Both the position numbers and the translations under genes were made by a program. This document shows positions 1 to 64,000 of a stretch of DNA of 64,000 bases, in pieces. Under the pieces are notes generated by a model. It saw nothing but the letters and a program-made list of their open reading frames with translations. It did not search any database and was not told the DNA's origin. Origin of the DNA: an uncultured Clostridia bacterium (lineage in GTDB: Bacteria > Bacillota > Clostridia > Oscillospirales > CAG-272); NCBI GenBank assembly GCA_946407735.1, contig CAMJPL010000013.1:1-64000 (forward strand), written 5' to 3'. How positions within the stretch are numbered: position 1 is the stretch's first letter; each line of letters starts with the position of its first letter.

Positions 1-93
1 TTCGACGCGGATAGCTTCTCGGTGTATGCGATTGTCGGGACGGAGCTCTATACGGAGGGACTTTACCTGGAAGCAGCGACACATATGTTGTGA
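1..93 (+). pseudogene. 3' end of upstream adhesin reading frame, cut by a frameshift
   Basis: The frame starting at base 1 reads FDADSFSVYAIVGTELYTE and then runs into a TGA at 91-93. This stretch is a familiar spacer in clostridial VWA/Cna_B surface proteins. The protein clearly continues in another frame: from about base 57 frame 3 reads TLPGSSDTYVVTVTVP and goes on into the next entry. One extra G in the GGG run at 57-59 would join them. This is therefore the leading part of the same adhesin gene, whose start lies left of the window. Confidence 0.6.
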
Positions 94-2240
94 CAGTTAC
101 AGTACCTGCGGAGGCTAAGATCCCTCAGGGTTCCACTCTGAGAGTAGAGCCTTTTGAAGAAGAATCTGAGAGATATGAGTATGCACGTAATGCAGTGCTT
201 GCCGATAAGAAGGTAAAAGGTGAGTATGTCGATATAGACGATTTTAACTTGGCTGCAATGGATATCTCCATTATTGGGCCTGATGGTAATGAGATCGAGC
301 CTTCTGCAACCGTGAAAGTTGACATTAAAATTAAAGAACTTCCCGGTGTTGAAGATCTTAGTGCAATAAAAGACAGTCTTGAGATTCAGCATCATGTTGA
401 AGTTGAAGATGGTGTTGTTGTAGAGAAAGTTTTTGATGGCAGCATTGAAGGCTCCTTCCAGATGGCAACATATGATAAGGTTTTGGAAGAGGGGACTGTT
501 GTTGATCCGAATTCAGTAACTGATGAGGATTTCATTAACATGGAGTCATCTGAAGATATTGAAGCCTCATTTGATACAGATGTTTTTTCTACATTTACGC
601 TTTCATGGCGGAGTGGATATAGAAGTGTAACAGTTAAGTATGTAGATCAAAATGGTAATGTATTAAATGTAACAAATACTACTCCAAATAACAGTACCAA
701 TGGAAACGGAAATAATCGTTTTGCATATTTAATCTATGATATAGATGGATATGAATATGTACGTACTGACAGAGTGAGAAGTAATGGAACAACGACATCC
801 ATTAGACCAGAATTAAGATTTAACAATGACAATAGATGGCAATATACAGCTACAACAGGAACAGGTAATGCTGATTGGAACGAGTTAGAAAATGGCGACA
901 CAATTAATGTGGTTTATAAGCCAAAGACAACGTCTACACAAGGAGGTACACCTACATTAAAACCGGTATCTGAAGGCGATAAACCGGATGAACCTTCTAT
1001 TCTGAAAGAAAGTGACCCTCAATCAGATGGAACAGCAGATCTGTCATTAAGCATTACAGGTCATACTAAGGATCGTGAAGTGGAGAAGCTTGCGGATGTC
1101 ATCGTTGTAATGGATATATCCGGCTCTATGAAGTATGACCTGGCTGGCACGACAGAATGGCGTCAAAATCAGTATGGACAATGGTATGAAACAGTAATAG
1201 AGTATGGCAATAATGATTCCAGACAGCGGCTATATCAGGCAAAACAAGCTGTAAATAATCTTGCAACGGAATTGGCGAAGAAAAAGAACTCACAGCAGCA
1301 ACCGCTTGTGAGAATGTCTCTTATAAGCTTTTCCAATACCGCGAATGAGGTTATTGGACTTACGGATCTTACAAGTTCCGGGCTTTCTAGTTACCAAAGC
1401 GCTGTTAATGGTTTGACCCCGGATGGCGGTACAAACTGGGAAGCAGCTTTAAAACTTGCAAATGAGCAGGCAGTCGATTCTGGACGAGCAACATTCGTTA
1501 TTTTTGTTACAGATGGTGATCCTACATTCAGATTAAATCGTTATGGTGTGACAAACCCGAATCTGAACGGCGATATAAGTAATGAATACTATAGAGCCTA
1601 TGGCATCTTCGGCGCGGGTAGTTCGGATAACTCAAATAGAAACTATAATGCTGCAGTTGCACAGGGGACAGCTATTAAATCTGCTAGTAAGAATCTTTAC
1701 ACAATTGGCATATCAAACAGTGTTACAAAGGTTAGTAATTTTAACACTGACGCAGGAGGAGATGGCGCATATATTGCTGCAGATTCTGCAGCATTGACAC
1801 AGGCCTTTTCTGACATTGAAGCTAGTATCCAAGCAAAAATGGGCATTAGTGATGTCCAGATGATTGACGGTATCACTGAAATGACGCAGACGGTTCATAA
1901 AGCGGGACTGACAGGTACTAATGGAAATTTCACATATTGGAAAAAGGCTGCAAACTCTGAACAATTTGTTGAGTGGGATCCAGCTACGGAAAGATGTGAA
2001 GAAGCAACTTATGACAACGCCTCTGGAGCTGTAAAGTGGAACATGGGTACAAACTTCATGCCCGAGGATGGGGCAACCTACAAGGTTACGTGGAAAGTTT
2101 GGCCGAATCAGAGAGCGTATGACATCCTTGCCATGTGTAAAAACGACCCGACATATTATGACAGTACTAATATGACGAATGAAGAAAGGGCGCAGATTAC
2201 CAGGACAGGCGCCAAATTATACTTATACTTTAAAAACTAA
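90..2240 (+). CDS. VWA-domain surface adhesin, middle fragment (frameshifted gene)
   Basis: This is the middle part of a large cell-wall protein. A von Willebrand factor A domain begins near residue 335: DISGS at about 342-346 is the metal-ion (MIDAS) motif, the MIDAS threonine lies in GGTNWEA near 447, and FVTDGD follows near 475. Two beta-rich spacer modules precede it. The nominal GTG start at 90 is only the first start codon after a frameshift; coding already shows in this frame from about base 57. The frame ends early, because after ERAQITRTGA the protein continues in frame 1 as the next entry. Removing one A from the AAA at 2214-2216 would join them. Base composition is AT-rich (some 60-base stretches are below 30% GC), unlike the neighbouring genes. 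The domain call is firm; whether the gene is broken in the cell or only in the assembly is not decidable here. Confidence 0.8.
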   Translation: MTVTVPAEAKIPQGSTLRVEPFEEESERYEYARNAVLADKKVKGEYVDIDDFNLAAMDISIIGPDGNEIEPSATVKVDIKIKELPGVEDLSAIKDSLEIQHHVEVEDGVVVEKVFDGSIEGSFQMATYDKVLEEGTVVDPNSVTDEDFINMESSEDIEASFDTDVFSTFTLSWRSGYRSVTVKYVDQNGNVLNVTNTTPNNSTNGNGNNRFAYLIYDIDGYEYVRTDRVRSNGTTTSIRPELRFNNDNRWQYTATTGTGNADWNELENGDTINVVYKPKTTSTQGGTPTLKPVSEGDKPDEPSILKESDPQSDGTADLSLSITGHTKDREVEKLADVIVVMDISGSMKYDLAGTTEWRQNQYGQWYETVIEYGNNDSRQRLYQAKQAVNNLATELAKKKNSQQQPLVRMSLISFSNTANEVIGLTDLTSSGLSSYQSAVNGLTPDGGTNWEAALKLANEQAVDSGRATFVIFVTDGDPTFRLNRYGVTNPNLNGDISNEYYRAYGIFGAGSSDNSNRNYNAAVAQGTAIKSASKNLYTIGISNSVTKVSNFNTDAGGDGAYIAADSAALTQAFSDIEASIQAKMGISDVQMIDGITEMTQTVHKAGLTGTNGNFTYWKKAANSEQFVEWDPATERCEEATYDNASGAVKWNMGTNFMPEDGATYKVTWKVWPNQRAYDILAMCKNDPTYYDSTNMTNEERAQITRTGAKLYLYFKN

Positions 2241-3783
2241 TGAACCAGGTGCTGGCATTACTTATAAAGATGCAACAAAGTCAGGAAAAACTGTTACCAC
2301 TGAAGGCGATCCTAAAACACTACCGTTTAATACAGTTGATCCAATGGGGCTTTCCTCTGATACGATCAGCATTGAGAAAGTTTGGGAAAATGAGCTTGAT
2401 GGACGTAACGCTGGTAATAATCCGATAACATTTACAGTCAAAGCTGATAATGACGTGTTTGGAACAGTTAGTCTCGGCCCGGACACTTGGAAAGTAGATA
2501 ATTACAATATATCTGCCGGCCTAATGAAAACCATAGGTGGACAAGTAGTGTACGAACATGGACATGACTTTACGATAGTAGAGCCTGACAATCTTGCATA
2601 TTACTGGGATTTTAAAGCAGATATTTATCATCCAATGGTAATTGATAATGAGCTTGTAATGCTTTTGAAAGTAGATACAGCGGCTGAATCAGACTATACC
2701 ATCGATGGCAAGTATTATAAGCGCTCGACACATGGTGCGACATTGAAGGCAACAAATGAAAGACGAAGTTATCTAAATCTTTCTAAAGAAGTAGTTGATC
2801 AGAAGGGTGATTCATATAACACGGATCAGGCATTTACTTTTACAGCCAGTATAACAGAATCCCGAAACGAGGATGTTTGGTTTGCTGTCTATGATTATAA
2901 TTTGCCGGCTCCGGCACCAGGACAACCTGATACTAGAGCAATCAAAGATGGAACGCTCGTGACGCGAAATGATGGAGAAGCTATTCATTATCAGGATAGT
3001 GATGGTTTCTATAGCGTTCCTAGTGGAACTGAAATAACTATCACATTGAAGAAGGGATGGAACATCCGTTTCATTAACTTGCACACAGGATCTTCGTATA
3101 CTATTTCAGAAAGTTCATCAGATCCTGTGGGATTTGGTTTCAAAGAAGCTGTTGCTACGGCTACAAACGGTGGAACGACAGGAACAGTAAGTGACAGAAC
3201 AACAACCGGTAGTATTGATAAGTCAAATACGGATTACACAGTCGCGTATACTAACCAGGCAATTACTCAGAATGTCTCGATCTGGAAAACAGATATGGCT
3301 CATAACGCGCTCAGCGGCGCCGCGTTTGACCTTTATACCTCCGCAAACTATGATGACGCGGCCGGAAAACCGAAGGACGGAGCAGTTCCTGTTGTTCAAG
3401 GGACAACAGGTGCGAATGGCATACTCACGCTAGGTGATCTCGCGGTTGGAGATTATCGTTTGGTTGAAACCCATGCACCAGCAGGATATAATCACGCAGA
3501 ATCGGCGATAGAAATTACCGTATTCGAAAACAATGTAACCGCGATGCAAGGTTCAATGCTTTCGGAAGTTGCCAGAAATGTTGAAGGAAACCGATATCGT
3601 CAGTATTGGGTCACCGGACAGGATGAAAACACCTGGCAGATTCGTGTTTGGAACAACCCCGGCGTAGCCCTCCCCTCCACAGGCGGCTACGGCAGCTATA
3701 TCCACTACGCCGTCGGAACGCTCCTTCTCACCTTCGCCGCCTTCGTCTACCTGCGTCGGCGGAGACACGGCGAGATCGTGTGA
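2179..3783 (+). CDS. Cna_B/SpaA-type LPXTG adhesin, C-terminal fragment
   Basis: This is the C-terminal part of the same adhesin. Coding in this frame really starts near 2213 (NYTYTLKTNEPGAG); the ATG at 2179 lies before the frameshift and is not a true start. It has beta-sandwich stalk modules and then a SpaA/Cna_B domain at about residues 370-455 (WKTDMAHNALSGAAFDLYT, ending ETHAPAGYNHA). The sorting signal is LPSTG at 498-502, followed by a hydrophobic segment and an RRRRHGE tail, so a class-type sortase should link it to peptidoglycan; no sortase gene is in the window. GC rises sharply near 3300: the SpaA module and anchor are GC-rich like the rest of the chromosome, while the stalk is AT-rich. 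That suggests a mosaic gene. Confidence 0.85.
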   Translation: MKKGRRLPGQAPNYTYTLKTNEPGAGITYKDATKSGKTVTTEGDPKTLPFNTVDPMGLSSDTISIEKVWENELDGRNAGNNPITFTVKADNDVFGTVSLGPDTWKVDNYNISAGLMKTIGGQVVYEHGHDFTIVEPDNLAYYWDFKADIYHPMVIDNELVMLLKVDTAAESDYTIDGKYYKRSTHGATLKATNERRSYLNLSKEVVDQKGDSYNTDQAFTFTASITESRNEDVWFAVYDYNLPAPAPGQPDTRAIKDGTLVTRNDGEAIHYQDSDGFYSVPSGTEITITLKKGWNIRFINLHTGSSYTISESSSDPVGFGFKEAVATATNGGTTGTVSDRTTTGSIDKSNTDYTVAYTNQAITQNVSIWKTDMAHNALSGAAFDLYTSANYDDAAGKPKDGAVPVVQGTTGANGILTLGDLAVGDYRLVETHAPAGYNHAESAIEITVFENNVTAMQGSMLSEVARNVEGNRYRQYWVTGQDENTWQIRVWNNPGVALPSTGGYGSYIHYAVGTLLLTFAAFVYLRRRRHGEIV

Positions 3784-3815
3784 TACGAAACGGTATGAAA
3801 ACCTAATATACAAAA

Positions 3816-3855
3816 CCCTCTCCATGATAATCTTCATCATGGAGAGGGAATTTTT
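3816..3855. terminator. Bidirectional hairpin terminator between adhesin and giant SLH gene
   Basis: A 13-bp perfect stem (3816-3828 with 3836-3848) is followed by TTTTT on the plus strand and has an A run on its left side. It can end both converging genes. Confidence 0.85.
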
Positions 3856-3871
3856 CGCTTTCAGTTCAGTG

Positions 3872-6800
3872 TCACAGTTTTACGTTTGTCATGAACGCGT
3901 GTATCGCACGGGCGACCTCAGCCCGCGTCGCGTCGTCTGTCGGACGGATATTGCCGTCGTCATCGCAGGCTAAGATGCCGGTGACATTGGCCCAGCCCAC
4001 CGATTCCGCCGCGTATCCGGATATTTCATCCGAATCCCCGGCGTCAGCCCGAGCGGAGTATATCGGATATCCTTTATACCTTGCGTAGCGGCAGAGTATC
4101 GCCGAGAGCTGCTCGCGCGTGACAGGATCGGAAGGACCGAAGCTGCCGTCGCCGTAGCCGAGCACGATGCCGTTTTCCGCGGCCCATCCGACTCCCGCCG
4201 AATACCATTCGCCAGGTGCAACGTCGTCGAACTTTCCGCTCTCCGAGGCATGAGGCTCTCCTTCGAGCCTGTAAAGTATTGTCACGATCATTCCGCGCGT
4301 TAGATCGGCGGACGGCGCGAACTCGGTATCCGAAACTCCGACCATTATGCCGTTTTCAAACACGTACTTCACGTCCTGATAGAAAGGATGGCTCGGTTTC
4401 ACATCCGTGAAGGGAAGCTCGCTTTCCGATGCCGGGGAAGCATATACCGGCTCATCGCCGCCGGACGGATCGGCAGGAGTCTGCGGGATAACCGGTATTA
4501 CCGGTATCACCGGAGGTATTGCCATCACCGGCCCGAGCGGATTATTGACCGGTAGCGTCTGAGATACCGTGTCGTAATACTCGACGCCGTCGATCACAAC
4601 CGTCGCCGTCCATACGGCCCGAGAAGGAGCGCCTATAATGTCGGATAGGATCTCGTTTTTCACGACGGCGTTGAATACCCTTACATGTTTTCCGTCATTC
4701 CGGCATGTCTGAGTCGCCGTCGCCGATGATCTGTCGGCAGACCATCTGAATACCGGACGTCCCCACGCGTGTCCGGACGGAGGAAGTATCTTCTCATAGG
4801 TGTCTTTGTAAGTGCTGTCTCTGAACGTCACCGACGCTTCGTATACTATCCTTCCTTCCTTTTCGCAGGATGCCGCCGTTGTATCTGACGTTACCGTCAC
4901 TCTGTCGTCGGAATCGTCGATCACGATATCGCCGTCCGAGCCTTCATCCGCCTTGAACGTCACGGTCACATTTCCGTTCTCATTCCAGTCGAATACAGGC
5001 TCGCCGTAGGTATATCCCGTCGGCGGGAGCACGATCTCCTTTGTCTGCCCCTCGAAAAGACTGTTTTCGAAGGAGGCCGAGAAGTGAGCCCTGCCTTCTT
5101 CAGTCGGCTTTGCCGGCTCATCTACGGTATATACGCTCTTGGCGGTTTCCTCAAGTGAATGCGATCCGTCATGAACGCATATCACCTTCGCCGTCACCTC
5201 GCTGTTGTCGTCCGACCATGTATATGACGGAGCCCCCCATGCGTGACCGACGGGATCGATCGGGACTGTCTTTTCCTGCGCTGTGAAGGCGGGATTCTTA
5301 AACGAAGCCGTGTATTTAAGCTCGCCTTCTTCAAGGCATGACGGAGCCGTGACCGTGTCAGCCGAGACTTCGGCGGTCTCTTCTTCAAAGTGGGTCTTGT
5401 TCAGGCTGCATGTCCGCTTCGCCGTGACTGTACTGTTGTCATCTGACCATGTATATTCCGGATCGTTCCATGCGTTTTCGGGATGGGCGACGGTGATATA
5501 GGTTCCCTGAGCCGCATTGCCCTCGCTGTCGATGACCCATATCACGTGCCGTCCCCCGCCCTTGATGTAAATCGTACTGACGCCGTCAAGGAGTATGTAA
5601 TTCCCGGCGGAAGGCGTTTCGTCTTCCGGCGTAACAGCCGCCGAATATACGGCTGAATATATGTTATTCTTTGGGTCGCTTGCCGCCATGCTGAAGCTTC
5701 CGCCCGAGATCATACCGGGATCAAGTTCAGCGGTAAGGCAGAATATGCCGTCAGTGCAGTCGAATTTTTGATCCTTTATAAACCCGTCTGATATTTTGAT
5801 CTCAGACGCCGGGACGGACACCTCGGTTTCGGCTCTGTTTCCGGCGTCATCCGTCACCTCGACCAGATAGCTGCCGCCGAGCGGGACAGGGAAGAGACCG
5901 GTATACATCCGGCCTTTTACCGGGATCGCATATCCGTTCACGCTGAGCGATGTTATTCCCGAGTCGTCGGAAGCCGTGATGCCGATCGCCCCGGCGGATC
6001 CGTCGTACGAAGCCGACAGCTGAGGTTCTGTCACGTCAATGTTTCTGATCACCTTAACGGCTCTCGACCATGTTCCGTCATCCCTGTCGACGCGGATGAG
6101 ATAGAATCCGTTTCCGACGGTTCTCCACATGCCTTTCTCTTCGGCGAGCGCGCTGTCGGAAAATCTTCCGCCGTCAAAGGCGTAGGAGTTTATCGTTTCG
6201 TCGGGATTTAGCGCGTAACCGCTCTTTATCCACGGTACGGCTCCGAGAGGCGACGTGAGATCGACGATTCTTCCGTCATCGCCGACGAATGTCACGTCAT
6301 TCCGCGTGAATCCCGGAGCGTCTGATACTGCGTCCGAGCTGATCACGTCGTTGAACCAGTCGACATATCCGGTCGATCCGAGAGACATCTCGGAGGTATT
6401 TCCGGCAAGGTCATATGCTCTTACCGTATATGTTCCGTTTTCGGTGAAGGTGTAATCGAAATGCCACAGCCCCTCATCCTCCCTGACAAGAGAGGGAACG
6501 GTAGTTTCGCTGAGCGGCAGGCCGTTGAAATAGACGCTCCCTATCCCCGACTCATCGACGATATAACAGGTCATCGTTATCGGTTCGCCGATGAGCAGAG
6601 AAGCGGTATCGGGCTCGCTGCGGTTCCACAGGATCTGCGGAGAATACGCGTCGAAGTCGGTCAGGGGATCGCTGCTGTATTCGGCTGTATATCGGTCGAG
6701 CCTTGTCCCCTTTGCCGCTGTCACCGTGACAGTATGCTTCTTTCCGGCGGAGTTTTTGAATCTTATCGCAGCCGGAGATGAAGTGAATGTCTGCGCCGTG

Positions 6801-9800
6801 CCGAATTCGGATGATTCTACGGTTATCGTACCCATGAAGAAGAAGGTGATCCTATCGGCGACGGTATCGAAGGTAAGATAAGCTCCGTCCTGATTTGCCA
6901 GTGACAGGTCATGGTTCATCGGGACCTCGCCCGGATCTCCGCCGGTCCATCCGATATCGGCGCCTTTCTCGAGGAACACCCATCCGGGGTTTTTCGAAGA
7001 AGCCGCGTACAGATCGGTCTTTTTTCCGTTCGGATCGAAGAATGTGAACGATGCGTCGTCTCTGTAGATATTCACTCCGTCCGCCATCGAACCTATCGAA
7101 TAGGCGACAGCAGAGATGGAGTTTGTCGACATATCCTTTATCTGGAGGATGCCGGCAGGAGTTTTGCCCTCATCGAGCATTCTCCCGGCCAATGCGTTCG
7201 GAGCCGCCACTATGACCTGACGCGCCGGATCGTAGTAGCAGACGCCCATCCTCGGCTCCCATCCGTCCGTTCCGTCGCTAATCTCGTTTATCATTATATC
7301 CGGCTTCAGGCTCGTCGTCTCGAACGTCACGGGAAGATTCATCGTCGTCCCGAGCGCGGCGGATATATGTGAGGGAACGGTGAAAATCGTCTCATGCTTG
7401 ATTATTTTTTCAGCCTGATTGTTTATAGCGACATACTCGTCATGATCCGATGTGTAGACGCCGAAGATGATATCCGGCGTATCTCTGTCGGAGTATATCT
7501 CGGCCCTGATATGCAGTCCGCTCATTTCATCGGTGCTGACAAAGCATGATACCGGGACGTTCAGCGTGCCGGTCACGCTGCGGTAATACCCGGTTTTAAG
7601 CTCTGTGCCGCCTTCGCTGTCTTTCAGCAAATATACACCGTTTCTGAGATTCTCATCGACGCCGCGCTTCAGGAGCGGCATCTGTGTGCTGGTGTTGAGT
7701 CTGCTGCCGGTGATGTCGACAGGCTTGTATATCGGCTGCCCGTTGATATCTTTTTCTCCGGTGTCATAGCTGAACTGTATATATACCTCTCTTACGTCGG
7801 CAGTTCCGTTGTTCGCGACTGTGGCGCTGAGATCGAGCTGCGCGGCGCCGCCGGATATGCCGGACAGCTTAAGATCGAAGGTTCCGAAGCTGAGCTCGGG
7901 ACGGAATTCGACGATGAACAGATCTTCCGCTGTTTCACTGAACGAATCCTTGCCGAAATATGTCGGATCCTCCGTCACTTCGAGACAGAAGCTCGATCCG
8001 GCTGGGAGATTTTCGGTAAGCTCGGGGCTGCGGAAGGTCAGTCTTACCTCCGATCCAGACGGAACGGAGCTGGTGAGCGACCATTTTGCCAGATCAATGC
8101 ATTTGTCGTCTGTTCTGACATAAAGCCGTACACCCGCCGGCTCGGCGTCTGACGCTCTTATAGCCGACGTTCCGGTATTGGTGAAGCTGACTTCGCCTAT
8201 TATCCTGTCGCCCTGAGTGAAACGGTGATCGGAGAGGCTGAGACGTACCTGACCGACAGCCTGGTCTCCGGCTCCGAAGGCGATGGCGTAGAATCCGACC
8301 GAAGCCTTGCCGCTGGGTATGACCGATTCGAAGTCGTCTATACCGCCGCCCATGGCAAAGGTATGGTCGGCAAGCTGCACCATGCTCCCACGGGTGAGGA
8401 TGATGAGCTGACTGTCATATGTGCCGTCGTCGTTTTCGATCAGACGCGTCCCCATCTGAAGATCGGAGAAGGTGAATTTGTCCATAGAGCCTGTATGCCC
8501 GCCTTCGGTCGTCAGTTTTCCGAGATAGGCAAGCTCCGCGTCCTCACCGCTCATTCCGTATGCCGCGCGGTCTTCGTATATCTGCAGGTTTCTCATGGCG
8601 AGCAGAGTCGGGCTGCCCCATCCTCCGATACTATTGTCCCACCATGCGATATAGATGGCGTTGCTGAGGCAGTCGGCGACTGGAGCGGTATAGACGACCG
8701 CCATGTTGGTCCCGTCGGAGCCGATGGAAGCGTCGGTGCCGGCTGTATCGCTGAACAGAGGGATGATCGAAGCCGCCGGGGTCCCGCCGAGGATCGATAT
8801 TATATCGCTTTCCTTTATAAGATATGTGTTGCCGCCCATCTCGAACAGGGCAGAGGTCCGGCTTCCGCTTTTATCTATATCCGCCGTCACAAAGCTGAGA
8901 TTCGAGTAATACGGATCCGCGAGCGGCGAATTCAGCGCTCCGCCGCTGTAAAGACCGTCGGTGAGCTTCGAGGCTGTGAGATTGTCCTCTCCGCAGCTGT
9001 CAAAGTCGACAGCTGTCTGGAGCAGCCTTGCCGGGCCGAAGCCTCCGGACCCGAGCGTTCGCATATACAGACGCCGTATCGTTCCGCGCTCGGTTTCCGG
9101 GCCGATGCCGTCGAGCCCGACCGTGACCGGGACGTCGCCGGATACATCAAAGTAGGCCGTCTGCGCGGTATTATAGAATATGACTGCTGTTCCGTTTATA
9201 ACAGCGCTTTCGATATTCTCGATGGATTCGCCCGGGATCGAAACGCTCGCTCCCGAAGACGACATGAGCCTCGTTCCCGCGCCGTACAGATCGTTCAGCT
9301 TCGACTGTGTCGCCCAGAAGAATACCGCGTTCGCGAATTTCGCGTCTGTCGCCGAAATATTGTCAAGATCATCGGCTCCGAGTCCGGGATTTTTCGCGAG
9401 GATCCATGCCTTCAGCAGCTCATTGGCATTCTTTCCGTCGCCGTAGGAGGCCGCCCATACGGTCCCGTCTGAGGCGCAGTTCGGAAGATACCGGAAATCC
9501 GCGCTGCCGCTTTCAAGCGTCTTTGAAGCCGGGGAAACCGAAGTGCCCGCCGGAGAATCAGGAGCGATTACTGCGGTACGCACGGCAAATGTTGTCCCGT
9601 CTGCGTCATCATAGCTTACCCAGCTTACCGTTATGCCGTTTTCATCGCTGAAGGCGTCATAATCGAGATCGGTAAGCCCGTCGCCGTCAAGCAGAAGATA
9701 GGGATCCGCGGCTGCCTCGTCAAACGGGTGTACTAGCCCGGTATCCTTTGAGAGATCACCCGTCATGACGATACGGCTGAGTACAAGCTGAGGCGCGCCG

Positions 9801-12800
9801 TTTATCATCAGCGGATATACTATATAGTTTTCTCCGCGCGCCTGAACGAGCTTGTATGAATAGCCGTTGACGAGGCCGTCGACCAGCTTTCTCGCTTCGC
9901 CGGAGGTGTTGTATCCCGACAGCTCGAAATCAGCCGTGCCTGTCGGAGTGATGGCTCTGAGAGCCATACCGCGGCTCGCTGTATCTGATGCCGCAGCGTT
10001 TTCCGGACGGTGTATATTCTGGGAATAGCTTATGTCCTCGGGAGCCGTGACGTGAACAAGGCTCTGCTTCTCGGCTCTGAACCATACATCGGGATTCATG
10101 CTTGAGACGTACAGCGATCTTGCCGAACGGAGATTCTCGCTTATGAACTCGACGCGGTCGAGCTTCGCGCCTGCGTCAGCCGTAACGGTTATGGTGCTGC
10201 CGGGAGAGACGGTCATGACGGCTGGAGAGGATTTGAAACTCTTGCTCAAACCGTCGGCAGCGGACGTTATCGTCACTTTGCCTTTGAAGTACAGCTCCAT
10301 CTTGCCTGTCTGCGCCGTGAAGCTGACCGAGGCTCCGGTCGTTCTCGCGACGCTCAGATCGCCGTCCATCGGGATCTCGCCCTTGAATTTGCCACCGTAC
10401 CACCACGCGGACGCCGAAACATTGCGCGAGAAATACCATCCCTGATTTATAGCCGGTTTGTCCGACGTATCGGTGAGCGTCCCGTCGGCGTTTCTGAATA
10501 CGCATCCGGTATTGGTGTTCGAGAGATTGAAGCCTGTCGGCGGCAGAGGCTCTGAGGAAAGGGACTTTCCGTCGGCGGCGGTATATGTTGTCTTCTCCCA
10601 GATGGTATGATTCCCGTTTGCCGCCGTGGCGGTTATATTCCAGTCGAAATACCCGCCCGTTCCGTGCTGGGAGCCTTCTACGCCGATGGCAATGGCATCC
10701 ATCGAGTAGTTGAAGAACAGCAGCGAGACGTTGAAGCCGACCGCCAGCGCCCATTCGAAGCCAGAGATATAGAATCCTTCGTAGCTGTCGGTTTCCTCGA
10801 GATATCCTCCCATCGTCATCGAGATAGAAACGCTCGTCTTGACGAACAGCTCGAATTTCGCGAGCTCGATGCCGACTCCGGCTCCTGCCTCGAGACTGAG
10901 TCCGGGAGTGATGGTAAGACCGTCGAAAACGACCTTGCTCGTCGCTCCGATGACGGGACGAAGCTCCGAAGCCGCGATGGTATTGCCTGAAATCGGGGTC
11001 AGCCTGATATAGACGATCCTGTTGTATTCCTCAAACAATACCTCCTTCTGACCGCCGTCGCCGGACAGAAGTCCAGATGTAAGGGCTTCGCCGGAGCATG
11101 CTATACTGTCGAACACCTCCATATACACTTTTCCGTCAAGCGTAAGGTGGAAGCCTCTCGCCGTTTCTGCGCCGGAAGGCTTGCCTGATTCCGGGTCGAC
11201 GGGCTTATCGCGCATATCGAGCGCGAAGACAGCTTTGCTGCCGGAGCTCAGCCCGCCTAGGCTGCCCTGAACGAACTGAGTGATCTCGTCGCCTTCTTTT
11301 GCGTTCCTGAGCACCGAGAGAGATACCTTGACCTCGACTTCGATGCCGAACTTCACATATACATATACGATAGGTACAGGGGTGAACCTGTGCTGGACGG
11401 TGAATTCCACGCCGAGAGACGCCGCGAGACCGGCGCTCTTGAAGTAATGGCAGTTGTCGATCGGGTTGTATTCGAACATGATTGAGATCTGAACGGTAAA
11501 TGAAACCTGGACCCCTCTCGAAGTGCCGTTGCCGTTCTTCGCGTTTTTAAGGCTGTCGTCCTCAAAGGCGCCGTCCATGAATTTCTTCATGGAGCCCTTC
11601 TTCGGGCTTGTCAGAGCTTTGCAGAATTCCTTCAGGGTAGACATTCCGCCGTTGGCCTCACTGAAGCCTTCCTTGAAGTTTTCGCCCGCGGTTTTCTCGG
11701 TAGGAGGATCGACCGAGTCCGTTCTTTTGAATATTGACTTTTCCTCCTCCTTGTCGTCGTTCCAGTCTTTTTTATATAATAATTCCTTGGTACGCTCGGT
11801 CTTTACCTTTCCGTCCTTGTCGGTAGTTTCGACGATTGTTATCCGCTGTCTTGCGCCCGCGGCATCCGGATCTGCGTCGGTGGTTATGGTGGTCTTTGTC
11901 TTTACCCCATTTTCCTCCTTTACGATCTCCTTGATGTCGTTTCCGTCGCCGTCCTTGCGTGTGGTGACGATACTGCCGTCAAACTGCTTCTCCGTAGTCT
12001 CGGAGCCCGAATATGATGTGTCCTCATACTGATATACCGGGATCCCGATGGCGAAGCCGACCTCGTAGCCGTCCATGATTACGGTGACGTAATCCCCGAG
12101 CTCAAGCTCGAGGGAGGGAAGCTCGATCCCGAGATCGGGAGAAAACTCTGAAAATCCGGTGTCGTCCCCGGGACCGGCGCCGCTTGTCTGTCCGGCGTCT
12201 CCTCCGGTCATATTCATAAGCCCGTCGGGGGAAGGAGTCGATCCGACGGTCCCGACGCTTATGCTCTCCGGCTTTATGTCATCGAGAGATGTTATATCGG
12301 GCGACGCTGCGCGAAGCATAGATCTCTGGGAAGGAGACTTCGCCTGCTCCTGTATCCCGATGGCGAAAGTAGTCCTTCCCGAGAACGAGCCGAGGCTGGC
12401 GTTAACATTGTCGCGGCCTTTATCGGAGTAATTATACGTTCCGTCGGAATTCACGGAAGGTGTTTCGCCGGCGATCGAGACTGATCCTCCGGTTATGTTG
12501 TTGCTGTCAACGATAGGAGACGGATTGTCATACGGAACGAGAAGCTGTCCGGTGTATTCGGGAGTCCATGTATAGGTCGTGACGTTCTCCGAGTCGATGA
12601 CCTTTGTCTTGTCTTCGCTGAGAACACCGACTGTCTCGGAGACATAGCTCTTTTCCCCGACGTCGCCGCCGAGCGGTATGTCGACGAATGTGGGAGCGTT
12701 GGCTGCGGAGCCGTACATCGGGTGACCGTTTGCATTGTTGGACTTGATATATCTGTAGCTGCGCTGCTCATCGGTTAGCTCTGACGCTGCCGAGGAATCG

Positions 12801-15800
12801 GTAACGGCCGACAGGAAGGCGGGAAGAAGCTGAGCACGGTCGCTCTCGCTCGCGCCAATCGGAACGGCGTAAGCCCTCGGTCGGATCGTAAGAAATACCT
12901 TCAGGAAATTCTGGTGGATCAGACCGTCTTTGTCCTTGTAAGCCCTGAAGAACGAATCCGGGTAGTCGCCTTCGACCAGAGCGACGAATTCGTCTATAGT
13001 ATTGCCCTCGGTGTCCCGGTCGAGGATGAATTTTCCGCTGCTGTCAAGATAGCCGCCGATGATCCCGTCTCCGTTCTTGTCATAATAGACTTCGACATGA
13101 TCGATGAACACCTCCATCGGGCTTACCGAGTCAAGGTATTTGGAATCATAGAATGTGAAATGGATTCTTGCGGCTGTAAGATCCGCCTCCGTTATGTATA
13201 TCGTCTCGTTTCCGGCGTACGCGCGGCCGTTGTAGAGTATCACGTCCTCGGCGTCCTGACGGAAATTGACAGCCTGTACGTTTTTCTTTGTGCCGGACGT
13301 GAAGAATACGCCGTTTTTACCCGTGAATTCACCATCGGACGGATACCACACGGTGCTTGTGTCGGAATAGAAGTATCTGCCGCCGACCTGTGTCGGTACA
13401 TTGCCTGTGAGATTGAGCGAAGCGGTCTCGACGGACGGTCCGCGGGAGATAAAGGAGCTGAAAACCTCAGCGTATCTTCCGGAATCTATGGTAGTCCCGT
13501 CGTCGAGCCTCGGAGTGGAAGGGGCTATGTCGATCTCAAAGATCTGAGCGCGTTCGAAGATGATATTGAGCTGATAAGTATCTGTAAGGCAGCTTTCCTT
13601 CATGCCGTCCCAGAGCATCTCGATATACCAGATCCTGCTGTCAGAGCTGTTTCTGGTTACCTTTCCCACCTTCTCGCCGTACTGGTTCGTCATGAAAAGA
13701 CCGTTGTCGGGGATAGTGAATCCGGTGATGTCCGACGAGTCGATCATGATCTTCGATCCGACGTAAAGATTTCCGAGGGAGGATACTCCGCCCGCTCCCT
13801 CAACTATGGATATTTTCGGTATCAGGCTGTTGTACAGCGCGGTATTGCCCGCCTGGATCGGAACATAATTTCCGGCTTCATCAATATCGTTCGCGGTGTA
13901 GAAGACGAGATTTATACCGCGCGCGTTGTCTCCGGCGTAATTCGCCGGATAATGCGTCGTCTCGAACTCGCGCCGCGCGAAGGCGTAGGACAGGATATCG
14001 ATCGAGGTGTGCGTGCCGTTGCCGCAGGTCTCGTTCCATGATCCGTTCTCATCAGCCCACTGCTCGCGCATCGCGAATTCTATGTCGAGAGAGGCGACCT
14101 TGCCCCATATGAGAGGTGCTTCTCTTATATCGTCTATACCGATCCATGAATCCGAGCCGCGGTCTGCGCCGAATTTACTGCCGCTGACGTATTTACCGCC
14201 GGCGTCATAATCACCCTGGCTGTACCAGTAATACCGCCGGTCATTTACTCCGTAGACCTCATACTTCGTCTCCATCGAATCCAGAGTATAGCTGTTCACC
14301 GACGACCAGAACTGGATATAGGGACGGAGCCAGTAGTCCTTCGTGAATATATTCGTCCCTTTTCTTCCTACTTCCGAAAGATGCGTCGCGAAAACATATC
14401 CTGAATACAGTGTTCCCGCGTTCGCAATGCTGAGCTGAGCCTTGCTGTCGAAGTTCGCCGATATACGGGTATAATTCGGGATGGTTTCGGTCTGACCGGC
14501 TGAGTTTGTATATGAATAGTCCTCAAGGTTTTTGACAACGATCTCGCCGCCGTTGTTGTTTGAGGCGGTCTTCATCATATAAGAGGTGAGCTTTCCTCCG
14601 TAGCCGACGGTGGAGGCGCTGTCTGAGTATAATCCTGATCCGAGCGCGACCTCCCAGTCCCTCCAGTATTTTGATTTGTCATAATTTTCTATGTTCTCCC
14701 GTTTGAAGGAGAAATTGGGATTCACGACATGAGAGCGAAGCATAACGGTTCCGCCTTTGGCGGCTCCGCTCCCGGTCACGGTATCAGCGGTGAGCTTCTC
14801 GCCGCCGTCCATCATCGAGACGGCAAGAACGGAGTCCGATGAGCCGGATGTTATAAGAGGCTCATCCGATATGCCGACGAAAGAAGAAATGTCTTCTCCG
14901 TCCGATGAGGTAAGGACCGCGGCGAGGTTCTGTCCGGAACCGTCTGCCTGTATCTCAGGCGAGCTTCCTGTCAGGATTATATCTATGCGCTCATGAGACA
15001 GCGTACAGAGATTATCCGTGCCGCCGCCCCGAAGATTGGAAAGAACGATGCCGAAGGATTTTTCCACCGTATCGGATACGGGTATAAGCTCGATAGGTAT
15101 CTCGATCTCGTCAATGGATCCTGCGAAAGCGAGATCGCCGGATTTATAGGCGTAATCTGTACCTGCGGCGGCAGTACCGTCGACTGTCTCGTAATGGACG
15201 GTCACATTGTAGCTTTTGCCTCCGGTACGGACGATCCTGACCTTCGCCGCGCCGTCCTCACGGCTGACAAGCAGTATTGGATCGGCGAAACCGATCTCCG
15301 AACGCTCTCCCGCGTCGTTGTCGGAAACCATCAGGGTCAGGGTATTGCATACGTCGCTGAGCTCGCCGCCCTCACAGCCGTTTATCGTGAACATTCCGAG
15401 CTCGGGAAGCTCGGGGATAAGATCGTCTATGGCGGTTACGCGGATATATTTTACCGTCTCGCCGTCGGCGAAGGTGAGATCGAACTCCATAAGCCCGTAT
15501 TCGTCACCGAACACGAGCCTTGAATATCCGTTTTCCTCCACGGAAAGAACATCGGCGGCTATATCAGCCGGTCCGTCCGGCTGATACTCTTCACCCATTA
15601 GTGAAACCGAGCAGTAAACCGTCCCGTCCGTCTCGTAAATGCAGCGGAAATCTCTTCCGGTCGGGGCATCGCTTTCGAAGTCCCAGATGTCGCTCCAGAC
15701 CACCGTAAGCGTGCTCATGCCGGCCTCAGTGATGTCCGACCATATCCCGCCGGCTTTTGTCTGCCAGCGGAAGGAATCGGCGGCAATGGGCTCGGACAGC

Positions 15801-16381
15801 GAGAGCACAAGCTCGTCGCCGGGGAGGATATCGTCTGTTGCCTCCGGAGCGCATACGGCGGCGGACGACGCAGTCATATCACGCCGCGCGGCAGGGACGC
15901 CTAGAGGCTGATTTGAGGCTATCGGGGAAGCGTCCTGATATTCGATCATCAGATCGTCACGCCCCGAGGCCGCGTAATCGTATATCTTATTCACCCCGTC
16001 GGCGTCGGTCGTAATCGCCGGAGCGTAGACTATCTTCGCCGTAACGCGTCCGACGGTGCCGCCGAGACGGTAAACGGGGATCTCAATGCTCTGCGGGATC
16101 TGCTCTCCGTTTTCGGTCAGTGCTCCCGGCTCGGATATATCGGCCTGATGGCTGCCGAAGGCGAACGTACCATACGGATAGGCCTCATTCCAGTCTTCGT
16201 CGGGCGAAATGACGCCGTCAGCGGAGACGGGAAGCTGTGGTATATCTCCTTGGGACGCCGCCGACTCAGGCAGCAGCGGCTCAAGCCCGTCCGCGATAAC
16301 ATCCGCGGGCAGGAATACGGCAGAGATGACAACGCTCAGAACAAGCGATGTCATACGGATAAGAACGGAACGGTTATTCAT
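3872..16381 (-). CDS. Giant SLH-anchored multidomain surface protein (4169 aa)
   Basis: A giant exported surface protein. The start is the ATG at 16381: it is preceded by GGAGG seven bases upstream and opens a signal peptide (about residues 1-30, MNNRSVLIRMTSLVLSVVIS then ADVIA). The same frame stays open another 89 codons upstream without export features. By rough residue position it has two Calx-beta-like modules (260-360, 364-457; GTAAAGTDYA), a long amphipathic beta region (1625-1950), an internal duplicated module (about 1977-2089 and 3132-3240), CARDB-like segments (2708-2757, 2830-2875), Ig-like segments (3245-3340, 3455-3525), and four repeats starting HAWG or similar (3631-3947). A Pro-rich linker (IPPVIPVIPVIP) and three SLH domains (3990-4169) close the protein. 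SLH domains bind secondary cell-wall polysaccharide. The function is unknown, possibly adhesion or substrate capture. It is the second gene after the small two-TM gene at 16435, 53 bases apart, and divergent from an ECF sigma operon. Confidence 0.92.
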   Translation of the reverse strand: MNNRSVLIRMTSLVLSVVISAVFLPADVIADGLEPLLPESAASQGDIPQLPVSADGVISPDEDWNEAYPYGTFAFGSHQADISEPGALTENGEQIPQSIEIPVYRLGGTVGRVTAKIVYAPAITTDADGVNKIYDYAASGRDDLMIEYQDASPIASNQPLGVPAARRDMTASSAAVCAPEATDDILPGDELVLSLSEPIAADSFRWQTKAGGIWSDITEAGMSTLTVVWSDIWDFESDAPTGRDFRCIYETDGTVYCSVSLMGEEYQPDGPADIAADVLSVEENGYSRLVFGDEYGLMEFDLTFADGETVKYIRVTAIDDLIPELPELGMFTINGCEGGELSDVCNTLTLMVSDNDAGERSEIGFADPILLVSREDGAAKVRIVRTGGKSYNVTVHYETVDGTAAAGTDYAYKSGDLAFAGSIDEIEIPIELIPVSDTVEKSFGIVLSNLRGGGTDNLCTLSHERIDIILTGSSPEIQADGSGQNLAAVLTSSDGEDISSFVGISDEPLITSGSSDSVLAVSMMDGGEKLTADTVTGSGAAKGGTVMLRSHVVNPNFSFKRENIENYDKSKYWRDWEVALGSGLYSDSASTVGYGGKLTSYMMKTASNNNGGEIVVKNLEDYSYTNSAGQTETIPNYTRISANFDSKAQLSIANAGTLYSGYVFATHLSEVGRKGTNIFTKDYWLRPYIQFWSSVNSYTLDSMETKYEVYGVNDRRYYWYSQGDYDAGGKYVSGSKFGADRGSDSWIGIDDIREAPLIWGKVASLDIEFAMREQWADENGSWNETCGNGTHTSIDILSYAFARREFETTHYPANYAGDNARGINLVFYTANDIDEAGNYVPIQAGNTALYNSLIPKISIVEGAGGVSSLGNLYVGSKIMIDSSDITGFTIPDNGLFMTNQYGEKVGKVTRNSSDSRIWYIEMLWDGMKESCLTDTYQLNIIFERAQIFEIDIAPSTPRLDDGTTIDSGRYAEVFSSFISRGPSVETASLNLTGNVPTQVGGRYFYSDTSTVWYPSDGEFTGKNGVFFTSGTKKNVQAVNFRQDAEDVILYNGRAYAGNETIYITEADLTAARIHFTFYDSKYLDSVSPMEVFIDHVEVYYDKNGDGIIGGYLDSSGKFILDRDTEGNTIDEFVALVEGDYPDSFFRAYKDKDGLIHQNFLKVFLTIRPRAYAVPIGASESDRAQLLPAFLSAVTDSSAASELTDEQRSYRYIKSNNANGHPMYGSAANAPTFVDIPLGGDVGEKSYVSETVGVLSEDKTKVIDSENVTTYTWTPEYTGQLLVPYDNPSPIVDSNNITGGSVSIAGETPSVNSDGTYNYSDKGRDNVNASLGSFSGRTTFAIGIQEQAKSPSQRSMLRAASPDITSLDDIKPESISVGTVGSTPSPDGLMNMTGGDAGQTSGAGPGDDTGFSEFSPDLGIELPSLELELGDYVTVIMDGYEVGFAIGIPVYQYEDTSYSGSETTEKQFDGSIVTTRKDGDGNDIKEIVKEENGVKTKTTITTDADPDAAGARQRITIVETTDKDGKVKTERTKELLYKKDWNDDKEEEKSIFKRTDSVDPPTEKTAGENFKEGFSEANGGMSTLKEFCKALTSPKKGSMKKFMDGAFEDDSLKNAKNGNGTSRGVQVSFTVQISIMFEYNPIDNCHYFKSAGLAASLGVEFTVQHRFTPVPIVYVYVKFGIEVEVKVSLSVLRNAKEGDEITQFVQGSLGGLSSGSKAVFALDMRDKPVDPESGKPSGAETARGFHLTLDGKVYMEVFDSIACSGEALTSGLLSGDGGQKEVLFEEYNRIVYIRLTPISGNTIAASELRPVIGATSKVVFDGLTITPGLSLEAGAGVGIELAKFELFVKTSVSISMTMGGYLEETDSYEGFYISGFEWALAVGFNVSLLFFNYSMDAIAIGVEGSQHGTGGYFDWNITATAANGNHTIWEKTTYTAADGKSLSSEPLPPTGFNLSNTNTGCVFRNADGTLTDTSDKPAINQGWYFSRNVSASAWWYGGKFKGEIPMDGDLSVARTTGASVSFTAQTGKMELYFKGKVTITSAADGLSKSFKSSPAVMTVSPGSTITVTADAGAKLDRVEFISENLRSARSLYVSSMNPDVWFRAEKQSLVHVTAPEDISYSQNIHRPENAAASDTASRGMALRAITPTGTADFELSGYNTSGEARKLVDGLVNGYSYKLVQARGENYIVYPLMINGAPQLVLSRIVMTGDLSKDTGLVHPFDEAAADPYLLLDGDGLTDLDYDAFSDENGITVSWVSYDDADGTTFAVRTAVIAPDSPAGTSVSPASKTLESGSADFRYLPNCASDGTVWAASYGDGKNANELLKAWILAKNPGLGADDLDNISATDAKFANAVFFWATQSKLNDLYGAGTRLMSSSGASVSIPGESIENIESAVINGTAVIFYNTAQTAYFDVSGDVPVTVGLDGIGPETERGTIRRLYMRTLGSGGFGPARLLQTAVDFDSCGEDNLTASKLTDGLYSGGALNSPLADPYYSNLSFVTADIDKSGSRTSALFEMGGNTYLIKESDIISILGGTPAASIIPLFSDTAGTDASIGSDGTNMAVVYTAPVADCLSNAIYIAWWDNSIGGWGSPTLLAMRNLQIYEDRAAYGMSGEDAELAYLGKLTTEGGHTGSMDKFTFSDLQMGTRLIENDDGTYDSQLIILTRGSMVQLADHTFAMGGGIDDFESVIPSGKASVGFYAIAFGAGDQAVGQVRLSLSDHRFTQGDRIIGEVSFTNTGTSAIRASDAEPAGVRLYVRTDDKCIDLAKWSLTSSVPSGSEVRLTFRSPELTENLPAGSSFCLEVTEDPTYFGKDSFSETAEDLFIVEFRPELSFGTFDLKLSGISGGAAQLDLSATVANNGTADVREVYIQFSYDTGEKDINGQPIYKPVDITGSRLNTSTQMPLLKRGVDENLRNGVYLLKDSEGGTELKTGYYRSVTGTLNVPVSCFVSTDEMSGLHIRAEIYSDRDTPDIIFGVYTSDHDEYVAINNQAEKIIKHETIFTVPSHISAALGTTMNLPVTFETTSLKPDIMINEISDGTDGWEPRMGVCYYDPARQVIVAAPNALAGRMLDEGKTPAGILQIKDMSTNSISAVAYSIGSMADGVNIYRDDASFTFFDPNGKKTDLYAASSKNPGWVFLEKGADIGWTGGDPGEVPMNHDLSLANQDGAYLTFDTVADRITFFFMGTITVESSEFGTAQTFTSSPAAIRFKNSAGKKHTVTVTAAKGTRLDRYTAEYSSDPLTDFDAYSPQILWNRSEPDTASLLIGEPITMTCYIVDESGIGSVYFNGLPLSETTVPSLVREDEGLWHFDYTFTENGTYTVRAYDLAGNTSEMSLGSTGYVDWFNDVISSDAVSDAPGFTRNDVTFVGDDGRIVDLTSPLGAVPWIKSGYALNPDETINSYAFDGGRFSDSALAEEKGMWRTVGNGFYLIRVDRDDGTWSRAVKVIRNIDVTEPQLSASYDGSAGAIGITASDDSGITSLSVNGYAIPVKGRMYTGLFPVPLGGSYLVEVTDDAGNRAETEVSVPASEIKISDGFIKDQKFDCTDGIFCLTAELDPGMISGGSFSMAASDPKNNIYSAVYSAAVTPEDETPSAGNYILLDGVSTIYIKGGGRHVIWVIDSEGNAAQGTYITVAHPENAWNDPEYTWSDDNSTVTAKRTCSLNKTHFEEETAEVSADTVTAPSCLEEGELKYTASFKNPAFTAQEKTVPIDPVGHAWGAPSYTWSDDNSEVTAKVICVHDGSHSLEETAKSVYTVDEPAKPTEEGRAHFSASFENSLFEGQTKEIVLPPTGYTYGEPVFDWNENGNVTVTFKADEGSDGDIVIDDSDDRVTVTSDTTAASCEKEGRIVYEASVTFRDSTYKDTYEKILPPSGHAWGRPVFRWSADRSSATATQTCRNDGKHVRVFNAVVKNEILSDIIGAPSRAVWTATVVIDGVEYYDTVSQTLPVNNPLGPVMAIPPVIPVIPVIPQTPADPSGGDEPVYASPASESELPFTDVKPSHPFYQDVKYVFENGIMVGVSDTEFAPSADLTRGMIVTILYRLEGEPHASESGKFDDVAPGEWYSAGVGWAAENGIVLGYGDGSFGPSDPVTREQLSAILCRYARYKGYPIYSARADAGDSDEISGYAAESVGWANVTGILACDDDGNIRPTDDATRAEVARAIHAFMTNVKL
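4540..5490 (-). repeat. Four tandem HAWG-type repeats inside the giant SLH protein
   Basis: Four consecutive modules of about 75-80 codons begin NAWNDPEYTWSDDN, HAWGAPSYTWSDDN, YTYGEPVFDWNENG and HAWGRPVFRWSADR. Each contains a Cys-bearing strand and ends in a P-x-G or LPxxx turn. The first two are most alike, suggesting recent duplication; the third lacks the central Cys-x-H part. Confidence 0.8.
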
Positions 16382-16434
16382 TTCGAAACCTCCGATTGAC
16401 CCTTTTCTCAAAAGTATGATACGGAAATTAGTTT

Positions 16435-16746
16435 TTATTTGTTTTTCCTGTCTTTTCCCCGAAGCTTTATCGTCAGCACCGCTGTCGCCGTACCGAGCGC
16501 GAAAGCGGCGACCGCGACGACGACGTAGCTTCCCGCTTCGGCTGACAGGAGGAACGAGCCGTAAACCGACGCCGATTCGACAGAGGCGCCGAGATCGGAA
16601 TACATCGATATAACGGAAACTATCACAGACAGAAGAGCTGCCGAGCATACCGACATAACGCCTGCTTTGCGGCGCTCTCTTTTTCTGATCAAGGCGCTTT
16701 TCCTTCGCATGATCTCGCTTATGGCTTCATTCTTGTTGTAAATCAT
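16435..16746 (-). CDS. Small two-TM membrane protein, paralogue of the sigma-operon protein
   Basis: A 103-residue protein of no known family. A basic N-terminal segment of about 30 residues (EIMRRKSALIRKRERRK) should be cytoplasmic. Two hydrophobic segments (about 30-48 and 73-93) enclose a short Ser-rich outside loop. It aligns over its length with the 113-residue product at 17492: both have EIMRR near the N terminus, the pattern S-x-YxSxLLS before TM2, F-x-LG inside TM2 and a basic tail. It is the first gene of the minus-strand operon that continues into the giant SLH protein. By position it may be a regulator (anti-sigma-like or sensor) or an accessory of the surface protein. No zinc-finger anti-sigma motif is present. 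Confidence 0.75.
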   Translation of the reverse strand: MIYNKNEAISEIMRRKSALIRKRERRKAGVMSVCSAALLSVIVSVISMYSDLGASVESASVYGSFLLSAEAGSYVVVAVAAFALGTATAVLTIKLRGKDRKNK

Positions 16747-16950
16747 GGCTGCTTTCCCGGGATCGTGTTCTTTTTTATATATTAGTACCGCGAAAAACGG
16801 ATTTTACTCACCTTTTTTGAAATAAATTATCGGCAATGTTTACACGAGGGCAATAAATTGGTCTTGAAGAGTCATAAAGAAACAAATATAATATTGATAT
16901 ACAGCTTATTCATATTATTATTGCATCCGCTTTTTCAGCTCAACGGTAAA

Positions 16951-17502
16951 ATGAACGAGACTGATGAAGAGATATACCGCCGCTATCTTGAAAACAACAC
17001 CGAGGACGATTTCCGTATCCTGTTTGACCGGCACAGCGGAAATCTGACTCTTTTTATAAAGGGGTTCGTAGGTGATATCGGCGACGCGGAGGAGATCATG
17101 ATCGACGCCTTCGCCGAGGCGGCAGCCGGGACATCGGCCTATCGATCAAAAAGCAGCTTCAAGACCTGGCTTTTCTCTATCGGGAAGCATCTGGCCCTAA
17201 AGCACCTCAGAAGGGCAGAAACCGCCCGCAGACACGAGCCGGATATCGACGGGGAAGCGGCCGAATCCCCAGAGATGACGCTGATTACCGAAGAGCGCAG
17301 CCGAAGATTATATCAGGCCCTCGACAGTATATCCCCGGAATACCGTCAGGTCCTGTATCTTATATTTTTCGAGGAAATGTCCGTCGAAGACGCAGCTCGC
17401 GTGATGGGCAGGAGCAGAAAGCAGATATACAATCTTGTCGAGCGGGGAAAGAAAGCGCTGAAAAAACGGCTTGAAGCAATGGGGATAAACGATGCGCAGT
17501 AA
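16951..17502 (+). CDS. ECF-type RNA polymerase sigma factor
   Basis: A sigma-70 family factor of the ECF group, 183 residues from the ATG at 16951 (MNETDEEIYRRYLENN). The same frame is open back to 16858, but that stretch has a hydrophobic sequence unlike ECF factors, so it was left out; no strong Shine-Dalgarno decides the start. Region 2 is at about residues 15-75 (ILFDRHSGNLTLFIKGFV, then DAEEIMIDAFAEAA). Region 4 is at about 120-178 (ISPEYRQVLYLIFFEEMS, helix-turn-helix VEDAARVMGRSRKQIYN). It heads an operon with a small two-TM protein (11-base overlap), a polytopic membrane protein and a PrsW-like protease, and is divergent from the giant SLH operon. That suggests it drives one or both operons in response to an envelope signal. 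The 204-base divergent region shows no clear sigma-A promoter, which fits dependence on its own sigma. Confidence 0.9.
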   Translation: MNETDEEIYRRYLENNTEDDFRILFDRHSGNLTLFIKGFVGDIGDAEEIMIDAFAEAAAGTSAYRSKSSFKTWLFSIGKHLALKHLRRAETARRHEPDIDGEAAESPEMTLITEERSRRLYQALDSISPEYRQVLYLIFFEEMSVEDAARVMGRSRKQIYNLVERGKKALKKRLEAMGINDAQ

Positions 17503-17833
17503 AGACGATCAGTTCAACGAAATAATGAGACGCGCCGAAAACGTCAAAAAACGCGGCAGACTGAGAAAAACGCTTGCCGCCGATATAACGTCGTGCGCCG
17601 TCTGCGCAGCGCTGCTTATCGCCGCCGCGGCTTTGATACCGAGGTTGGATATCTCGTCGGCGTCTCTGTCTCAGAGCAGCTACGCCAGTCTTCTTTTGAG
17701 CCCTCCGTATCTCAGCTTTATAATTATCGCGCTGCTGTCATTTTCGCTCGGGATATGCGTGACCCTGCTTTGCCTGCATCTGAAAAAACTGAGGCAGATA
17801 GACGCGTCGGGTGAAAAGCATGACGATACTTGA
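17492..17833 (+). CDS. Small two-TM protein in ECF sigma operon (candidate anti-sigma)
   Basis: A 113-residue protein of unknown family. Its ATG at 17492 overlaps the sigma stop by 11 bases, so translation is coupled. It has a basic cytoplasmic N terminus (MRSKDDQFNEIMRRAENVKK), TM1 at about 30-49, a Ser-rich outer loop (DISSASLSQSSYASLLLS), TM2 at about 76-96 and a charged tail. It is related along its length to the product at 16435-16746. A small membrane protein immediately after an ECF sigma gene is most often its anti-sigma factor. The nearby PrsW-like protease would be the enzyme that cleaves it. No ZAS motif (HxxxCxxC) is present, so it would be an atypical anti-sigma. The role is an inference from position. 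Confidence 0.75.
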   Translation: MRSKDDQFNEIMRRAENVKKRGRLRKTLAADITSCAVCAALLIAAAALIPRLDISSASLSQSSYASLLLSPPYLSFIIIALLSFSLGICVTLLCLHLKKLRQIDASGEKHDDT

Positions 17834-18602
17834 ATTTGTCGGTCAGTATACGTATCTTGCCGCGGTCATTTTTGCGATGTTCCGTTCTGTCCGGCTGATC
17901 ACCGTAAGGCGGGACATGACTTCGGTGTTTTTCACCTTCGGAGTGGCGAGCCTTCTTTTCAGTGAATTCTACTGGATAGCGTACGAGTTTATCCGCCCGG
18001 GCACCCGCATGCCGTTCGCGGCGAATGAATTCGGAGAATGGGCTTTGATGCTGCTCATGGCTGAAACGCTGACCACCCTGATGCGCGGAAGACCCAAGCC
18101 TCCGGCAATTTATCTTGTATGTTCGGTTTTGTTCACCGCGGCGAACACGGCTCTCTGGATCGGCTGGACGGGGGAATGGCTGCAGGATATCCTGACGGGA
18201 ATAATAATGTGCTATTATCTGTACAGGGTCATCCATATGCTGTATATATCCGGAGCCTTTGCAAAATATGACTGGACCGCCGCAGGGATCGGAAGCGTCG
18301 TTCTCCTGTCGCTTCAGGCGGTCATATTCTTTGTTCCGGAGTCTTTTGTTCCGCCGCTCGATCTTACATGCTACGTTCTGGCTTTTTCGGGAGACTGTTA
18401 TTTCCTGTACAGAGCTTTCACGGCTTTCCGTAAAAAGGCGCATCCCGATATATGCGTCGCGCTTTCGTTCGCCGCTGAGATCTGGGCGGAGTTCATGCTT
18501 TATATGAGTTCGGGAGCGTTTTACGGCGCCGCCCTGATAATCTGCGCGGTATGTCTGATACTGAAGCTGCGGTCGATTTCAATGGAGGACGGAAAAACGT
18601 GA
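17820..18602 (+). CDS. Polytopic membrane protein of ECF/PrsW operon
   Basis: A 260-residue integral membrane protein with seven or eight predicted hydrophobic helices, no signal peptide and no recognised family. The ATG at 17820 has GGGTGA just upstream and overlaps the preceding gene by 14 bases; a GTG at 17811 is an alternative. Its last bases overlap the next gene (GTGA). The layout resembles the 7-TM sensing modules found on some kinases but no enzymatic domain follows. Its place between a sigma/anti-sigma pair and a PrsW-type protease suggests a sensor or scaffold. The function is not known. Confidence 0.75.
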   Translation: MTILEFVGQYTYLAAVIFAMFRSVRLITVRRDMTSVFFTFGVASLLFSEFYWIAYEFIRPGTRMPFAANEFGEWALMLLMAETLTTLMRGRPKPPAIYLVCSVLFTAANTALWIGWTGEWLQDILTGIIMCYYLYRVIHMLYISGAFAKYDWTAAGIGSVVLLSLQAVIFFVPESFVPPLDLTCYVLAFSGDCYFLYRAFTAFRKKAHPDICVALSFAAEIWAEFMLYMSSGAFYGAALIICAVCLILKLRSISMEDGKT

Positions 18603-19237
18603 TTTACGCTGAAAATATACTGCTGTGCATCGCGGTTCCGCTGCTTCTGTCGATCATTTTCATAAAGGGAGACGCGAGACTGTTTTCCGCTTCCTTTCTG
18701 ATAGGCATGTCGGTCTGCCTGATTTCCGCGTATATAAGCGGATTTCTCGATCTCGTCACCGGTATGGGTGTAAACGACACATCGGTCTTTCTCTCGCCGA
18801 TCGTTGAGGAGATCATGAAGCTGCTTCCGCTCATCTTCATAATTGTTCTCATCGAGCCCGAGGATAAGACCATGCTGATAACCACCGTCGGCATAGGAGC
18901 CGGTTTCGCCACCTTCGAGAACTGCTGCTATATACTCACCTTCGGAGTCGAAAGCTTTTCGTATGTCCTGATAAGGGGCATGGCCGTCGGCGTCATGCAT
19001 GTGGTCAGCCTGCTGATGCTGGCCATAGGTCTTATCCTCGCAAGACATTTTGACGTGATGTCGCTTCCTGCCGTGATGGGAGCGCTGTCGCTTTCCGCCA
19101 CATTCCACGGGTTGTATAACCTGCTCGTCTCGAGCCCCGGCATCTCGTCCGCTGTCGGGTACGCAATGCCTGTCGCCGCGGCGGCGATCCTTTATCTGCC
19201 TTTCAGAATGATGAGCAGATACGCGTCGGATCAATAG
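18599..19237 (+). CDS. prsW: PrsW-family intramembrane metalloprotease
   Basis: A 212-residue polytopic protein with the PrsW/CPBP-type signature: glutamate pair EE at 70-71 (PIVEEIMK), FATFEN at 103-108, His134 in a membrane helix and AxFHGLYN with His170. These would bind the catalytic zinc. In Bacillus subtilis PrsW makes the first cut in the anti-sigma factor RsiW and releases the ECF factor SigW; here the substrate would be one or both small two-TM proteins. The GTG at 18599 was chosen because GGAGG lies about ten bases upstream and its last two bases are the first two of the upstream stop; an in-frame ATG at 18551 lies inside the previous gene with no ribosome site. It is the last gene of the operon. 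Confidence 0.85.
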   Translation: MIYAENILLCIAVPLLLSIIFIKGDARLFSASFLIGMSVCLISAYISGFLDLVTGMGVNDTSVFLSPIVEEIMKLLPLIFIIVLIEPEDKTMLITTVGIGAGFATFENCCYILTFGVESFSYVLIRGMAVGVMHVVSLLMLAIGLILARHFDVMSLPAVMGALSLSATFHGLYNLLVSSPGISSAVGYAMPVAAAAILYLPFRMMSRYASDQ

Positions 19238-19260
19238 TTCTGTCGGCTGTATATACCCGA

Positions 19261-19280
19261 ATCATGTATTTTTACATGAT
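19261..19280. repeat. Short palindrome upstream of the isomerase-like gene
   Basis: An 8-bp inverted repeat with a 4-base loop (ATCATGTA / TACATGAT) lies just upstream of the -35 box at 19286. There is no T run after it, so an operator is as likely as a weak terminator of the PrsW operon. Confidence 0.45.
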
Positions 19281-19285
19281 GACGC

Positions 19286-19314
19286 TTGAATATCATTCAT
19301 TTTCATATTATAAT
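19286..19314 (+). promoter_or_regulatory. SigA-type promoter of isomerase-like gene
   Basis: TTGAAT at 19286-19291, 17-base spacer, TATAAT at 19309-19314. It lies 42 bases before the ATG at 19356, which has AGGAGA upstream. Confidence 0.85.
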
Positions 19315-19355
19315 AATCAGTAATCCGCTATTCATCATTACATAGGAGATCGGAA

Positions 19356-20831
19356 ATGACCAATATCCCGCATGTAAAGCTCGGCATAATCGCCGTATCG
19401 AGAGACTGTTTCATAATCAAGCTGTCCGAGACCAGAAGGATGAATATAGTTAATGCTTTCGGAAGCGATATATACGAATGCCCCGTGACTGTCGAAAACG
19501 AGATCGACATGAAAAAGGCTGTCGAAGACGTGAAGGCAAACGGCTGCACCGCCCTTGTCGTTTTCCTCGGCAATTTCGGCCCTGAGACTCCGGAGACCCT
19601 GATAGCGAAATACTTTGACGGTCCGTGCATGTTCGTCGCAGCCGCCGAGGGCGACGGAGATCTCATAGACGGCCGCGGCGACGCCTACTGCGGCATGCTC
19701 AACTGCTCGTATAATCTCGGCATGAGGCATCTCAGCGGATATATCCCGGAATATCCGGTCGGCACCGCTGATGATATCGCGGCTATGATCAGGGATTTCA
19801 TCCCGATAGCCCGCGCCGTTATTGGCGTAAAGAATCTCAAGATAATAACCTTCGGTCCCCGTCCGCAGGATTTCTTCGCCTGCAACGCACCGATAAAGGG
19901 GCTGTACGAACTCGGCGTCGAGGTAGAGGAAAACAGCGAGCTCGATCTGCGCGTAAGCTACCGTGAGCACGCCGGAGACGCGCGTATCGGCGATGTCTGC
20001 AAGGACATGGCGGATGAGCTCGGAGTTACCGGGAACAATTACCCCGATCTGCTCCCGAAGATGGCGCAGTTCGAGCTGACGCTCCTCGACTGGGCCGAAA
20101 AGCATAAGGGAGCCCGCGAGTATGTGGCGTTCGCCGATAAATGCTGGCCGGCTTTCCCGAAAGAATTCGGCTTTGAGCCCTGCTACGTCAACTCTCGTCT
20201 GGCTTCCCGCGGCATCCCGGTCGCGTGCGAGGTCGATATCTACGGTGCTCTTTCAGAGTATATCGGCGCCTGTGTCAGCGGCGACGCCGTTACGCTCCTC
20301 GACATCAACAACTCGGTGCCGAAGAAGATGTGGGAGGAGAAGATAAAGGGAGTTTACGATTATTCTCTCACCGACACCTTCATGGGATTCCACTGCGGCA
20401 ACACTCCGTCATGCAAGATGTGCGCCGACCGCGCGGTGAAATATCAGCTCATCCAGCACCGTCTGCTTGAGCCGGAGGGAAGCGCGCCTGATTTCACGAG
20501 AGGGACTCTCGAAGGCGATATAAACGCTTCCGATATCACCTTCTACCGTCTGCAGTGTGACAGCGAGGGAATCCTCCGCGCGTATATCGCGCAGGGCGAG
20601 GTGCTCCCGGTCGCCACGACCAGCTTCGGCGGGATAGGCGTGTTCGCCATCCCGGAGATGGGACGCTTCTACCGCCATGTCCTGATAGAGAAGCGGTTCC
20701 CGCATCACGGCGCCGTCGCCTTCGGTCACTACGGCAAACCGCTGTTCGAGATATTCAAGTTCCTCGGCGTAAAGGATATTTCCTACAATCACCCGAAGTT
20801 CCTTCCGTACGCGACAGAAAATCCCTTCTGA
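19356..20831 (+). CDS. L-fucose/L-arabinose isomerase-fold protein
   Basis: A 491-residue cytoplasmic protein of the FucI/AraA isomerase fold, which interconverts aldoses and ketoses with a divalent metal. The N-terminal part (NGCTALVVFLGNFGPETPET, then CMFVAAAEGDGD) is typical of the fucose isomerase-like family. Candidate metal ligands are the acidic pair in VACEVDIYGALSEY and the His in GFHCGNTP. It is shorter than true FucI (about 590) and close to AraA and the family annotated as fucose isomerase-like. A Cys-rich segment (HCGNTPSCKMC) is characteristic of that subfamily. It stands alone behind its own promoter with no transport gene beside it, so the sugar substrate cannot be told. Confidence 0.8.
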   Translation: MTNIPHVKLGIIAVSRDCFIIKLSETRRMNIVNAFGSDIYECPVTVENEIDMKKAVEDVKANGCTALVVFLGNFGPETPETLIAKYFDGPCMFVAAAEGDGDLIDGRGDAYCGMLNCSYNLGMRHLSGYIPEYPVGTADDIAAMIRDFIPIARAVIGVKNLKIITFGPRPQDFFACNAPIKGLYELGVEVEENSELDLRVSYREHAGDARIGDVCKDMADELGVTGNNYPDLLPKMAQFELTLLDWAEKHKGAREYVAFADKCWPAFPKEFGFEPCYVNSRLASRGIPVACEVDIYGALSEYIGACVSGDAVTLLDINNSVPKKMWEEKIKGVYDYSLTDTFMGFHCGNTPSCKMCADRAVKYQLIQHRLLEPEGSAPDFTRGTLEGDINASDITFYRLQCDSEGILRAYIAQGEVLPVATTSFGGIGVFAIPEMGRFYRHVLIEKRFPHHGAVAFGHYGKPLFEIFKFLGVKDISYNHPKFLPYATENPF

Positions 20832-20878
20832 TCGGCAAATGCGGTCAGATTCTTAGGTATATCCTCGGAATAGACTGA

Positions 20879-20975
20879 GTAAAAAAACAGAAGACAAATC
20901 GCTCCTTGTTGGCTTATGGTTCGTTTGTTCACTTTCCATTTTACCATACTTTCAGCGATTTGTCTTTTCTTTTAC
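20879..20975. repeat. 97-bp element with 22-25 bp inverted ends
   Basis: The left end (20879-20903) reads GTAAAA...AGACAAATCGCT. The reverse complement of the right end (20954-20975) reads almost the same, with a few bases missing in the A run. A 50-base AT-rich loop without an ORF separates them. It could be a long hairpin terminator for the isomerase-like gene (A run before, T-rich after) or a small MITE-like relic. Confidence 0.6.
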
Positions 20976-21026
20976 TTATCCGTTGTACCTCAGCGACCGG
21001 CTTCCAGAACTATTCTTTTCGCGGGA

Positions 21027-21056
21027 TTGACACAGATTGCCTTAATGTGATATAAT
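21027..21056 (+). promoter_or_regulatory. SigA promoter of TlpA/CD1871A/NapH-like operon
   Basis: Consensus TTGACA at 21027-21032, an 18-base spacer, TATAAT at 21051-21056, 66 bases before the TlpA start. Confidence 0.9.
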
Positions 21057-21121
21057 ATCTATACGGGGATAAATATGATTTTCCGCCGACTTGATCATGT
21101 CATCAAAAGAGGTATCAAAAC

Positions 21122-21694
21122 ATGAAATATAAAGCATTTTTCCTTTCGCTGCTGTCATTTCTGCTGCTCACCGGCTGCGGAGCCGCCGATAACGTGACTC
21201 CGGCGGAGGACACCGCATCCGCCGTTTCATCATCTGATGGCGATCAGAACGAAAAATCCCCGCTCGCTTCGTTTTCGGCGTCTTCTGTTGACGGAGATAC
21301 CTATACCGGTGATATATTCTCAGATTACGATATCACGATGGTCAACGTCTGGGCGACTTGGTGTCCTCCCTGCGCGGCCGAGCTTCCGGATCTTGCGGTC
21401 GTCTATGATCAGAAGCCGGAAAACGTGAATATGATCTCGATCTGTACCGACGCGGGCGAATCGGCCGATGCCGCGGCTCTTGCGAAGCAGATGGTAAGCG
21501 ACGCCGGCGGAGATTTTCTCATCCTCATCCCGGACAGTGTTCTGAACGACGTTCTTCTCGCCGATGTGATGGCAATTCCCACCACCTTCTTTATCGACAA
21601 AAACGGATATACCGTCGGGGAACCGCATGTCGGATCGGACAATTCAGCCGCCTATCTGTCGATGATAGATGACGCCCTCAGCCGCGTGTCATGA
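21122..21694 (+). CDS. TlpA/ResA-like thioredoxin-fold lipoprotein
   Basis: A 190-residue lipoprotein with a thioredoxin fold. The signal peptide ends in lipobox LLTGC, so the mature protein would be lipidated on Cys19 and face outside the membrane. WATWCPPC gives the redox pair Cys81/Cys84, and the cis-Pro region is AIPTTFFID. Such proteins move electrons or reduce or oxidise thiols at the cell surface. The stop overlaps the start of the next small gene (ATGA), and a NapH-like iron-sulfur membrane protein follows. This three-gene order is common in anaerobic Clostridia and suggests a membrane redox relay feeding the TlpA thiols. The exact substrate is unknown. Confidence 0.9.
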   Translation: MKYKAFFLSLLSFLLLTGCGAADNVTPAEDTASAVSSSDGDQNEKSPLASFSASSVDGDTYTGDIFSDYDITMVNVWATWCPPCAAELPDLAVVYDQKPENVNMISICTDAGESADAAALAKQMVSDAGGDFLILIPDSVLNDVLLADVMAIPTTFFIDKNGYTVGEPHVGSDNSAAYLSMIDDALSRVS

Positions 21695-21831
21695 GCAGAA
21701 GACTGATCATAACAGCCGCGCTGCTCGCTGTCTCGGCTGTATTTATCGCCGTCGGCGCCGCTCTGGGAGAGGCTGATGTCGTACTCATGAAGGCGGTAAA
21801 TATCTGCCTTGAGTGTATAGGTATCGGCTGA
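21691..21831 (+). CDS. CD1871A-family CXXC micro-protein (46 aa)
   Basis: A 46-residue membrane micro-protein, MSRRLIITAALLAVSAVFIA at the start and NICLECIGIG at the end. It has one transmembrane helix, and a Cys-x-x-Cys pair at 39/42 near the C terminus. This matches the small CD1871A-type CXXC proteins that sit between a TlpA-like lipoprotein and a NapH-like protein. The start overlaps the TlpA stop (ATGA) and its TGA overlaps the next ATG (TGATG), so the three genes are translationally coupled. It probably passes electrons or disulfides between the Fe-S protein and the lipoprotein (inference). Confidence 0.85.
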   Translation: MSRRLIITAALLAVSAVFIAVGAALGEADVVLMKAVNICLECIGIG

Positions 21832-22730
21832 TGAGGAAGGATAAGACGAAAAAGGCGGGGATCTCCCCAAGACGTTTCGTCCAGCTCGCCTGCGCGGCGC
21901 TGTTCAACGGCTATACAGCGGGATTTGTACGCGGACGCATATTCGGCGGCAAAAGCAAGCTTCTGTGTGTGCCGGTGCTCAACTGCTACTCCTGTCCCGG
22001 AGCGCTGGGATCATGCCCGATCGGATCGCTGCAGGCGGTGCTGAGCGACAGGAATCATTCATTCAGCTTTTACGTCCTCGGATTCCTGATGCTGTTCGGC
22101 ACGCTGTTCGGCAGACTGATATGCGGACTGATGTGCCCGTTCGGGCTGATACAGGATCTTCTGTACAAGATACCTCTGCCGAAGCCCGAGATACCGAAGC
22201 GTCTTGACAGGGTGATGAGATACCTGAAATATCTCGTTCTGATATCCCTTGTCATCATCCTGCCTCAGGTGCTGACAAACGACTACGGCACAGGCGCGCC
22301 GTATTTCTGCAAGTGGATTTGTCCGGCGGGTACGCTTGAGGGCGGTCTGCCGCTTCTTGCGGCGAATCAGCCGCTGAGACAGGCGGCAGGTCAGCTGTTC
22401 GTGCAGAAGGTGCTGATCCTTGCGGCATGCGTTGTTTCGGCTGTCTTCATATACCGGCCTTTCTGCAGATACATATGTCCGCTCGGAGCTGTGTACTCGC
22501 TGTTCAATCGGTTCTCGCTGTATCAGATGTCGCTTGACGGATCGAAGTGCATCGGCTGCGGCAGATGCGAAAAGGTATGCAAAATGAAGGTCGATATAAG
22601 GGAAAACGTATCTTCCGGGGAATGCATACGCTGCGGGGAATGCAGAAACGTCTGCCCGACGGGAGCCATAAAATCCGGATTCGTCGTTTCGCGTCCGGAT
22701 ATATCAAAAGACAAGCGGATCACCAAATGA
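21831..22730 (+). CDS. NapH/RnfB-like 4Fe-4S membrane protein
   Basis: A 299-residue membrane protein of the NapH/MauN type. The start is the ATG at 21831, overlapping the upstream TGA. It has about four to five hydrophobic helices with conserved Cys motifs (CYSCPGALGSCPIG, CGLMCPFG, CKWICPAG, CRYICPLGA). Near the C terminus two ferredoxin-type clusters follow: CIGCGRCEKVC and CIRCGECRNVCP. It should carry electrons between a cytoplasmic donor such as ferredoxin and outside-facing thiol proteins; the coupled TlpA lipoprotein is the likely acceptor. Family membership is clear from the Cys pattern; the direction of electron flow is inferred. Confidence 0.88.
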   Translation: MRKDKTKKAGISPRRFVQLACAALFNGYTAGFVRGRIFGGKSKLLCVPVLNCYSCPGALGSCPIGSLQAVLSDRNHSFSFYVLGFLMLFGTLFGRLICGLMCPFGLIQDLLYKIPLPKPEIPKRLDRVMRYLKYLVLISLVIILPQVLTNDYGTGAPYFCKWICPAGTLEGGLPLLAANQPLRQAAGQLFVQKVLILAACVVSAVFIYRPFCRYICPLGAVYSLFNRFSLYQMSLDGSKCIGCGRCEKVCKMKVDIRENVSSGECIRCGECRNVCPTGAIKSGFVVSRPDISKDKRITK

Positions 22731-22740
22731 TATACGGAAT

Positions 22741-22769
22741 TTGTTGATCTTGGAATAATCTTTTATAAT
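22741..22769 (+). promoter_or_regulatory. SigA-type promoter of alpha/beta hydrolase gene
   Basis: TTGTTG at 22741-22746, 17-base spacer, TATAAT at 22764-22769, 21 bases before the ATG with AAGGGG between. Confidence 0.75.
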
Positions 22770-22790
22770 GAGCTGAAAAGGGGATCGGCT

Positions 22791-23570
22791 ATGACTGAGA
22801 TAAAAATGTGGGATAAAATTCCCGGACCGACGAACGGTACTCAGCCCGCGCTTGAGTACTACGCTCCCGAAAACGGGAAAAAAGACAGCGCTGTTGTCAT
22901 CTTCCCGGGCGGAGGATATGTGAACCTCGCGCCTCACGAAGGGAAGGGTTACGCCGCTTTTCTCGCCGCGGCGGGGTATCACGCCTTCGTCTGCGAATAC
23001 CGGGTAAGTATGAAGCCGCTGTTCCCGTGGCCGCTGCTCGACGCGAGAAGGGCCGTCAGGATAGTCAGAAAAAACGCTGCCGAGTACGGCATCGACCCGC
23101 GTAAGATCGCCGTTATGGGATCGTCGGCCGGAGGACATCTCGCGGCGATGGTATCGAACTATTTCGGGAAGATAGAAGGCGAGGGCGTCGATGAGATCGA
23201 CGAAACGGACTGCCGTCCCGACGCCACGATAAGCTGCTACGGAGTCGTGGCAGAACCGTTTGAGGAATGGATGACAAACTGGCTCACCGAATCGCTGCTC
23301 GGCGGATCGAAGGAATTCTGGGACGCCGCGTCTTCCGACAAAAATGTAACGGATAATACTCCGCCGGCATTCCTGTGGTCGACCTCGGACGATCCGGTGG
23401 TGAATGTCATCCACACATACAGATACGCCGCCGCTCTCAGAGAGCATGGGATCCCGCATGAGGTCCATGTGTTCCCGAAGGGCAATCACGGGCTCGGGCT
23501 TGCCGAAGGCGACCCTTCGGTCGGCCAGTGGGGAAATCTGCTGCTCAACTGGCTCGGCGGGATATTCTGA
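22791..23570 (+). CDS. Alpha/beta-hydrolase, acetyl-esterase-like
   Basis: A 259-residue cytoplasmic alpha/beta hydrolase of the BD-FAE/AXE esterase group. FPGGGY near residue 38 forms the oxyanion loop, GSSAGG near 109 holds the nucleophilic Ser, TSDDPVV carries the likely catalytic Asp and NHGLGL the catalytic His. Relatives remove acetyl or similar acyl groups from plant-derived sugars. There is no signal peptide, so it would act on imported oligosaccharides. It is followed by a frameshifted GH43-like gene 63 bases on, probably co-transcribed, which supports a role in sugar breakdown. The specific substrate is not known. Confidence 0.85.
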   Translation: MTEIKMWDKIPGPTNGTQPALEYYAPENGKKDSAVVIFPGGGYVNLAPHEGKGYAAFLAAAGYHAFVCEYRVSMKPLFPWPLLDARRAVRIVRKNAAEYGIDPRKIAVMGSSAGGHLAAMVSNYFGKIEGEGVDEIDETDCRPDATISCYGVVAEPFEEWMTNWLTESLLGGSKEFWDAASSDKNVTDNTPPAFLWSTSDDPVVNVIHTYRYAAALREHGIPHEVHVFPKGNHGLGLAEGDPSVGQWGNLLLNWLGGIF

Positions 23571-23633
23571 AAAGTTGCCTATACATAAACAGCATGAGCA
23601 TAAAGACGGACGTTATGTGATACAGAGGCAATA

Positions 23634-24535
23634 ATGCGATTTACCAATTCAAGACTCGGAGATTTTGCGAAGGATCCCGCCGTGGCGCGTTTCCACGGCA
23701 GATATTGGCTTTATTATACCGTCATGTACCATGACGTAAGACGATAGGGATCGGTATCGCATCGTCTGACGATATGGAGAACTGGAGCGATCTCGGCGAG
23801 ATGGAGATCACGCAGGAATGCGAAAAAAACGGCGTAGGCGCGCCGGCGGCGATAGTGATCGGCGGCAGGCTCCATCTGTTTTATCAGAGCTACGGCAACG
23901 GCAAAAGAGACGCGATATGTCACGCGGTATCAAATGACGGCGTCAGTTTTGTGAAGGATGAGTCAAATCCTGTCTTCCGTCCGACCGATGACTGGTGCTG
24001 CGGAAGGGCGATAGACGCCGACGTCATCGCCTTCAATGACAGGCTGATGCTTTATTTCGCAACGCGGGACCATGACATGAAAATCCAGAAGCTCGGCTGC
24101 GCGTCGGCTCCGCTCGGATCCGATTACTCAAGAAGCGATTTCAGGCAGGAGGTCATAGGAAGCATCCTCTCCCCGGAGCTCGTATGGGAGCAGGAATGCA
24201 TCGAGGCGCCGGCAGCTGTCGAAATCGGCGGGAGAGTCTATATGTTCTACGGCGGCGCTTATAACTGCCGCCCGCAGCAGATAGGCTGCGCCGTATCATC
24301 CGACGGGATCCATTTCGACAGGATCTCAGGCGAGCCGTTCTATAAAAACGGCGGTCCGGGAAGCTGGAACGCGTCAGAATCGGGCCATCCGTACGCCTTC
24401 AGGGATGACGACGGAAGGGTATATCTTTTCTTCCAGGGAAGTCCGAATAACGGAAAGAACTGGTATCTTTCAAGGATGGAGATAGATTTCGGAGAAGACG
24501 GGAAACCGTATATAGTCAGGGTCTGTGACGAATGA
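23634..24535 (+). pseudogene. GH43-like five-bladed propeller protein, frameshifted
   Basis: The true start is the ATG at 23634 (MRFTNSRLGDFAKDPAVARF, with CAGAGG upstream). The frame stops at a TAG near 23745 after YHDVRR. The other frame continues directly as IGIGIASSDDMENWSDLG and stays open to 24535 (longest intact piece from the ATG at 23774). The joined product of about 300 residues has the repeated blades of GH43/GH32-type glycosidases (DPAVARFHGRYWLYYT, APAAIVIGGRLHLFYQ, APAAVEIGGRVYMFYGG). A single missing base around 23740-23746 would explain the break. No slippery heptamer typical of programmed frameshifting is visible. If truly broken, the 254-residue remnant lacks the first blade and its catalytic Asp. 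Confidence 0.75.
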
Positions 24536-24549
24536 TCCGGACAAAATGA

Positions 24550-24593
24550 CGGATACCTCCCAATGCCGGGAGGTATCCGCTTTATCTTTTTTT
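24550..24593. terminator. Terminator after GH43-like gene
   Basis: A 12-bp stem (24550-24561 with 24568-24579) is followed by a T-rich run to 24593. It separates converging genes. Confidence 0.9.
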
Positions 24594-24630
24594 GAAGCTG
24601 TATGAGAATGATCCCGTTGAGACGAAAGCT

Positions 24631-25140
24631 CTACGCCGTATCGGCCGACTTTTTTATGACGATATTCGTAAGATCCTTCATGTCGTATCTGTTCTCTCTG
24701 CCGCTGACCGACAGCCTGATGCAGCCGCCGGCTATTCCGAGACACATGCCCTCGACGGTTTCATAACGCCCTCTGTCCGATCCTTCGACGGAAGGGACGA
24801 AGTACGTCAGAGCGACAAGGACGTTGTTTTTCCTCGCCTCTCTGCCGTTTGCCGTCAGGGAGGCCAGATGCCTGAGCTTCATGTCGAGCTCGCGCTCCTC
24901 GTCCTCGCCCGGTATGTGGCGCTCGGCGTATATCGTCTCTCTTGAGGCGATCTCATCACCGAAGCCTCTTAAAGCGTCGAATGATGAGAAGATCTTGGCC
25001 CGCTGACTCAGCTTCATGGCGGGATGCCTGTGATAGAACGGGTCGTTTTTGCCGTGCCGCGGTCTGCCGGCGATATATATGTCCCTGTATCTGAATCCGG
25101 ACGGCATCGGCATATAGCCCAGTATCGGAATAGCGTTCAT
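24631..25140 (-). CDS. Small protein of the Y-polymerase operon (YolD-like position)
   Basis: A 169-residue cytoplasmic protein 29 bases downstream of the Y-family polymerase gene. No catalytic motif is recognised. The C-terminal half (GMCLGIAGGCIRLSV then YDMKDLTNIVI) faintly resembles the last strands of YolD-like proteins, which accompany UvrX/UmuC-type polymerases in Gram-positive bacteria. The N-terminal part contains AKIFSSFDALRGF. Gene order supports a role beside the polymerase in damage-induced DNA synthesis; the YolD link is tentative. Confidence 0.7.
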   Translation of the reverse strand: MNAIPILGYMPMPSGFRYRDIYIAGRPRHGKNDPFYHRHPAMKLSQRAKIFSSFDALRGFGDEIASRETIYAERHIPGEDEERELDMKLRHLASLTANGREARKNNVLVALTYFVPSVEGSDRGRYETVEGMCLGIAGGCIRLSVSGRENRYDMKDLTNIVIKKSADTA

Positions 25141-25169
25141 GATTGTGTATTTTAGGCTGCCTGATATAT

Positions 25170-26696
25170 CTACGCCTTGTGTCCGCCTATAAGGACGTTT
25201 CGTTCCATGGCGGTGGCGCCGTCAAGCATATTGAATCCTTTTACTATGGAGTTTGCGCCGTATTTCATGCGTACCTCGACCATTGCGGCCTGTATGCCGT
25301 TTTCACGCTCAAGCTCCTCTGAGATGCGGTTTATTTCCTCGATCTTGTCAAAACTCTCCCTGTCGAAATCCGAAAGCAGATTCATCTGGATATCGGAATC
25401 CGAAATGCCGCCGCCTGACGATACGGTGTCGGTGAGCTCGCAGGCCGAGATCCCGAGGCGTCTGAACAGCAGATCCCTGTCCGCCGACTCATCGAACGAC
25501 CGCAGTATCCTCAGGCTCACAGTATGAAAGCTGTTGGTGGGGACGGGAAAGCGGACGGTACCCGAGCAGGGCTTCGGGACAGCGCGTCCCATGTAATCCG
25601 AGACTACGGCGCCGATGTATCCGGGACGGCCGGTCTGGGTCAGGCTCTTCGGGTCATATGCCGTCCACCATGCGTAGGCCGGTGATAGAAGACCTTTGCC
25701 GTACATGTCATAGCACAGATCGTCTATCATCTCGGTGAGCACGATCCTTGTCTCTTTGAATTTGTACGGCCTCGGGAGCACCTGACCTTTCGAGAGGCTG
25801 CTCGAATTCGCGCGGTACGATTTGATATCCGCCATCGTGACCGGCTCGATCCCCCACGCGTGATCGATAAGGATCTCGCCGTTGATGCCGAAGGTCTTGT
25901 AGAACCATTCCTCGTCCTGCTGCGATTTGGCGGCGATATCGCCCATGGTGAACAGAAACGCGCTGTTGAGCCGTCTCGCCGTTCCGGGTCCCACCTGCCA
26001 GAAATCGGTGAGCGGGAAATGATCCCACAAAAGATACTTATAGCTGTCCTCGTTGAGCTCTGCGATCCTGACGCCGTCCTTGTCCGGGGGCTTTTTTTTC
26101 GCCACGATGTCCATGGCCACCTTGGCGAGATAAAGGTTCGTGCCGATGCCCACCGTAGCGGTGATGCCTGTTGTGCTCAGCACGTCCCGGATTATTGTCA
26201 TAGCCATGATATGAGCCGGATGAAGCCCGCATTTTTCCGCCTCATCGGCGAAGAAATGAAGATATCCGGTGGCGTCGATAAAAGATTCGTCGACAGAATA
26301 GATATGAACGTCCTCGGGAGCGCAGTATTTCAGAATCACGCCGTATATATCGGCCGAGACCCTTTCGTATTCGGCCATGCGGGGAGTCGCCGTTATGTAG
26401 TCTATGCTGGTTTTGTGGGATGTCTCGTACTGTCGGATCTTTTCCTTTGCTTCGAACAGACGCGGCCTTGACGGCACTCCGATAGCCTTCAGAGCCGGCG
26501 AGACGGCAAGCACTATCGTAGAGTCTGATCTGCTTTCATCGGCAACGAGAAGATACGCCTTGAGAGGATCGAGCCCCCTGCTTACGCATTCCACCGAGGC
26601 GTAGAACGATTTCATGTCGATGGCAATATAATCCCGCTCCTGCGAGCGGGATAATGCCTGACGGATTGCCGCCCTGCCGTATGCGGTTTTTGACAT
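25170..26696 (-). CDS. Y-family (UmuC/UvrX-like) DNA polymerase
   Basis: A 508-residue error-prone translesion polymerase. The palm motifs are clear: IDMKSFYASVE at 26-36 gives the first metal-binding Asp and the steric-gate region, and YSVDESFID at 133-141 gives the second Asp-Glu pair. A helix-hairpin segment (WQVGPGTARRLNSAF) and a little-finger region follow. Length is near UmuC/UvrX (about 420) with an extended C terminus. It lies 35 bases after a LexA/UmuD-like repressor gene and before a small partner, the usual layout of a self-regulated mutagenesis operon. Confidence 0.92.
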   Translation of the reverse strand: MSKTAYGRAAIRQALSRSQERDYIAIDMKSFYASVECVSRGLDPLKAYLLVADESRSDSTIVLAVSPALKAIGVPSRPRLFEAKEKIRQYETSHKTSIDYITATPRMAEYERVSADIYGVILKYCAPEDVHIYSVDESFIDATGYLHFFADEAEKCGLHPAHIMAMTIIRDVLSTTGITATVGIGTNLYLAKVAMDIVAKKKPPDKDGVRIAELNEDSYKYLLWDHFPLTDFWQVGPGTARRLNSAFLFTMGDIAAKSQQDEEWFYKTFGINGEILIDHAWGIEPVTMADIKSYRANSSSLSKGQVLPRPYKFKETRIVLTEMIDDLCYDMYGKGLLSPAYAWWTAYDPKSLTQTGRPGYIGAVVSDYMGRAVPKPCSGTVRFPVPTNSFHTVSLRILRSFDESADRDLLFRRLGISACELTDTVSSGGGISDSDIQMNLLSDFDRESFDKIEEINRISEELERENGIQAAMVEVRMKYGANSIVKGFNMLDGATAMERNVLIGGHKA

Positions 26697-26731
26697 TTGC
26701 TTTACCTGACTTGAAATGCCGTTTTAATCTT

Positions 26732-27586
26732 TCATTCGTTTCCGCCGTGCTCTTTCATGAATTCTCTGATCTCGTCGGCGAACAGCTCCTTCAGGATCCC
26801 GATGTCTTCCTTCCCGGCCCTGTCGGACGAATGGACGGAGCCGAGCACCTTTCCGCGTATAACGAGGGTGTTGTCCCCGCTTTTTTCGGGATACGGGATA
26901 TCCGGGTTGACGGAGTAGAGGGTGCGGTCATAATCAAGTCTCTTTATGACCGCGCCGTCGTCTGTATCGACTATGACGTCTTCGCCGGGATATGCCGAAT
27001 CGGCGTCCTCGTAATAAATGTAATCTCCGCTGTGATATACCGGCTCCATACTGTCCCCGCGTACCCTGACGATCCCGTCGGCTCTCGCGTTGACGGTGTT
27101 TTTCCTGAGAAAGGTATATGCCGGGGCCTCGTCAGGGACATAGTTCCCGGCGCCGGCGGCGACCGTTCCGGGTCTGACAAGGAAGATCCCGTATGAATTT
27201 TTCATCTCCTCGTCCTTCGCCCTGCACTCCTCCTCGGACATAACGCCGATCATTTTATCGACGGCTCTGCGGCTGACGGGATTAAGCGTCCGAAGATTCG
27301 CGATCACGCGTCTTTCAAGCTCCGACAGCGAGTCTTCGTCCTCGGTCCCGAACAGCTCGTGATATTTTATCCCGAGCGCCGAGCATATTTCCGGTATAAG
27401 ATCGTAGTCGGGCTTGCTTTTGTCGGATTCCCAGTTTATGACGGTGTTCCTTGTGACGCTCATCATCTCCGCGAACGCGCTTTGAGTGATCCCGGCGCGG
27501 CTGCGGCGCTCCTTCAAAAGCTTCCCGAACATTATTCTCCTGCCGCGGAAGATCTCCTTTTCCGCGTCCCGGATATCTTTATCCAT
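26732..27586 (-). CDS. XRE-HTH/S24 peptidase repressor (LexA/UmuD-like)
   Basis: A 284-residue DNA-binding repressor with a self-cleavage domain. An XRE helix-turn-helix lies at about 18-80 (GITQSAFAEMMSVTRNTVIN). An Ala-Gly cleavage candidate is at 144-147 (VAAGAG). The S24 serine-lysine dyad is Ser179 (RGDSMEP) and Lys215 (GAVIKRL). DNA damage with RecA filaments would trigger cleavage and derepress the operon. The start at 27586 was chosen over one 38 codons upstream because AGAGG lies just before it and the upstream residues do not fit an HTH protein. It heads the operon with the Y-family polymerase; a near-palindrome between its -35 and -10 boxes is a likely self-operator. Confidence 0.9.
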   Translation of the reverse strand: MDKDIRDAEKEIFRGRRIMFGKLLKERRSRAGITQSAFAEMMSVTRNTVINWESDKSKPDYDLIPEICSALGIKYHELFGTEDEDSLSELERRVIANLRTLNPVSRRAVDKMIGVMSEEECRAKDEEMKNSYGIFLVRPGTVAAGAGNYVPDEAPAYTFLRKNTVNARADGIVRVRGDSMEPVYHSGDYIYYEDADSAYPGEDVIVDTDDGAVIKRLDYDRTLYSVNPDIPYPEKSGDNTLVIRGKVLGSVHSSDRAGKEDIGILKELFADEIREFMKEHGGNE

Positions 27587-27688
27587 ATCTTTTTCCTCTG
27601 CCGAGACATATCCGATCATGACGGCCCCGATGCATCCGACGCACGCAGATGTATCGGCTGTCCGTATGTATATTTGGAATCCGGATAT

Positions 27689-27718
27689 ATTATAGCACAT
27701 CTATGCTTAACTTGTCAA
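27689..27718 (-). promoter_or_regulatory. Promoter and candidate operator of repressor/polymerase operon
   Basis: On the minus strand TTGACA (27713-27718), an 18-base spacer and TATAAT (27689-27694). The spacer contains AGCATAGATGTGCT (27694-27707), a near-palindrome with AGCA/TGCT ends, well placed for repression by the product of the first gene. Confidence 0.8.
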
Positions 27719-27941
27719 TATGTAAATGCAAAAAATATTACAACATGCAGGCTGTATCATATCCTTATATGCGCCGCGGCAGAGCGAAAAGATAATAAAT
27801 CCATCGCAAAATCGTTGCCGGATTCCGGTTGACATATTCCTGACGGCATGGTATAATTGTATATGACGCGATATTATTGAAGCGCTGTCCGCGACGCGCT
27901 TTCATGGTGCGGCGCGGCTGAAATGCAAAGGAGAAACAGGG
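27719..27941. other. Divergent region between repressor and aldo/keto reductase
   Basis: Gene-free between two promoters reading outwards; together with the leader up to 27587 it makes a 355-base gap. Apart from the two promoters nothing else is recognised. A weak AT-rich stretch lies at 27720-27750. Confidence 0.6.
27829..27857 (+). promoter_or_regulatory. SigA promoter of Fe-S aldo/keto reductase
   Basis: Consensus TTGACA at 27829-27834, 17-base spacer, TATAAT at 27852-27857; leader of about 78 bases to the ATG, with AAAGGAGA before it. Confidence 0.9.
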
Positions 27942-29063
27942 ATGCCGGATTATCTCGGAAAAGATACATACAAGCTTGGATTCGGACTGATGAGGCTTCC
28001 AAAAAATCCCGACGGAAGCATAAATATCGAAGAGACAACGCTCATGGCCGACGAATTTCTCGCGGCCGGCGGGACGTATTTCGATACGGCCTACGTTTAC
28101 GACAACGGTGAGTCCGAGAAGGCCGTGCGCAGCGTGCTGACGGATAGGATCCCGCGCGAAAGATACACGCTGGCGACAAAGCTGCACGCCGCGATGCAGT
28201 GCAGCGATGAGGAGAGCGCGAAAAGACAGTTCACGACCAGTCTCGAAAGGACAGGCGCCGGATATTTCGACTACTATCTGCTCCATGCGATCCAGCGCTC
28301 CACATACGGGAAATATGATGAGTACCGTATCTGGGATTATGTGAAGGAGCTCAAGGACAAGGGCCTTATCCGGCATTGGGGATTTTCGTTCCACGCCGAT
28401 CCTGAGCTTCTCGAGATCCTTCTCGACGCGCATCCGGACACCGAATTCGTCCAGCTTCAGATAAACTACGCCGACTGGGACAATCCCGGCGTCGCCTCGC
28501 GCAGGAACTGGGAGATCTGCAAGGAACGCGGGATACCGGTGACCGTGATGGAGCCGGTAAAGGGCGGAATACTCGCCGATCCAATCGACAGCGTGAAGGC
28601 TGTCTTTGACGGTAGCGGCAGCGGCCTGTCATACGCCGGATGGGCGGTCCGCTTCGCTGTCGGTCTGGATAATATAATAACCGTTCTTTCCGGTATGAGC
28701 AGCCTTCAGCAGATGAGGGACAATCTCAGGACGATGAAGGATATAAAACCGATGACCGAGGAGGACATGTCCGTTATACGCAGGGCGCAGGAGGCGCTGA
28801 ACGCGGATAAGTCGATCCCTTGCACCGCGTGTCACTACTGCACCGAAGGCTGCCCGATGAACATACCGATCCCGGAGATCTTCAACGTCGCCAACCGCAA
28901 AAAGGGAAGCCCGCGATTCCGTACCGTTCGGGAATACAACATCGTCACACAGGATAAGGGAAAGGCGAGCGACTGCATCGAATGCGGTCAGTGCGAGGCA
29001 GCCTGCCCGCAGCATCTGGAGATAATCGATCTGCTGAAGAGCTTCCGTGAGCTTGAGGAATAA
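27942..29063 (+). CDS. Aldo/keto reductase with C-terminal 4Fe-4S clusters
   Basis: A 373-residue cytoplasmic oxidoreductase. The N-terminal barrel is an aldo/keto reductase: FDTAYVYDNGESE carries the catalytic Asp/Tyr, and LATKLH the catalytic Lys. The last 100 residues carry two ferredoxin-type sites, CTACHYCTEGCPMNI and CIECGQCEAACPQHL. This fusion is common in strict anaerobes, where reduced ferredoxin may supply or accept electrons. The start at 27942 is preceded by AAAGGAGA. The substrate is unknown. Confidence 0.92.
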   Translation: MPDYLGKDTYKLGFGLMRLPKNPDGSINIEETTLMADEFLAAGGTYFDTAYVYDNGESEKAVRSVLTDRIPRERYTLATKLHAAMQCSDEESAKRQFTTSLERTGAGYFDYYLLHAIQRSTYGKYDEYRIWDYVKELKDKGLIRHWGFSFHADPELLEILLDAHPDTEFVQLQINYADWDNPGVASRRNWEICKERGIPVTVMEPVKGGILADPIDSVKAVFDGSGSGLSYAGWAVRFAVGLDNIITVLSGMSSLQQMRDNLRTMKDIKPMTEEDMSVIRRAQEALNADKSIPCTACHYCTEGCPMNIPIPEIFNVANRKKGSPRFRTVREYNIVTQDKGKASDCIECGQCEAACPQHLEIIDLLKSFRELEE

Positions 29064-29068
29064 AAAAG

Positions 29069-29095
29069 CGCGCCGGAAAATCATTTTCCGGCGCG
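29069..29095. terminator. Bidirectional terminator hairpin
   Basis: A 12-bp perfect stem (29069-29080 with 29084-29095) and a 3-base loop. The A run at its left gives a T run in the minus direction, so it mainly ends the minus-strand gene at 29136. Confidence 0.85.
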
Positions 29096-29135
29096 TGTGT
29101 CGTTGTCTTATGGTAAATCAGAAGTATTGAATGAC

Positions 29136-29567
29136 TTATTGTGCCACCGATCCCATGTTTTTTCTTTGAAGCGTTTTTTCACGGATGAACAGTATGACAG
29201 GGACGGCAAACAGAATCGGTCCGATTATCAGGAGATATATTCCGAAGCCCAGACTGTCTCCGTGGATCCTGCTCGGATCGCTCGGATCGTAGAATATCTT
29301 TATCTCCATGCCGGGTTTGTATCTGCCGCTGAAATAGTCCGAGCGGCTCTGATAATCCTTTCCGTCGACGGTGTAATTGACATAGACGTCATACTGATAT
29401 TCCGACATATTGTCGGCGTCTGTTCCGACATAGATCTCGTCGATATGATCTATTACGGCGGTCGTCTCGACAAATCCGTTTCTCTCAAAAAAGGTCATAT
29501 ATATACCGGCAGCCGTCGCAATCGCGCCGAGGACAATCGACATTACAAAGAAAAATATTTTGTTCAT
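29136..29567 (-). CDS. DUF3592-like two-TM protein
   Basis: A 143-residue membrane protein with helices at about 5-25 and 108-127 and a beta-rich domain between (VNYTVDGKDYQSRSDYFSGRY, then FYDPSDPSR). This matches the DUF3592 pattern: YxVDGxxY and the YxPxxP-type turn before the second helix. The function of the family is not established. It stands alone, converging on the aldo/keto reductase. Confidence 0.8.
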   Translation of the reverse strand: MNKIFFFVMSIVLGAIATAAGIYMTFFERNGFVETTAVIDHIDEIYVGTDADNMSEYQYDVYVNYTVDGKDYQSRSDYFSGRYKPGMEIKIFYDPSDPSRIHGDSLGFGIYLLIIGPILFAVPVILFIREKTLQRKNMGSVAQ

Positions 29568-29705
29568 GATGCATCTGTATGTCTCATGCTTATGATTTCA
29601 CCTGATACGATAATCATAACATAAAATTATTGATAAATTGTTATAATAAAGGAGATTTTTGCTGTCAAAACATATTTTTCATTGAATGGATGACTAAAAT
29701 GGGTA

Positions 29706-29734
29706 TTGCAATAAGGATACCGTTGTAGTATAAT
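29706..29734 (+). promoter_or_regulatory. SigA-type promoter of the GHMP-kinase operon
   Basis: TTGCAA at 29706-29711, 17-base spacer, TATAAT at 29729-29734, about 100 bases ahead of the ATG at 29838. Confidence 0.8.
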
Positions 29735-29837
29735 AATATCCGGCAGGATAAAACGGATTTAAGATGTATCTGTGACATTCCCGGCATTTACCCGAATAAT
29801 CACAGAAGTCATTTTTGACGGAAAACGGAGGAATAAC

Positions 29838-30620
29838 ATGCTTCTTCGCGACAGGTTCTGGCTCTGGGGACACCCGGAGGGCCGATACAACAATATGTAC
29901 GGCAACGACAAGATATCCCGCATGACTCCGATGGAATGCTGCCTGTATCTCGGGATACGCAACACCTTCATGGTCCCGGTCGGTATCCCGGTGAACAAGC
30001 GTCAGTACAACAAATCATTCACTACGCTGAGACAGGTGGGGTGGGAATGCTTTGAAGCCGGAGCGCATCCCGAGCTTCTTGAAGATTATATCAGCGCCGC
30101 CGCCGATTTTCCGAATATCGGATGCGTAGTGCTTGACGATTTCAAAAACGAAGGCAGATACAAAAGCTTCCCGATCGAAAATCTGATCAGGATACAGGAG
30201 CGTCTTCATGAAAACCCGGTAAAGCGGCTTGATTCATGGATGGTTTTATACACATCTCTGTTCGGCAATGATCCTGACGATGACGCCGCTTTCCAGCCGT
30301 ATATGGATCTGTTCGACGGGATCATCATGTGGACGTGGAAGGAAAGCGATGTGCCGCTCATACCCGAAAAATATGAGATATTCAAAAAGCTGACGCCGAA
30401 AAACAGACGCATGTTCGGATGCTATCTGTACAATTTCGGCGAAAGCAGACAGGCCACGCCGGAGGCTGTTTTATGGCAGCTTGATTTTTACAGGGAAAAG
30501 ATACTCCTCGGCGAAGCGGAGGGGATAGTGTTTCATACGAATACCATGGCTGATCTCGATTATCCGGCGTATGACGCCGCTTTGGAGTGGACGAGAAAAC
30601 ACGGCGACGAGGAGATATAA
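29838..30620 (+). CDS. Uncharacterised TIM-barrel-like protein
   Basis: A 260-residue cytoplasmic protein, not assigned to a known family. The ATG at 29838 (MLLRDRFWLWGHPEGRYNN) has GGAGGAATAAC just before it; a start 22 codons upstream lacks one. Alternating strands and helices (MVPVGI, CVVLDDF, MVLYTSLFG, GIIMWTWKE, MFGCYLYNFGE, GIVFHTNTMA) suggest a beta/alpha barrel with strand-end acidic residues, as in glycosidases. It is the first gene of an operon with a YCII-like protein, a galacturonokinase-like kinase and an acetyltransferase, so a sugar-related role is plausible but unproven. Confidence 0.75.
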   Translation: MLLRDRFWLWGHPEGRYNNMYGNDKISRMTPMECCLYLGIRNTFMVPVGIPVNKRQYNKSFTTLRQVGWECFEAGAHPELLEDYISAAADFPNIGCVVLDDFKNEGRYKSFPIENLIRIQERLHENPVKRLDSWMVLYTSLFGNDPDDDAAFQPYMDLFDGIIMWTWKESDVPLIPEKYEIFKKLTPKNRRMFGCYLYNFGESRQATPEAVLWQLDFYREKILLGEAEGIVFHTNTMADLDYPAYDAALEWTRKHGDEEI

Positions 30621-30640
30621 AACATTTCGGAGGCAATACA

Positions 30641-30937
30641 GTGCAGTTCATAATTAAAGCTTATGACGGCGAGGGAATGCTTGAAAAGCGGATGGAGGTC
30701 CGTCCCCGCCACCTTGAAGGCATGGCGAGACTCGGCAGACATGTGGTCTGCGCCGGAGGTCTGCTTGACGGCGACGGTAAAATGAAGGGATCGGTTCTTA
30801 TCCTTGACCTTGACAGCCGCGGCGACCTTGACGCATACCTGAAAGAAGAACCGTATATAACGGAGCATGTCTGGGAGAAGGTCGAAGTCGAGAATATAAA
30901 CGTGGTTCTCGTAAACGGGGAAAAGGTCGGAAAATAA
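30641..30937 (+). CDS. YCII-related small protein
   Basis: A 98-residue protein of the YCII/YciI-like dimeric alpha-beta-barrel type (RPRHLEGMARLGRHVVCAGG, then MKGSVLILDL). The GTG at 30641 is preferred because GGAGG lies nine bases upstream and the fold begins there (QFIIKAYDG). The Arg-Pro-x-His segment is the conserved His/Asp-site region of the fold. The role is unknown; it sits 20 bases after the barrel protein and 19 bases before the GHMP kinase. Confidence 0.8.
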   Translation: MQFIIKAYDGEGMLEKRMEVRPRHLEGMARLGRHVVCAGGLLDGDGKMKGSVLILDLDSRGDLDAYLKEEPYITEHVWEKVEVENINVVLVNGEKVGK

Positions 30938-30956
30938 CCGGATAAAGTGTGCCGAA

Positions 30957-32138
30957 ATGCTTTGTGAAAACAGATTTGCCGAGATATTCGGCGATATCCC
31001 CGAAAGCTTCTCATTTTGCCCATACAGGATATGCCCGGTGGGAGCGCACGTCGATCACAATCGCGGCGTGGTCACCGGGTTTGCCATAGACAAAGGCATC
31101 ACAATAGCCTATAAAAGGGACAAATCAGGGAAGATAAGGATAGGGAGCTGTCAGTTTGACGGGATAATGGAGTGGGATCTGCGTGATATCCCGCCGAAGC
31201 CTGTCGGCGACTGGGCAGACTATCTCCGCGGAGCCTGCGCCGAGCTTACGGGGAGATATGATATATCCGAAGGCCTGTCCGGCGTGATCGAAGGCAGTCT
31301 GCCTATCGGAGGGCTTTCATCGTCGGCGGCGGTAACTCTCGCGTTTATAAAAGCGCTTTGCGTCGTAAGCGGGATCAGCCCTTCGGATGATGAGCTTATA
31401 AAAATAGCTCACGACGCCGAAAGCGGATATGTGGGGGTACCTGTCGGAACTCTCGATCAGAGCTGTGAAGTCCTCTGCAGAAAGGACAGGCTCCTTGTCC
31501 TCGACACGCTTGACGGCGGATATGAGCTTATCGGGCAGCCGGATGATATGAAGCCGTATGACATTGCGATCATATCGAGCGGAGTCGAACATGCCCTTGT
31601 CAGCTCCGGCTACGCCACCAGAGTCGATGAGCTTCGCTGCGGCGTTTACGCTCTGAAGGCCTACGCCGGTATGGAATACGGCAAGGTCGCCGGGACGAGC
31701 GCGAGGGAAGTGCCGGAGGAAATATTCGAAAGATATAAAGACAGACTTCCTGACCCCTGGCGTCTTCGCTGTGAGCACTGGTACAGCGAGCAGAGGCGGG
31801 TAAAAGCCGCCGTAGATGCATGGCGTCGCGGAGATATCGTCACCTTCGGCAGGCTGTCGTTTGAGTCTGGGGAATCTTCAATAAACAACTGGCAGTCAGG
31901 CGCTCCCGAGCAGATAAAGCTGTTCGATATCATGCGGAATACAGACGGGATATACGGCGGACGATTCTCGGGAGCCGGATTCAAGGGAAGCTGTCTCGCG
32001 ATAACCGATCCGTCGTACCGTGAAGCTATAACCGAGAAGATCTCACGGGAGTATCTCAAAGAATATCCCGGACTGAAGGACGGATTTTCTGTAACCTTCT
32101 GCAATACGGCTGACGGTATCGGATGTCAGAAAAGATAA
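30957..32138 (+). CDS. GHMP sugar kinase, galacturonokinase-like
   Basis: A 393-residue sugar-1-kinase. The galactokinase-type substrate motif is present in a variant form: CPVGAHVDH at 26-34 instead of GEHTDYNGG. The ATP loop is GLSSSAAV at 119-126 and the C-terminal motif FSGAGFKGSC near 340. The variant motif and HWYSEQRRVKAAVDAW closely resemble plant galacturonokinase as I recall it (CPLGAHIDH; HYFSENMRV), rather than GalK. It would phosphorylate galacturonate or a similar sugar at C1 for salvage into UDP-sugars. The operon has no uridylyltransferase here. The kinase fold is certain; the substrate is inferred from memory of the plant enzyme. Confidence 0.85.
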   Translation: MLCENRFAEIFGDIPESFSFCPYRICPVGAHVDHNRGVVTGFAIDKGITIAYKRDKSGKIRIGSCQFDGIMEWDLRDIPPKPVGDWADYLRGACAELTGRYDISEGLSGVIEGSLPIGGLSSSAAVTLAFIKALCVVSGISPSDDELIKIAHDAESGYVGVPVGTLDQSCEVLCRKDRLLVLDTLDGGYELIGQPDDMKPYDIAIISSGVEHALVSSGYATRVDELRCGVYALKAYAGMEYGKVAGTSAREVPEEIFERYKDRLPDPWRLRCEHWYSEQRRVKAAVDAWRRGDIVTFGRLSFESGESSINNWQSGAPEQIKLFDIMRNTDGIYGGRFSGAGFKGSCLAITDPSYREAITEKISREYLKEYPGLKDGFSVTFCNTADGIGCQKR

Positions 32139-32154
32139 ACAAAACGGAGATCCA

Positions 32155-32637
32155 ATGAAAATAAGGCAATACACACAATCAGATCTCGAGACGATGATCG
32201 GGATATGGAACGAGGTGGTGGAGGAAGGTGTCGCCTTCCCTCAGGTCGATCCGCTGGATACGGAGAGCGGAGCTCAGTTCTTCTCGTCCCAGAGCTACAC
32301 GGGAGTCGCGGAGGATGACGACGGAAGCGTTGTGGGACTATATATCCTTCATCCCAACAACATCGGAAGATGCGGTCATATCTGCAACGCGAGCTACGCC
32401 GTGGCTTCAAAGAGAAGAGGGCGGCATATAGGGGAGCTTCTTGTAAAGGACTGCCTCGCCGTCGGGAAAAGGCTCGGATTCAGGATACTCCAGTTCAACG
32501 CCGTCGTTGAGAGCAACGTGCACGCAAGACACCTGTATGAGCGTCTCGGCTTCATTCAGCTCGGAGTGATACCGGGAGGATTCAGAATGGATGACGGAAG
32601 ATACGAGAATATCTGCCCGTATTATCACATATTATAA
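32155..32637 (+). CDS. GNAT-family N-acetyltransferase
   Basis: A 160-residue acetyltransferase. The acetyl-CoA loop is in VASKRRGRHIGELLVKDCL, and the last motif is NVHARHLYERLGFIQLG. It starts 16 bases after the GHMP kinase stop (GGAG before the ATG) and ends the operon. The substrate is unknown. Confidence 0.9.
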   Translation: MKIRQYTQSDLETMIGIWNEVVEEGVAFPQVDPLDTESGAQFFSSQSYTGVAEDDDGSVVGLYILHPNNIGRCGHICNASYAVASKRRGRHIGELLVKDCLAVGKRLGFRILQFNAVVESNVHARHLYERLGFIQLGVIPGGFRMDDGRYENICPYYHIL

Positions 32638-32648
32638 AAAAATAAAAA

Positions 32649-32677
32649 CATCCGGCGGGTGCTGAATCCGCCGGATG
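32649..32677. terminator. Bidirectional terminator
   Basis: A 10-bp stem (32649-32658 with 32668-32677), with an A run on the left that reads as T run for the converging minus-strand gene. Confidence 0.85.
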
Positions 32678-32697
32678 ATCTGTTTATCATGAACTCG

Positions 32698-33498
32698 TCA
32701 CTGAATGGTGCCGAAGAAATGAAGGATGTTCATATCCTCAAGCAGGGTGCTCCCATGCGAGCCTGTGCCGCCTTCGGTCAGATGCTGTCCGTGATCGGGA
32801 GAATATGACAGGAGTATGCGGTGCTTTCCCGCGAAGCCATTGAGCCTTGTCGCGATGTTGTCGAATACCTCGGCTTCGATCGATACGGCGTTGAGCGCTT
32901 CCTTCGATTCGGGTCCGTAGGCGTGAGCCGCGTTATCGTATTCGAAGGTATGGATCGAAATCAGATCATATTTGTCGGACTCGATGAGCTCAAGCGCTTT
33001 TTCCTGTATCTCAGCGGCGTTCTTCGCAGAGAAGTAGTCCATCTGTCTGCCGGTGAAGATGTGAAGAAAAGTCGAGTCCTCCATCGCGAGGATGGCCGCC
33101 TTCTTTCCGGAGGCTATGATCTGATCATACAGGGTGTCGCATGTTAGCTGAGGTCGGACATATGTCTTTATGCCGTGACCTTCCGGATCGAGGCCGGTGT
33201 ACATCGACGCGTGAGCGACGGGAGTCACGGAAGCGACCGTGCTGAGGAAGGGTATCGCCATAGAGGTATGCTTGTAAACAGGCGCGAAAAGCTGGGTGTA
33301 CTGCTGCCAGATATAAAGCCCGACGGCGTCGGCGTGATACAGAACCGCCCTGTCAGCCGTGCCGCCCATACGGGACTTCAATATCCTTGAAGCCCAGGAT
33401 ATGGGCGGAGCGTAGGTTTCGGGAAGCGTCATACCCATGCAGTCGGCGACTGTCGCCGCGAAGTGCTTGAGCGGGTAATGGTTGAAATGGTCTGCCAT
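32698..33498 (-). CDS. Type I phosphodiesterase/nucleotide pyrophosphatase-like protein
   Basis: A 266-residue member of the alkaline phosphatase/phosphodiesterase superfamily. TPVAHASMYTGLDPEGHGI holds the nucleophile-region Ser/Thr and Asp, and SPDHGQH near 235 gives the C-terminal Asp-His-His zinc ligands. It is shorter than usual and the N-terminal metal Asp motif is not obvious, so activity is uncertain. It is encoded 17 bases after an organophosphate-type transporter, which suggests it handles a phosphate ester brought in by it. Confidence 0.8.
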   Translation of the reverse strand: MADHFNHYPLKHFAATVADCMGMTLPETYAPPISWASRILKSRMGGTADRAVLYHADAVGLYIWQQYTQLFAPVYKHTSMAIPFLSTVASVTPVAHASMYTGLDPEGHGIKTYVRPQLTCDTLYDQIIASGKKAAILAMEDSTFLHIFTGRQMDYFSAKNAAEIQEKALELIESDKYDLISIHTFEYDNAAHAYGPESKEALNAVSIEAEVFDNIATRLNGFAGKHRILLSYSPDHGQHLTEGGTGSHGSTLLEDMNILHFFGTIQ

Positions 33499-33515
33499 GA
33501 TAGAACCCTCCTTAT

Positions 33516-34748
33516 TTATCCGATGCTGTGATTTTTATGGTTGAAGACGAAATGATTTCCTGTGAGCATTATGACCGCCGCTAAAAACGCGGCTGTCGTC
33601 AGGACCGTCAGGGTGACGCTCCATCCGCCGGTCTCGGAGAGAAAGCCTATGCCGGAGGAGGCGACAAAATCTCCCGAATGGACGAAGAAATTGATTATAC
33701 CTACAAGTATCGGAGCGTATCTTCGGCCGAAATATCTGATCGGGAACAGGCTGAGAAGGAATGTCAGCGCGGCAGTCATAGATATGGCGTTGACGGTGAA
33801 AAGAACGATAGACAGAGCCGGACTGATACCGAGCGTCAGAAGCAGCGTCATGAGGCAGATCCCCGACAGGGCGAACGACAGCCCGGAAACCAGATGCAGG
33901 CTTTTGAAGACCCGCCCGAGTCTGCCGCCGAGAAGAGCTCCGCATATCTGAAGGCATGGCACGAATATCGTGATGATGACGGACGACGCGCTGCTCAGGC
34001 TGAACACTTCATTCATGAAGGTAGGAATCCAGAGCGAGACGCTTTCGCGCAGAAGCCCGACGAAAAATGCTCCGATGATGACAAACACGGTACCGTATAA
34101 AGAAAGCTGTTTCAGCAATGGCTTTTTTTCTTCGCCGTCTTCGTCATTGTCCTCTGCCTTGAATCCGTGCTCTCTTTTGTCAGCTCTCGGCGGCATAACG
34201 CACTGCCATATGACCGCCGTAACGGCGAGAAGCGCGCCGACATTGATGAATACATACCGCCATCCGAGGTTTTTGATGATAAGCCAGGAAATAAGATAAT
34301 TCAGCATGCCTCCCGAGGCGCCGACGGTATTCATCATCACCGCTCCGCGAGACAGATACGGCTCCTCGAGGGTTTCCGTGAAGATCTGTGTAGCCGAGCA
34401 GAGAAGCGTTGACTGCAGACATCCGTTTATCCCCCACAGCACCGCCATCAGCGCGAGGCTTCCGCAGAACGGGAAAATGAGATTTATCACCCCTACCGAA
34501 ATAAGTTCTATGAATATGAGCCTGACGGGACGTATCTTACGAAGTATGAATCCGCTCATCAGCTGACCGAAGGCGTTGCATAGCGAAAATGACGACGATA
34601 CCATACCCGCGGCGGCACGCATCGCGCCTGTTTCGCTTATTATCTCAAGAAGACAGGCTCCGTAATCGGAGCGGCCGAGATAAGAGATCATATAGGCCAG
34701 CCAGGCGAGGAATATGATCAGAACAGAACGGCGATTATTTCGGGACAT
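33516..34748 (-). CDS. MFS transporter, OPA (GlpT/UhpT)-like
   Basis: A 410-residue major facilitator with about 12 transmembrane helices and a charged central loop near residues 187-207. The first helix carries YMISYLGRSDYGACL, resembling the Y-x-x-R-x-N region of organophosphate:phosphate antiporters. It may import a sugar phosphate or glycerol-phosphate ester, or a related anion. It is co-transcribed with the phosphodiesterase-like gene that follows. Confidence 0.82.
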   Translation of the reverse strand: MSRNNRRSVLIIFLAWLAYMISYLGRSDYGACLLEIISETGAMRAAAGMVSSSFSLCNAFGQLMSGFILRKIRPVRLIFIELISVGVINLIFPFCGSLALMAVLWGINGCLQSTLLCSATQIFTETLEEPYLSRGAVMMNTVGASGGMLNYLISWLIIKNLGWRYVFINVGALLAVTAVIWQCVMPPRADKREHGFKAEDNDEDGEEKKPLLKQLSLYGTVFVIIGAFFVGLLRESVSLWIPTFMNEVFSLSSASSVIITIFVPCLQICGALLGGRLGRVFKSLHLVSGLSFALSGICLMTLLLTLGISPALSIVLFTVNAISMTAALTFLLSLFPIRYFGRRYAPILVGIINFFVHSGDFVASSGIGFLSETGGWSVTLTVLTTAAFLAAVIMLTGNHFVFNHKNHSIG

Positions 34749-34857
34749 GTATTATCTCCTGAAAAGAAAGATCTTAATTGACCGGGATAATACCGGGACT
34801 AAGCGGAAAAGCGCATCATCGTGCCGGATTCGGATATATTGACGGCGGCGGGAAAAT

Positions 34858-36246
34858 CTATGCTTTCATTGTCTCTTTTTTTCGGAGCACCGAGTAAAGA
34901 AGGATGAGAGCGAAGACAGCGCCGAAAAACTCGCCGATCGGAAGCGCGGACGCGAGTCCGATCTCGCCGAACAGGCGGTCAAGAAGATACATCAGCGGGA
35001 TGTAAAATACCAGCTCGCGGACGACGGCATGCAGCATCGTCGCCTTTCCTTTTCCCATAGCCTGCATGCAGAACGATGAATGGTAATTGATGAACTGAAC
35101 GGGCGACGCTATGCAGCGTATACGAAGGAACATTGCGGCGTAAGCGACCGTGAGAGCGGCGCTGTCGCCGCCCGACGTGTTCATGAACAAGCCTGAAACC
35201 GGCGACGCGAACACCTCTAGCAGAAGTATGCTGACAGCCGACACGGCAAGTCCATAGACTCTGGCTGTCCTGATCGTTTCCCGCATACGATTTCTGTCGC
35301 CGGAAGCGTAATTGTACGCCACGATCGGGAGCATCCCCTGACATATACCGATATTGACGGCGTTCGGGATCCTTTCGACCTTCATGACTATCCCCATCCC
35401 GGCGAGGATGATATCGCCGTGAGCCGAGGAAAGGATATTGAGACAGACGTTCGCGAGATCGAAAAGACCATTTAGTATAGCCGACGGGATGCCGACGGCG
35501 AACAGCTTTTTTACGTTCTCTTTTCCGGTTTTCAGCGCTTCGGATGGCCGCAGGCTGAGCGGCGCTTCGGAAGCCGATCTCATATAGGTGATCAGAAGAT
35601 AAACGCATGATATGACGTTGGATATCAGGGTCGCAACAGCGGCGCCGGTGACTTCATTGCCTTTGGGGAGAAGGACAAACATGAACAGCGGGTCGAGTAC
35701 GATGTTGATCATACCCCCGAGACTGAGCCCGATGCTTGACTGCGATGAATAACCGGCGTTCCTGAGAAGATGCGAAAGCGTCATCGACAGTATGGCCGGG
35801 CAGCTTCCTATAACGACGACAATGAGTGCGTATTTTCTCGCGAAATCCACCGTCGTCTCGGAAGCTCCGAGAAAATACAGCAGCCTGTCCATGAAAATGA
35901 GCGTAAGAACGGAATATGTCACCGAAATCAGAATGCTGCCGTAAACGCTGAAAGAGCTGACCTTTTTCGCGTCCTCGATCCTGCCGGCGCCCATCAGCCT
36001 CGCTATAAGACTTCCTCCGCCGACGCCGAACAGATTGGAAAACGCGACGTTAAGCATGACGAGAGTAAGCGTGAGCGTTGTCGCCGCTGTCATATAAGGG
36101 TTTCCCGTCCGTCCGATGAAAAATGCGTCTACCATGTTGTAGACGAGATTTATGATCTGACTTATGATCGTCGGTACGGCCATTGTCGCCAGCGCCCTTG
36201 CCACGGGCATAGATTCGAATAGTTCCTTTTTATCTGTTTCAGTCAT
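34858..36246 (-). CDS. MATE-family efflux transporter
   Basis: A 462-residue multidrug/toxic-compound antiporter with 12 helices in two MatE halves. PVARALATMAVPTIISQIIN opens helix 1 and MLPIVAYNYASGD is the conserved second-half motif. The ATG at 36246 is used because GGAGG lies six bases upstream; a GTG one codon earlier is too close. Transcribed from its own promoter. The substrate is unknown. Confidence 0.92.
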   Translation of the reverse strand: MTETDKKELFESMPVARALATMAVPTIISQIINLVYNMVDAFFIGRTGNPYMTAATTLTLTLVMLNVAFSNLFGVGGGSLIARLMGAGRIEDAKKVSSFSVYGSILISVTYSVLTLIFMDRLLYFLGASETTVDFARKYALIVVVIGSCPAILSMTLSHLLRNAGYSSQSSIGLSLGGMINIVLDPLFMFVLLPKGNEVTGAAVATLISNVISCVYLLITYMRSASEAPLSLRPSEALKTGKENVKKLFAVGIPSAILNGLFDLANVCLNILSSAHGDIILAGMGIVMKVERIPNAVNIGICQGMLPIVAYNYASGDRNRMRETIRTARVYGLAVSAVSILLLEVFASPVSGLFMNTSGGDSAALTVAYAAMFLRIRCIASPVQFINYHSSFCMQAMGKGKATMLHAVVRELVFYIPLMYLLDRLFGEIGLASALPIGEFFGAVFALILLYSVLRKKETMKA

Positions 36247-36271
36247 CACATTCCTCCGGGCACAGTGAATA

Positions 36272-36300
36272 ATTATAGCATAAGGCTGTTAATAATTCAA
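36272..36300 (-). promoter_or_regulatory. SigA promoter of MATE gene
   Basis: Minus strand TTGAAT (36295-36300), 17-base spacer, TATAAT (36272-36277), 25 bases from the start codon. Confidence 0.85.
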
Positions 36301-36316
36301 GTGTTATCGGACGTTA

Positions 36317-36350
36317 GAAAAAATAATCAGGCACGGTATGCCCGTGCCTG
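36317..36350 (-). terminator. Terminator of ABM-type gene
   Basis: A 9-10-bp stem (36328-36336 with 36341-36350), followed on the minus strand by ATTATTTTTT (36317-36326). Confidence 0.85.
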
Positions 36351-36370
36351 AGATATGGCGGATATGACGA

Positions 36371-36664
36371 TTAATCGTATTCGATCTCGGTGAAAAGATC
36401 TACCGGCTGTCCCGGGATCGTCATCTCGCCGAGCTTGGGGAGAATGGTGGTAAAGTGCTCGGTCGCGTTGTGGATGTTGATCGCGTCCTGATCCTTCCAG
36501 CACTCGATGAACGCGAGGATAGTGGGATCGGATAAGGACTGATTGAGGGAATAGAAAACGTTTCCGGCCTCGGCGCGTGATTTTTTGACGAGCTCTTCGG
36601 CGGCGGCCTTGAACGCGTCGATGCATTCCGGCTTGACCTTCATTTTGGCAACGATCTTGATCAT
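36371..36664 (-). CDS. ABM-domain (YgiN-like) quinol monooxygenase
   Basis: A 97-residue dimeric ferredoxin-like protein of the antibiotic biosynthesis monooxygenase group. It has the typical opening MIKIVAKMKVKPECIDAFKA, then the conserved ECWKDQDAINIHNATEHF. YgiN-like members act on quinols or detoxify reactive small molecules. Monocistronic, with its own promoter and terminator. Confidence 0.9.
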   Translation of the reverse strand: MIKIVAKMKVKPECIDAFKAAAEELVKKSRAEAGNVFYSLNQSLSDPTILAFIECWKDQDAINIHNATEHFTTILPKLGEMTIPGQPVDLFTEIEYD

Positions 36665-36709
36665 GGCAAATTCTCCGTATCTGGGTGTTGGAATTTTGAC
36701 GATGGATAA

Positions 36710-36738
36710 ATTATATCACACATATCGATCACGCGCAA
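36710..36738 (-). promoter_or_regulatory. SigA-type promoter of ABM gene
   Basis: Minus strand TTGCGC (36733-36738), 17-base spacer, TATAAT (36710-36715). Confidence 0.75.
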
Positions 36739-36807
36739 GTGATATTATGTTAACATGCATGATCCGATAATTATGATCCTGATCCCGCGCGTATTCGTAT
36801 GAATGAC

Positions 36808-36836
36808 TTGCTTTTTCCGCCGATGTATAGTATAAT
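36808..36836 (+). promoter_or_regulatory. SigA-type promoter of beta-helix gene
   Basis: TTGCTT at 36808-36813, 17-base spacer, TATAAT at 36831-36836, with a leader of about 65 bases. Confidence 0.8.
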
Positions 36837-36906
36837 TATATCTGCCGTACCGTCTCACAGACGGCATTCGGGAGCGGAATCTGACAATAAACGAAAGGTC
36901 AGCGAT

Positions 36907-38721
36907 ATGACTTTGACGCGGGATATTTTTTCGGACAACAGCACCGTTTACATACCTGAAGGGATATATTATCTCGAGGATCCGATCGTGATCCGGGCGA
37001 GGAATCTGCGCATAATCGGAGAAGGAAAGGTCGTTATACGGGGCTGCGCCGTCGTGCGGGGAGACGGTAACGGATATGACGTGCCGAAGCCCGCCGACGG
37101 GTTTTACATCGGCGATCACAAATACAAGATGGCGCGTTATCCGAAGGAGACGGACGAAAACGCACCGTTCGGGGGATATGCCTCAGACTGCATCGGCTTT
37201 GAAAAAACAAAGGGCTGGAAAGATCCGAGGGGCGGTTATCTGCACGCCATGCATAAGCACCTCTGGGGAGGCTTTTCATACCGCATAGAAGGCAAAAATG
37301 AAGACGGATCGCTGATCCTTTCCGGAGGCTGGCAGAACAACCGGCAGATGGGGATGCATGACGAATACCGTTATGTCGAGAATATAAGAGAGGAAATGAC
37401 AGAGCCGGGGGAGTGGTATTACGACGAGAACGAAAAGCGCGTACACGCCATCCTTCTGGACGGAGATTCAGATAAGCCGGCCGAGTCGGCGGTCAATTCC
37501 TGCCTGTTCATTCTTGACTGCTGTGAGAACGTCTCCTTTGAGAATATCATCTTCGAGAGGACATCAAGGACCTTTATGGAGACAAAGGAGCCGCTTCTCA
37601 GGAGCGACTGGACGATATACCGCGGCGGCGCCTTGACTGTAAGGGATTCAAAAAACTGCTCGGTCGACAGATGCGTATTCCGGGATATAGGCTCGAACGC
37701 AGTGTTTGTCGACGGGAACTGCTCGGATATCAGTGTGAAGCGTTCGCATTTCAGGGATATCGGCGCATCGGGCATATGCTTTGTCGGAAAGCCCGATTCT
37801 GTCCGCTCGCCTCTGTTTGAGTACGGCGAGACGCAGTCTTTCAGCGACATAGATCTGACCGCCGGACCGAGATCCGACGATTATCCGAAGAACTGCCTTG
37901 TCGAGGACTGCCTTATCGAGCATGTGGGGATCACGGAAAAGCAGGCGACCGGCGTTGAGATCTCGATGTCATACGGCATAACGGTGAAAAACTCCACGAT
38001 ATGCCATACCTCGAGAGCCGGGATCAATATTTCGGAGGGGACCTTCGGCGGTCACAGGATAGAAGGCTGCGACGTCTTCGATACGGTGCGCGAGACAGGC
38101 GATCACGGCAGCATAAACTCATGGGGCAGAGACAGATACTGGCCTCTCGACGGTCTGGACGACAAGGATGCGGGCAGATACGCGAGGCTCGACATGCTTG
38201 CCCCGAATGAGATAATAAACAACCGGTTCCGCTGCGATCACGGCTGGGATATCGACCTTGACGACGGATCGTCATGGTATGTGATAGAAAATAATCTATG
38301 TCTGAGCGGCGGGATAAAGCTGCGCGAAGGCTTTTTCAGGACCGTAAGGCATAACATATGCTTAAATAATACTCTTCATTTTCACGCATGGTATCCCGAC
38401 AGCTGCGACATTGCCGAGGACAATATCATTTTCGGTCCATACTCGACATACTGTATGCCTGAGAGATGGGGAAAAAAGATAGACGGGAACATACTGTATA
38501 ATCCGGTATCAGCCGGAGCTTGTCACAGCAGAAGGCTGTCCGATCTGTCGGGACAGGATGAGCGATCCGTTGAGATGAAGACGGAATTCACATCTCCTGC
38601 GGCCGGGGATTTCAGCGTAAAATCCCTTCCGGGCTTTGAAAATTTCCCGAAAGAATTCGGAGTGAGATACGCGCCTCTGCGTGAAATCGCTCCGACTCCC
38701 GAGATACCGCACGTAGATTGA
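36907..38721 (+). CDS. Right-handed parallel beta-helix protein
   Basis: A 604-residue protein whose short repeated strands (NVSFENIIFERTS, NCSVDRCVFRDIG, DISVKRSHFRDIG, GITVKNSTICHTS) fit a right-handed parallel beta-helix as in pectate-lyase-like and GH110/GH28-like enzymes. The ATG at 36907 has AAAGG upstream; 36 codons before it are in frame but lie across the promoter. There is no signal peptide, so it is probably cytoplasmic. The opening (STVYIPEGIYYLEDPIVIRA) is the usual N-cap of this fold. It is probably a glycoside hydrolase or lyase on imported sugars; the exact family is not identified. Confidence 0.82.
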   Translation: MTLTRDIFSDNSTVYIPEGIYYLEDPIVIRARNLRIIGEGKVVIRGCAVVRGDGNGYDVPKPADGFYIGDHKYKMARYPKETDENAPFGGYASDCIGFEKTKGWKDPRGGYLHAMHKHLWGGFSYRIEGKNEDGSLILSGGWQNNRQMGMHDEYRYVENIREEMTEPGEWYYDENEKRVHAILLDGDSDKPAESAVNSCLFILDCCENVSFENIIFERTSRTFMETKEPLLRSDWTIYRGGALTVRDSKNCSVDRCVFRDIGSNAVFVDGNCSDISVKRSHFRDIGASGICFVGKPDSVRSPLFEYGETQSFSDIDLTAGPRSDDYPKNCLVEDCLIEHVGITEKQATGVEISMSYGITVKNSTICHTSRAGINISEGTFGGHRIEGCDVFDTVRETGDHGSINSWGRDRYWPLDGLDDKDAGRYARLDMLAPNEIINNRFRCDHGWDIDLDDGSSWYVIENNLCLSGGIKLREGFFRTVRHNICLNNTLHFHAWYPDSCDIAEDNIIFGPYSTYCMPERWGKKIDGNILYNPVSAGACHSRRLSDLSGQDERSVEMKTEFTSPAAGDFSVKSLPGFENFPKEFGVRYAPLREIAPTPEIPHVD

Positions 38722-38752
38722 TATCAAGTCATTTTTATGCTGATTAAGCAAA

Positions 38753-38800
38753 AATACCGCGTCCTTTACCTGTTCACGGACGCGGTATTCTTTGTTTTTA
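38753..38800. terminator. Bidirectional terminator
   Basis: A 12-bp perfect stem (38753-38764 with 38778-38789) and T-rich tail. It serves the beta-helix gene and the converging hydrolase. Confidence 0.9.
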
Positions 38801-38802
38801 TG

Positions 38803-39669
38803 TCATTCAGCCTGTTTTACTATAGCCCTGAAATATGAAAGCGATAATTCGTCACGGCTTCTTACGACGGCTATTTCCGGATGGAACTGTATGCCGAGTA
38901 CGAACCGTCTGTCCGGCCTTTCAACGGCTTCTATCAGCTGCACTCCGGACGTGTCTGTGACGGCTGTAACGACGAGTGAGGTGCCAGACACGCTTTTTAC
39001 AGCCTGATGATGCCATGATGGGACGCTTGGTATGACGTCAGTTTCTACGATACGGTAAAGCAGGGAATCGGTGTCGGTGACTGAAACGTCATGAGCGGCG
39101 AAATTACGGTATCCGCCCGGGACGTCGGGCTCTTTACGGTGCTCGTGATAATATGTTTTTCCCATTCCTTCGATATAACAGCCGATATCCTGTATCATGT
39201 CGGCGCCCGAAACGACCGCCAGTACCTGAATGCCGCGGCAGATCGCGAGGATAGGTATATCATTATCCAGGCAGTATGACATAAGGATGAAATCGGAGAC
39301 ATCCCGCTCGGCGCAGAAGCCTTCTCTCGATTCGATATTCTGCGGCCTGAGATAAAGGTTCGGGCTGATATCCTCGCCGCCGGGGAATACTATCGCCTTT
39401 ATCCCGCGCATGACCTTTTCGGCATCGGAGATATCCGCGTGGTTCGATCTGAGCAGATTCGCCGCGTCAAGGCTGAGACATCCGTATTCATCCGCTCCGT
39501 CTGCGAGAGTCTTGCCGTGATAGGGAAGAGCGGAAGACAACACCTGATCGAGCACTACCGGTCTTCCTCCGGCGGCTTCGATCGACTTCAAGACTCCGAC
39601 AAACGATTGGGCGTTCTGATCCTTTCTCCACGCCACTCCCACTGCGGGCCTGTTATCCGTGAATGACAA
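38803..39669 (-). CDS. Gamma-glutamyl-GABA hydrolase-like (peptidase C26)
   Basis: A 288-residue class-I glutamine-amidotransferase-like hydrolase. The triad is Cys144 in AICRGIQVL, and His263/Glu265 in QFHPE. The early motif FPGGEDISPNLY is typical of PuuD and related gamma-glutamyl hydrolases, which cut gamma-glutamyl amides such as gamma-glutamyl-GABA. A segment at 185-215 (YRNFAAHDVSV) matches the substrate loop. It stands alone, so the pathway is unknown. Confidence 0.9.
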   Translation of the reverse strand: MSFTDNRPAVGVAWRKDQNAQSFVGVLKSIEAAGGRPVVLDQVLSSALPYHGKTLADGADEYGCLSLDAANLLRSNHADISDAEKVMRGIKAIVFPGGEDISPNLYLRPQNIESREGFCAERDVSDFILMSYCLDNDIPILAICRGIQVLAVVSGADMIQDIGCYIEGMGKTYYHEHRKEPDVPGGYRNFAAHDVSVTDTDSLLYRIVETDVIPSVPSWHHQAVKSVSGTSLVVTAVTDTSGVQLIEAVERPDRRFVLGIQFHPEIAVVRSRDELSLSYFRAIVKQAE

Positions 39670-39974
39670 AGCTAACGTTTCTCCAAAATATAAAACTGAC
39701 AGTATGAAAATGAAAACTGATTAAGTATAGCATGCGGAGGACCGGAATTCAATACACCCGGTGTAAAATAAAGAACTGATGAGGATTATTTAATGCAAAT
39801 TGTAGAAAGATAACGACAATTATAGTTAGATGTGTTTAACTTATGAACATAGTTTACGGATTATTAATCGTTTTTTTCCTCAGTCCTGTTTATATGACAC
39901 GCGAAGAGTGTTATAATATCAGGAGTTGGATTTCTATAATAATATGACTTAATTACAGGAGGTCATATATACAT
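39670..39974. other. AT-rich upstream region of pyruvate:ferredoxin oxidoreductase gene
   Basis: A 305-base gene-free region. A TATAAT at 39912-39917 is the best -10 box, with a poor -35 (TTTATA, 39889-39894); a second TATAAT lies near 39936. An inverted repeat TGTTTA-N5-TGAACA occupies 39833-39849, a possible operator. Strong ribosome site AGGAGGT just before the ATG. Confidence 0.6.
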
Positions 39975-42900
39975 ATGGCAAGAAAATTCAAGACCATGGA
40001 CGGCAATGAAGCCGCCGCCCATGTCTCGTACCAGTTTACCGAAGTAGCCGGTATCTACCCGATCACTCCTTCATCGCCGATGGCCGACCATTCCGACATC
40101 TGGGCAGCTCAGGGCCGCACCAATATGTTCGGACAGCCTGTCAAGGTCGTTGAGATGCAGTCTGAGGGCGGCGCTTCCGGTACCGTTCACGGCTCTCTTT
40201 CCGCCGGCGCTCTCACCACCACTTATACCGCTTCTCAGGGTCTTCTCCTGATGATCCCGAATATGTATAAGATCGCCGGCGAGCTGCTTCCGGGCGTTTT
40301 CCATGTTTCCGCCCGCGCTCTCGCCTCTCACGCTCTTTCCATCTTCGGTGATCACAGCGACGTCATGGCCTGCCGTCAGACCGGCTTCGCCATGCTCTGC
40401 TCGAACAGCGTTCAGGAGGTCATGGACCTCGGCGCCGTAGCGCATCTTGCCGCTATCAAGGGACGCGTTCCGTTCCTTCACTTCTTCGACGGCTTCCGCA
40501 CCTCTCATGAGATCCAGAAGATCGAAGCCTGGGACACCAACGACGAATTCCTGAAGAGCCTTGTCGATATGGACGCCGTTGAGGAGTTCCGCGCCCGCGC
40601 TCTCAACCCCGATCATCCAGTTCTCCGCGGCACCGCCCAGAACCCGGATATCTTCTTCCAGGCCCGTGAGGCTTCCAACGTCTACTACGACGCCGTTCCG
40701 GCCATCGTGGAAGACTACATGAACAAGATCAACGCCCAGATCGGCACCGATTATAAGCTGTTCAACTATTACGGCGCTCCCGACGCCGAGAAGATCTTCA
40801 TCGCCATGGGCTCCGTCTGCGAGACCGGCGAGGAGACTATCGACTACCTCGTCTCCAAGGGCGAGAAGGTCGGTATGATCAAGGTCCATCTCTACCGTCC
40901 GTTCAGCGTGAAGCACCTCATCGACGTTATCCCTGATACCGTCAAGAAGATCGCCGTCCTCGACCGCACCAAGGAGCCCGGCGCTCTCGGCGAGCCGCTT
41001 TACCTCGACGTCGTTTCCGCTCTCCGCGGCACCAAGTTCGAGAATGTTCCGGTTTACGGCGGACGCTACGGCCTCGGTTCCAAGGATACCACCCCGGCCA
41101 ACGTCATCTCCGTTCTCCGCAATCTCGACGAGGAGAAGCCGATCGATCACTTCACCGTCGGCATCACCGATGATGTGACTCATCTGTCCCTGCCCGAGTA
41201 CGAAAGCCCCGACACCGTTCCGGCCGGCACCGTTTCGTGCAAATTCTGGGGAATCGGCTCCGACGGCACAGTCGGCGCGAACAAGGATTCCATCAAGATC
41301 ATCGGCGACCACACCGACAAGAAGGCTCAGGCATACTTCGCCTATGACTCCAAGAAGTCCGGCGGTCTTACCATCTCGCACCTCCGCTTCGGTGACAAGA
41401 ACATCCGTTCCACCTATTATGTAAACAAGGCTGATTTCGTCGCATGCCACAACCAGGCTTATATCGGCAAGTACGATATGACCCGTGACATCAAGGACGG
41501 CGGAACCTTCCTTCTGAATACCATCTGGACTGCCGACGAGCTCGAGGAGAAGCTCCCCGCTTCCGTCAAGCGCGATCTCGCCAACAAGCATGTGAACTTC
41601 TACATCATCGACGGCGTTCACATCGCCCGTGAGATCGGTCTCGGCAACCACTTCTCGCTCGCTCTGCAGGCCGGCTTCTTCAAGCTTGCCAACATCATCC
41701 CGATCGACGACGCCGTTACCTTCATGAAGAACGCCGCTACCAAGAAGTTCGGCAAGAAGGGCGAGGACATCGTCAGGATGAACCATGAGGCCATCGACCG
41801 CGGTATCTCCGCTCTGGTCAAGGTCGACGTTCCCGCTTCCTGGGCTGACGCCAAGGATGAGTGCGTCTGCGCCGACGAGGCTCCGAAGTCCGGCAACGGA
41901 ATGCTCAACTACTTCATCAAGGACATCCTTGAGCCGGTCAACGCTCAGAAGGGCGACGATCTGCCGGTATCCACGTTCGAAAAGTATGCCGACGGTACCT
42001 TCCCGCAGGGTCTTGCCGCTTATGAGAAGCGCGGCATAGCCGTTGACGTTCCGAGCTGGAATCCCGCAAACTGCATCCAGTGCAACTTCTGCTCCTATGT
42101 CTGCCCGCACGCCGCTATCCGTCCGGTAGCCATCAAGGACGGCGAGGAGATTCCGGAAGGCATGAACACCGCCGCCATGACCGGAATGCCCGGATATAAG
42201 TTCGCCATCGTCGTTTCTGTCCTCGACTGCACCGGATGCGGCTCCTGCGTATCCGTATGCCCGGGCAAGAAGGGCGAGAAGGCCATCTCGATGAAGCCGC
42301 TTGAGGAAGAAGAGAGCAAGCAGGCTTACTTCGATAAATTCGCTTATACCGCCTGCGACGACGCCGACGTGCTTGCCAAGTTCAAGCCGAACGCCGTCAA
42401 GGGTTCTCAGTTCAAGCAGCCGCTGCTTGAGTTCTCGGGCGCCTGCCCCGGCTGCGGAGAGACTCCGTACGCCAAGCTCGTGACCCAGCTCTTCGGCGAC
42501 CGCATGTTCATCGCCAACGCCACCGGCTGCTCGTCTATCTGGGGCGGCTCGGCTCCTTCCACTCCTTATACCGTAAATAAGGAAGGCAAGGGTCCGGCGT
42601 GGGCCAACTCCCTCTTCGAGGACAACGCCGAGTACGGTCTGGGTATGGCCGAGGCCATGCAGCAGCGCCGCGCCGGTCTTGCCAATGACGTCAATGCCAT
42701 CATCGCTCTTGAGAACTGCCCTGAGGCCATCAAGGCTGCCGGAGCCGAATGGCTTGAGAAGATGAACGATGTCGAAGGCTCCAAGGCTGCCGGCTGCAAG
42801 CTCGTCGAGGCCTGCAAGGCCAAGGCTGAGTGCGAGTGCGAATGCGGCAAGCTCGCGAAGAAGATCGTTTCCAAGGCTGACCTCATGACCAAGAAGTCCA

Positions 42901-43535
42901 TCTGGATTCTCGGCGGTGACGGCTGGGCCTATGATATCGGCTTCGGCGGACTTGACCATGTTCTCGCTTCCCGTGAGAATGTCAACGTCCTCGTCTTCGA
43001 TACCGAGGTTTACTCCAACACCGGCGGACAGGCTTCCAAGTCCACTCCTACCGGCTCGACCGCTCAGTTCGCTGCCAACGGCAAGCCGACCAAGAAGAAG
43101 GATCTCGCCGGAATCGCCATGTCCTACGGCTACGTCTACGTCGCTCAGGTCGCCATGGGCGCTGATATGAATCAGTGCATCAAGGCCATCTCCGAGGCTG
43201 AGGCTTATGACGGCCCGTCCATCATTATCTGCTACTCGCCGTGTATCAACCACGGTATCAAGGGCGGTCTGAAGGGCGCCATGGCTGAGATGAAGAAGGC
43301 CGTATCCGCCGGATACTGGTTCAACTTCCGCTTCAACCCGGACGCCGAGAAGCCGTTCACCCTTGATTCCAAGGCTCCGACCGACTCCTACGCCGACTTC
43401 ATCATGAACGAGACCCGTTACTCCGCTCTTACCCGTACCTTCCCGGATCGCGCCAAGGTGCTGTTTGAGAAGGCCGAGGATGAGTCAAAGGCGAAGTACG
43501 CCAAGCTCGACGGTCTTACCAAGCTGTATGACTGA
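39975..43535 (+). CDS. nifJ: Pyruvate:ferredoxin (flavodoxin) oxidoreductase
   Basis: A single-chain 1186-residue enzyme that converts pyruvate and CoA to acetyl-CoA and CO2 and reduces ferredoxin, the central catabolic step in anaerobes. Domains in order: N-terminal POR domain (MDGNEAAAHVSYQFTEVAGI, YPITPSSPMAD), gamma domain, two ferredoxin-type clusters near residues 695-765 (CIQCNFCSYVCPHAAI, CTGCGSCVSVCPG) and the thiamine-diphosphate domain (GACPGCGETPY, then GGDGWAYDIGFGG and NTGGQASKSTPTGS). Length agrees with the family (about 1170-1190). Codons are strongly biased to C-ending forms, unlike most neighbours, indicating high expression. Monocistronic with a strong ribosome site and terminator. 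Confidence 0.97.
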   Translation: MARKFKTMDGNEAAAHVSYQFTEVAGIYPITPSSPMADHSDIWAAQGRTNMFGQPVKVVEMQSEGGASGTVHGSLSAGALTTTYTASQGLLLMIPNMYKIAGELLPGVFHVSARALASHALSIFGDHSDVMACRQTGFAMLCSNSVQEVMDLGAVAHLAAIKGRVPFLHFFDGFRTSHEIQKIEAWDTNDEFLKSLVDMDAVEEFRARALNPDHPVLRGTAQNPDIFFQAREASNVYYDAVPAIVEDYMNKINAQIGTDYKLFNYYGAPDAEKIFIAMGSVCETGEETIDYLVSKGEKVGMIKVHLYRPFSVKHLIDVIPDTVKKIAVLDRTKEPGALGEPLYLDVVSALRGTKFENVPVYGGRYGLGSKDTTPANVISVLRNLDEEKPIDHFTVGITDDVTHLSLPEYESPDTVPAGTVSCKFWGIGSDGTVGANKDSIKIIGDHTDKKAQAYFAYDSKKSGGLTISHLRFGDKNIRSTYYVNKADFVACHNQAYIGKYDMTRDIKDGGTFLLNTIWTADELEEKLPASVKRDLANKHVNFYIIDGVHIAREIGLGNHFSLALQAGFFKLANIIPIDDAVTFMKNAATKKFGKKGEDIVRMNHEAIDRGISALVKVDVPASWADAKDECVCADEAPKSGNGMLNYFIKDILEPVNAQKGDDLPVSTFEKYADGTFPQGLAAYEKRGIAVDVPSWNPANCIQCNFCSYVCPHAAIRPVAIKDGEEIPEGMNTAAMTGMPGYKFAIVVSVLDCTGCGSCVSVCPGKKGEKAISMKPLEEEESKQAYFDKFAYTACDDADVLAKFKPNAVKGSQFKQPLLEFSGACPGCGETPYAKLVTQLFGDRMFIANATGCSSIWGGSAPSTPYTVNKEGKGPAWANSLFEDNAEYGLGMAEAMQQRRAGLANDVNAIIALENCPEAIKAAGAEWLEKMNDVEGSKAAGCKLVEACKAKAECECECGKLAKKIVSKADLMTKKSIWILGGDGWAYDIGFGGLDHVLASRENVNVLVFDTEVYSNTGGQASKSTPTGSTAQFAANGKPTKKKDLAGIAMSYGYVYVAQVAMGADMNQCIKAISEAEAYDGPSIIICYSPCINHGIKGGLKGAMAEMKKAVSAGYWFNFRFNPDAEKPFTLDSKAPTDSYADFIMNETRYSALTRTFPDRAKVLFEKAEDESKAKYAKLDGLTKLYD

Positions 43536-43567
43536 TTTTCGTCGGATAATAGCAACTGACTGATAAT

Positions 43568-43600
43568 ATCCCCTCTGCCGCGGATAACGGCAGAGGGGAT
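43568..43600 (+). terminator. Terminator of nifJ
   Basis: A 13-bp perfect stem (43568-43580 with 43588-43600); the following T tract is short. Confidence 0.85.
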
Positions 43601-43650
43601 TTCACATATAATATACGGAAGCTCAAATATTAAACATTCTGTGAAAGCCA

Positions 43651-43679
43651 TTGACAACAGAGATGTTTTGTGGTATAAT
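43651..43679 (+). promoter_or_regulatory. SigA promoter of tRNA-Gly
   Basis: Consensus TTGACA at 43651-43656, 17-base spacer ending TGTGG, TATAAT at 43674-43679. The element TGTGGTATAAT also occurs in the tRNA-Met promoter. Confidence 0.92.
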
Positions 43680-43690
43680 ATCTACATCAT

Positions 43691-43764
43691 GCGGGTGTTG
43701 TTCAATGGTAGAATTCCAGCCCTCCAAGCTGGCTGCGTGGGTTCGATTCCCATCACCCGCTCCA
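43691..43764 (+). tRNA. tRNA-Gly (TCC)
   Basis: A 74-base cloverleaf: acceptor GCGGGTG/CACCCGC, anticodon loop CCTCCAA with anticodon TCC, T loop TTCGATT, and an encoded CCA end. Confidence 0.95.
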
Positions 43765-43766
43765 GG

Positions 43767-43795
43767 AGCTTTCGGCTATGCCGGAAGCTTTTTTA
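43767..43795 (+). terminator. Terminator of tRNA-Gly
   Basis: A 10-bp stem with one G-T pair (43767-43776 with 43780-43789), running into TTTTTT. Confidence 0.85.
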
Positions 43796-43801
43796 TATTG
43801 T

Positions 43802-43835
43802 GATCCCCGACATATAAGTGTATATGCCGGGGATC
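43802..43835. terminator. Hairpin downstream of RpiB-like gene
   Basis: An 8-bp GC-rich stem (43802-43809 with 43828-43835) extended by CATATA/TATATG. It is placed to end the minus-strand rpiB-like operon; no T run follows. Confidence 0.55.
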
Positions 43836-43852
43836 GCTGTATTCTTCTGCGT

Positions 43853-44425
43853 TTATTCTTCCGGTCTGGTCTCGAGCTTCAGCGGATAATCACCGAGATG
43901 TTTCAGCTTGAAGCCGTTCTTTTTATATTCCTCATAATCGAACGCATTGAGCTCGTCGATAGCCAGTTTATGGAACTCATAGAAATTGTGCCACCATTCA
44001 TACCCGGATCCGAGGGATGCGCCGAGATAAGCGTCGGCGATATCGCATCCCATTGCCGGAGCGACATAAAACGCTCCCATGGCGAGAACATTGACGCCGT
44101 TTCCCGTGATTGCCCTGAGCGCCGCGGGAACGCTCTCAACGACGCCGGCGTGGATACCAGGGACCTTGCTCGCCGCGATATGGATCCCCATACCGGTGCC
44201 GCAGAAGAGAAGGGCTCTTTCAAATTCACCTTCGGCTACGCGTGACGCAACGCGAAGACCGACGCGGTGAAACATATTCTCTGTATCGTCGGAATCCGGA
44301 TCGGTGACTCCGAGATCGGTGATCTTCCAGCCCTTTTCGCGAAGGTGTGCGCAGACAGCCTCCTTGAGCGGATATCCGGCGAAATCGGCTCCGACTACGA
44401 GATACTTGTCCTTGATCGTTTTCAT
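43853..44425 (-). CDS. RpiB/LacA/LacB-family sugar-phosphate isomerase
   Basis: A 190-residue isomerase of the ribose-5-phosphate isomerase B family. The signature is GADFAGYPLKEAV near the N terminus, catalytic Cys75 in LLFCGTGMGI, and GNGVNVLAMGAF. It is longer at the C terminus than RpiB (about 150) and ends in a Trp/Tyr-rich tail, so the substrate may be another pentose or hexose phosphate. Third gene of the minus operon with the amidohydrolase and GH127; AAAGGAG lies before its ATG. Confidence 0.88.
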   Translation of the reverse strand: MKTIKDKYLVVGADFAGYPLKEAVCAHLREKGWKITDLGVTDPDSDDTENMFHRVGLRVASRVAEGEFERALLFCGTGMGIHIAASKVPGIHAGVVESVPAALRAITGNGVNVLAMGAFYVAPAMGCDIADAYLGASLGSGYEWWHNFYEFHKLAIDELNAFDYEEYKKNGFKLKHLGDYPLKLETRPEE

Positions 44426-44451
44426 AATGACTCCTTTCGATGTGTTTGTGA

Positions 44452-46176
44452 TTATACTATGTTAAGCCATGTTGTGTAGAACCCGCCGCTTATTCCGAGG
44501 TGGGCGAAATCCTTTAATGCGGCTCCGCTCCCGAGATTCAGGGAGCATCCGGTTTCATCAAAGGAATACCGTGCGGCCTCGATCTCTGATTTGTTTATCG
44601 AATATCTGTCCGTCAGATCAATATTGCCGCTCGACTGCGTGTCCATACCGAGCAGCAACGGTCCCTTATATACGCTGGTTCTGCCTTCGAAATCCTCCTT
44701 ACCGGAAAGATATCTGAGCGAGAAGTCAAGAGACAGGTGTATCTCGATGCTGCCGGGACAATGAACGCTCAGATACCCGCTGCTAAGAACAGGTATCTTT
44801 CTTCCGCCTGTTTCTATTATTGTATCCTTCGACCATGAAGGGATCCTGACGCATATATCCCCGCTGAATTTCTCGGCGGAAACCGCGATTTCTCCCGAAT
44901 ACGGGTATTGTCCGCCTATATTCAGGATCGCACCGTTTTCGCATCTTACGGAAGCGCTTGCGAAGCTGTTTATATAAATGACTCCGTCATCCTCGGTGAC
45001 GCCCCATTCCGAAAGCATACCGATACCTCTCGGAGCGTTCACGGAGCAGCAGTTGAGCTCAGGTGATCCGGGACGGCTCTGGAAAACGATGGACGTCGTG
45101 TTGGAGTATTTGTATCCCTCCATCGGCGTGTCATATGTAGACCATCTTCCAGTCGGCGACCATGCTCCCATACAGGCGTTGTAAAGTGCCAGCTCGAGAT
45201 GATCGATAATATCGGTGTCGCCCGTAAGCTTATATATCTCGACCGCAAGCGCGTTGTAAGCTATCACGCAGCAGGTCTCGATCGCTCCTTTTTTGAAAGG
45301 CGTTCCGACAGCCTGTTCGTTTGTCGAAAAAGCCCCGGTATTGTGGACGTCTGTTTTAAGTATCGAGTAGAAGATATGCGCTGCCGTGTCGAGATATGTT
45401 TTATTGTCTGTCGCCCTGTACAGCTCGACAAGTCCCATTATGATATGCAGGCTTTCCCATCTCGGCTTCGCGCACTGATAATATTCCTCTCCTTTTGACG
45501 AGCTTCTGATATAGTCTCCGGCTCTTTCGTCCGTCAGGTCATCTGTTATATTCAGGGCGAAATCAAGATAATCCTTATTTTTCGTTATGTTGTAAAGAAG
45601 CGCGAAGGCGTGAAGGACAGAGAGATTCATCTCAGAGCTTCCGATATCAACGATCCAGCGTGAAACGGCGTCTTTATTATAGAATTTGCTAATAAACAGT
45701 CCGGCCGCCTTTTTAACCGATGCGAGAAGAGCGTCGTCGCCGGTCTCACCGTACCAGAGCAGCATCCCGAGCATGATATGATAGTGAGACCATGAATCCC
45801 ATGTCCCGTTTTTTTCATCGGGATTCTGTGAAAAGGCTCCGGTGAGGCGGCAGTCTCTGCAGTAGCAGCCGAGATAGCCGTCCTCAGCCTGCGTCGAGAT
45901 AAGCTCACGGATAAAGCCGCTGATCTCGTCATGGATCCTTCTGTCATGAGTCAGCTTGTAAATATAATAGGCTCCGGTTATGTATTTTCCGGCAAACTCA
46001 CCCGACCACGGCAGAAGATCCCTGTATGGCTTTTTGTCTCTTTCCCTGAAAATATCGATTATGGCGGGATTTGTCTCTCTCAATCCGAGAAGCCATCTTT
46101 CTGTGATATTCGCCGCGAGTCTTCCTACCGGGTCATTTACGGAAACGGTATAATCCGAAGATATCATCTGAGACAC
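44452..46176 (-). CDS. GH127-family beta-L-arabinofuranosidase-like protein
   Basis: A 574-residue glycosidase with an alpha/alpha toroid. The catalytic zinc site is visible: Glu300 and Cys302 (IETCC) and Cys376/Cys377 (LNCCSVN), matching the Glu/three-Cys site of Bifidobacterium HypBA1, in which the first of the Cys pair is the nucleophile. GH127 enzymes remove beta-L-arabinofuranose from plant glycans and glycoproteins. There is no signal peptide, so it acts inside the cell. It lies 24 bases after an amidohydrolase gene and before an RpiB-like isomerase, consistent with a pentose route. Confidence 0.88.
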   Translation of the reverse strand: MSQMISSDYTVSVNDPVGRLAANITERWLLGLRETNPAIIDIFRERDKKPYRDLLPWSGEFAGKYITGAYYIYKLTHDRRIHDEISGFIRELISTQAEDGYLGCYCRDCRLTGAFSQNPDEKNGTWDSWSHYHIMLGMLLWYGETGDDALLASVKKAAGLFISKFYNKDAVSRWIVDIGSSEMNLSVLHAFALLYNITKNKDYLDFALNITDDLTDERAGDYIRSSSKGEEYYQCAKPRWESLHIIMGLVELYRATDNKTYLDTAAHIFYSILKTDVHNTGAFSTNEQAVGTPFKKGAIETCCVIAYNALAVEIYKLTGDTDIIDHLELALYNACMGAWSPTGRWSTYDTPMEGYKYSNTTSIVFQSRPGSPELNCCSVNAPRGIGMLSEWGVTEDDGVIYINSFASASVRCENGAILNIGGQYPYSGEIAVSAEKFSGDICVRIPSWSKDTIIETGGRKIPVLSSGYLSVHCPGSIEIHLSLDFSLRYLSGKEDFEGRTSVYKGPLLLGMDTQSSGNIDLTDRYSINKSEIEAARYSFDETGCSLNLGSGAALKDFAHLGISGGFYTTWLNIV

Positions 46177-46200
46177 CTCACGCTGAAAGCAGATAGCCTG

Positions 46201-47094
46201 TTATTGAAGTCCGAGCAGCTTTTCGGCGTTCTTCCTGACGATCTTCTCATAGACGTCTTTCGGAAGTGCGGAGGAGTCATAAAGGCCGTCAAGGAAATCC
46301 CTGAAAATGTACTGATGCCTGTTCGTCGCGGCACAGATGTCGCAGCCGTAGTATATCCTGTCAGCGAACTCCGTCATAAACGATACCGCGTATTCGGGAT
46401 CGCGCATCATCGCGTTCGCTCCGCTTCCGGCAGACAGATCGCAGTAGAGATTAGGGTATTCCCTCATCAGCTTTGCTATTCTTCCTTCAACGATCTTCCC
46501 TGAGGGATAGCTGCCTCTTATCTCATCGCTGTTGTCAGCCGAAATCTCGCTCCAGAAGAACTGCGAGTGTCCGATGATCTTCAGCTTCGGGTGAAGCCTG
46601 AGCTCTTTTTCGATCCTCGGCAGACCGAGATCGTCTATCATGCCGTAATATCCGCCGAACTTGGGAGCTATATGAATGAGAACAGGCATATCAAGCTCTC
46701 CGCAGATGTCAAGCAGATGATCGGTAAGCGGGTCGTCGGCGTAAAGATTAGACGTGAATTCACCCACACCTTTCGCGCCGAGGCTCTTGTACCACTCAAG
46801 CAGATACCCTATCCTTGACGCCGACGTGTTCTCCATCGCTCTCGGATCGACGTTGCAGAACCATGACAGCCTGTCCGGATATTTTCCCGCGAGATAAGCG
46901 GCGCTTTCATTTGACAGAACGACAAGCTCTCCGTCGGGGCTGGTTATGGGGAGGATGACTCCGCGTTCAATGCCGAGCTCGTCATACATGGAAAGAAGCT
47001 CGTCCGCCGTCAGAAATCGCTGATTATTATTCGGATCCGGAGGACAGTATTCCGGAAAAGCCGTAAGATGAGCGTGTATGTCTATCTTTTTCAT
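46201..47094 (-). CDS. Amidohydrolase-2 family metal-dependent hydrolase
   Basis: A 297-residue barrel hydrolase. The N-terminal metal motif is IDIHAHL (His7, His9); other ligands lie in VLIHIAPKF, IIGHSQFF and YYGCDICA. Family members hydrolyse lactones or decarboxylate aromatic acids. As first gene before a GH127 and an RpiB-like isomerase it may act on a sugar lactone; this is inferred from context only. Confidence 0.85.
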   Translation of the reverse strand: MKKIDIHAHLTAFPEYCPPDPNNNQRFLTADELLSMYDELGIERGVILPITSPDGELVVLSNESAAYLAGKYPDRLSWFCNVDPRAMENTSASRIGYLLEWYKSLGAKGVGEFTSNLYADDPLTDHLLDICGELDMPVLIHIAPKFGGYYGMIDDLGLPRIEKELRLHPKLKIIGHSQFFWSEISADNSDEIRGSYPSGKIVEGRIAKLMREYPNLYCDLSAGSGANAMMRDPEYAVSFMTEFADRIYYGCDICAATNRHQYIFRDFLDGLYDSSALPKDVYEKIVRKNAEKLLGLQ

Positions 47095-47128
47095 AGTTTA
47101 TTATTTCCTCCGGGTATTCATTGAAACT

Positions 47129-47157
47129 ATTATATCAGATAATAAATATATTGTCAA
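47129..47157 (-). promoter_or_regulatory. SigA promoter of amidohydrolase/GH127/RpiB-like operon
   Basis: Minus strand TTGACA (47152-47157), 17-base spacer, TATAAT (47129-47134), with a leader of about 30 bases. Confidence 0.9.
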
Positions 47158-47230
47158 TCTAAAAATAAAAAACGGATAAAGAAAATAAAACCGCCCCCGT
47201 ATCGACCGGAAATGTTTAACAGCGACTGTA

Positions 47231-47259
47231 TTGACTTTATGCGGTTATTCGGGTATAAT
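47231..47259 (+). promoter_or_regulatory. SigA promoter of MATE/GH29 operon
   Basis: TTGACT at 47231-47236, 17-base spacer, TATAAT at 47254-47259, just before the ATG at 47289. Confidence 0.9.
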
Positions 47260-47288
47260 AATAAAACTTGTACCATTGGAGTTGAAAT

Positions 47289-48641
47289 ATGCGCGACCGT
47301 TTATTCGCTGACAGGTTATTTTACAAAAAGCTGATACATCTCACGCTCCCGATAGCTCTTCAAAGCCTGATGCTGGCGTCAGTGGCGGCAGGAGACGCAC
47401 TGATGCTCGGGCGTGTCGAGCAGGATCAGATGGCGGCCGTGTCACTCGCGACGCAGATACAATTCGTTCAGAATATGATACTGTCGTCATGCACCGGAGC
47501 GGCGGCTATCCTCGGCGCTCAGTACTGGGGCAAGGGCGACAGGAATACCATCCGACAGATCTTCAATCTGAGCCTGAGGCTCTGCGGCGTGACGTCGATA
47601 ATATTCTGTCTTCTCTGTGAGATAGTGCCGCAATATCTCATGTATGCCTTCGCCCATGACGAAGTCCTTGTTTCAATAGGTACCAGTTATCTCAGAATAG
47701 CAGGATGGTCGTATCTGATAACCGGCATATCGCAGTGTTATCTCACCGTCATGAAGGTGACCGATCATGTCGCGTCAAGCGCCTGGATAAGCTCCGGTGC
47801 GGTCGTTATCAATATCGCGCTCAATTCGGTATTCATTTTCGGTCTGCTCGGTTTTCCGGCGATGGGCTCCGACGGTGCCGCTCTCGCGACGCTGATATCA
47901 AGGATCATAGAGCTCCTGCTTGTCGTGATTCTTTCATTCAGGCCCGGTTTCACACGTCCGGATATCAGAAACATATTCAGAAGAGATAAGCTGATATCAT
48001 CCGATTTCAGACATATAATGCTCCCCCTGCTCGGCGCATGTCTGCTTTGGGGAGTCGGATTCACATCATATACGGCGGTAATGGGCCATCTCGGAGGCGA
48101 CGCCGCGGCTGCGAATTCCATCGCCGCGGTCGTCCGCGATATGATGTGCTGCCTGTGCAACGGCATCGCTTCGGCCGGAGGTATCCTCGTCGGAAACGAG
48201 CTCGGAGCCGGGAATCTCGAAAAGGGGAAGATGTACGGTCAGCGTATAACAAAGCTCGCATTTATCATAGGCTTTCTGGCGACGGCGCTCGTATTGCTGA
48301 CTATCCCGATCATCGCGCCGCTTATGCGGCTCACCGATACGGCGAGGGATTATCTGGTAGGAATGATGGTGATAATGGCCGTCTACATGATCGGCAGATG
48401 CGTGAATACCATAGTCATCAACGGCATTTTCAGCGCCGGAGGCGATACGATGTTTGATGTTTACAGTCTGATCGTCACTATGTGGGGTATCGCCATCCCG
48501 ACGGCTATTCTGGGCGCTTTTGTATTCAAATGGCCGGTGCTCGCCGTGTACGCCTGCACCTGCCTCGACGAGGTCGGAAAGATCCCGTGGGTCATGGTGC
48601 ATTACAGAAAATACAAGTGGGTGAAGGATCTGACGAGATAA
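47289..48641 (+). CDS. MATE-family transporter
   Basis: A 450-residue MatE antiporter with 12 helices. It opens KLIHLTLPIALQSLMLASV and has GAAAILGAQYWGKGD and the second-half GILVGNELGAGN motif. It differs from the MATE at 34858, so this genome has two types. First gene of a four-gene operon with an unknown protein, a fucosidase and a peroxiredoxin; a role in sugar transport is not suggested by the family. Confidence 0.92.
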   Translation: MRDRLFADRLFYKKLIHLTLPIALQSLMLASVAAGDALMLGRVEQDQMAAVSLATQIQFVQNMILSSCTGAAAILGAQYWGKGDRNTIRQIFNLSLRLCGVTSIIFCLLCEIVPQYLMYAFAHDEVLVSIGTSYLRIAGWSYLITGISQCYLTVMKVTDHVASSAWISSGAVVINIALNSVFIFGLLGFPAMGSDGAALATLISRIIELLLVVILSFRPGFTRPDIRNIFRRDKLISSDFRHIMLPLLGACLLWGVGFTSYTAVMGHLGGDAAAANSIAAVVRDMMCCLCNGIASAGGILVGNELGAGNLEKGKMYGQRITKLAFIIGFLATALVLLTIPIIAPLMRLTDTARDYLVGMMVIMAVYMIGRCVNTIVINGIFSAGGDTMFDVYSLIVTMWGIAIPTAILGAFVFKWPVLAVYACTCLDEVGKIPWVMVHYRKYKWVKDLTR

Positions 48642-48671
48642 GCGGATGAAGGAACAACAGCGGTTCGGGAT

Positions 48672-49424
48672 ATGAATACGTATGAGATAATGCTGTCAAC
48701 CGAATATATGCTTATCTCCGGCGAGTCGCCCGAGACGTCAGCGAGACGGGGCATTGTGAACCAGCTTCTTTCAGGACGCAGCAGCGATACGGAGATACGC
48801 AAGTTTCACGCCGGCATATCATCGGCGGTACACCGCGGTGTCTTTATGTTCGACGAATACGGTCTTTGTCCGATGTACCCGGAGATCTATATTCCCCCTT
48901 ATTTGAACATGACGGAAGCGGATATGGGTTATTCGCCGTACGGGGCGAAATACCGGCTGCTTACCGGATATCAGCCGAAAACTCTCATGCTTTCGGCGAA
49001 CGCATATGAGCTCGGAATTCTGAGGCTGCTTGCCTTATTCGCCCCGGATGACGCGACGGTAAGGCGTATGTGCGATCAAACCATGGTAAGGCTGGATTCG
49101 ACAGCCCTCGGTCATTTCAACGCCAAAAATGAGTATTACTGTATCTCGATAGCCGTCATGAGATTCATATCAGCGGCTTTTCCGGATGAAAAAGGCAGGA
49201 TCAGAGGCTTTGTGCAGGGAATAGAGCGTGAATACGATTCACAGCAGAGACCCGAATCAGTAAGACTTTACAAGTATCTGACTTACTCGGAGCTGCCGCC
49301 GGAGCTGATAAGAGATACGCTGATCTCCCGCTACGGAGAACTGACCGACTTCAAAGATAAGGCTGATCCGGTATTCGATCCTCTCACCTGCCGTATTTGC
49401 GAAAGATGTCTTGCCATGATATAA
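48672..49424 (+). CDS. Uncharacterised 250-aa protein before GH29 gene
   Basis: A cytoplasmic, mainly helical 250-residue protein of no family known to me. Distinct stretches are FMFDEYGLCPMYPEIYIPPYL, YSPYGAKYRLLTGYQPKT and the C-terminal Cys pair CRICERC. It starts 30 bases after the MATE stop and ends 18 bases before the fucosidase, so it belongs to that operon. Confidence 0.72.
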   Translation: MNTYEIMLSTEYMLISGESPETSARRGIVNQLLSGRSSDTEIRKFHAGISSAVHRGVFMFDEYGLCPMYPEIYIPPYLNMTEADMGYSPYGAKYRLLTGYQPKTLMLSANAYELGILRLLALFAPDDATVRRMCDQTMVRLDSTALGHFNAKNEYYCISIAVMRFISAAFPDEKGRIRGFVQGIEREYDSQQRPESVRLYKYLTYSELPPELIRDTLISRYGELTDFKDKADPVFDPLTCRICERCLAMI

Positions 49425-49442
49425 ATAAATCAGGAGGAAAAA

Positions 49443-50867
49443 ATGTATAAGGACTATGAGCTCGACAAGAGACTTGTAAAATGCCATCCCTCTCCCCGTC
49501 AGCTGGCGATCGAGCAGATGGAGTTTTACGCCTTCGCCCATATCACGGTAAACACCTTTACCGACAAGGAATGGGGCGACGGCACCGAGCCCGAGAGCAT
49601 ATTCGATCCGTCCGGGCTTGACGCCGATCAGTGGGTAGAAGCCCTTGTGGCCGCCGGCGCGACAGGGCTTATCGTCACCGGAAAACACCATGACGGATTC
49701 TGTCTGTGGCCTTCAAAATACACCGAGCACAGCGTCAAAAACAGCCCGTTCAGAAACGGCAGAGGAGACGTCCTGCGTGAAGTCTCGGATGCCTGCAGAA
49801 AGGGCGGAATCAAATTCGGCGTCTATCTTTCGCCGTGGGACAGAAACTGCCCACTCTACGGACAGGGAAAGGCGTACGACGATTACTTCTGCGCTCAGCT
49901 GACAGAGCTTTGCACGAATTACGGCGAGCTGTTCAGCGTATGGTTCGACGGCGCCTGTGGAGAGGGGCCGAACGGCAAAAAGCAGGTATATGACTGGAAC
50001 AGATACTACTCAGTCATACGTGAGCTCCAGCCGAACGCCTGCATTTCCATATGCGGACCTGATGTCAGATGGTGCGGCAACGAGGCCGGCGATACCCGTG
50101 AAAGCGAATGGTCGGTAATACCGACAGGTTTTGACACGCCGGACGACGTCGCCGAAAAGAGCCAGAAATCGGACGATGCCTCGTTCAGAAAAAAGAAGAT
50201 CTCCGAAATGGACAGAGATCTCGGTAGCCGCGCGCTTTGCTCATACGCATCCGGCTTCGCCTGGCGTCCGGCCGAAACAGACACTTCCATACGTCCCGGA
50301 TGGTTCTATCATGCCTCTGATGACGATAAAGTAAGATCGACGGAAACGCTGATAGATATCTGGTATCGCACGGTCGGCGGAAATTCAAAGCTGCTTCTCA
50401 ATATACCGCCGGACAGGCGCGGACTGTTCCATGAAACGGATGTGAAAAGGCTTCGTGAGCTCGGTGATTACATAAGAAAGACATTTAAAGTGAATCTTGC
50501 CGAAAAAGCCGAGATATCCGCAGATAAGGACAACGGCTACGATCTCGCTGAGAATGTCCGTGTCGATTCCTATGACAGCTATTACAAGCCGTTTGACGGC
50601 GATAACGAAGCTACGCTCACCTTCAGATTCAGCGATCCTCAGACCGTTTCTCATGTCGTTATAAAGGAACATATACCGATGAGCCAGCGTATCGAGCGGT
50701 TTGTCGTGGAGGCTAGGACTGACATCGGATATACCGAGGTTTACAGCGGCACTACCGTCGGATATAAGAAAATAGTAAAATTCTCCCCGATAGTGACCGA
50801 TGAGATCAGGATCCGCGTAACAGATTCAAGAGTGTGCCCGATAATATCATTTGTCGGGATATATTAA
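49443..50867 (+). CDS. Alpha-L-fucosidase, GH29
   Basis: A 474-residue fucosidase. TGKHHDGFCLW at 79-89 is the conserved active-site loop; the likely nucleophile is Asp169 in FSVWFDGACG. The C-terminal part (about 345-474) is a beta-sandwich. No signal peptide, so it acts on imported fucosylated oligosaccharides. AGGAGG precedes the ATG. A peroxiredoxin follows 20 bases on. Confidence 0.93.
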   Translation: MYKDYELDKRLVKCHPSPRQLAIEQMEFYAFAHITVNTFTDKEWGDGTEPESIFDPSGLDADQWVEALVAAGATGLIVTGKHHDGFCLWPSKYTEHSVKNSPFRNGRGDVLREVSDACRKGGIKFGVYLSPWDRNCPLYGQGKAYDDYFCAQLTELCTNYGELFSVWFDGACGEGPNGKKQVYDWNRYYSVIRELQPNACISICGPDVRWCGNEAGDTRESEWSVIPTGFDTPDDVAEKSQKSDDASFRKKKISEMDRDLGSRALCSYASGFAWRPAETDTSIRPGWFYHASDDDKVRSTETLIDIWYRTVGGNSKLLLNIPPDRRGLFHETDVKRLRELGDYIRKTFKVNLAEKAEISADKDNGYDLAENVRVDSYDSYYKPFDGDNEATLTFRFSDPQTVSHVVIKEHIPMSQRIERFVVEARTDIGYTEVYSGTTVGYKKIVKFSPIVTDEIRIRVTDSRVCPIISFVGIY

Positions 50868-50887
50868 GTAGCGGGAGGAAGAAAGAA

Positions 50888-51340
50888 ATGCTCGAAACAG
50901 GGATTCAGGCTCCGGATTTCACTCTTCCGGACAAAGACGGAAAGAATGTATCGCTCTCTGATTTCAGAGGGAAGAAGGTCATTCTCTATTTCTACTCAAA
51001 GGACAACACTGCCGGATGCACCGCTCAGGCACAGGGCTTCGCTTCGCTGAATGATCAGATCAATTCAAAGAACGCCGTCATCGTCGGCATAAGCAAGGAT
51101 TCGTCCGCGTCACATCTGAAATTCAGCGAGAAATACTCACTGCCTTTCGTCCTGCTCTCCGATACTCAGCTTGACGTCATAAAGCTGTACGATTTCTGGA
51201 AGGAAAAGAACAACTACGGCAAGATGACGATGGGAGTTGTCAGAACGACATATCTGATCGACGAGAACGGTATGATCATAAACGCTCTCGGCAAGGTAAA
51301 GGCGGCTGACAACCCGCGCCAGATGCTCGAGCTGCTGTAA
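50888..51340 (+). CDS. Peroxiredoxin, Bcp/AhpC-TSA type, 1-Cys
   Basis: A 150-residue thiol peroxidase. The peroxidatic Cys44 lies in TAGCTAQAQGF (family TxxC). The usual Bcp resolving Cys five residues on is absent and no other Cys is present, so it must use an outside thiol. The ATG at 50888 (MLETGIQAPDFTLPD) follows GGGAGGAAG; an earlier in-frame start overlaps the fucosidase. Last gene of the operon, ending at a strong terminator. Confidence 0.9.
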   Translation: MLETGIQAPDFTLPDKDGKNVSLSDFRGKKVILYFYSKDNTAGCTAQAQGFASLNDQINSKNAVIVGISKDSSASHLKFSEKYSLPFVLLSDTQLDVIKLYDFWKEKNNYGKMTMGVVRTTYLIDENGMIINALGKVKAADNPRQMLELL

Positions 51341-51356
51341 AAGAATTCAGTATAAT

Positions 51357-51400
51357 GCCCGCCGCGTGACAGACACGCGGCGGGCAGTTTTTTATTTTTT
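51357..51400 (+). terminator. Terminator of GH29/peroxiredoxin operon
   Basis: A 12-bp GC-rich perfect stem (51357-51368 with 51374-51385), then TTTTTTATTTTTT. Confidence 0.95.
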
Positions 51401-51403
51401 GCT

Positions 51404-52348
51404 TCATTTTTTCGGAACGATCACATTCACAGCGGAAGGAACGATCTCAAAAGTTATTATCCCGGCGTCTGTTATCTCCCCGTCGGTGCATAGGCGCATA
51501 TTTCCGTCAAGCGGAGTCACGACAGCCTTTCTGCATTTGTGAGGCTCAACTGTCTTTTCGATCCCCTCGATATCAATATGCGTCCCTTTCTGATATGAAG
51601 GGAAGAGCTTGAGAAAACGAAGTCTTGACACGTTATGGACGATATTTACATCCATATACCCGTCGCAAAGCGAAGCGAGAGGATTGCTCATGACCCCGCC
51701 ACCGCAGAACCTTCCGTTGGCGATAGAGGTAAGCAGAAGTCTGCCGTCCTGAAACACCTTTCCGTCAAGCTCTATTTTAAGATTCGCGCCCTTCTTCTTT
51801 ATAAGAATGATAAGGACAGAAACAAGGTACGCGAGAGATCCCGAGATGAAGCGCGAGCGTTTAATCTTTGCTGTCATATCGACGACGTTGCAGTCAAATC
51901 CGATGTTGAACATGTTGGCGCAGTATCGGACGGACTGCTTTCCGTCGATATCACCGGAATACCTTATGACGTCGCATCTGACTGCGGAGCCTTCCATCTG
52001 GGCGTTTATATCAAGAAAATCTCCGGCTTCGGGAATGCTTCTGCAGAAATCGTTGCCTGTTCCGATAGGGACGATCCCGAGACTGACATTGTCATATGAG
52101 ATGACGCCGTTCAGCACCTCGTTTACCGTGCCGTCGCCTCCGCATGCGAAGACTTTAAGGCCGTTCTCGGATATGTTTTCACGGCACCATTTGGAAGCAT
52201 ATGTCTCGGCTTCACCGACGGAAATGGTTTCGTGGATCTCTATCGTTTCATTATTATGTGAGGAAATGTATTCCTTTATGGCTTCGATGACGGATGATGT
52301 CCTGTCGACGCTCCCGGCATGGGAATTCAGAATAAACAGTGTTTTCAT
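51404..52348 (-). CDS. Diacylglycerol/lipid kinase, YegS/DagK family
   Basis: A 314-residue lipid kinase. The nucleotide motif is GGDGTVNE at 70-77, with GTGND at 96-100. The protein opens TLFILNSHAG as in YegS/BmrU. It would phosphorylate diacylglycerol or another lipid for membrane recycling. Last gene of the minus operon that starts with the AmrS-like enzyme. Confidence 0.92.
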   Translation of the reverse strand: MKTLFILNSHAGSVDRTSSVIEAIKEYISSHNNETIEIHETISVGEAETYASKWCRENISENGLKVFACGGDGTVNEVLNGVISYDNVSLGIVPIGTGNDFCRSIPEAGDFLDINAQMEGSAVRCDVIRYSGDIDGKQSVRYCANMFNIGFDCNVVDMTAKIKRSRFISGSLAYLVSVLIILIKKKGANLKIELDGKVFQDGRLLLTSIANGRFCGGGVMSNPLASLCDGYMDVNIVHNVSRLRFLKLFPSYQKGTHIDIEGIEKTVEPHKCRKAVVTPLDGNMRLCTDGEITDAGIITFEIVPSAVNVIVPKK

Positions 52349-52396
52349 TATCAGGTTCAGATGTCCGATCAGATGAAATCAGATATTAAAGTATAA

Positions 52397-53359
52397 TTAT
52401 ATAACGCTCTCGAGCCATATCATGACGGGTATCGTCACAGCCGATAACACCGTCGATACGCCGACTATCTGAGCCGTTCTCGCGGGCATGAGATCATATT
52501 TTTCGGCGAACATGGCGCTGTTTGATGCTACGGGAACAGACGCCATGACCGTGATGAATATAAGCAACGCGCTTCCGAAGGGATGTATCTGTTCTATTCC
52601 GGTCAGCTTCCCGATCAGTATCACGACAAGAGGGTTTATTATCAGCCTGACAGCCGACGCGTAATAAACCTTGATTTCTGTGAGCAGTCTTTTTAAAGGG
52701 ATCGTCGCGAGCAACGATCCGACGATGATCATGGACAGCGGGGTGCAGACGTCGCCTATATATTTGACGGTGGACACAACAGGCTGCGGCAGAGTCAGAC
52801 GGGAGAGCCAGAGAACAAGCCCGATAAGGCAGGGCGTCGTCCCGTAGTTCAGGAACATGTTTTTTACGTTGATTCTGATCTCTTTTCTCGCCCGGCTCAG
52901 TACGATCATTCCGTATGTCCAGCAGATTATGTTGAAATCTATAACATAGAAGGCGGCCCAGAACAGAGCGGTATCCCCGAGCATCGCCTTTATGACGGGG
53001 AAGCCCATAAAACCGCAGTTTCCGAATATGATCCCGTACTCGACGATCGCGCGCTCGTCTATGTTTTTATATTTCAATGTGGCTATATGGGAGACGATCG
53101 CCGAGACCGCGTGTACCGCGATGCCGACAGCCATGACAATACCGGCGGTTTTCAGATTCTCAGTCGAAAATTCCACCGATATGACGGCGTTTATGATCAT
53201 GAAAGGCTGACAGACGCATATGACGAAATTGGAAAGCCATTTTGATGATGTATCGTCGATAAATCCGGTCTTTCTCGCGATGTAGCCAACTGCCATGAGC
53301 AGCAGCAGCGTCCCCATCATATTGACCATCATCGGGAAATCTACGGTAAATTCTGACAT
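52397..53359 (-). CDS. AEC-family (auxin efflux carrier) permease
   Basis: A 320-residue membrane transporter with ten helices in two fivefold halves. The broken-helix residues are FGNCGFMGFPVIKA in the first half, and PLSMIIVGSLLA in the second. AEC permeases move small carboxylates such as malonate or malate. It lies after two UroD/MtaA-like genes. Confidence 0.92.
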   Translation of the reverse strand: MSEFTVDFPMMVNMMGTLLLLMAVGYIARKTGFIDDTSSKWLSNFVICVCQPFMIINAVISVEFSTENLKTAGIVMAVGIAVHAVSAIVSHIATLKYKNIDERAIVEYGIIFGNCGFMGFPVIKAMLGDTALFWAAFYVIDFNIICWTYGMIVLSRARKEIRINVKNMFLNYGTTPCLIGLVLWLSRLTLPQPVVSTVKYIGDVCTPLSMIIVGSLLATIPLKRLLTEIKVYYASAVRLIINPLVVILIGKLTGIEQIHPFGSALLIFITVMASVPVASNSAMFAEKYDLMPARTAQIVGVSTVLSAVTIPVMIWLESVI

Positions 53360-53406
53360 GGTAAACCTTTATATTCTATTTACTGAGGCGCGGGCGGTGA
53401 AAAACT

Positions 53407-54459
53407 CTATACAACGTCGCCGCGTATCTCTCTTACTATCTCGATCATATTGAGATAACCCTGTGGCGGGACATAATCGGCGATGGAATTTCCTGTGCTG
53501 AAAGCGAAGCCGCCGTGATGACGGCAGAGCCTTATCTCATCTTCGATATAGCTTTTCATCTGCTGTCTGTCGAACTCGCAGAGGCAGTTCATGTCTATTC
53601 CGCCGAAATTCCCGATCCTGTCGCCGTAGCGATCTACCCATTCATGGAACGGTGCGATCTTATCCTCGTTCGAGTGCTTGGCGTCGATACCGGCGGCGAT
53701 AAGATCATCCATCACGTCAAAGATGCAGCCGCAGCTGTGGAGGAGGAAAGGCCTGCCGCAGCCGTGCACGATCTCGATGATCCTTCGGTACCACGGTATG
53801 ACATATCTCCTGATATCATCGGGGATCAGCAGAGTGCCGGTGGCGAATCCCAGATCGTCTCCGAATCGGTATACACAGTAGACGTCCCTGTATTCATACG
53901 CGAATCTTTTCCAGATATTCTCCATCACACGGCCGACCGCCGAGAAAAGATCTCGGTACAGTTCGGGATCGTCGGATCTCATATAACATAGATCGATATA
54001 TCCGGTAAGATCCTGAACGCATTCGAACACACCGTTGCCTACGCCGCCTACCGCCTTCATGCCGGCCGGCATAACTGCTCCAAGCGCGTCAAAATACCGC
54101 TTTTTCGTACGGAAATACATGTCGGGAAGCTCATCCCACGGATATCTTTCAAAATCGTCCCTTGTTTTGATCGCGCCGTCGACGTGACGTCCGAGCGCTC
54201 CTCCGCCAGGCAGTATGTCGGTTATGCAGCATTCAAACGGTACGATATCGTATCCGTGATCCTTGAGAAAGCCTGAATATATCCTGAAATACTCCCTTAT
54301 GTCCGACTCATCGCCGCCGAGCAGATATCCGAAACGCCTGCCTGTGATGCTTTCCATTACCGACGTGGAGATTATATGCTCGTAAAGAGGAAGACGCCAG
54401 GCTTCGATGTTGTTGGCCGCGTCAACTATATTTCTGTAATCAGGTTCAAATTCGGTCAT
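53407..54459 (-). CDS. UroD/MtaA-like methyltransferase family protein
   Basis: A 350-residue barrel of the uroporphyrinogen decarboxylase superfamily. It has the zinc-type His-x-Cys site of methyl-corrinoid:CoM-type enzymes (FLLHSCGCIFDV near residue 246) rather than the Arg-rich active site of heme HemE. GGVGNGVFECVQDLTGY and AGIDAKHSNEDKI are typical barrel-strand segments. It may transfer a methyl group from a corrinoid protein, but no corrinoid protein gene is nearby. A second relative lies directly upstream. Confidence 0.85.
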   Translation of the reverse strand: MTEFEPDYRNIVDAANNIEAWRLPLYEHIISTSVMESITGRRFGYLLGGDESDIREYFRIYSGFLKDHGYDIVPFECCITDILPGGGALGRHVDGAIKTRDDFERYPWDELPDMYFRTKKRYFDALGAVMPAGMKAVGGVGNGVFECVQDLTGYIDLCYMRSDDPELYRDLFSAVGRVMENIWKRFAYEYRDVYCVYRFGDDLGFATGTLLIPDDIRRYVIPWYRRIIEIVHGCGRPFLLHSCGCIFDVMDDLIAAGIDAKHSNEDKIAPFHEWVDRYGDRIGNFGGIDMNCLCEFDRQQMKSYIEDEIRLCRHHGGFAFSTGNSIADYVPPQGYLNMIEIVREIRGDVV

Positions 54460-54512
54460 TCAATCCACCAATAACAGTTATGATTTATCGGATGTTATAA
54501 GCTGTCATATAA

Positions 54513-55571
54513 TCATGCTGTTGGGATGCCGGACATGTGCTTTTCTGGCGCGTCGATATCGCAGCAGAGAACTATGCGACGTCCACACGATATGCGGAGG
54601 GCTTCTTGTATCGGCATCTCGTCGCAGGGATTGAGATATATGATCTGATCGTCCCGCAGACCGCTCAGATATTCCTCAAGGTCGGCGGCTGCTCTGTCGT
54701 TCAGCTGCAGCGCGTGGAGATTCTTCATCTCTCTGAAGACAGGTATATGCTGAGTATGAGACCCGCACAGGTGTATCATACCGGGATTCGGGTAATCGCC
54801 GAGCAGGGCGTCGTCGAGCGGAGCTATGAATTCACGGTACATCTGACCTGAGATAAGCTGCGTCGTGCAGCCGCAGAGCTGACCGCATCCCGGCGGCTGA
54901 GTCCTGCTCCATGAAATGACGGGCTGAAGCTGGCTCTGCGGGATGTGCTCTCGGTACCATCCGTGGAGCTCGCGGATAAGGTCGTTTATTATCTCAAGAT
55001 CATGTCTTACTGCGTCCTCATCCTCGAGCATGGCGGCCAGAGCCTTCTCGCCGTAAAGATTTACGATGATATTGAGCGCGCTCGAAAGAGTCGGCATACC
55101 AAAGAGCGGAAGAGCGACGTCGGCGTTAAGAAAAGCCTTTGCGGCGCGTTTTGACAGAGACCATGTCTCGTCGCTTTCAAGATCGGGATACTCGAGCGAG
55201 CCTATCGGCGTCGTAAGATAATCGGCGTTCCACTGATCTTTCTTTTCAAAGACATGAGCTCCGAGAATCCTGTCGATGAAGTGCACGCCGTATATCGGGT
55301 ATTCGACACATACGGGAGAAAAATTGTCTTTCCCCGATTCCTGCCGCTCGGCGGCAAGCTCGATGCACTGTTCAATCCATCTTTCAGGCTCGGTATACGC
55401 AAGACCGTAATCTGCAGGGCGGGGCACGGTGCCGCTCAGAGTGAATACCTTTCTTCTGTTGTATTCGTCGTTTCCGCCGCGAAACAGATCCGACAGTCTT
55501 TCAAACCACAGATCACGCTCCCCGATCCTTTTGCTGTCGTTCAGGATATCGTGCGCTTTTTTGCTTATCAT
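54513..55571 (-). CDS. Second UroD/MtaA-like family protein
   Basis: A 352-residue relative of the preceding protein (about 53 bases from it). It carries a His-x-Cys site in MIHLCGSHTQHIP, and NPGM/YLNPCDEMP near the end. The start at 55571 is preferred because GAGGGG lies nine bases before it; an ATG 8 codons earlier has no ribosome site. It is shorter on strand motifs than HemE, so a methyltransferase or a demethylase accessory is more likely than heme synthesis. Confidence 0.8.
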   Translation of the reverse strand: MISKKAHDILNDSKRIGERDLWFERLSDLFRGGNDEYNRRKVFTLSGTVPRPADYGLAYTEPERWIEQCIELAAERQESGKDNFSPVCVEYPIYGVHFIDRILGAHVFEKKDQWNADYLTTPIGSLEYPDLESDETWSLSKRAAKAFLNADVALPLFGMPTLSSALNIIVNLYGEKALAAMLEDEDAVRHDLEIINDLIRELHGWYREHIPQSQLQPVISWSRTQPPGCGQLCGCTTQLISGQMYREFIAPLDDALLGDYPNPGMIHLCGSHTQHIPVFREMKNLHALQLNDRAAADLEEYLSGLRDDQIIYLNPCDEMPIQEALRISCGRRIVLCCDIDAPEKHMSGIPTA

Positions 55572-55603
55572 ATCAGATTTCCCCTCTGTCGGCATACGCA
55601 GCT

Positions 55604-56452
55604 TCAGCAGTTTCCCGTATATACATATTTCAGCTTTTCATTCGCGATCCCGGCGAGCCTGTATATAAGATCTATGTCCGTCGCCCGCCTGTCTGTCATG
55701 CGGTAGCGCGGGAAGAATCTCGACACATGCAGCGGGATATCCTCCCCGATGGTTTTTCCACCGTCGTCTGTAAGTCCGGCGATCCAGCCGGACATATCTC
55801 TCATCTCGTTTTCCGAGTCGCTTTCGCCCGGTACTATCAGGACGGTAAGCTCGACATGACAGCTTTTCACCGCCGACGCGATAAAAGCCTTTACCTGCTC
55901 AAGATCGCCGCCGAGTACATCGGAATAATATCTCGCCGTGAATCCCTTGAGATCTATATTCATGGCGTCGATATACGGTCTGAGCTCCTCCAGCACAGAC
56001 AGCTCGGCGGTGCCGTTCGTGACAAGCACGTTTATGAGGCCCGCCTCATGGGAGATTTTCGCCGTGTCGCGGACGAATTCCCAGCCTATGAGCGGCTCGT
56101 TGTATGTAAAGGCGATGCCTATGTTTCCGCGTGACTTGTATTTGACGGCGCACCGAACCAGCTCATCGGGAGTGACCGATTCGATGTCCTTCGGGTCACG
56201 CAGCATGCTTATCTCATGATTCTGACAGAACGGGCATCTGAGATTGCATCCGAAGCTTCCGGCTGACAGTATCATGCTTCCCGGATGAAATCTCCTGAGC
56301 GGCTTCTTTTCTATCGGATCGAGCGCAAGCGACGTGATCCTGCCGTAATTTGAAGGCAGGATCCTACCGTTTACGCATTTTCGCGCGCCGCAGAAGCCGG
56401 TCTTACCCTCCGTTATATCACAATGATGGAAACATACGCCGCATTCTGCCAT
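55604..56452 (-). CDS. amrS: AmmeMemoRadiSam-system radical SAM enzyme (AmrS-like)
   Basis: A 282-residue radical SAM enzyme. The iron-sulfur motif is CNLRCPFC (Cys69, 73, 76). An N-terminal Cys-rich part (CGVCFHHCD then CGARKC) resembles the AmrS/PflA-like family. The fold has the barrel strand FTYNEPLIGWEF, characteristic of AmrS. It generates a 5'-deoxyadenosyl radical; the substrate is unknown in the family. The ATG at 56452 was chosen over a GTG three codons up because GGTGA precedes it. First gene of the operon with the UroD-like pair. Confidence 0.88.
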   Translation of the reverse strand: MAECGVCFHHCDITEGKTGFCGARKCVNGRILPSNYGRITSLALDPIEKKPLRRFHPGSMILSAGSFGCNLRCPFCQNHEISMLRDPKDIESVTPDELVRCAVKYKSRGNIGIAFTYNEPLIGWEFVRDTAKISHEAGLINVLVTNGTAELSVLEELRPYIDAMNIDLKGFTARYYSDVLGGDLEQVKAFIASAVKSCHVELTVLIVPGESDSENEMRDMSGWIAGLTDDGGKTIGEDIPLHVSRFFPRYRMTDRRATDIDLIYRLAGIANEKLKYVYTGNC

Positions 56453-56490
56453 TGAATTCACCGCTGAATAATAATCTTATACTTTAGATA

Positions 56491-56519
56491 ATTATACCAT
56501 CAATTGATATTTATGTCAA
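56491..56519 (-). promoter_or_regulatory. SigA promoter of AmrS/UroD-like operon
   Basis: Minus strand TTGACA (56514-56519), 17-base spacer, TATAAT (56491-56496). The spacer holds a perfect 10-bp palindrome ATCAATTGAT (56499-56508), a possible operator. Confidence 0.88.
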
Positions 56520-56596
56520 TGATTAATACCGCATATACGTAAATGAAATTTCATACCCTTCTGTGAAAATGCGTTTGGTTTGTGAAGATCATAATA

Positions 56597-56625
56597 TTGA
56601 ACATTTTCTTTTTGTATGCTATAAT
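56597..56625 (+). promoter_or_regulatory. SigA-type promoter of the sigma-fusion gene
   Basis: TTGAAC at 56597-56602, 17-base spacer, TATAAT at 56620-56625, with a leader of about 115 bases. Confidence 0.85.
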
Positions 56626-56726
56626 ATAACCGCAGTGATGATTTCCGTGAAAAAATATTCAATCATCTTTTCCAACCTTTCCTCCCTCAGACGGCACTTT
56701 ATATATGACAGGCCTGAATCGAAACG

Positions 56727-56746
56727 AAAGGAGGTGAACGGCCATA
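56727..56746 (+). promoter_or_regulatory. Strong ribosome site before an AUA codon
   Basis: AAGGAGGTGA sits at 56728-56737. The only in-frame codon at proper distance is ATA at 56744-56746 (nine bases after AGGAGG); an in-frame TGA at 56735 bars earlier starts, and the nearest GTG (56780) is 45 bases away with no site. Confidence 0.7.
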
Positions 56747-59329
56747 AAGGATTACTCAAAGCTCCCGGACGCCGAGCTTGTGCGGAAAACGGCGGACGGA
56801 GACGACGATGCCTTCGCCGAGATCGTTGCGCGCTATAAAAACTATGTCTTCGCCGTTGTGCGTCAGAATGTTAAGTCCGCGGCGGACGCCGAGGATATGG
56901 CGCAGGAGACCTTCATCGACTGCTGGCGGGGGATAAATTCAATACGCGAGCCGGAAAAGCTCAGGTTCTGGCTTTACGGCACAGCCAGACGCAAATCGAT
57001 AAGATATATGTCGAGGCTCAGGCGAAGCGAAAGCATCGACGAATATGAGATAGCAGACAACTCATTTGTCGAGGACGGATATCTTATCTCGGAGAAGCGC
57101 CGTGAGGTCAGGGAAGCCATAAACAGGCTTTCCGAGAAAAACAGAGTTGTCTGCGGGCTGTTCTACCTTCATGGATGGTCGGTGGAACGGATATCCTTCC
57201 GTCTTAATCTTCCGCAGGGTACGGTAAAAAGCCGGCTGTTCGAATCGAGAAACAAGCTGAGAGAGGAATTGAAGGAAATGAAAGAAAACGAAACGCTGTC
57301 AAAGGATTTCGACAAAGAACTGAAGAAAAAGGTATTTGAGTTGAGGCATTATTACTCGACTCACGGTGAGTCATGGGATGGTTTTGATGAAAGCTACAGC
57401 GAAACAGAGAAATATATTAAATCTCTTCCCGACTCTAAGCAGAAGAACTCAGCTTTAGCTGAGATATACTATGAAAACAGTATAAAACACAGCAACGACG
57501 CCGAACTCAGAAAAAAAGCTTTTGACGCGGCTCAATGCGGTGGAAACGTCAAAATAATGACTTATATGTTTGTCGAGGACGCTTTCGCTCAGAATGAAAA
57601 CTACGCTGGCTGGCTTGACGTCATCGACAACAAATCGATTCCGGAACTCAGAAAGCATGATTATGTCAGCGGAGAAGGTGTTATGAGGTTCTGGCGCGGA
57701 TATGCGCTTTATGAGCTTGAACGATATGAGGAGGCGTATGCCGAATTCAAAAAAGCTGCGGACATGATAGACAGGGAAGACAATTATCACGCCTGCACGC
57801 TAACCGCTGTGAATTCAATCGAGCTCGGGAGAAAATACGCCGACGATCCTCATATAAAGATCCATGCAATGAGTGAGACCTATTATCGTTCAGGCGGCAA
57901 GCTCCTCATGATCAGCGAACCGGGGTTTGGGTGGACCGAGATGCCGGACAGACATCGGCTTGACGCTCTTGGCTACTATTGTTCGCGATATAACAACGCT
58001 TTCTACGATACGTCTCTTGCCGTCGGCGTGACCATGAAAACAAACGACGGCGACGGTGAGTTTACGGTTATATCATATGATGAAACTGTCATTGTCCCCG
58101 CCGGAGAGTTTGATAATGCGATGCACGTCAGATACGTTGAAAAGGATCATTACGCTGTTGATGTCTGGTATGCGAAAAAAATCGGTTTGCTCAAGGCTGA
58201 TTTCACAGGCGAATGGGCGTACAGAGGAGGAGAAACATACGAGCTGTCCGAATATGACATAAAAGGAGGAGATGGGTATTATCCTTTCGCACTCGGCAAC
58301 CGCTGGAGGTATATGAATTCCGTTCTTCCGGAATACCTTTTCTACCGTCACGAGGTCGAAGTCGACTGGGTCTCCGGCGATGGAAACACGGCCAATGTTT
58401 CATATCTTACTGCAGCTTTCTTCGTGAAGGATTATGAGAAATATTACAATATTGACAGCTCGGTATATCTGGCGAAGGCTGATGATCTGTCGTCAGACTG
58501 GAAACTCGATGAGGCTGTGGAATGTCTTAAAAAGGCTGTTCGGTCTAATACAGCGCAGGAAGACACCGCTCTGGCGCTTTCATGGATCCCTGTGATGAGC
58601 CGTTTCGAGGAATATCATAACAAAGGCTGGCGTTTCTGCCCGGGATCGATGAGCGACTGGACGTTCAGAAAAGAAGACGGGGCGGTTAAGACCACATGGG
58701 GCGACTGGTCGATAGGTCCATACCGTCTCGGGACGAGGGGACACAAAGAGGACCGCATCTTCGGCATGAAGCCTCTCAGATATCTCGGACTGCTCGCCAA
58801 AGCCGCATGGAATGACGAATGGAAGCCGGGCTATACAGAAACGCATAAATACGAAGGAATAGACGTTACCCTGACGGCGGAGGACGGCGGAACGGTAACT
58901 GTTCCGGCAGGTACGTTCGATAACTGTATAAAGCTGACGATAACTGCCGAAAAGCCGGATTCCGCTCCGGAATACTATTTTGCCGACAACTACAGATATA
59001 TGTATTGCGGGACGAAGGAATTCTGGTACGCTCCCGGCGTCGGTATAGTAAAGCACGACTGCCGATGGGGAGATACCGACAGCAGCTGCGTGCTCGTGAA
59101 ATACGATCTTCCCGCCGCCGACGACAGCATGTTCCCGGTTCAGATTGGCAACAAGTGGGAATATGACGAAGTCCATCTGACAGAGGAAAACTACCGCGCT
59201 AAATTCTTAATGAACGTCATCTGCGGCATGGGCGATAAATTCACCGTCAGCGTTTCTCAGGAATTCATCTGGCAGGGTACTGAGGAGGAATACGAAAGCT
59301 GGAAAAAGGAGCATGATAAGGTCGGATAA
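56744..59329 (+). CDS. ECF sigma factor fused to a long beta-rich C-terminal region
   Basis: An 861-residue fusion if it starts at the AUA codon at 56744 (MKDYSKLPDAELVRKTADGD). The first about 175 residues are an ECF sigma factor: region 2 with AEDMAQETFIDCWRGIN, and region 4 with INRLSEKNRVVCGLFYLHGWS and PQGTVKSRLFESR. The remaining 680 residues have no known domain. A helical, TPR-like part (ALYELERYEEAYAEFKKAAD) leads to two related modules, each with VPAGxFDNxx, a WYAxxxGxxK strand and YPF/FPVQxGNxWxY (around 58087-58320 and 58885-59175). No transmembrane segment is seen. C-terminal extensions in some ECF groups control the sigma domain, so this one may sense an intracellular or periplasmic-like ligand. 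The start is discussed in the previous entry. Confidence 0.85.
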   Translation: MKDYSKLPDAELVRKTADGDDDAFAEIVARYKNYVFAVVRQNVKSAADAEDMAQETFIDCWRGINSIREPEKLRFWLYGTARRKSIRYMSRLRRSESIDEYEIADNSFVEDGYLISEKRREVREAINRLSEKNRVVCGLFYLHGWSVERISFRLNLPQGTVKSRLFESRNKLREELKEMKENETLSKDFDKELKKKVFELRHYYSTHGESWDGFDESYSETEKYIKSLPDSKQKNSALAEIYYENSIKHSNDAELRKKAFDAAQCGGNVKIMTYMFVEDAFAQNENYAGWLDVIDNKSIPELRKHDYVSGEGVMRFWRGYALYELERYEEAYAEFKKAADMIDREDNYHACTLTAVNSIELGRKYADDPHIKIHAMSETYYRSGGKLLMISEPGFGWTEMPDRHRLDALGYYCSRYNNAFYDTSLAVGVTMKTNDGDGEFTVISYDETVIVPAGEFDNAMHVRYVEKDHYAVDVWYAKKIGLLKADFTGEWAYRGGETYELSEYDIKGGDGYYPFALGNRWRYMNSVLPEYLFYRHEVEVDWVSGDGNTANVSYLTAAFFVKDYEKYYNIDSSVYLAKADDLSSDWKLDEAVECLKKAVRSNTAQEDTALALSWIPVMSRFEEYHNKGWRFCPGSMSDWTFRKEDGAVKTTWGDWSIGPYRLGTRGHKEDRIFGMKPLRYLGLLAKAAWNDEWKPGYTETHKYEGIDVTLTAEDGGTVTVPAGTFDNCIKLTITAEKPDSAPEYYFADNYRYMYCGTKEFWYAPGVGIVKHDCRWGDTDSSCVLVKYDLPAADDSMFPVQIGNKWEYDEVHLTEENYRAKFLMNVICGMGDKFTVSVSQEFIWQGTEEEYESWKKEHDKVG

Positions 59330-59676
59330 AGTCTGAATTCATTTCATTAAACTGCGGCACGCCTCATTTCTTTTCGATCTGTTAAAATAGTGTAAAATCA
59401 AGCAATAAGCAAACCTTATTGTAAAAAAACGGCACTATATATACGGGATCCCCAAAATCGCATAAATCTGTTTTCCGGTAATTCTTAATATATAACTCGC
59501 CAAGTAAAATAAAGCTTTACAGTTTCAACATATGGTTGTTTTCAGTAAACGGCGCGGTTATTGATTCTCCGCATCCTGCATGGTATAATATCAATGCGAT
59601 CGCAGAAAAGGATTACGGTACTGACAGATTTCAGCATTTTCCCCCCGATGTACAGCGGCGGGGAAGAAGATAAGAA
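59330..59676. other. Gene-free region before the two-TM protein
   Basis: A 347-base AT-rich stretch. It contains the promoter at 59561-59589, and no clear terminator or RNA motif. Short T/A runs lie at 59416-59430. Confidence 0.6.
59561..59589 (+). promoter_or_regulatory. SigA-type promoter of the two-TM protein gene
   Basis: TTGATT at 59561-59566, 17-base spacer, TATAAT at 59584-59589. Confidence 0.85.
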
Positions 59677-60405
59677 ATGAGGCTTGCAGCAGTGAACTAC
59701 AATTCAAATTCAAGATATTTTATAAAACGCTCCGAGATCATCAGGATCCTTTCGATAATCGTTATCGCCGTCGGAGCCGTCCTTATGGCTCTGGAGATTA
59801 TAATACAGTTCGACACATGGGCGGTAATGTCGGCGGGAGTGATGCTGACAGCCGCCGGCGCGGCGATGTATGTATTCGACAGCGGCAGGAGAATGAAGGA
59901 TACCGAGTTCGACGAGGTGATAAGGCATGCTATATCAGCCATGCCGTCAAAGATAGAGAGCCGTATGGCGGAAGACCGCATCAGAGTAAAGGAGACCAAC
60001 AGATATGAATTCATGACATTCGATCTTGATGCCGACGGTGTCCTGATAAAGAAAGGCTCGGACGGCGCGCTTCGTTCATCGCGTGTGTCATATGCGGCGG
60101 TGATATGCGGCATGACCGATAAGCATCCCTGCGTCGCCGTGTACAAGAACAGCTTTTCCGTGACAGAGCCGTATGAAGCCGATTCGATATATATGTTATA
60201 CGAAGATCAGCTTAAAGACGCAGAGCTCGAAGTTTTCGGGCATGAGGCGGCCGATATATGCGGAAAGAAGATCACGGCAGAAAAGGCGAGGGTAAGGATC
60301 ACATTCGATGAAGATTCGGCGATCGATTTCCCGGTGAAAAACGACGCGGCTGTCGATGAATTCATATCCATGATGAAAAGGATCTGCCAGAAAAACAGGA
60401 AATGA
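59677..60405 (+). CDS. Two-TM membrane protein of unknown role
   Basis: A 242-residue protein. A short cytoplasmic N terminus is followed by two helices (about 23-42 and 48-67) and a large soluble C-terminal domain with several beta strands (NRYEFMTFDLDADGVLIKK, CVAVYKNSF, KARVRITFDED), reminiscent of YcxB-like/PH-type membrane proteins but not firmly assigned. It has its own promoter and terminator. Confidence 0.75.
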   Translation: MRLAAVNYNSNSRYFIKRSEIIRILSIIVIAVGAVLMALEIIIQFDTWAVMSAGVMLTAAGAAMYVFDSGRRMKDTEFDEVIRHAISAMPSKIESRMAEDRIRVKETNRYEFMTFDLDADGVLIKKGSDGALRSSRVSYAAVICGMTDKHPCVAVYKNSFSVTEPYEADSIYMLYEDQLKDAELEVFGHEAADICGKKITAEKARVRITFDEDSAIDFPVKNDAAVDEFISMMKRICQKNRK

Positions 60406-60413
60406 CGTAATGA

Positions 60414-60447
60414 TCTCCCCCATTTAAAGGTGGGGGAGAGAATTTTT
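60414..60447 (+). terminator. Terminator of two-TM protein gene
   Basis: A GC-rich stem TCTCCCCCA/TGGGGGAGA with an 8-base loop, followed by AATTTTT. Confidence 0.85.
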
Positions 60448-60489
60448 CAAATATCGGAACAGAAACCCGAAAAATATTTCAAAATCCTC

Positions 60490-60518
60490 TTGACAAATCG
60501 CTTCTTATGTGGTATAAT
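60490..60518 (+). promoter_or_regulatory. SigA promoter of tRNA-Met/tRNA-Glu
   Basis: Consensus TTGACA at 60490-60495, 17-base spacer ending TGTGG, TATAAT at 60513-60518. Confidence 0.92.
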
Positions 60519-60551
60519 ATTTAAGCTTTAAGCGGGAAGCTAAAGCGATAT

Positions 60552-60628
60552 GGCAAAGTAGCTCAGTTGGCTAGAGCAACCGGTTCATACCCGGTATGTC
60601 GTTGGTTCGATTCCTACCTTTGCCACCA
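60552..60628 (+). tRNA. tRNA-Met (CAT), elongator type
   Basis: A 77-base cloverleaf with acceptor GGCAAAG/CTTTGCC, D stem GCTC/GAGC, anticodon loop TTCATAC (CAT) and encoded CCA. The T stem GTTGG/CCTAC contains a U-U mismatch at its third pair. The loop TTCATAC favours Met over lysidine Ile2. Confidence 0.9.
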
Positions 60629-60633
60629 AATAC

Positions 60634-60708
60634 GGCCCGGTGGTCAAGCGGCTAAGACACCGCCCTTTCACGGCGGTAACGGCAGTTCGATTCTGCTCCG
60701 GGTCACCA
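60634..60708 (+). tRNA. tRNA-Glu (TTC)
   Basis: A 75-base cloverleaf with acceptor GGCCCGG/CCGGGTC (one G-U), anticodon stem CCGCC/GGCGG, loop CTTTCAC with anticodon TTC, and encoded CCA. It lies five bases after tRNA-Met. Confidence 0.95.
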
Positions 60709-60709
60709 A

Positions 60710-60742
60710 AATCACGTTTGATACGTGGTTTTTTGTTTTTTT
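60710..60742 (+). terminator. Terminator of the tRNA pair
   Basis: An 8-bp stem AATCACGT/ACGTGGTT (60710-60717 with 60723-60730, one G-U pair), followed by a T run. Confidence 0.85.
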
Positions 60743-60766
60743 ATACCTCCCGAATGCATGTCATAC

Positions 60767-60795
60767 TTGAAAAAAACACAGGATTGGTGTATAAT
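60767..60795 (+). promoter_or_regulatory. SigA-type promoter of PHP/Lrp/aminotransferase operon
   Basis: TTGAAA at 60767-60772, 17-base spacer, TATAAT at 60790-60795, 43 bases before the ATG. Confidence 0.87.
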
Positions 60796-60837
60796 ATATA
60801 CATTCGGCTAAATGACACTTTATCAGACTGACACGCT

Positions 60838-61689
60838 ATGACAACAATCAAATCGGGATGCCTCGCCGACTGTCACACTCATTCAAAATACTCCTTTGAC
60901 GGGCATGATGATATCGAAGACATGTGCGAAGCGGCGATATCAAGCGGCATCGGGATCCTCACGATAACGGATCACTGCGATATAGACGATATTCTCGAAG
61001 GAAGATATCCGGTATATGACGCTGACAGCGCCGACCGCGATATTGAAAAAGCGAAAGAGAAGTATGACGGCCGCCTGACGCTTCTTCGCGGCATAGAGCT
61101 CGGACAGGCGATATATTACCCGAGAGAAGCAGGGGAGATGCTGAAAAAGCATAATTATGACTTCGTTCTCGGCTCGATGCACAATATGCTTCACGCTCCC
61201 GACTTTTCCCAGTTCAAATGGGACGCCATGACGGATGACGAAATCAATTATTTCTTCGCCGCTTCTCTTGACGAGATAGACCGAATAGCCGATTTTCCCG
61301 GCGTCAACTCGCTGGCTCATATAAATTATCCGGTGAGATATATCAGGCGCGCCGGCAGGGATATCGGCTATGAGCGATTCCTGCCGAAGATAATCGCGAT
61401 ATATAAAAAAATCATAACCAAAGGGATCGCTCTTGAATGCAACACATCCGGATGGCACAAAAAGCCGATCCCCGAAGATACAGAGAAGCGGACGCTTCCG
61501 GATATCGGGCTCATCAGGCTTTATTATGAGCTAGGAGGAAGGATGATAACTATCGGCTCCGACGCTCATTTAAAGGAATTTATAGGCACCGGGATAGAAG
61601 AGACGCTTGCCGAATTAAAGAACATCGGTTTTGATCATCTGACCGTTTTTGAAGGCGGGAAACCGAGATTTATCAGCATAGATATCTGA
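60838..61689 (+). CDS. PHP-domain phosphatase, HisK/HisJ-like
   Basis: A 283-residue PHP-type metal phosphatase. The first metal motif is DCHTHSKYSFDG (His13, His15), the second TITDHCD near 45, and the last GSDAHL near 242. The layout is that of histidinol-phosphatase HisJ (about 260-280). Histidine genes are not next to it, so another phosphoester is possible. First gene of an operon with an Lrp regulator and an aminotransferase. Confidence 0.88.
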   Translation: MTTIKSGCLADCHTHSKYSFDGHDDIEDMCEAAISSGIGILTITDHCDIDDILEGRYPVYDADSADRDIEKAKEKYDGRLTLLRGIELGQAIYYPREAGEMLKKHNYDFVLGSMHNMLHAPDFSQFKWDAMTDDEINYFFAASLDEIDRIADFPGVNSLAHINYPVRYIRRAGRDIGYERFLPKIIAIYKKIITKGIALECNTSGWHKKPIPEDTEKRTLPDIGLIRLYYELGGRMITIGSDAHLKEFIGTGIEETLAELKNIGFDHLTVFEGGKPRFISIDI

Positions 61690-61708
61690 TCACAGGGGAA
61701 ATTGTCAA

Positions 61709-62185
61709 ATGAAAAATCTGCTTAAATTGCTTGAGGACGACGCGAGGCTTTCCGCCGATCAGATAGCGGTTATGCTCGATAAGGAGACCGGGGATATAAA
61801 GAAGCTCATATCCGACTATGAAAAGGACGGCGTTATCCTCGGCTACAAGGCGATCATCGACTGGGACAAGACCGAGAGAGAATATGTTTCGGCCATGATA
61901 GAGCTTAAGGTCACTCCTCAGCGCGATAAGGGCTTCGGCGCGATTGCGAAAAAAATCACCAATTTCCCCGAGGTGCAGTCGGTGTATCTTATGAGCGGCA
62001 GCTTTGACATCATGGTGCTGATAGAAGGCCGCACAATGAAGGAGGTGGCGCTGTTCGTCGCCGAAAAGCTCGCCCCGATGGAATCGATAACCTCAACGGC
62101 GACACACTTCGTCCTGCGCAAATACAAGGATAAAGGCGTATTTTACGGCACAAAGGAAGACGATATAAGGAGCAGTCTGGAATAA
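61709..62185 (+). CDS. Lrp/AsnC-family transcriptional regulator
   Basis: A 158-residue regulator. The N-terminal helix-turn-helix (about 1-50, ARLSADQIAVMLDKETGDIK) is followed by the RAM ligand domain (KVTPQRDKGFGAIAKKIT, then VYLMSGSFDIMVLI). Such proteins sense amino acids. Its TAA overlaps the ATG of the aminotransferase (TAATG), so it likely controls or responds to this operon. Confidence 0.92.
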   Translation: MKNLLKLLEDDARLSADQIAVMLDKETGDIKKLISDYEKDGVILGYKAIIDWDKTEREYVSAMIELKVTPQRDKGFGAIAKKITNFPEVQSVYLMSGSFDIMVLIEGRTMKEVALFVAEKLAPMESITSTATHFVLRKYKDKGVFYGTKEDDIRSSLE

Positions 62186-63357
62186 TGGATTATTCTAAGC
62201 TATTGTCTTCCCGCGCCTCGTCCATCAGCCCGTCGGGAATACGGAAATTCTTCGATATGCTTCAGTCCGACGGAATGAAGGATGTCGTTGCCCTGACCGT
62301 AGGACAGCCGGATTTCGTAACGCCGTGGCATATAAGGGAAGCCGGCATCGAATCGCTTGAGGACGGCAAGACATATTATACCTCGAATGCCGGACTGACC
62401 GATCTCAGAAAAGAAATAACAAAGTATCTTCAAAGGCGTTTTTCTTTAAGCTATGATCCGCAGAGCGAGATCATAGTAACTGTCGGCGGATCGGAAGCCA
62501 TAGATCTGGCTGTAAGAGCGGTCATTAATCCCGGCGACGAAGTCATCATCGCCATGCCGGCATTCGTTTGCTATCCGCCTATCGTATCTCTCGCGGGTGG
62601 GATACCGGTCACTGTCGCCGCAACGGAAGAAAACGATTTCAAGATAACGGCGGATCAGATAAAGCAGGCTATAACCCCGAAGACAAAAATGCTGATCCTG
62701 CCTTATCCGAACAATCCCACAGGCGCTGTGCTGGATCATGACGATCTCGCTGCGATAGCCGAGGTGATCGACGGCGGAGATATCTTCGTCCTCGCCGATG
62801 AAATATACGCCGAGCTCACCTATGGTCAGAGACATGTTTCGATAGCGTCTCTGCCGGGCATGCGCGAACGCACGATAATAGCGTCTGGCTTTTCCAAAGC
62901 CTACGCCATGACCGGATGGCGTCTCGGCTATACCGCGGCGCCGCCGGAGATAACCTCGGTGATGTATAAGGTACATCAGTACGGCATCATGTGCGCTCCT
63001 ACGACAAGCCAGTTCGCCGCCATTGAAGCCCTTAAAAACGGCGACGATGACATAGATTATATGGCGGAGGAATACAACAGGAGGCGCAGATATATAGTTT
63101 CCGGCCTGCGGTCGATCGGCATACCGTGCTTTGAGCCGAGAGGCGCGTTTTACGCCTGGCCGAACATATCAAAGTACGGGATGTCAAGCGACGAGTTCTG
63201 TGAGCGTCTTATGTACGAGGGACGCGCGGCGATAGTCCCCGGCACCGCCTTCGGAAGCTGCGGGGAGGGATACGCCCGGATATCATACGCTTACAGCGTC
63301 GAGCATATCACGGAGGCGCTTGAGAGAATAGAAAGCTTTGTAAAAAAGATAAAATAA
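62185..63357 (+). CDS. Class I/II PLP aminotransferase, aspartate-aminotransferase-like
   Basis: A 390-residue PLP-dependent aminotransferase. The lysine that binds PLP is Lys238 in SGFSKAYAMTGWRLGY. Also seen are PYPNNPTG, the Asp of LADEIY, and the C-terminal arginine region ARISYAYS. It resembles the AspC/PatA group common next to Lrp regulators. Amino-acid substrate unknown. Confidence 0.93.
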   Translation: MDYSKLLSSRASSISPSGIRKFFDMLQSDGMKDVVALTVGQPDFVTPWHIREAGIESLEDGKTYYTSNAGLTDLRKEITKYLQRRFSLSYDPQSEIIVTVGGSEAIDLAVRAVINPGDEVIIAMPAFVCYPPIVSLAGGIPVTVAATEENDFKITADQIKQAITPKTKMLILPYPNNPTGAVLDHDDLAAIAEVIDGGDIFVLADEIYAELTYGQRHVSIASLPGMRERTIIASGFSKAYAMTGWRLGYTAAPPEITSVMYKVHQYGIMCAPTTSQFAAIEALKNGDDDIDYMAEEYNRRRRYIVSGLRSIGIPCFEPRGAFYAWPNISKYGMSSDEFCERLMYEGRAAIVPGTAFGSCGEGYARISYAYSVEHITEALERIESFVKKIK

Positions 63358-63363
63358 AAAATG

Positions 63364-63405
63364 ATCCCCGGATCGTATCACGCATGGCTGATACGATCCG
63401 GGGAT
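63364..63405. terminator. Long-stem bidirectional terminator
   Basis: A 17-bp perfect stem (63364-63380 with 63389-63405), with A run left and ATTTC right. It separates two converging genes. Confidence 0.9.
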
Positions 63406-63408
63406 ATT

Positions 63409-64000
63409 TCATTGTGCCGGTTCTATAAAAGCATATACCTCAGACCAGTTATAGATGAATCTGTCGGCAAGACTCATATTTTCCTGTCTTTTTCTGAACT
63501 GCCAGTAATCATCTATCGCGATGACCGTGTATCCGTTTTTCTTCGCGGTGTTAATCGCGTAATTGGCGTCTTCGAAGATCACGGCTTCATCCTTGTCTAC
63601 GCCGAGCCTTTCACGGCTGACATCATAGACATCGGGTGAGGATTTGCCTTTTCCGACATCTCTTGTGGTGAGGATAACGTCAAAATATCGCTTGATATCC
63701 AGCCTGTCGAGCGCGGATTCCATATATTTCAGCGGCGTTGCCGTCGCGAGTGCGATTTTTACGCCTGACTGTTTTAGATATGAAAGAAACTCGACGGCTC
63801 CGGGTTTCGGCATGGCTTTTTCTTTGTAAAAAGACGATATGCGATCCGGAAATTCAGCCGAGAGCTCCTTAAGGCCGGATGAGAATCCATATCTCTCCGA
63901 AAGATACGCTTCCTTGAACTCTTCGTTTTTTGCCCATACATTCAGGGACATAAACGGTTCCGGAGATATTCCTTTGCGGAGAAGCGCGTCCTCGAGAAGA
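63409..64000 (-). CDS. HAD-superfamily sugar-phosphatase-like hydrolase, 5' end outside window
   Basis: Partial. The reading frame stays open to the window end (it continues upstream as LLEDALLRKGISPEPF before the internal Met at 63951), so the true start and the first Asp motif lie beyond the edge. What remains has the cap region, HAD motif II (ALATATP), the Lys motif (GKGKSSPD) and motif IV (VIFEDANYAI). Beta-phosphoglucomutase/HAD sugar phosphatases have this layout. Confidence 0.9.
   Translation of the reverse strand, partial: LLEDALLRKGISPEPFMSLNVWAKNEEFKEAYLSERYGFSSGLKELSAEFPDRISSFYKEKAMPKPGAVEFLSYLKQSGVKIALATATPLKYMESALDRLDIKRYFDVILTTRDVGKGKSSPDVYDVSRERLGVDKDEAVIFEDANYAINTAKKNGYTVIAIDDYWQFRKRQENMSLADRFIYNWSEVYAFIEPAQ

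Follow-up and report, generated by a model that had tools for sequence, protein, structure and literature searches.

The locus analysed here raises the question of whether an ECF sigma factor, two small membrane proteins, a polytopic membrane protein and a PrsW-type protease that lie around the gene for a giant surface protein work as one regulatory system, and if so what that system controls. The genes that a first-pass annotation had placed in the window, by which is meant the whole stretch of 64,000 nucleotides from an uncultured Clostridia bacterium, were all found where it had put them; they are listed here together with two predicted promoters.

3872 to 16381, minus strand: giant surface protein of 4169 residues with Calx-beta repeats and three C-terminal SLH domains, the cargo of the module
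16435 to 16746, minus strand: small protein B, 103 residues, first gene of the putative target operon, with transmembrane (TM) helices at residues 28-46 and 75-93 and both ends predicted inside
16778 to 16812, minus strand: ECF-type promoter predicted for the B-giant operon, about 30 nt ahead of B, GGTGAGTAAAA ... GGTACTAATATA
16864 to 16892, plus strand: housekeeping-type promoter of the sigma operon, TTGAAG-17-TATAAT
16951 to 17502, plus strand: ECF sigma factor, 183 residues, with sigma-70 regions 2 and 4
17492 to 17833, plus strand: small protein A, 113 residues, paralogue of B, with TM helices at residues 32-50 and 77-95, a candidate membrane regulator of the sigma factor
17820 to 18602, plus strand: polytopic membrane protein and candidate sensor, 260 residues from the ATG at 17820 or 263 from the GTG at 17811
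18599 to 19237, plus strand: PrsW-type intramembrane protease of about 212 residues, starting at the GTG at 18599, with conserved catalytic residues

The sigma factor starts at the ATG at 16951, within a longer frame that opens at a TTG at 16858, and homologues favour the ATG for the polytopic protein and, for PrsW, the GTG at 18599 as the likely start, overlapping the polytopic stop codon. Membership of the ECF family follows from matches to PF04542 and PF08281 above their cut-offs and to TIGR02937 at 87 bits (cut-off 42.9). The protease belongs to PF13367 (61 bits, cut-off 23.5), and its residues E74, E75, K78, E111, H138 and H174 are invariant in 84 of 84 sequences. It scores only 27 bits against a cut-off of 225 for the Bacillus PrsW equivalog NF033739, and at about 212 residues, with no extra domain and no toxin fusion, it is not a PrsW-dependent polymorphic toxin.

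Chance neighbourhood was considered and rejected because the cassette recurs, both in the same genome and in many other Clostridia. Small A, used as a query against the genome of the window, identified three paralogues, namely small B of the window and two on another contig (C1:6651 and C1:8412), and the region C1:6098-20719 is a complete second six-gene cassette, all on one strand.

C1, 6098 to 6664: sigma factor
C1, 6651 to 6992: small A
C1, 6973 to 7590: polytopic protein
C1, 7587 to 8216: PrsW
C1, 8397 to 8750: small B
C1, 8747 to 20719: giant protein

The giants of the window (4169 residues) and of C1 (3990 residues) are homologous along most of their length, and two further PrsW genes of this genome have no cassette partners nearby. 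A scan of 84,980 species genomes with the cassette PrsW yielded 251 confirmed relatives, of which the best 80 loci were read; these came mostly from rumen or gut Lachnospiraceae, Butyrivibrio, Oscillospiraceae, Solobacterium and other Clostridia. Profiles identified 83 modules in these best 80 of 251 loci, with PrsW in 83 (a count that is not independent, because the loci were found via PrsW), the polytopic protein in 81, the sigma factor in 73, B in 67 and A in 63, some of the absent genes being explained by contig ends, and the gene order was the same in nearly all. One locus (L057, genome G065) is apparently the same contig as another (L070), both being 40759 long, and is not an independent case. 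A profile search with the small proteins, which does not depend on PrsW, detected pairs of them, separated by about 1.7 kb, in a further six genomes of the order; its weak matches (E > 1e-5) were mostly short partial matches within longer frames and were disregarded. The polytopic protein, used as a marker in 196 genomes of the family, matched only itself because it diverges too fast. The shared neighbourhood proposed earlier is thus borne out, the genes being kept together in the 83 modules of the best 80 of 251 loci and in the second copy in the genome.

Several loci depart from the usual arrangement. Tandem modules of different subtypes occur at L085 (1-7294); the second has no A and is more closely related to the window module than any other (PrsW 58%, sigma factor 50%). 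Tandem modules also occur at L089 (5978-12493) and L091, where the first is without A and ends in B with no surface protein. The sigma gene follows PrsW in L112, L116 and L119. At L060 (1-2709), the sigma factor and A have decayed to remnants, and B is still there with the promoter ahead of it (33 bits) and the gene for a dockerin/SLH protein. At L024 (7953-10688, minus strand), a stand-alone PrsW adjoins LPXTG-type surface proteins and a transposase in the same genome.

What the sigma factor controls was approached through the promoters. A conserved ECF-type promoter lies directly upstream of B, consisting of GGAG or GGAA with a T-tract, and GTATCT or GACACT; its T-tract agrees with reports on ECF promoters, in which such a tract follows the -35 element (PMC6056542). 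A matrix built from the ungapped motif upstream of B gave cross-validated scores above 10 bits in 55 of 63 B upstream regions, a score exceeded by 1 of 315 shuffles and, upstream of the sigma genes, by 3 of 350 scans (70 sequences by five folds), and it gave 33-44 bits at B in genomes outside training (G276, G368, G406, G435, G443 and G052). The C1 site, also outside training, scored 32.8 bits, far above all else in 20 kb. The window site is weaker than that of most modules, scoring 9.4 bits with a matrix trained without it, second best of the 64 kb and at the expected place; the window module is a divergent subtype whose nearest relative is the second module of L085. The -35/-10 spacing is identical at the window and C1 sites, and the distance to the B start is 22 nt in the window and 21 nt in C1. 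The type of -10 element tracks the sigma tree (2 changes, with 17.5 expected from shuffles), a pattern to which shared descent contributes.

Upstream of the sigma genes the best score was 6 bits with the full matrix, so that this is not an autoregulated ECF operon, and both sigma operons of the window genome have housekeeping-type promoters, that of the second cassette being a perfect TTGACA-17-TATAAT. The first-pass annotation had proposed to look for an ECF -35/-10 motif shared by the two divergent upstream regions; the motif lies on the B/giant side only, the sigma side being of housekeeping type. Exact matches to the pattern in the window genome numbered two only, both of them B promoters, of which only the absence of other exact matches is informative because the pattern was written from those two sites. 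Pattern searches allowing up to 3 mismatches, in which weaker sites could be missed, found one site in each of five held-out genomes, at B, and one site per module in four Butyrivibrio genomes. With one site per module, at B and not at the sigma gene, the target of the sigma factor appears to be the B-surface-protein operon, no other having been found; one promoter type lies upstream of this target and is specific to the sigma clade, the site in the window being weaker. The predicted promoter ahead of the B-giant operon supports the suggestion of the first-pass annotation that the giant surface protein belongs to the regulon.

The end of the B gene is usually no more than some tens of bases from a gene for a secreted protein, which it often overlaps, and that secreted protein is often giant. 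Domains of adhesin type were seen in these proteins (Calx-beta, SLH, I-set, InlB repeats, collagen, GLUG, BspA leucine-rich, Big and dockerin), and no toxin domain was found in the cargo proteins scanned. Among pairs of modules with PrsW 70-79% identical, only 8 of 57 had a common surface-protein family. Judged from the sequences, the switch is conserved while the surface-protein family is exchanged among closely related modules and strains; the window giant is also homologous to the giants of L081 and L128. A dedicated giant SLH target, as first envisaged, is present in the window but is not the general rule, the cargo of related modules being LPXTG-like, membrane-anchored or secreted, and a few modules having no surface protein.

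The small proteins were described at the outset as a duplicated pair without a zinc finger, and this description stands. Homology of A and B was detected by BLASTP for the window pair (E 4e-5) and by profile-profile comparison with relatives (E 1.6e-30), and a tree of 127 A/B sequences had two clean clades with one sequence misplaced, as the outcome, read from these alignments, of an ancient duplication. Each begins with 26-30 basic residues that include an ERI..LH.R motif and lead into TM1; a loop of about 27 residues, nearly without positive charge, connects TM1 to TM2, which carries AF..G...T, and the tail is again basic. K+R averages about 8.5 ahead of TM1, at most 1.1 in the loop and 5-6 past TM2, and both ends are therefore predicted to be inside. 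Full-length A and B alike conserve the motif of the N-terminal helix, and a single-chain model of small A has one helix (residues 4-48) continuing into TM1. A and B are not class I (zinc-type) anti-sigma factors: none of the 63 A and none of the 67 B sequences has the motif Hx3Cx2C, and the N-terminal part of 26-30 residues is shorter than the cytosolic domain of class I, which measures about 50 residues or more. No Pfam family matched A, B or the polytopic protein, and PDB sequence searches with the small-protein and polytopic profiles gave nothing significant. It is plausible that A and B are anti-sigma factors cleaved by PrsW. A alone cannot be a universal inhibitor, being missing in about 12 modules and cut down to TM2 and tail in 6. 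Partial correlations of distance matrices (mirror-tree) were weak, at 0.25 for A-sigma, 0.14 for B-sigma and 0.40 for A-B, a signal insufficient to choose A or B as the partner of the sigma factor.

The polytopic protein was modelled, at a mean pLDDT of 82, as a membrane bundle made up wholly of helices, nine of them in the window protein, in which short loops join the helices and there is no sizeable cytosolic domain; Foldseek of this model against PDB gave no significant match (best E 0.02, TM-score about 0.25-0.3). No second-step protease was linked to the modules.

Taking the gene order, the homology, the promoter, the single site per module and the exchange of cargo as they stand in the sequences, we favour, with modest confidence, a self-contained sigma module with one target, and we infer for it inhibition by A and B, cleavage by PrsW, sensing by the polytopic protein and feedback by B. 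The housekeeping polymerase would transcribe the sigma-A-polytopic-PrsW operon, and membrane proteins of that operon would keep the sigma factor inactive, the short basic N-terminal helix common to A and B being the likeliest sigma-binding part. The membrane complex would then sense a signal, with the polytopic protein as candidate sensor, and PrsW would cleave A, B or both near the membrane, as PrsW makes the site-1 cut of the anti-sigma factor RsiW in B. subtilis (PMC3498285). The sigma factor so freed would fire one promoter, that of the operon of B and the surface protein. Since B is a paralogue of A and the first product of the target operon, it most likely provides negative feedback, by which synthesis of the giant protein is limited or shut off. 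It is also possible, although we would stop short of calling it probable, that the cassette is a portable one-promoter switch in which the first gene of the target operon is a paralogue of the inhibitor, so that each round of adhesin synthesis makes its own brake and the adhesin is freely exchanged between strains.

An alternative explanation could be that B, with an ancestry in common with A, is devoted to the surface protein as its partner in the membrane, for example as an export reporter, in which case control of the sigma factor by A and PrsW would stand. We consider this rather unlikely. B does adjoin the cargo gene, and in genome G086 it occurs with a secreted enzyme and no sigma factor nearby, but in five Butyrivibrio modules (L131, L092, L093, L095 and L109) no surface protein follows B and the sole matching promoter nonetheless drives B, which in L131 is followed by a terminator-like element and then a sugar transferase (PF02397). 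The same adjacency, often with overlap, could reflect an export or processing route for the giant made up of B, the polytopic protein and PrsW, with the sigma factor merely coupling expression and PrsW acting on the cargo and not on a regulator; such a PrsW-dependent route has been proposed for toxin fusions (PMC3482391), and B still precedes a secreted protein in G052, where the sigma factor has decayed, as well as in G086. However, PrsW and the polytopic protein are encoded beside the sigma gene and not beside the cargo, the cargo families and anchors are unrelated, and a polysaccharide enzyme gene follows B in Butyrivibrio and in L140, where a sugar aminotransferase precedes polysaccharide genes, all of which makes this explanation very doubtful.

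It could also be that the polytopic protein, with PrsW, is the true inhibitor of the sigma factor as well as its sensor, and that A and B are accessory, pairing together and presenting or regulating it. The polytopic protein is present in 81 of 83 modules and PrsW in all 83 (best 80 of 251 loci), although the latter count is biased by the search with PrsW. A is dispensable and, where reduced, retains TM2 and tail with the N-terminal helix gone, and the A-B correlation exceeds that of A with the sigma factor. Inhibition by the polytopic protein is nevertheless unlikely, its model having no sizeable cytosolic domain to hold the sigma factor and the N-terminal helix motif being conserved in full-length A and in B.

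The module resembles the SigW-RsiW-PrsW system of B. subtilis in having an ECF sigma factor and a PrsW-family protease whose substrate is a membrane inhibitor there and would be one here. RsiW belongs to the zinc-type anti-sigma factors, whereas here there is no zinc-type protein, two paralogous proteins with two TM helices and an extra polytopic protein are present, PrsW lies inside the operon and there is one target promoter. About 89 genes depend strictly on SigW (PMC3498285). Class II anti-sigma factors (CnrY/CnrH) are likewise membrane inhibitors with only short cytosolic helices (PMC7406223), but a sequence relation was not found and the candidates A and B have two TM helices and are paired across two operons. 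In the SigI/RsgI systems of cellulolytic clostridia, too, surface or extracellular proteins have stringent private promoters that are served by multiple alternative sigma factors (PMC6056542); these systems differ in sigma family and regulator, have regulons of several genes and lack PrsW. In LytTR systems a regulator gene is likewise followed by that of a small membrane inhibitor (PMC6193735), whereas the regulator here is an ECF sigma factor whose operon is without the target promoter motif. PrsW-dependent polymorphic toxins similarly link a PrsW peptidase to variable secreted proteins (PMC3482391), but here PrsW has a gene of its own with no toxin fusion, and the cargo domains are of adhesin type. 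A description of this cassette was not found in the literature searched, and its sigma factor may already have an ECF group number. If correct, the proposed mechanism would account for the on-off control of one very large, costly surface protein in many Clostridia of the gut and rumen, exerted by a private sigma factor through a single promoter. It would provide functional hypotheses for three widespread membrane-protein families without a Pfam match; in addition, the promoter motif predicts the target in each genome, and the small sigma/promoter pair is testable in B. subtilis.

Two other regions of the window were noted. At 90-3783 on the plus strand, two pilin-like surface proteins (one with VWA/DUF7604, the other SpaA with an LPXTG anchor) converge on the giant gene. 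At 56780-59329, also on the plus strand, an 849-residue protein has an N-terminal ECF sigma domain, the long remainder towards the C-terminus matching TPR and DUF3108-like domains weakly, and similar long sigma-bearing frames occur at C14:57243 and C77:5156 in the same genome.
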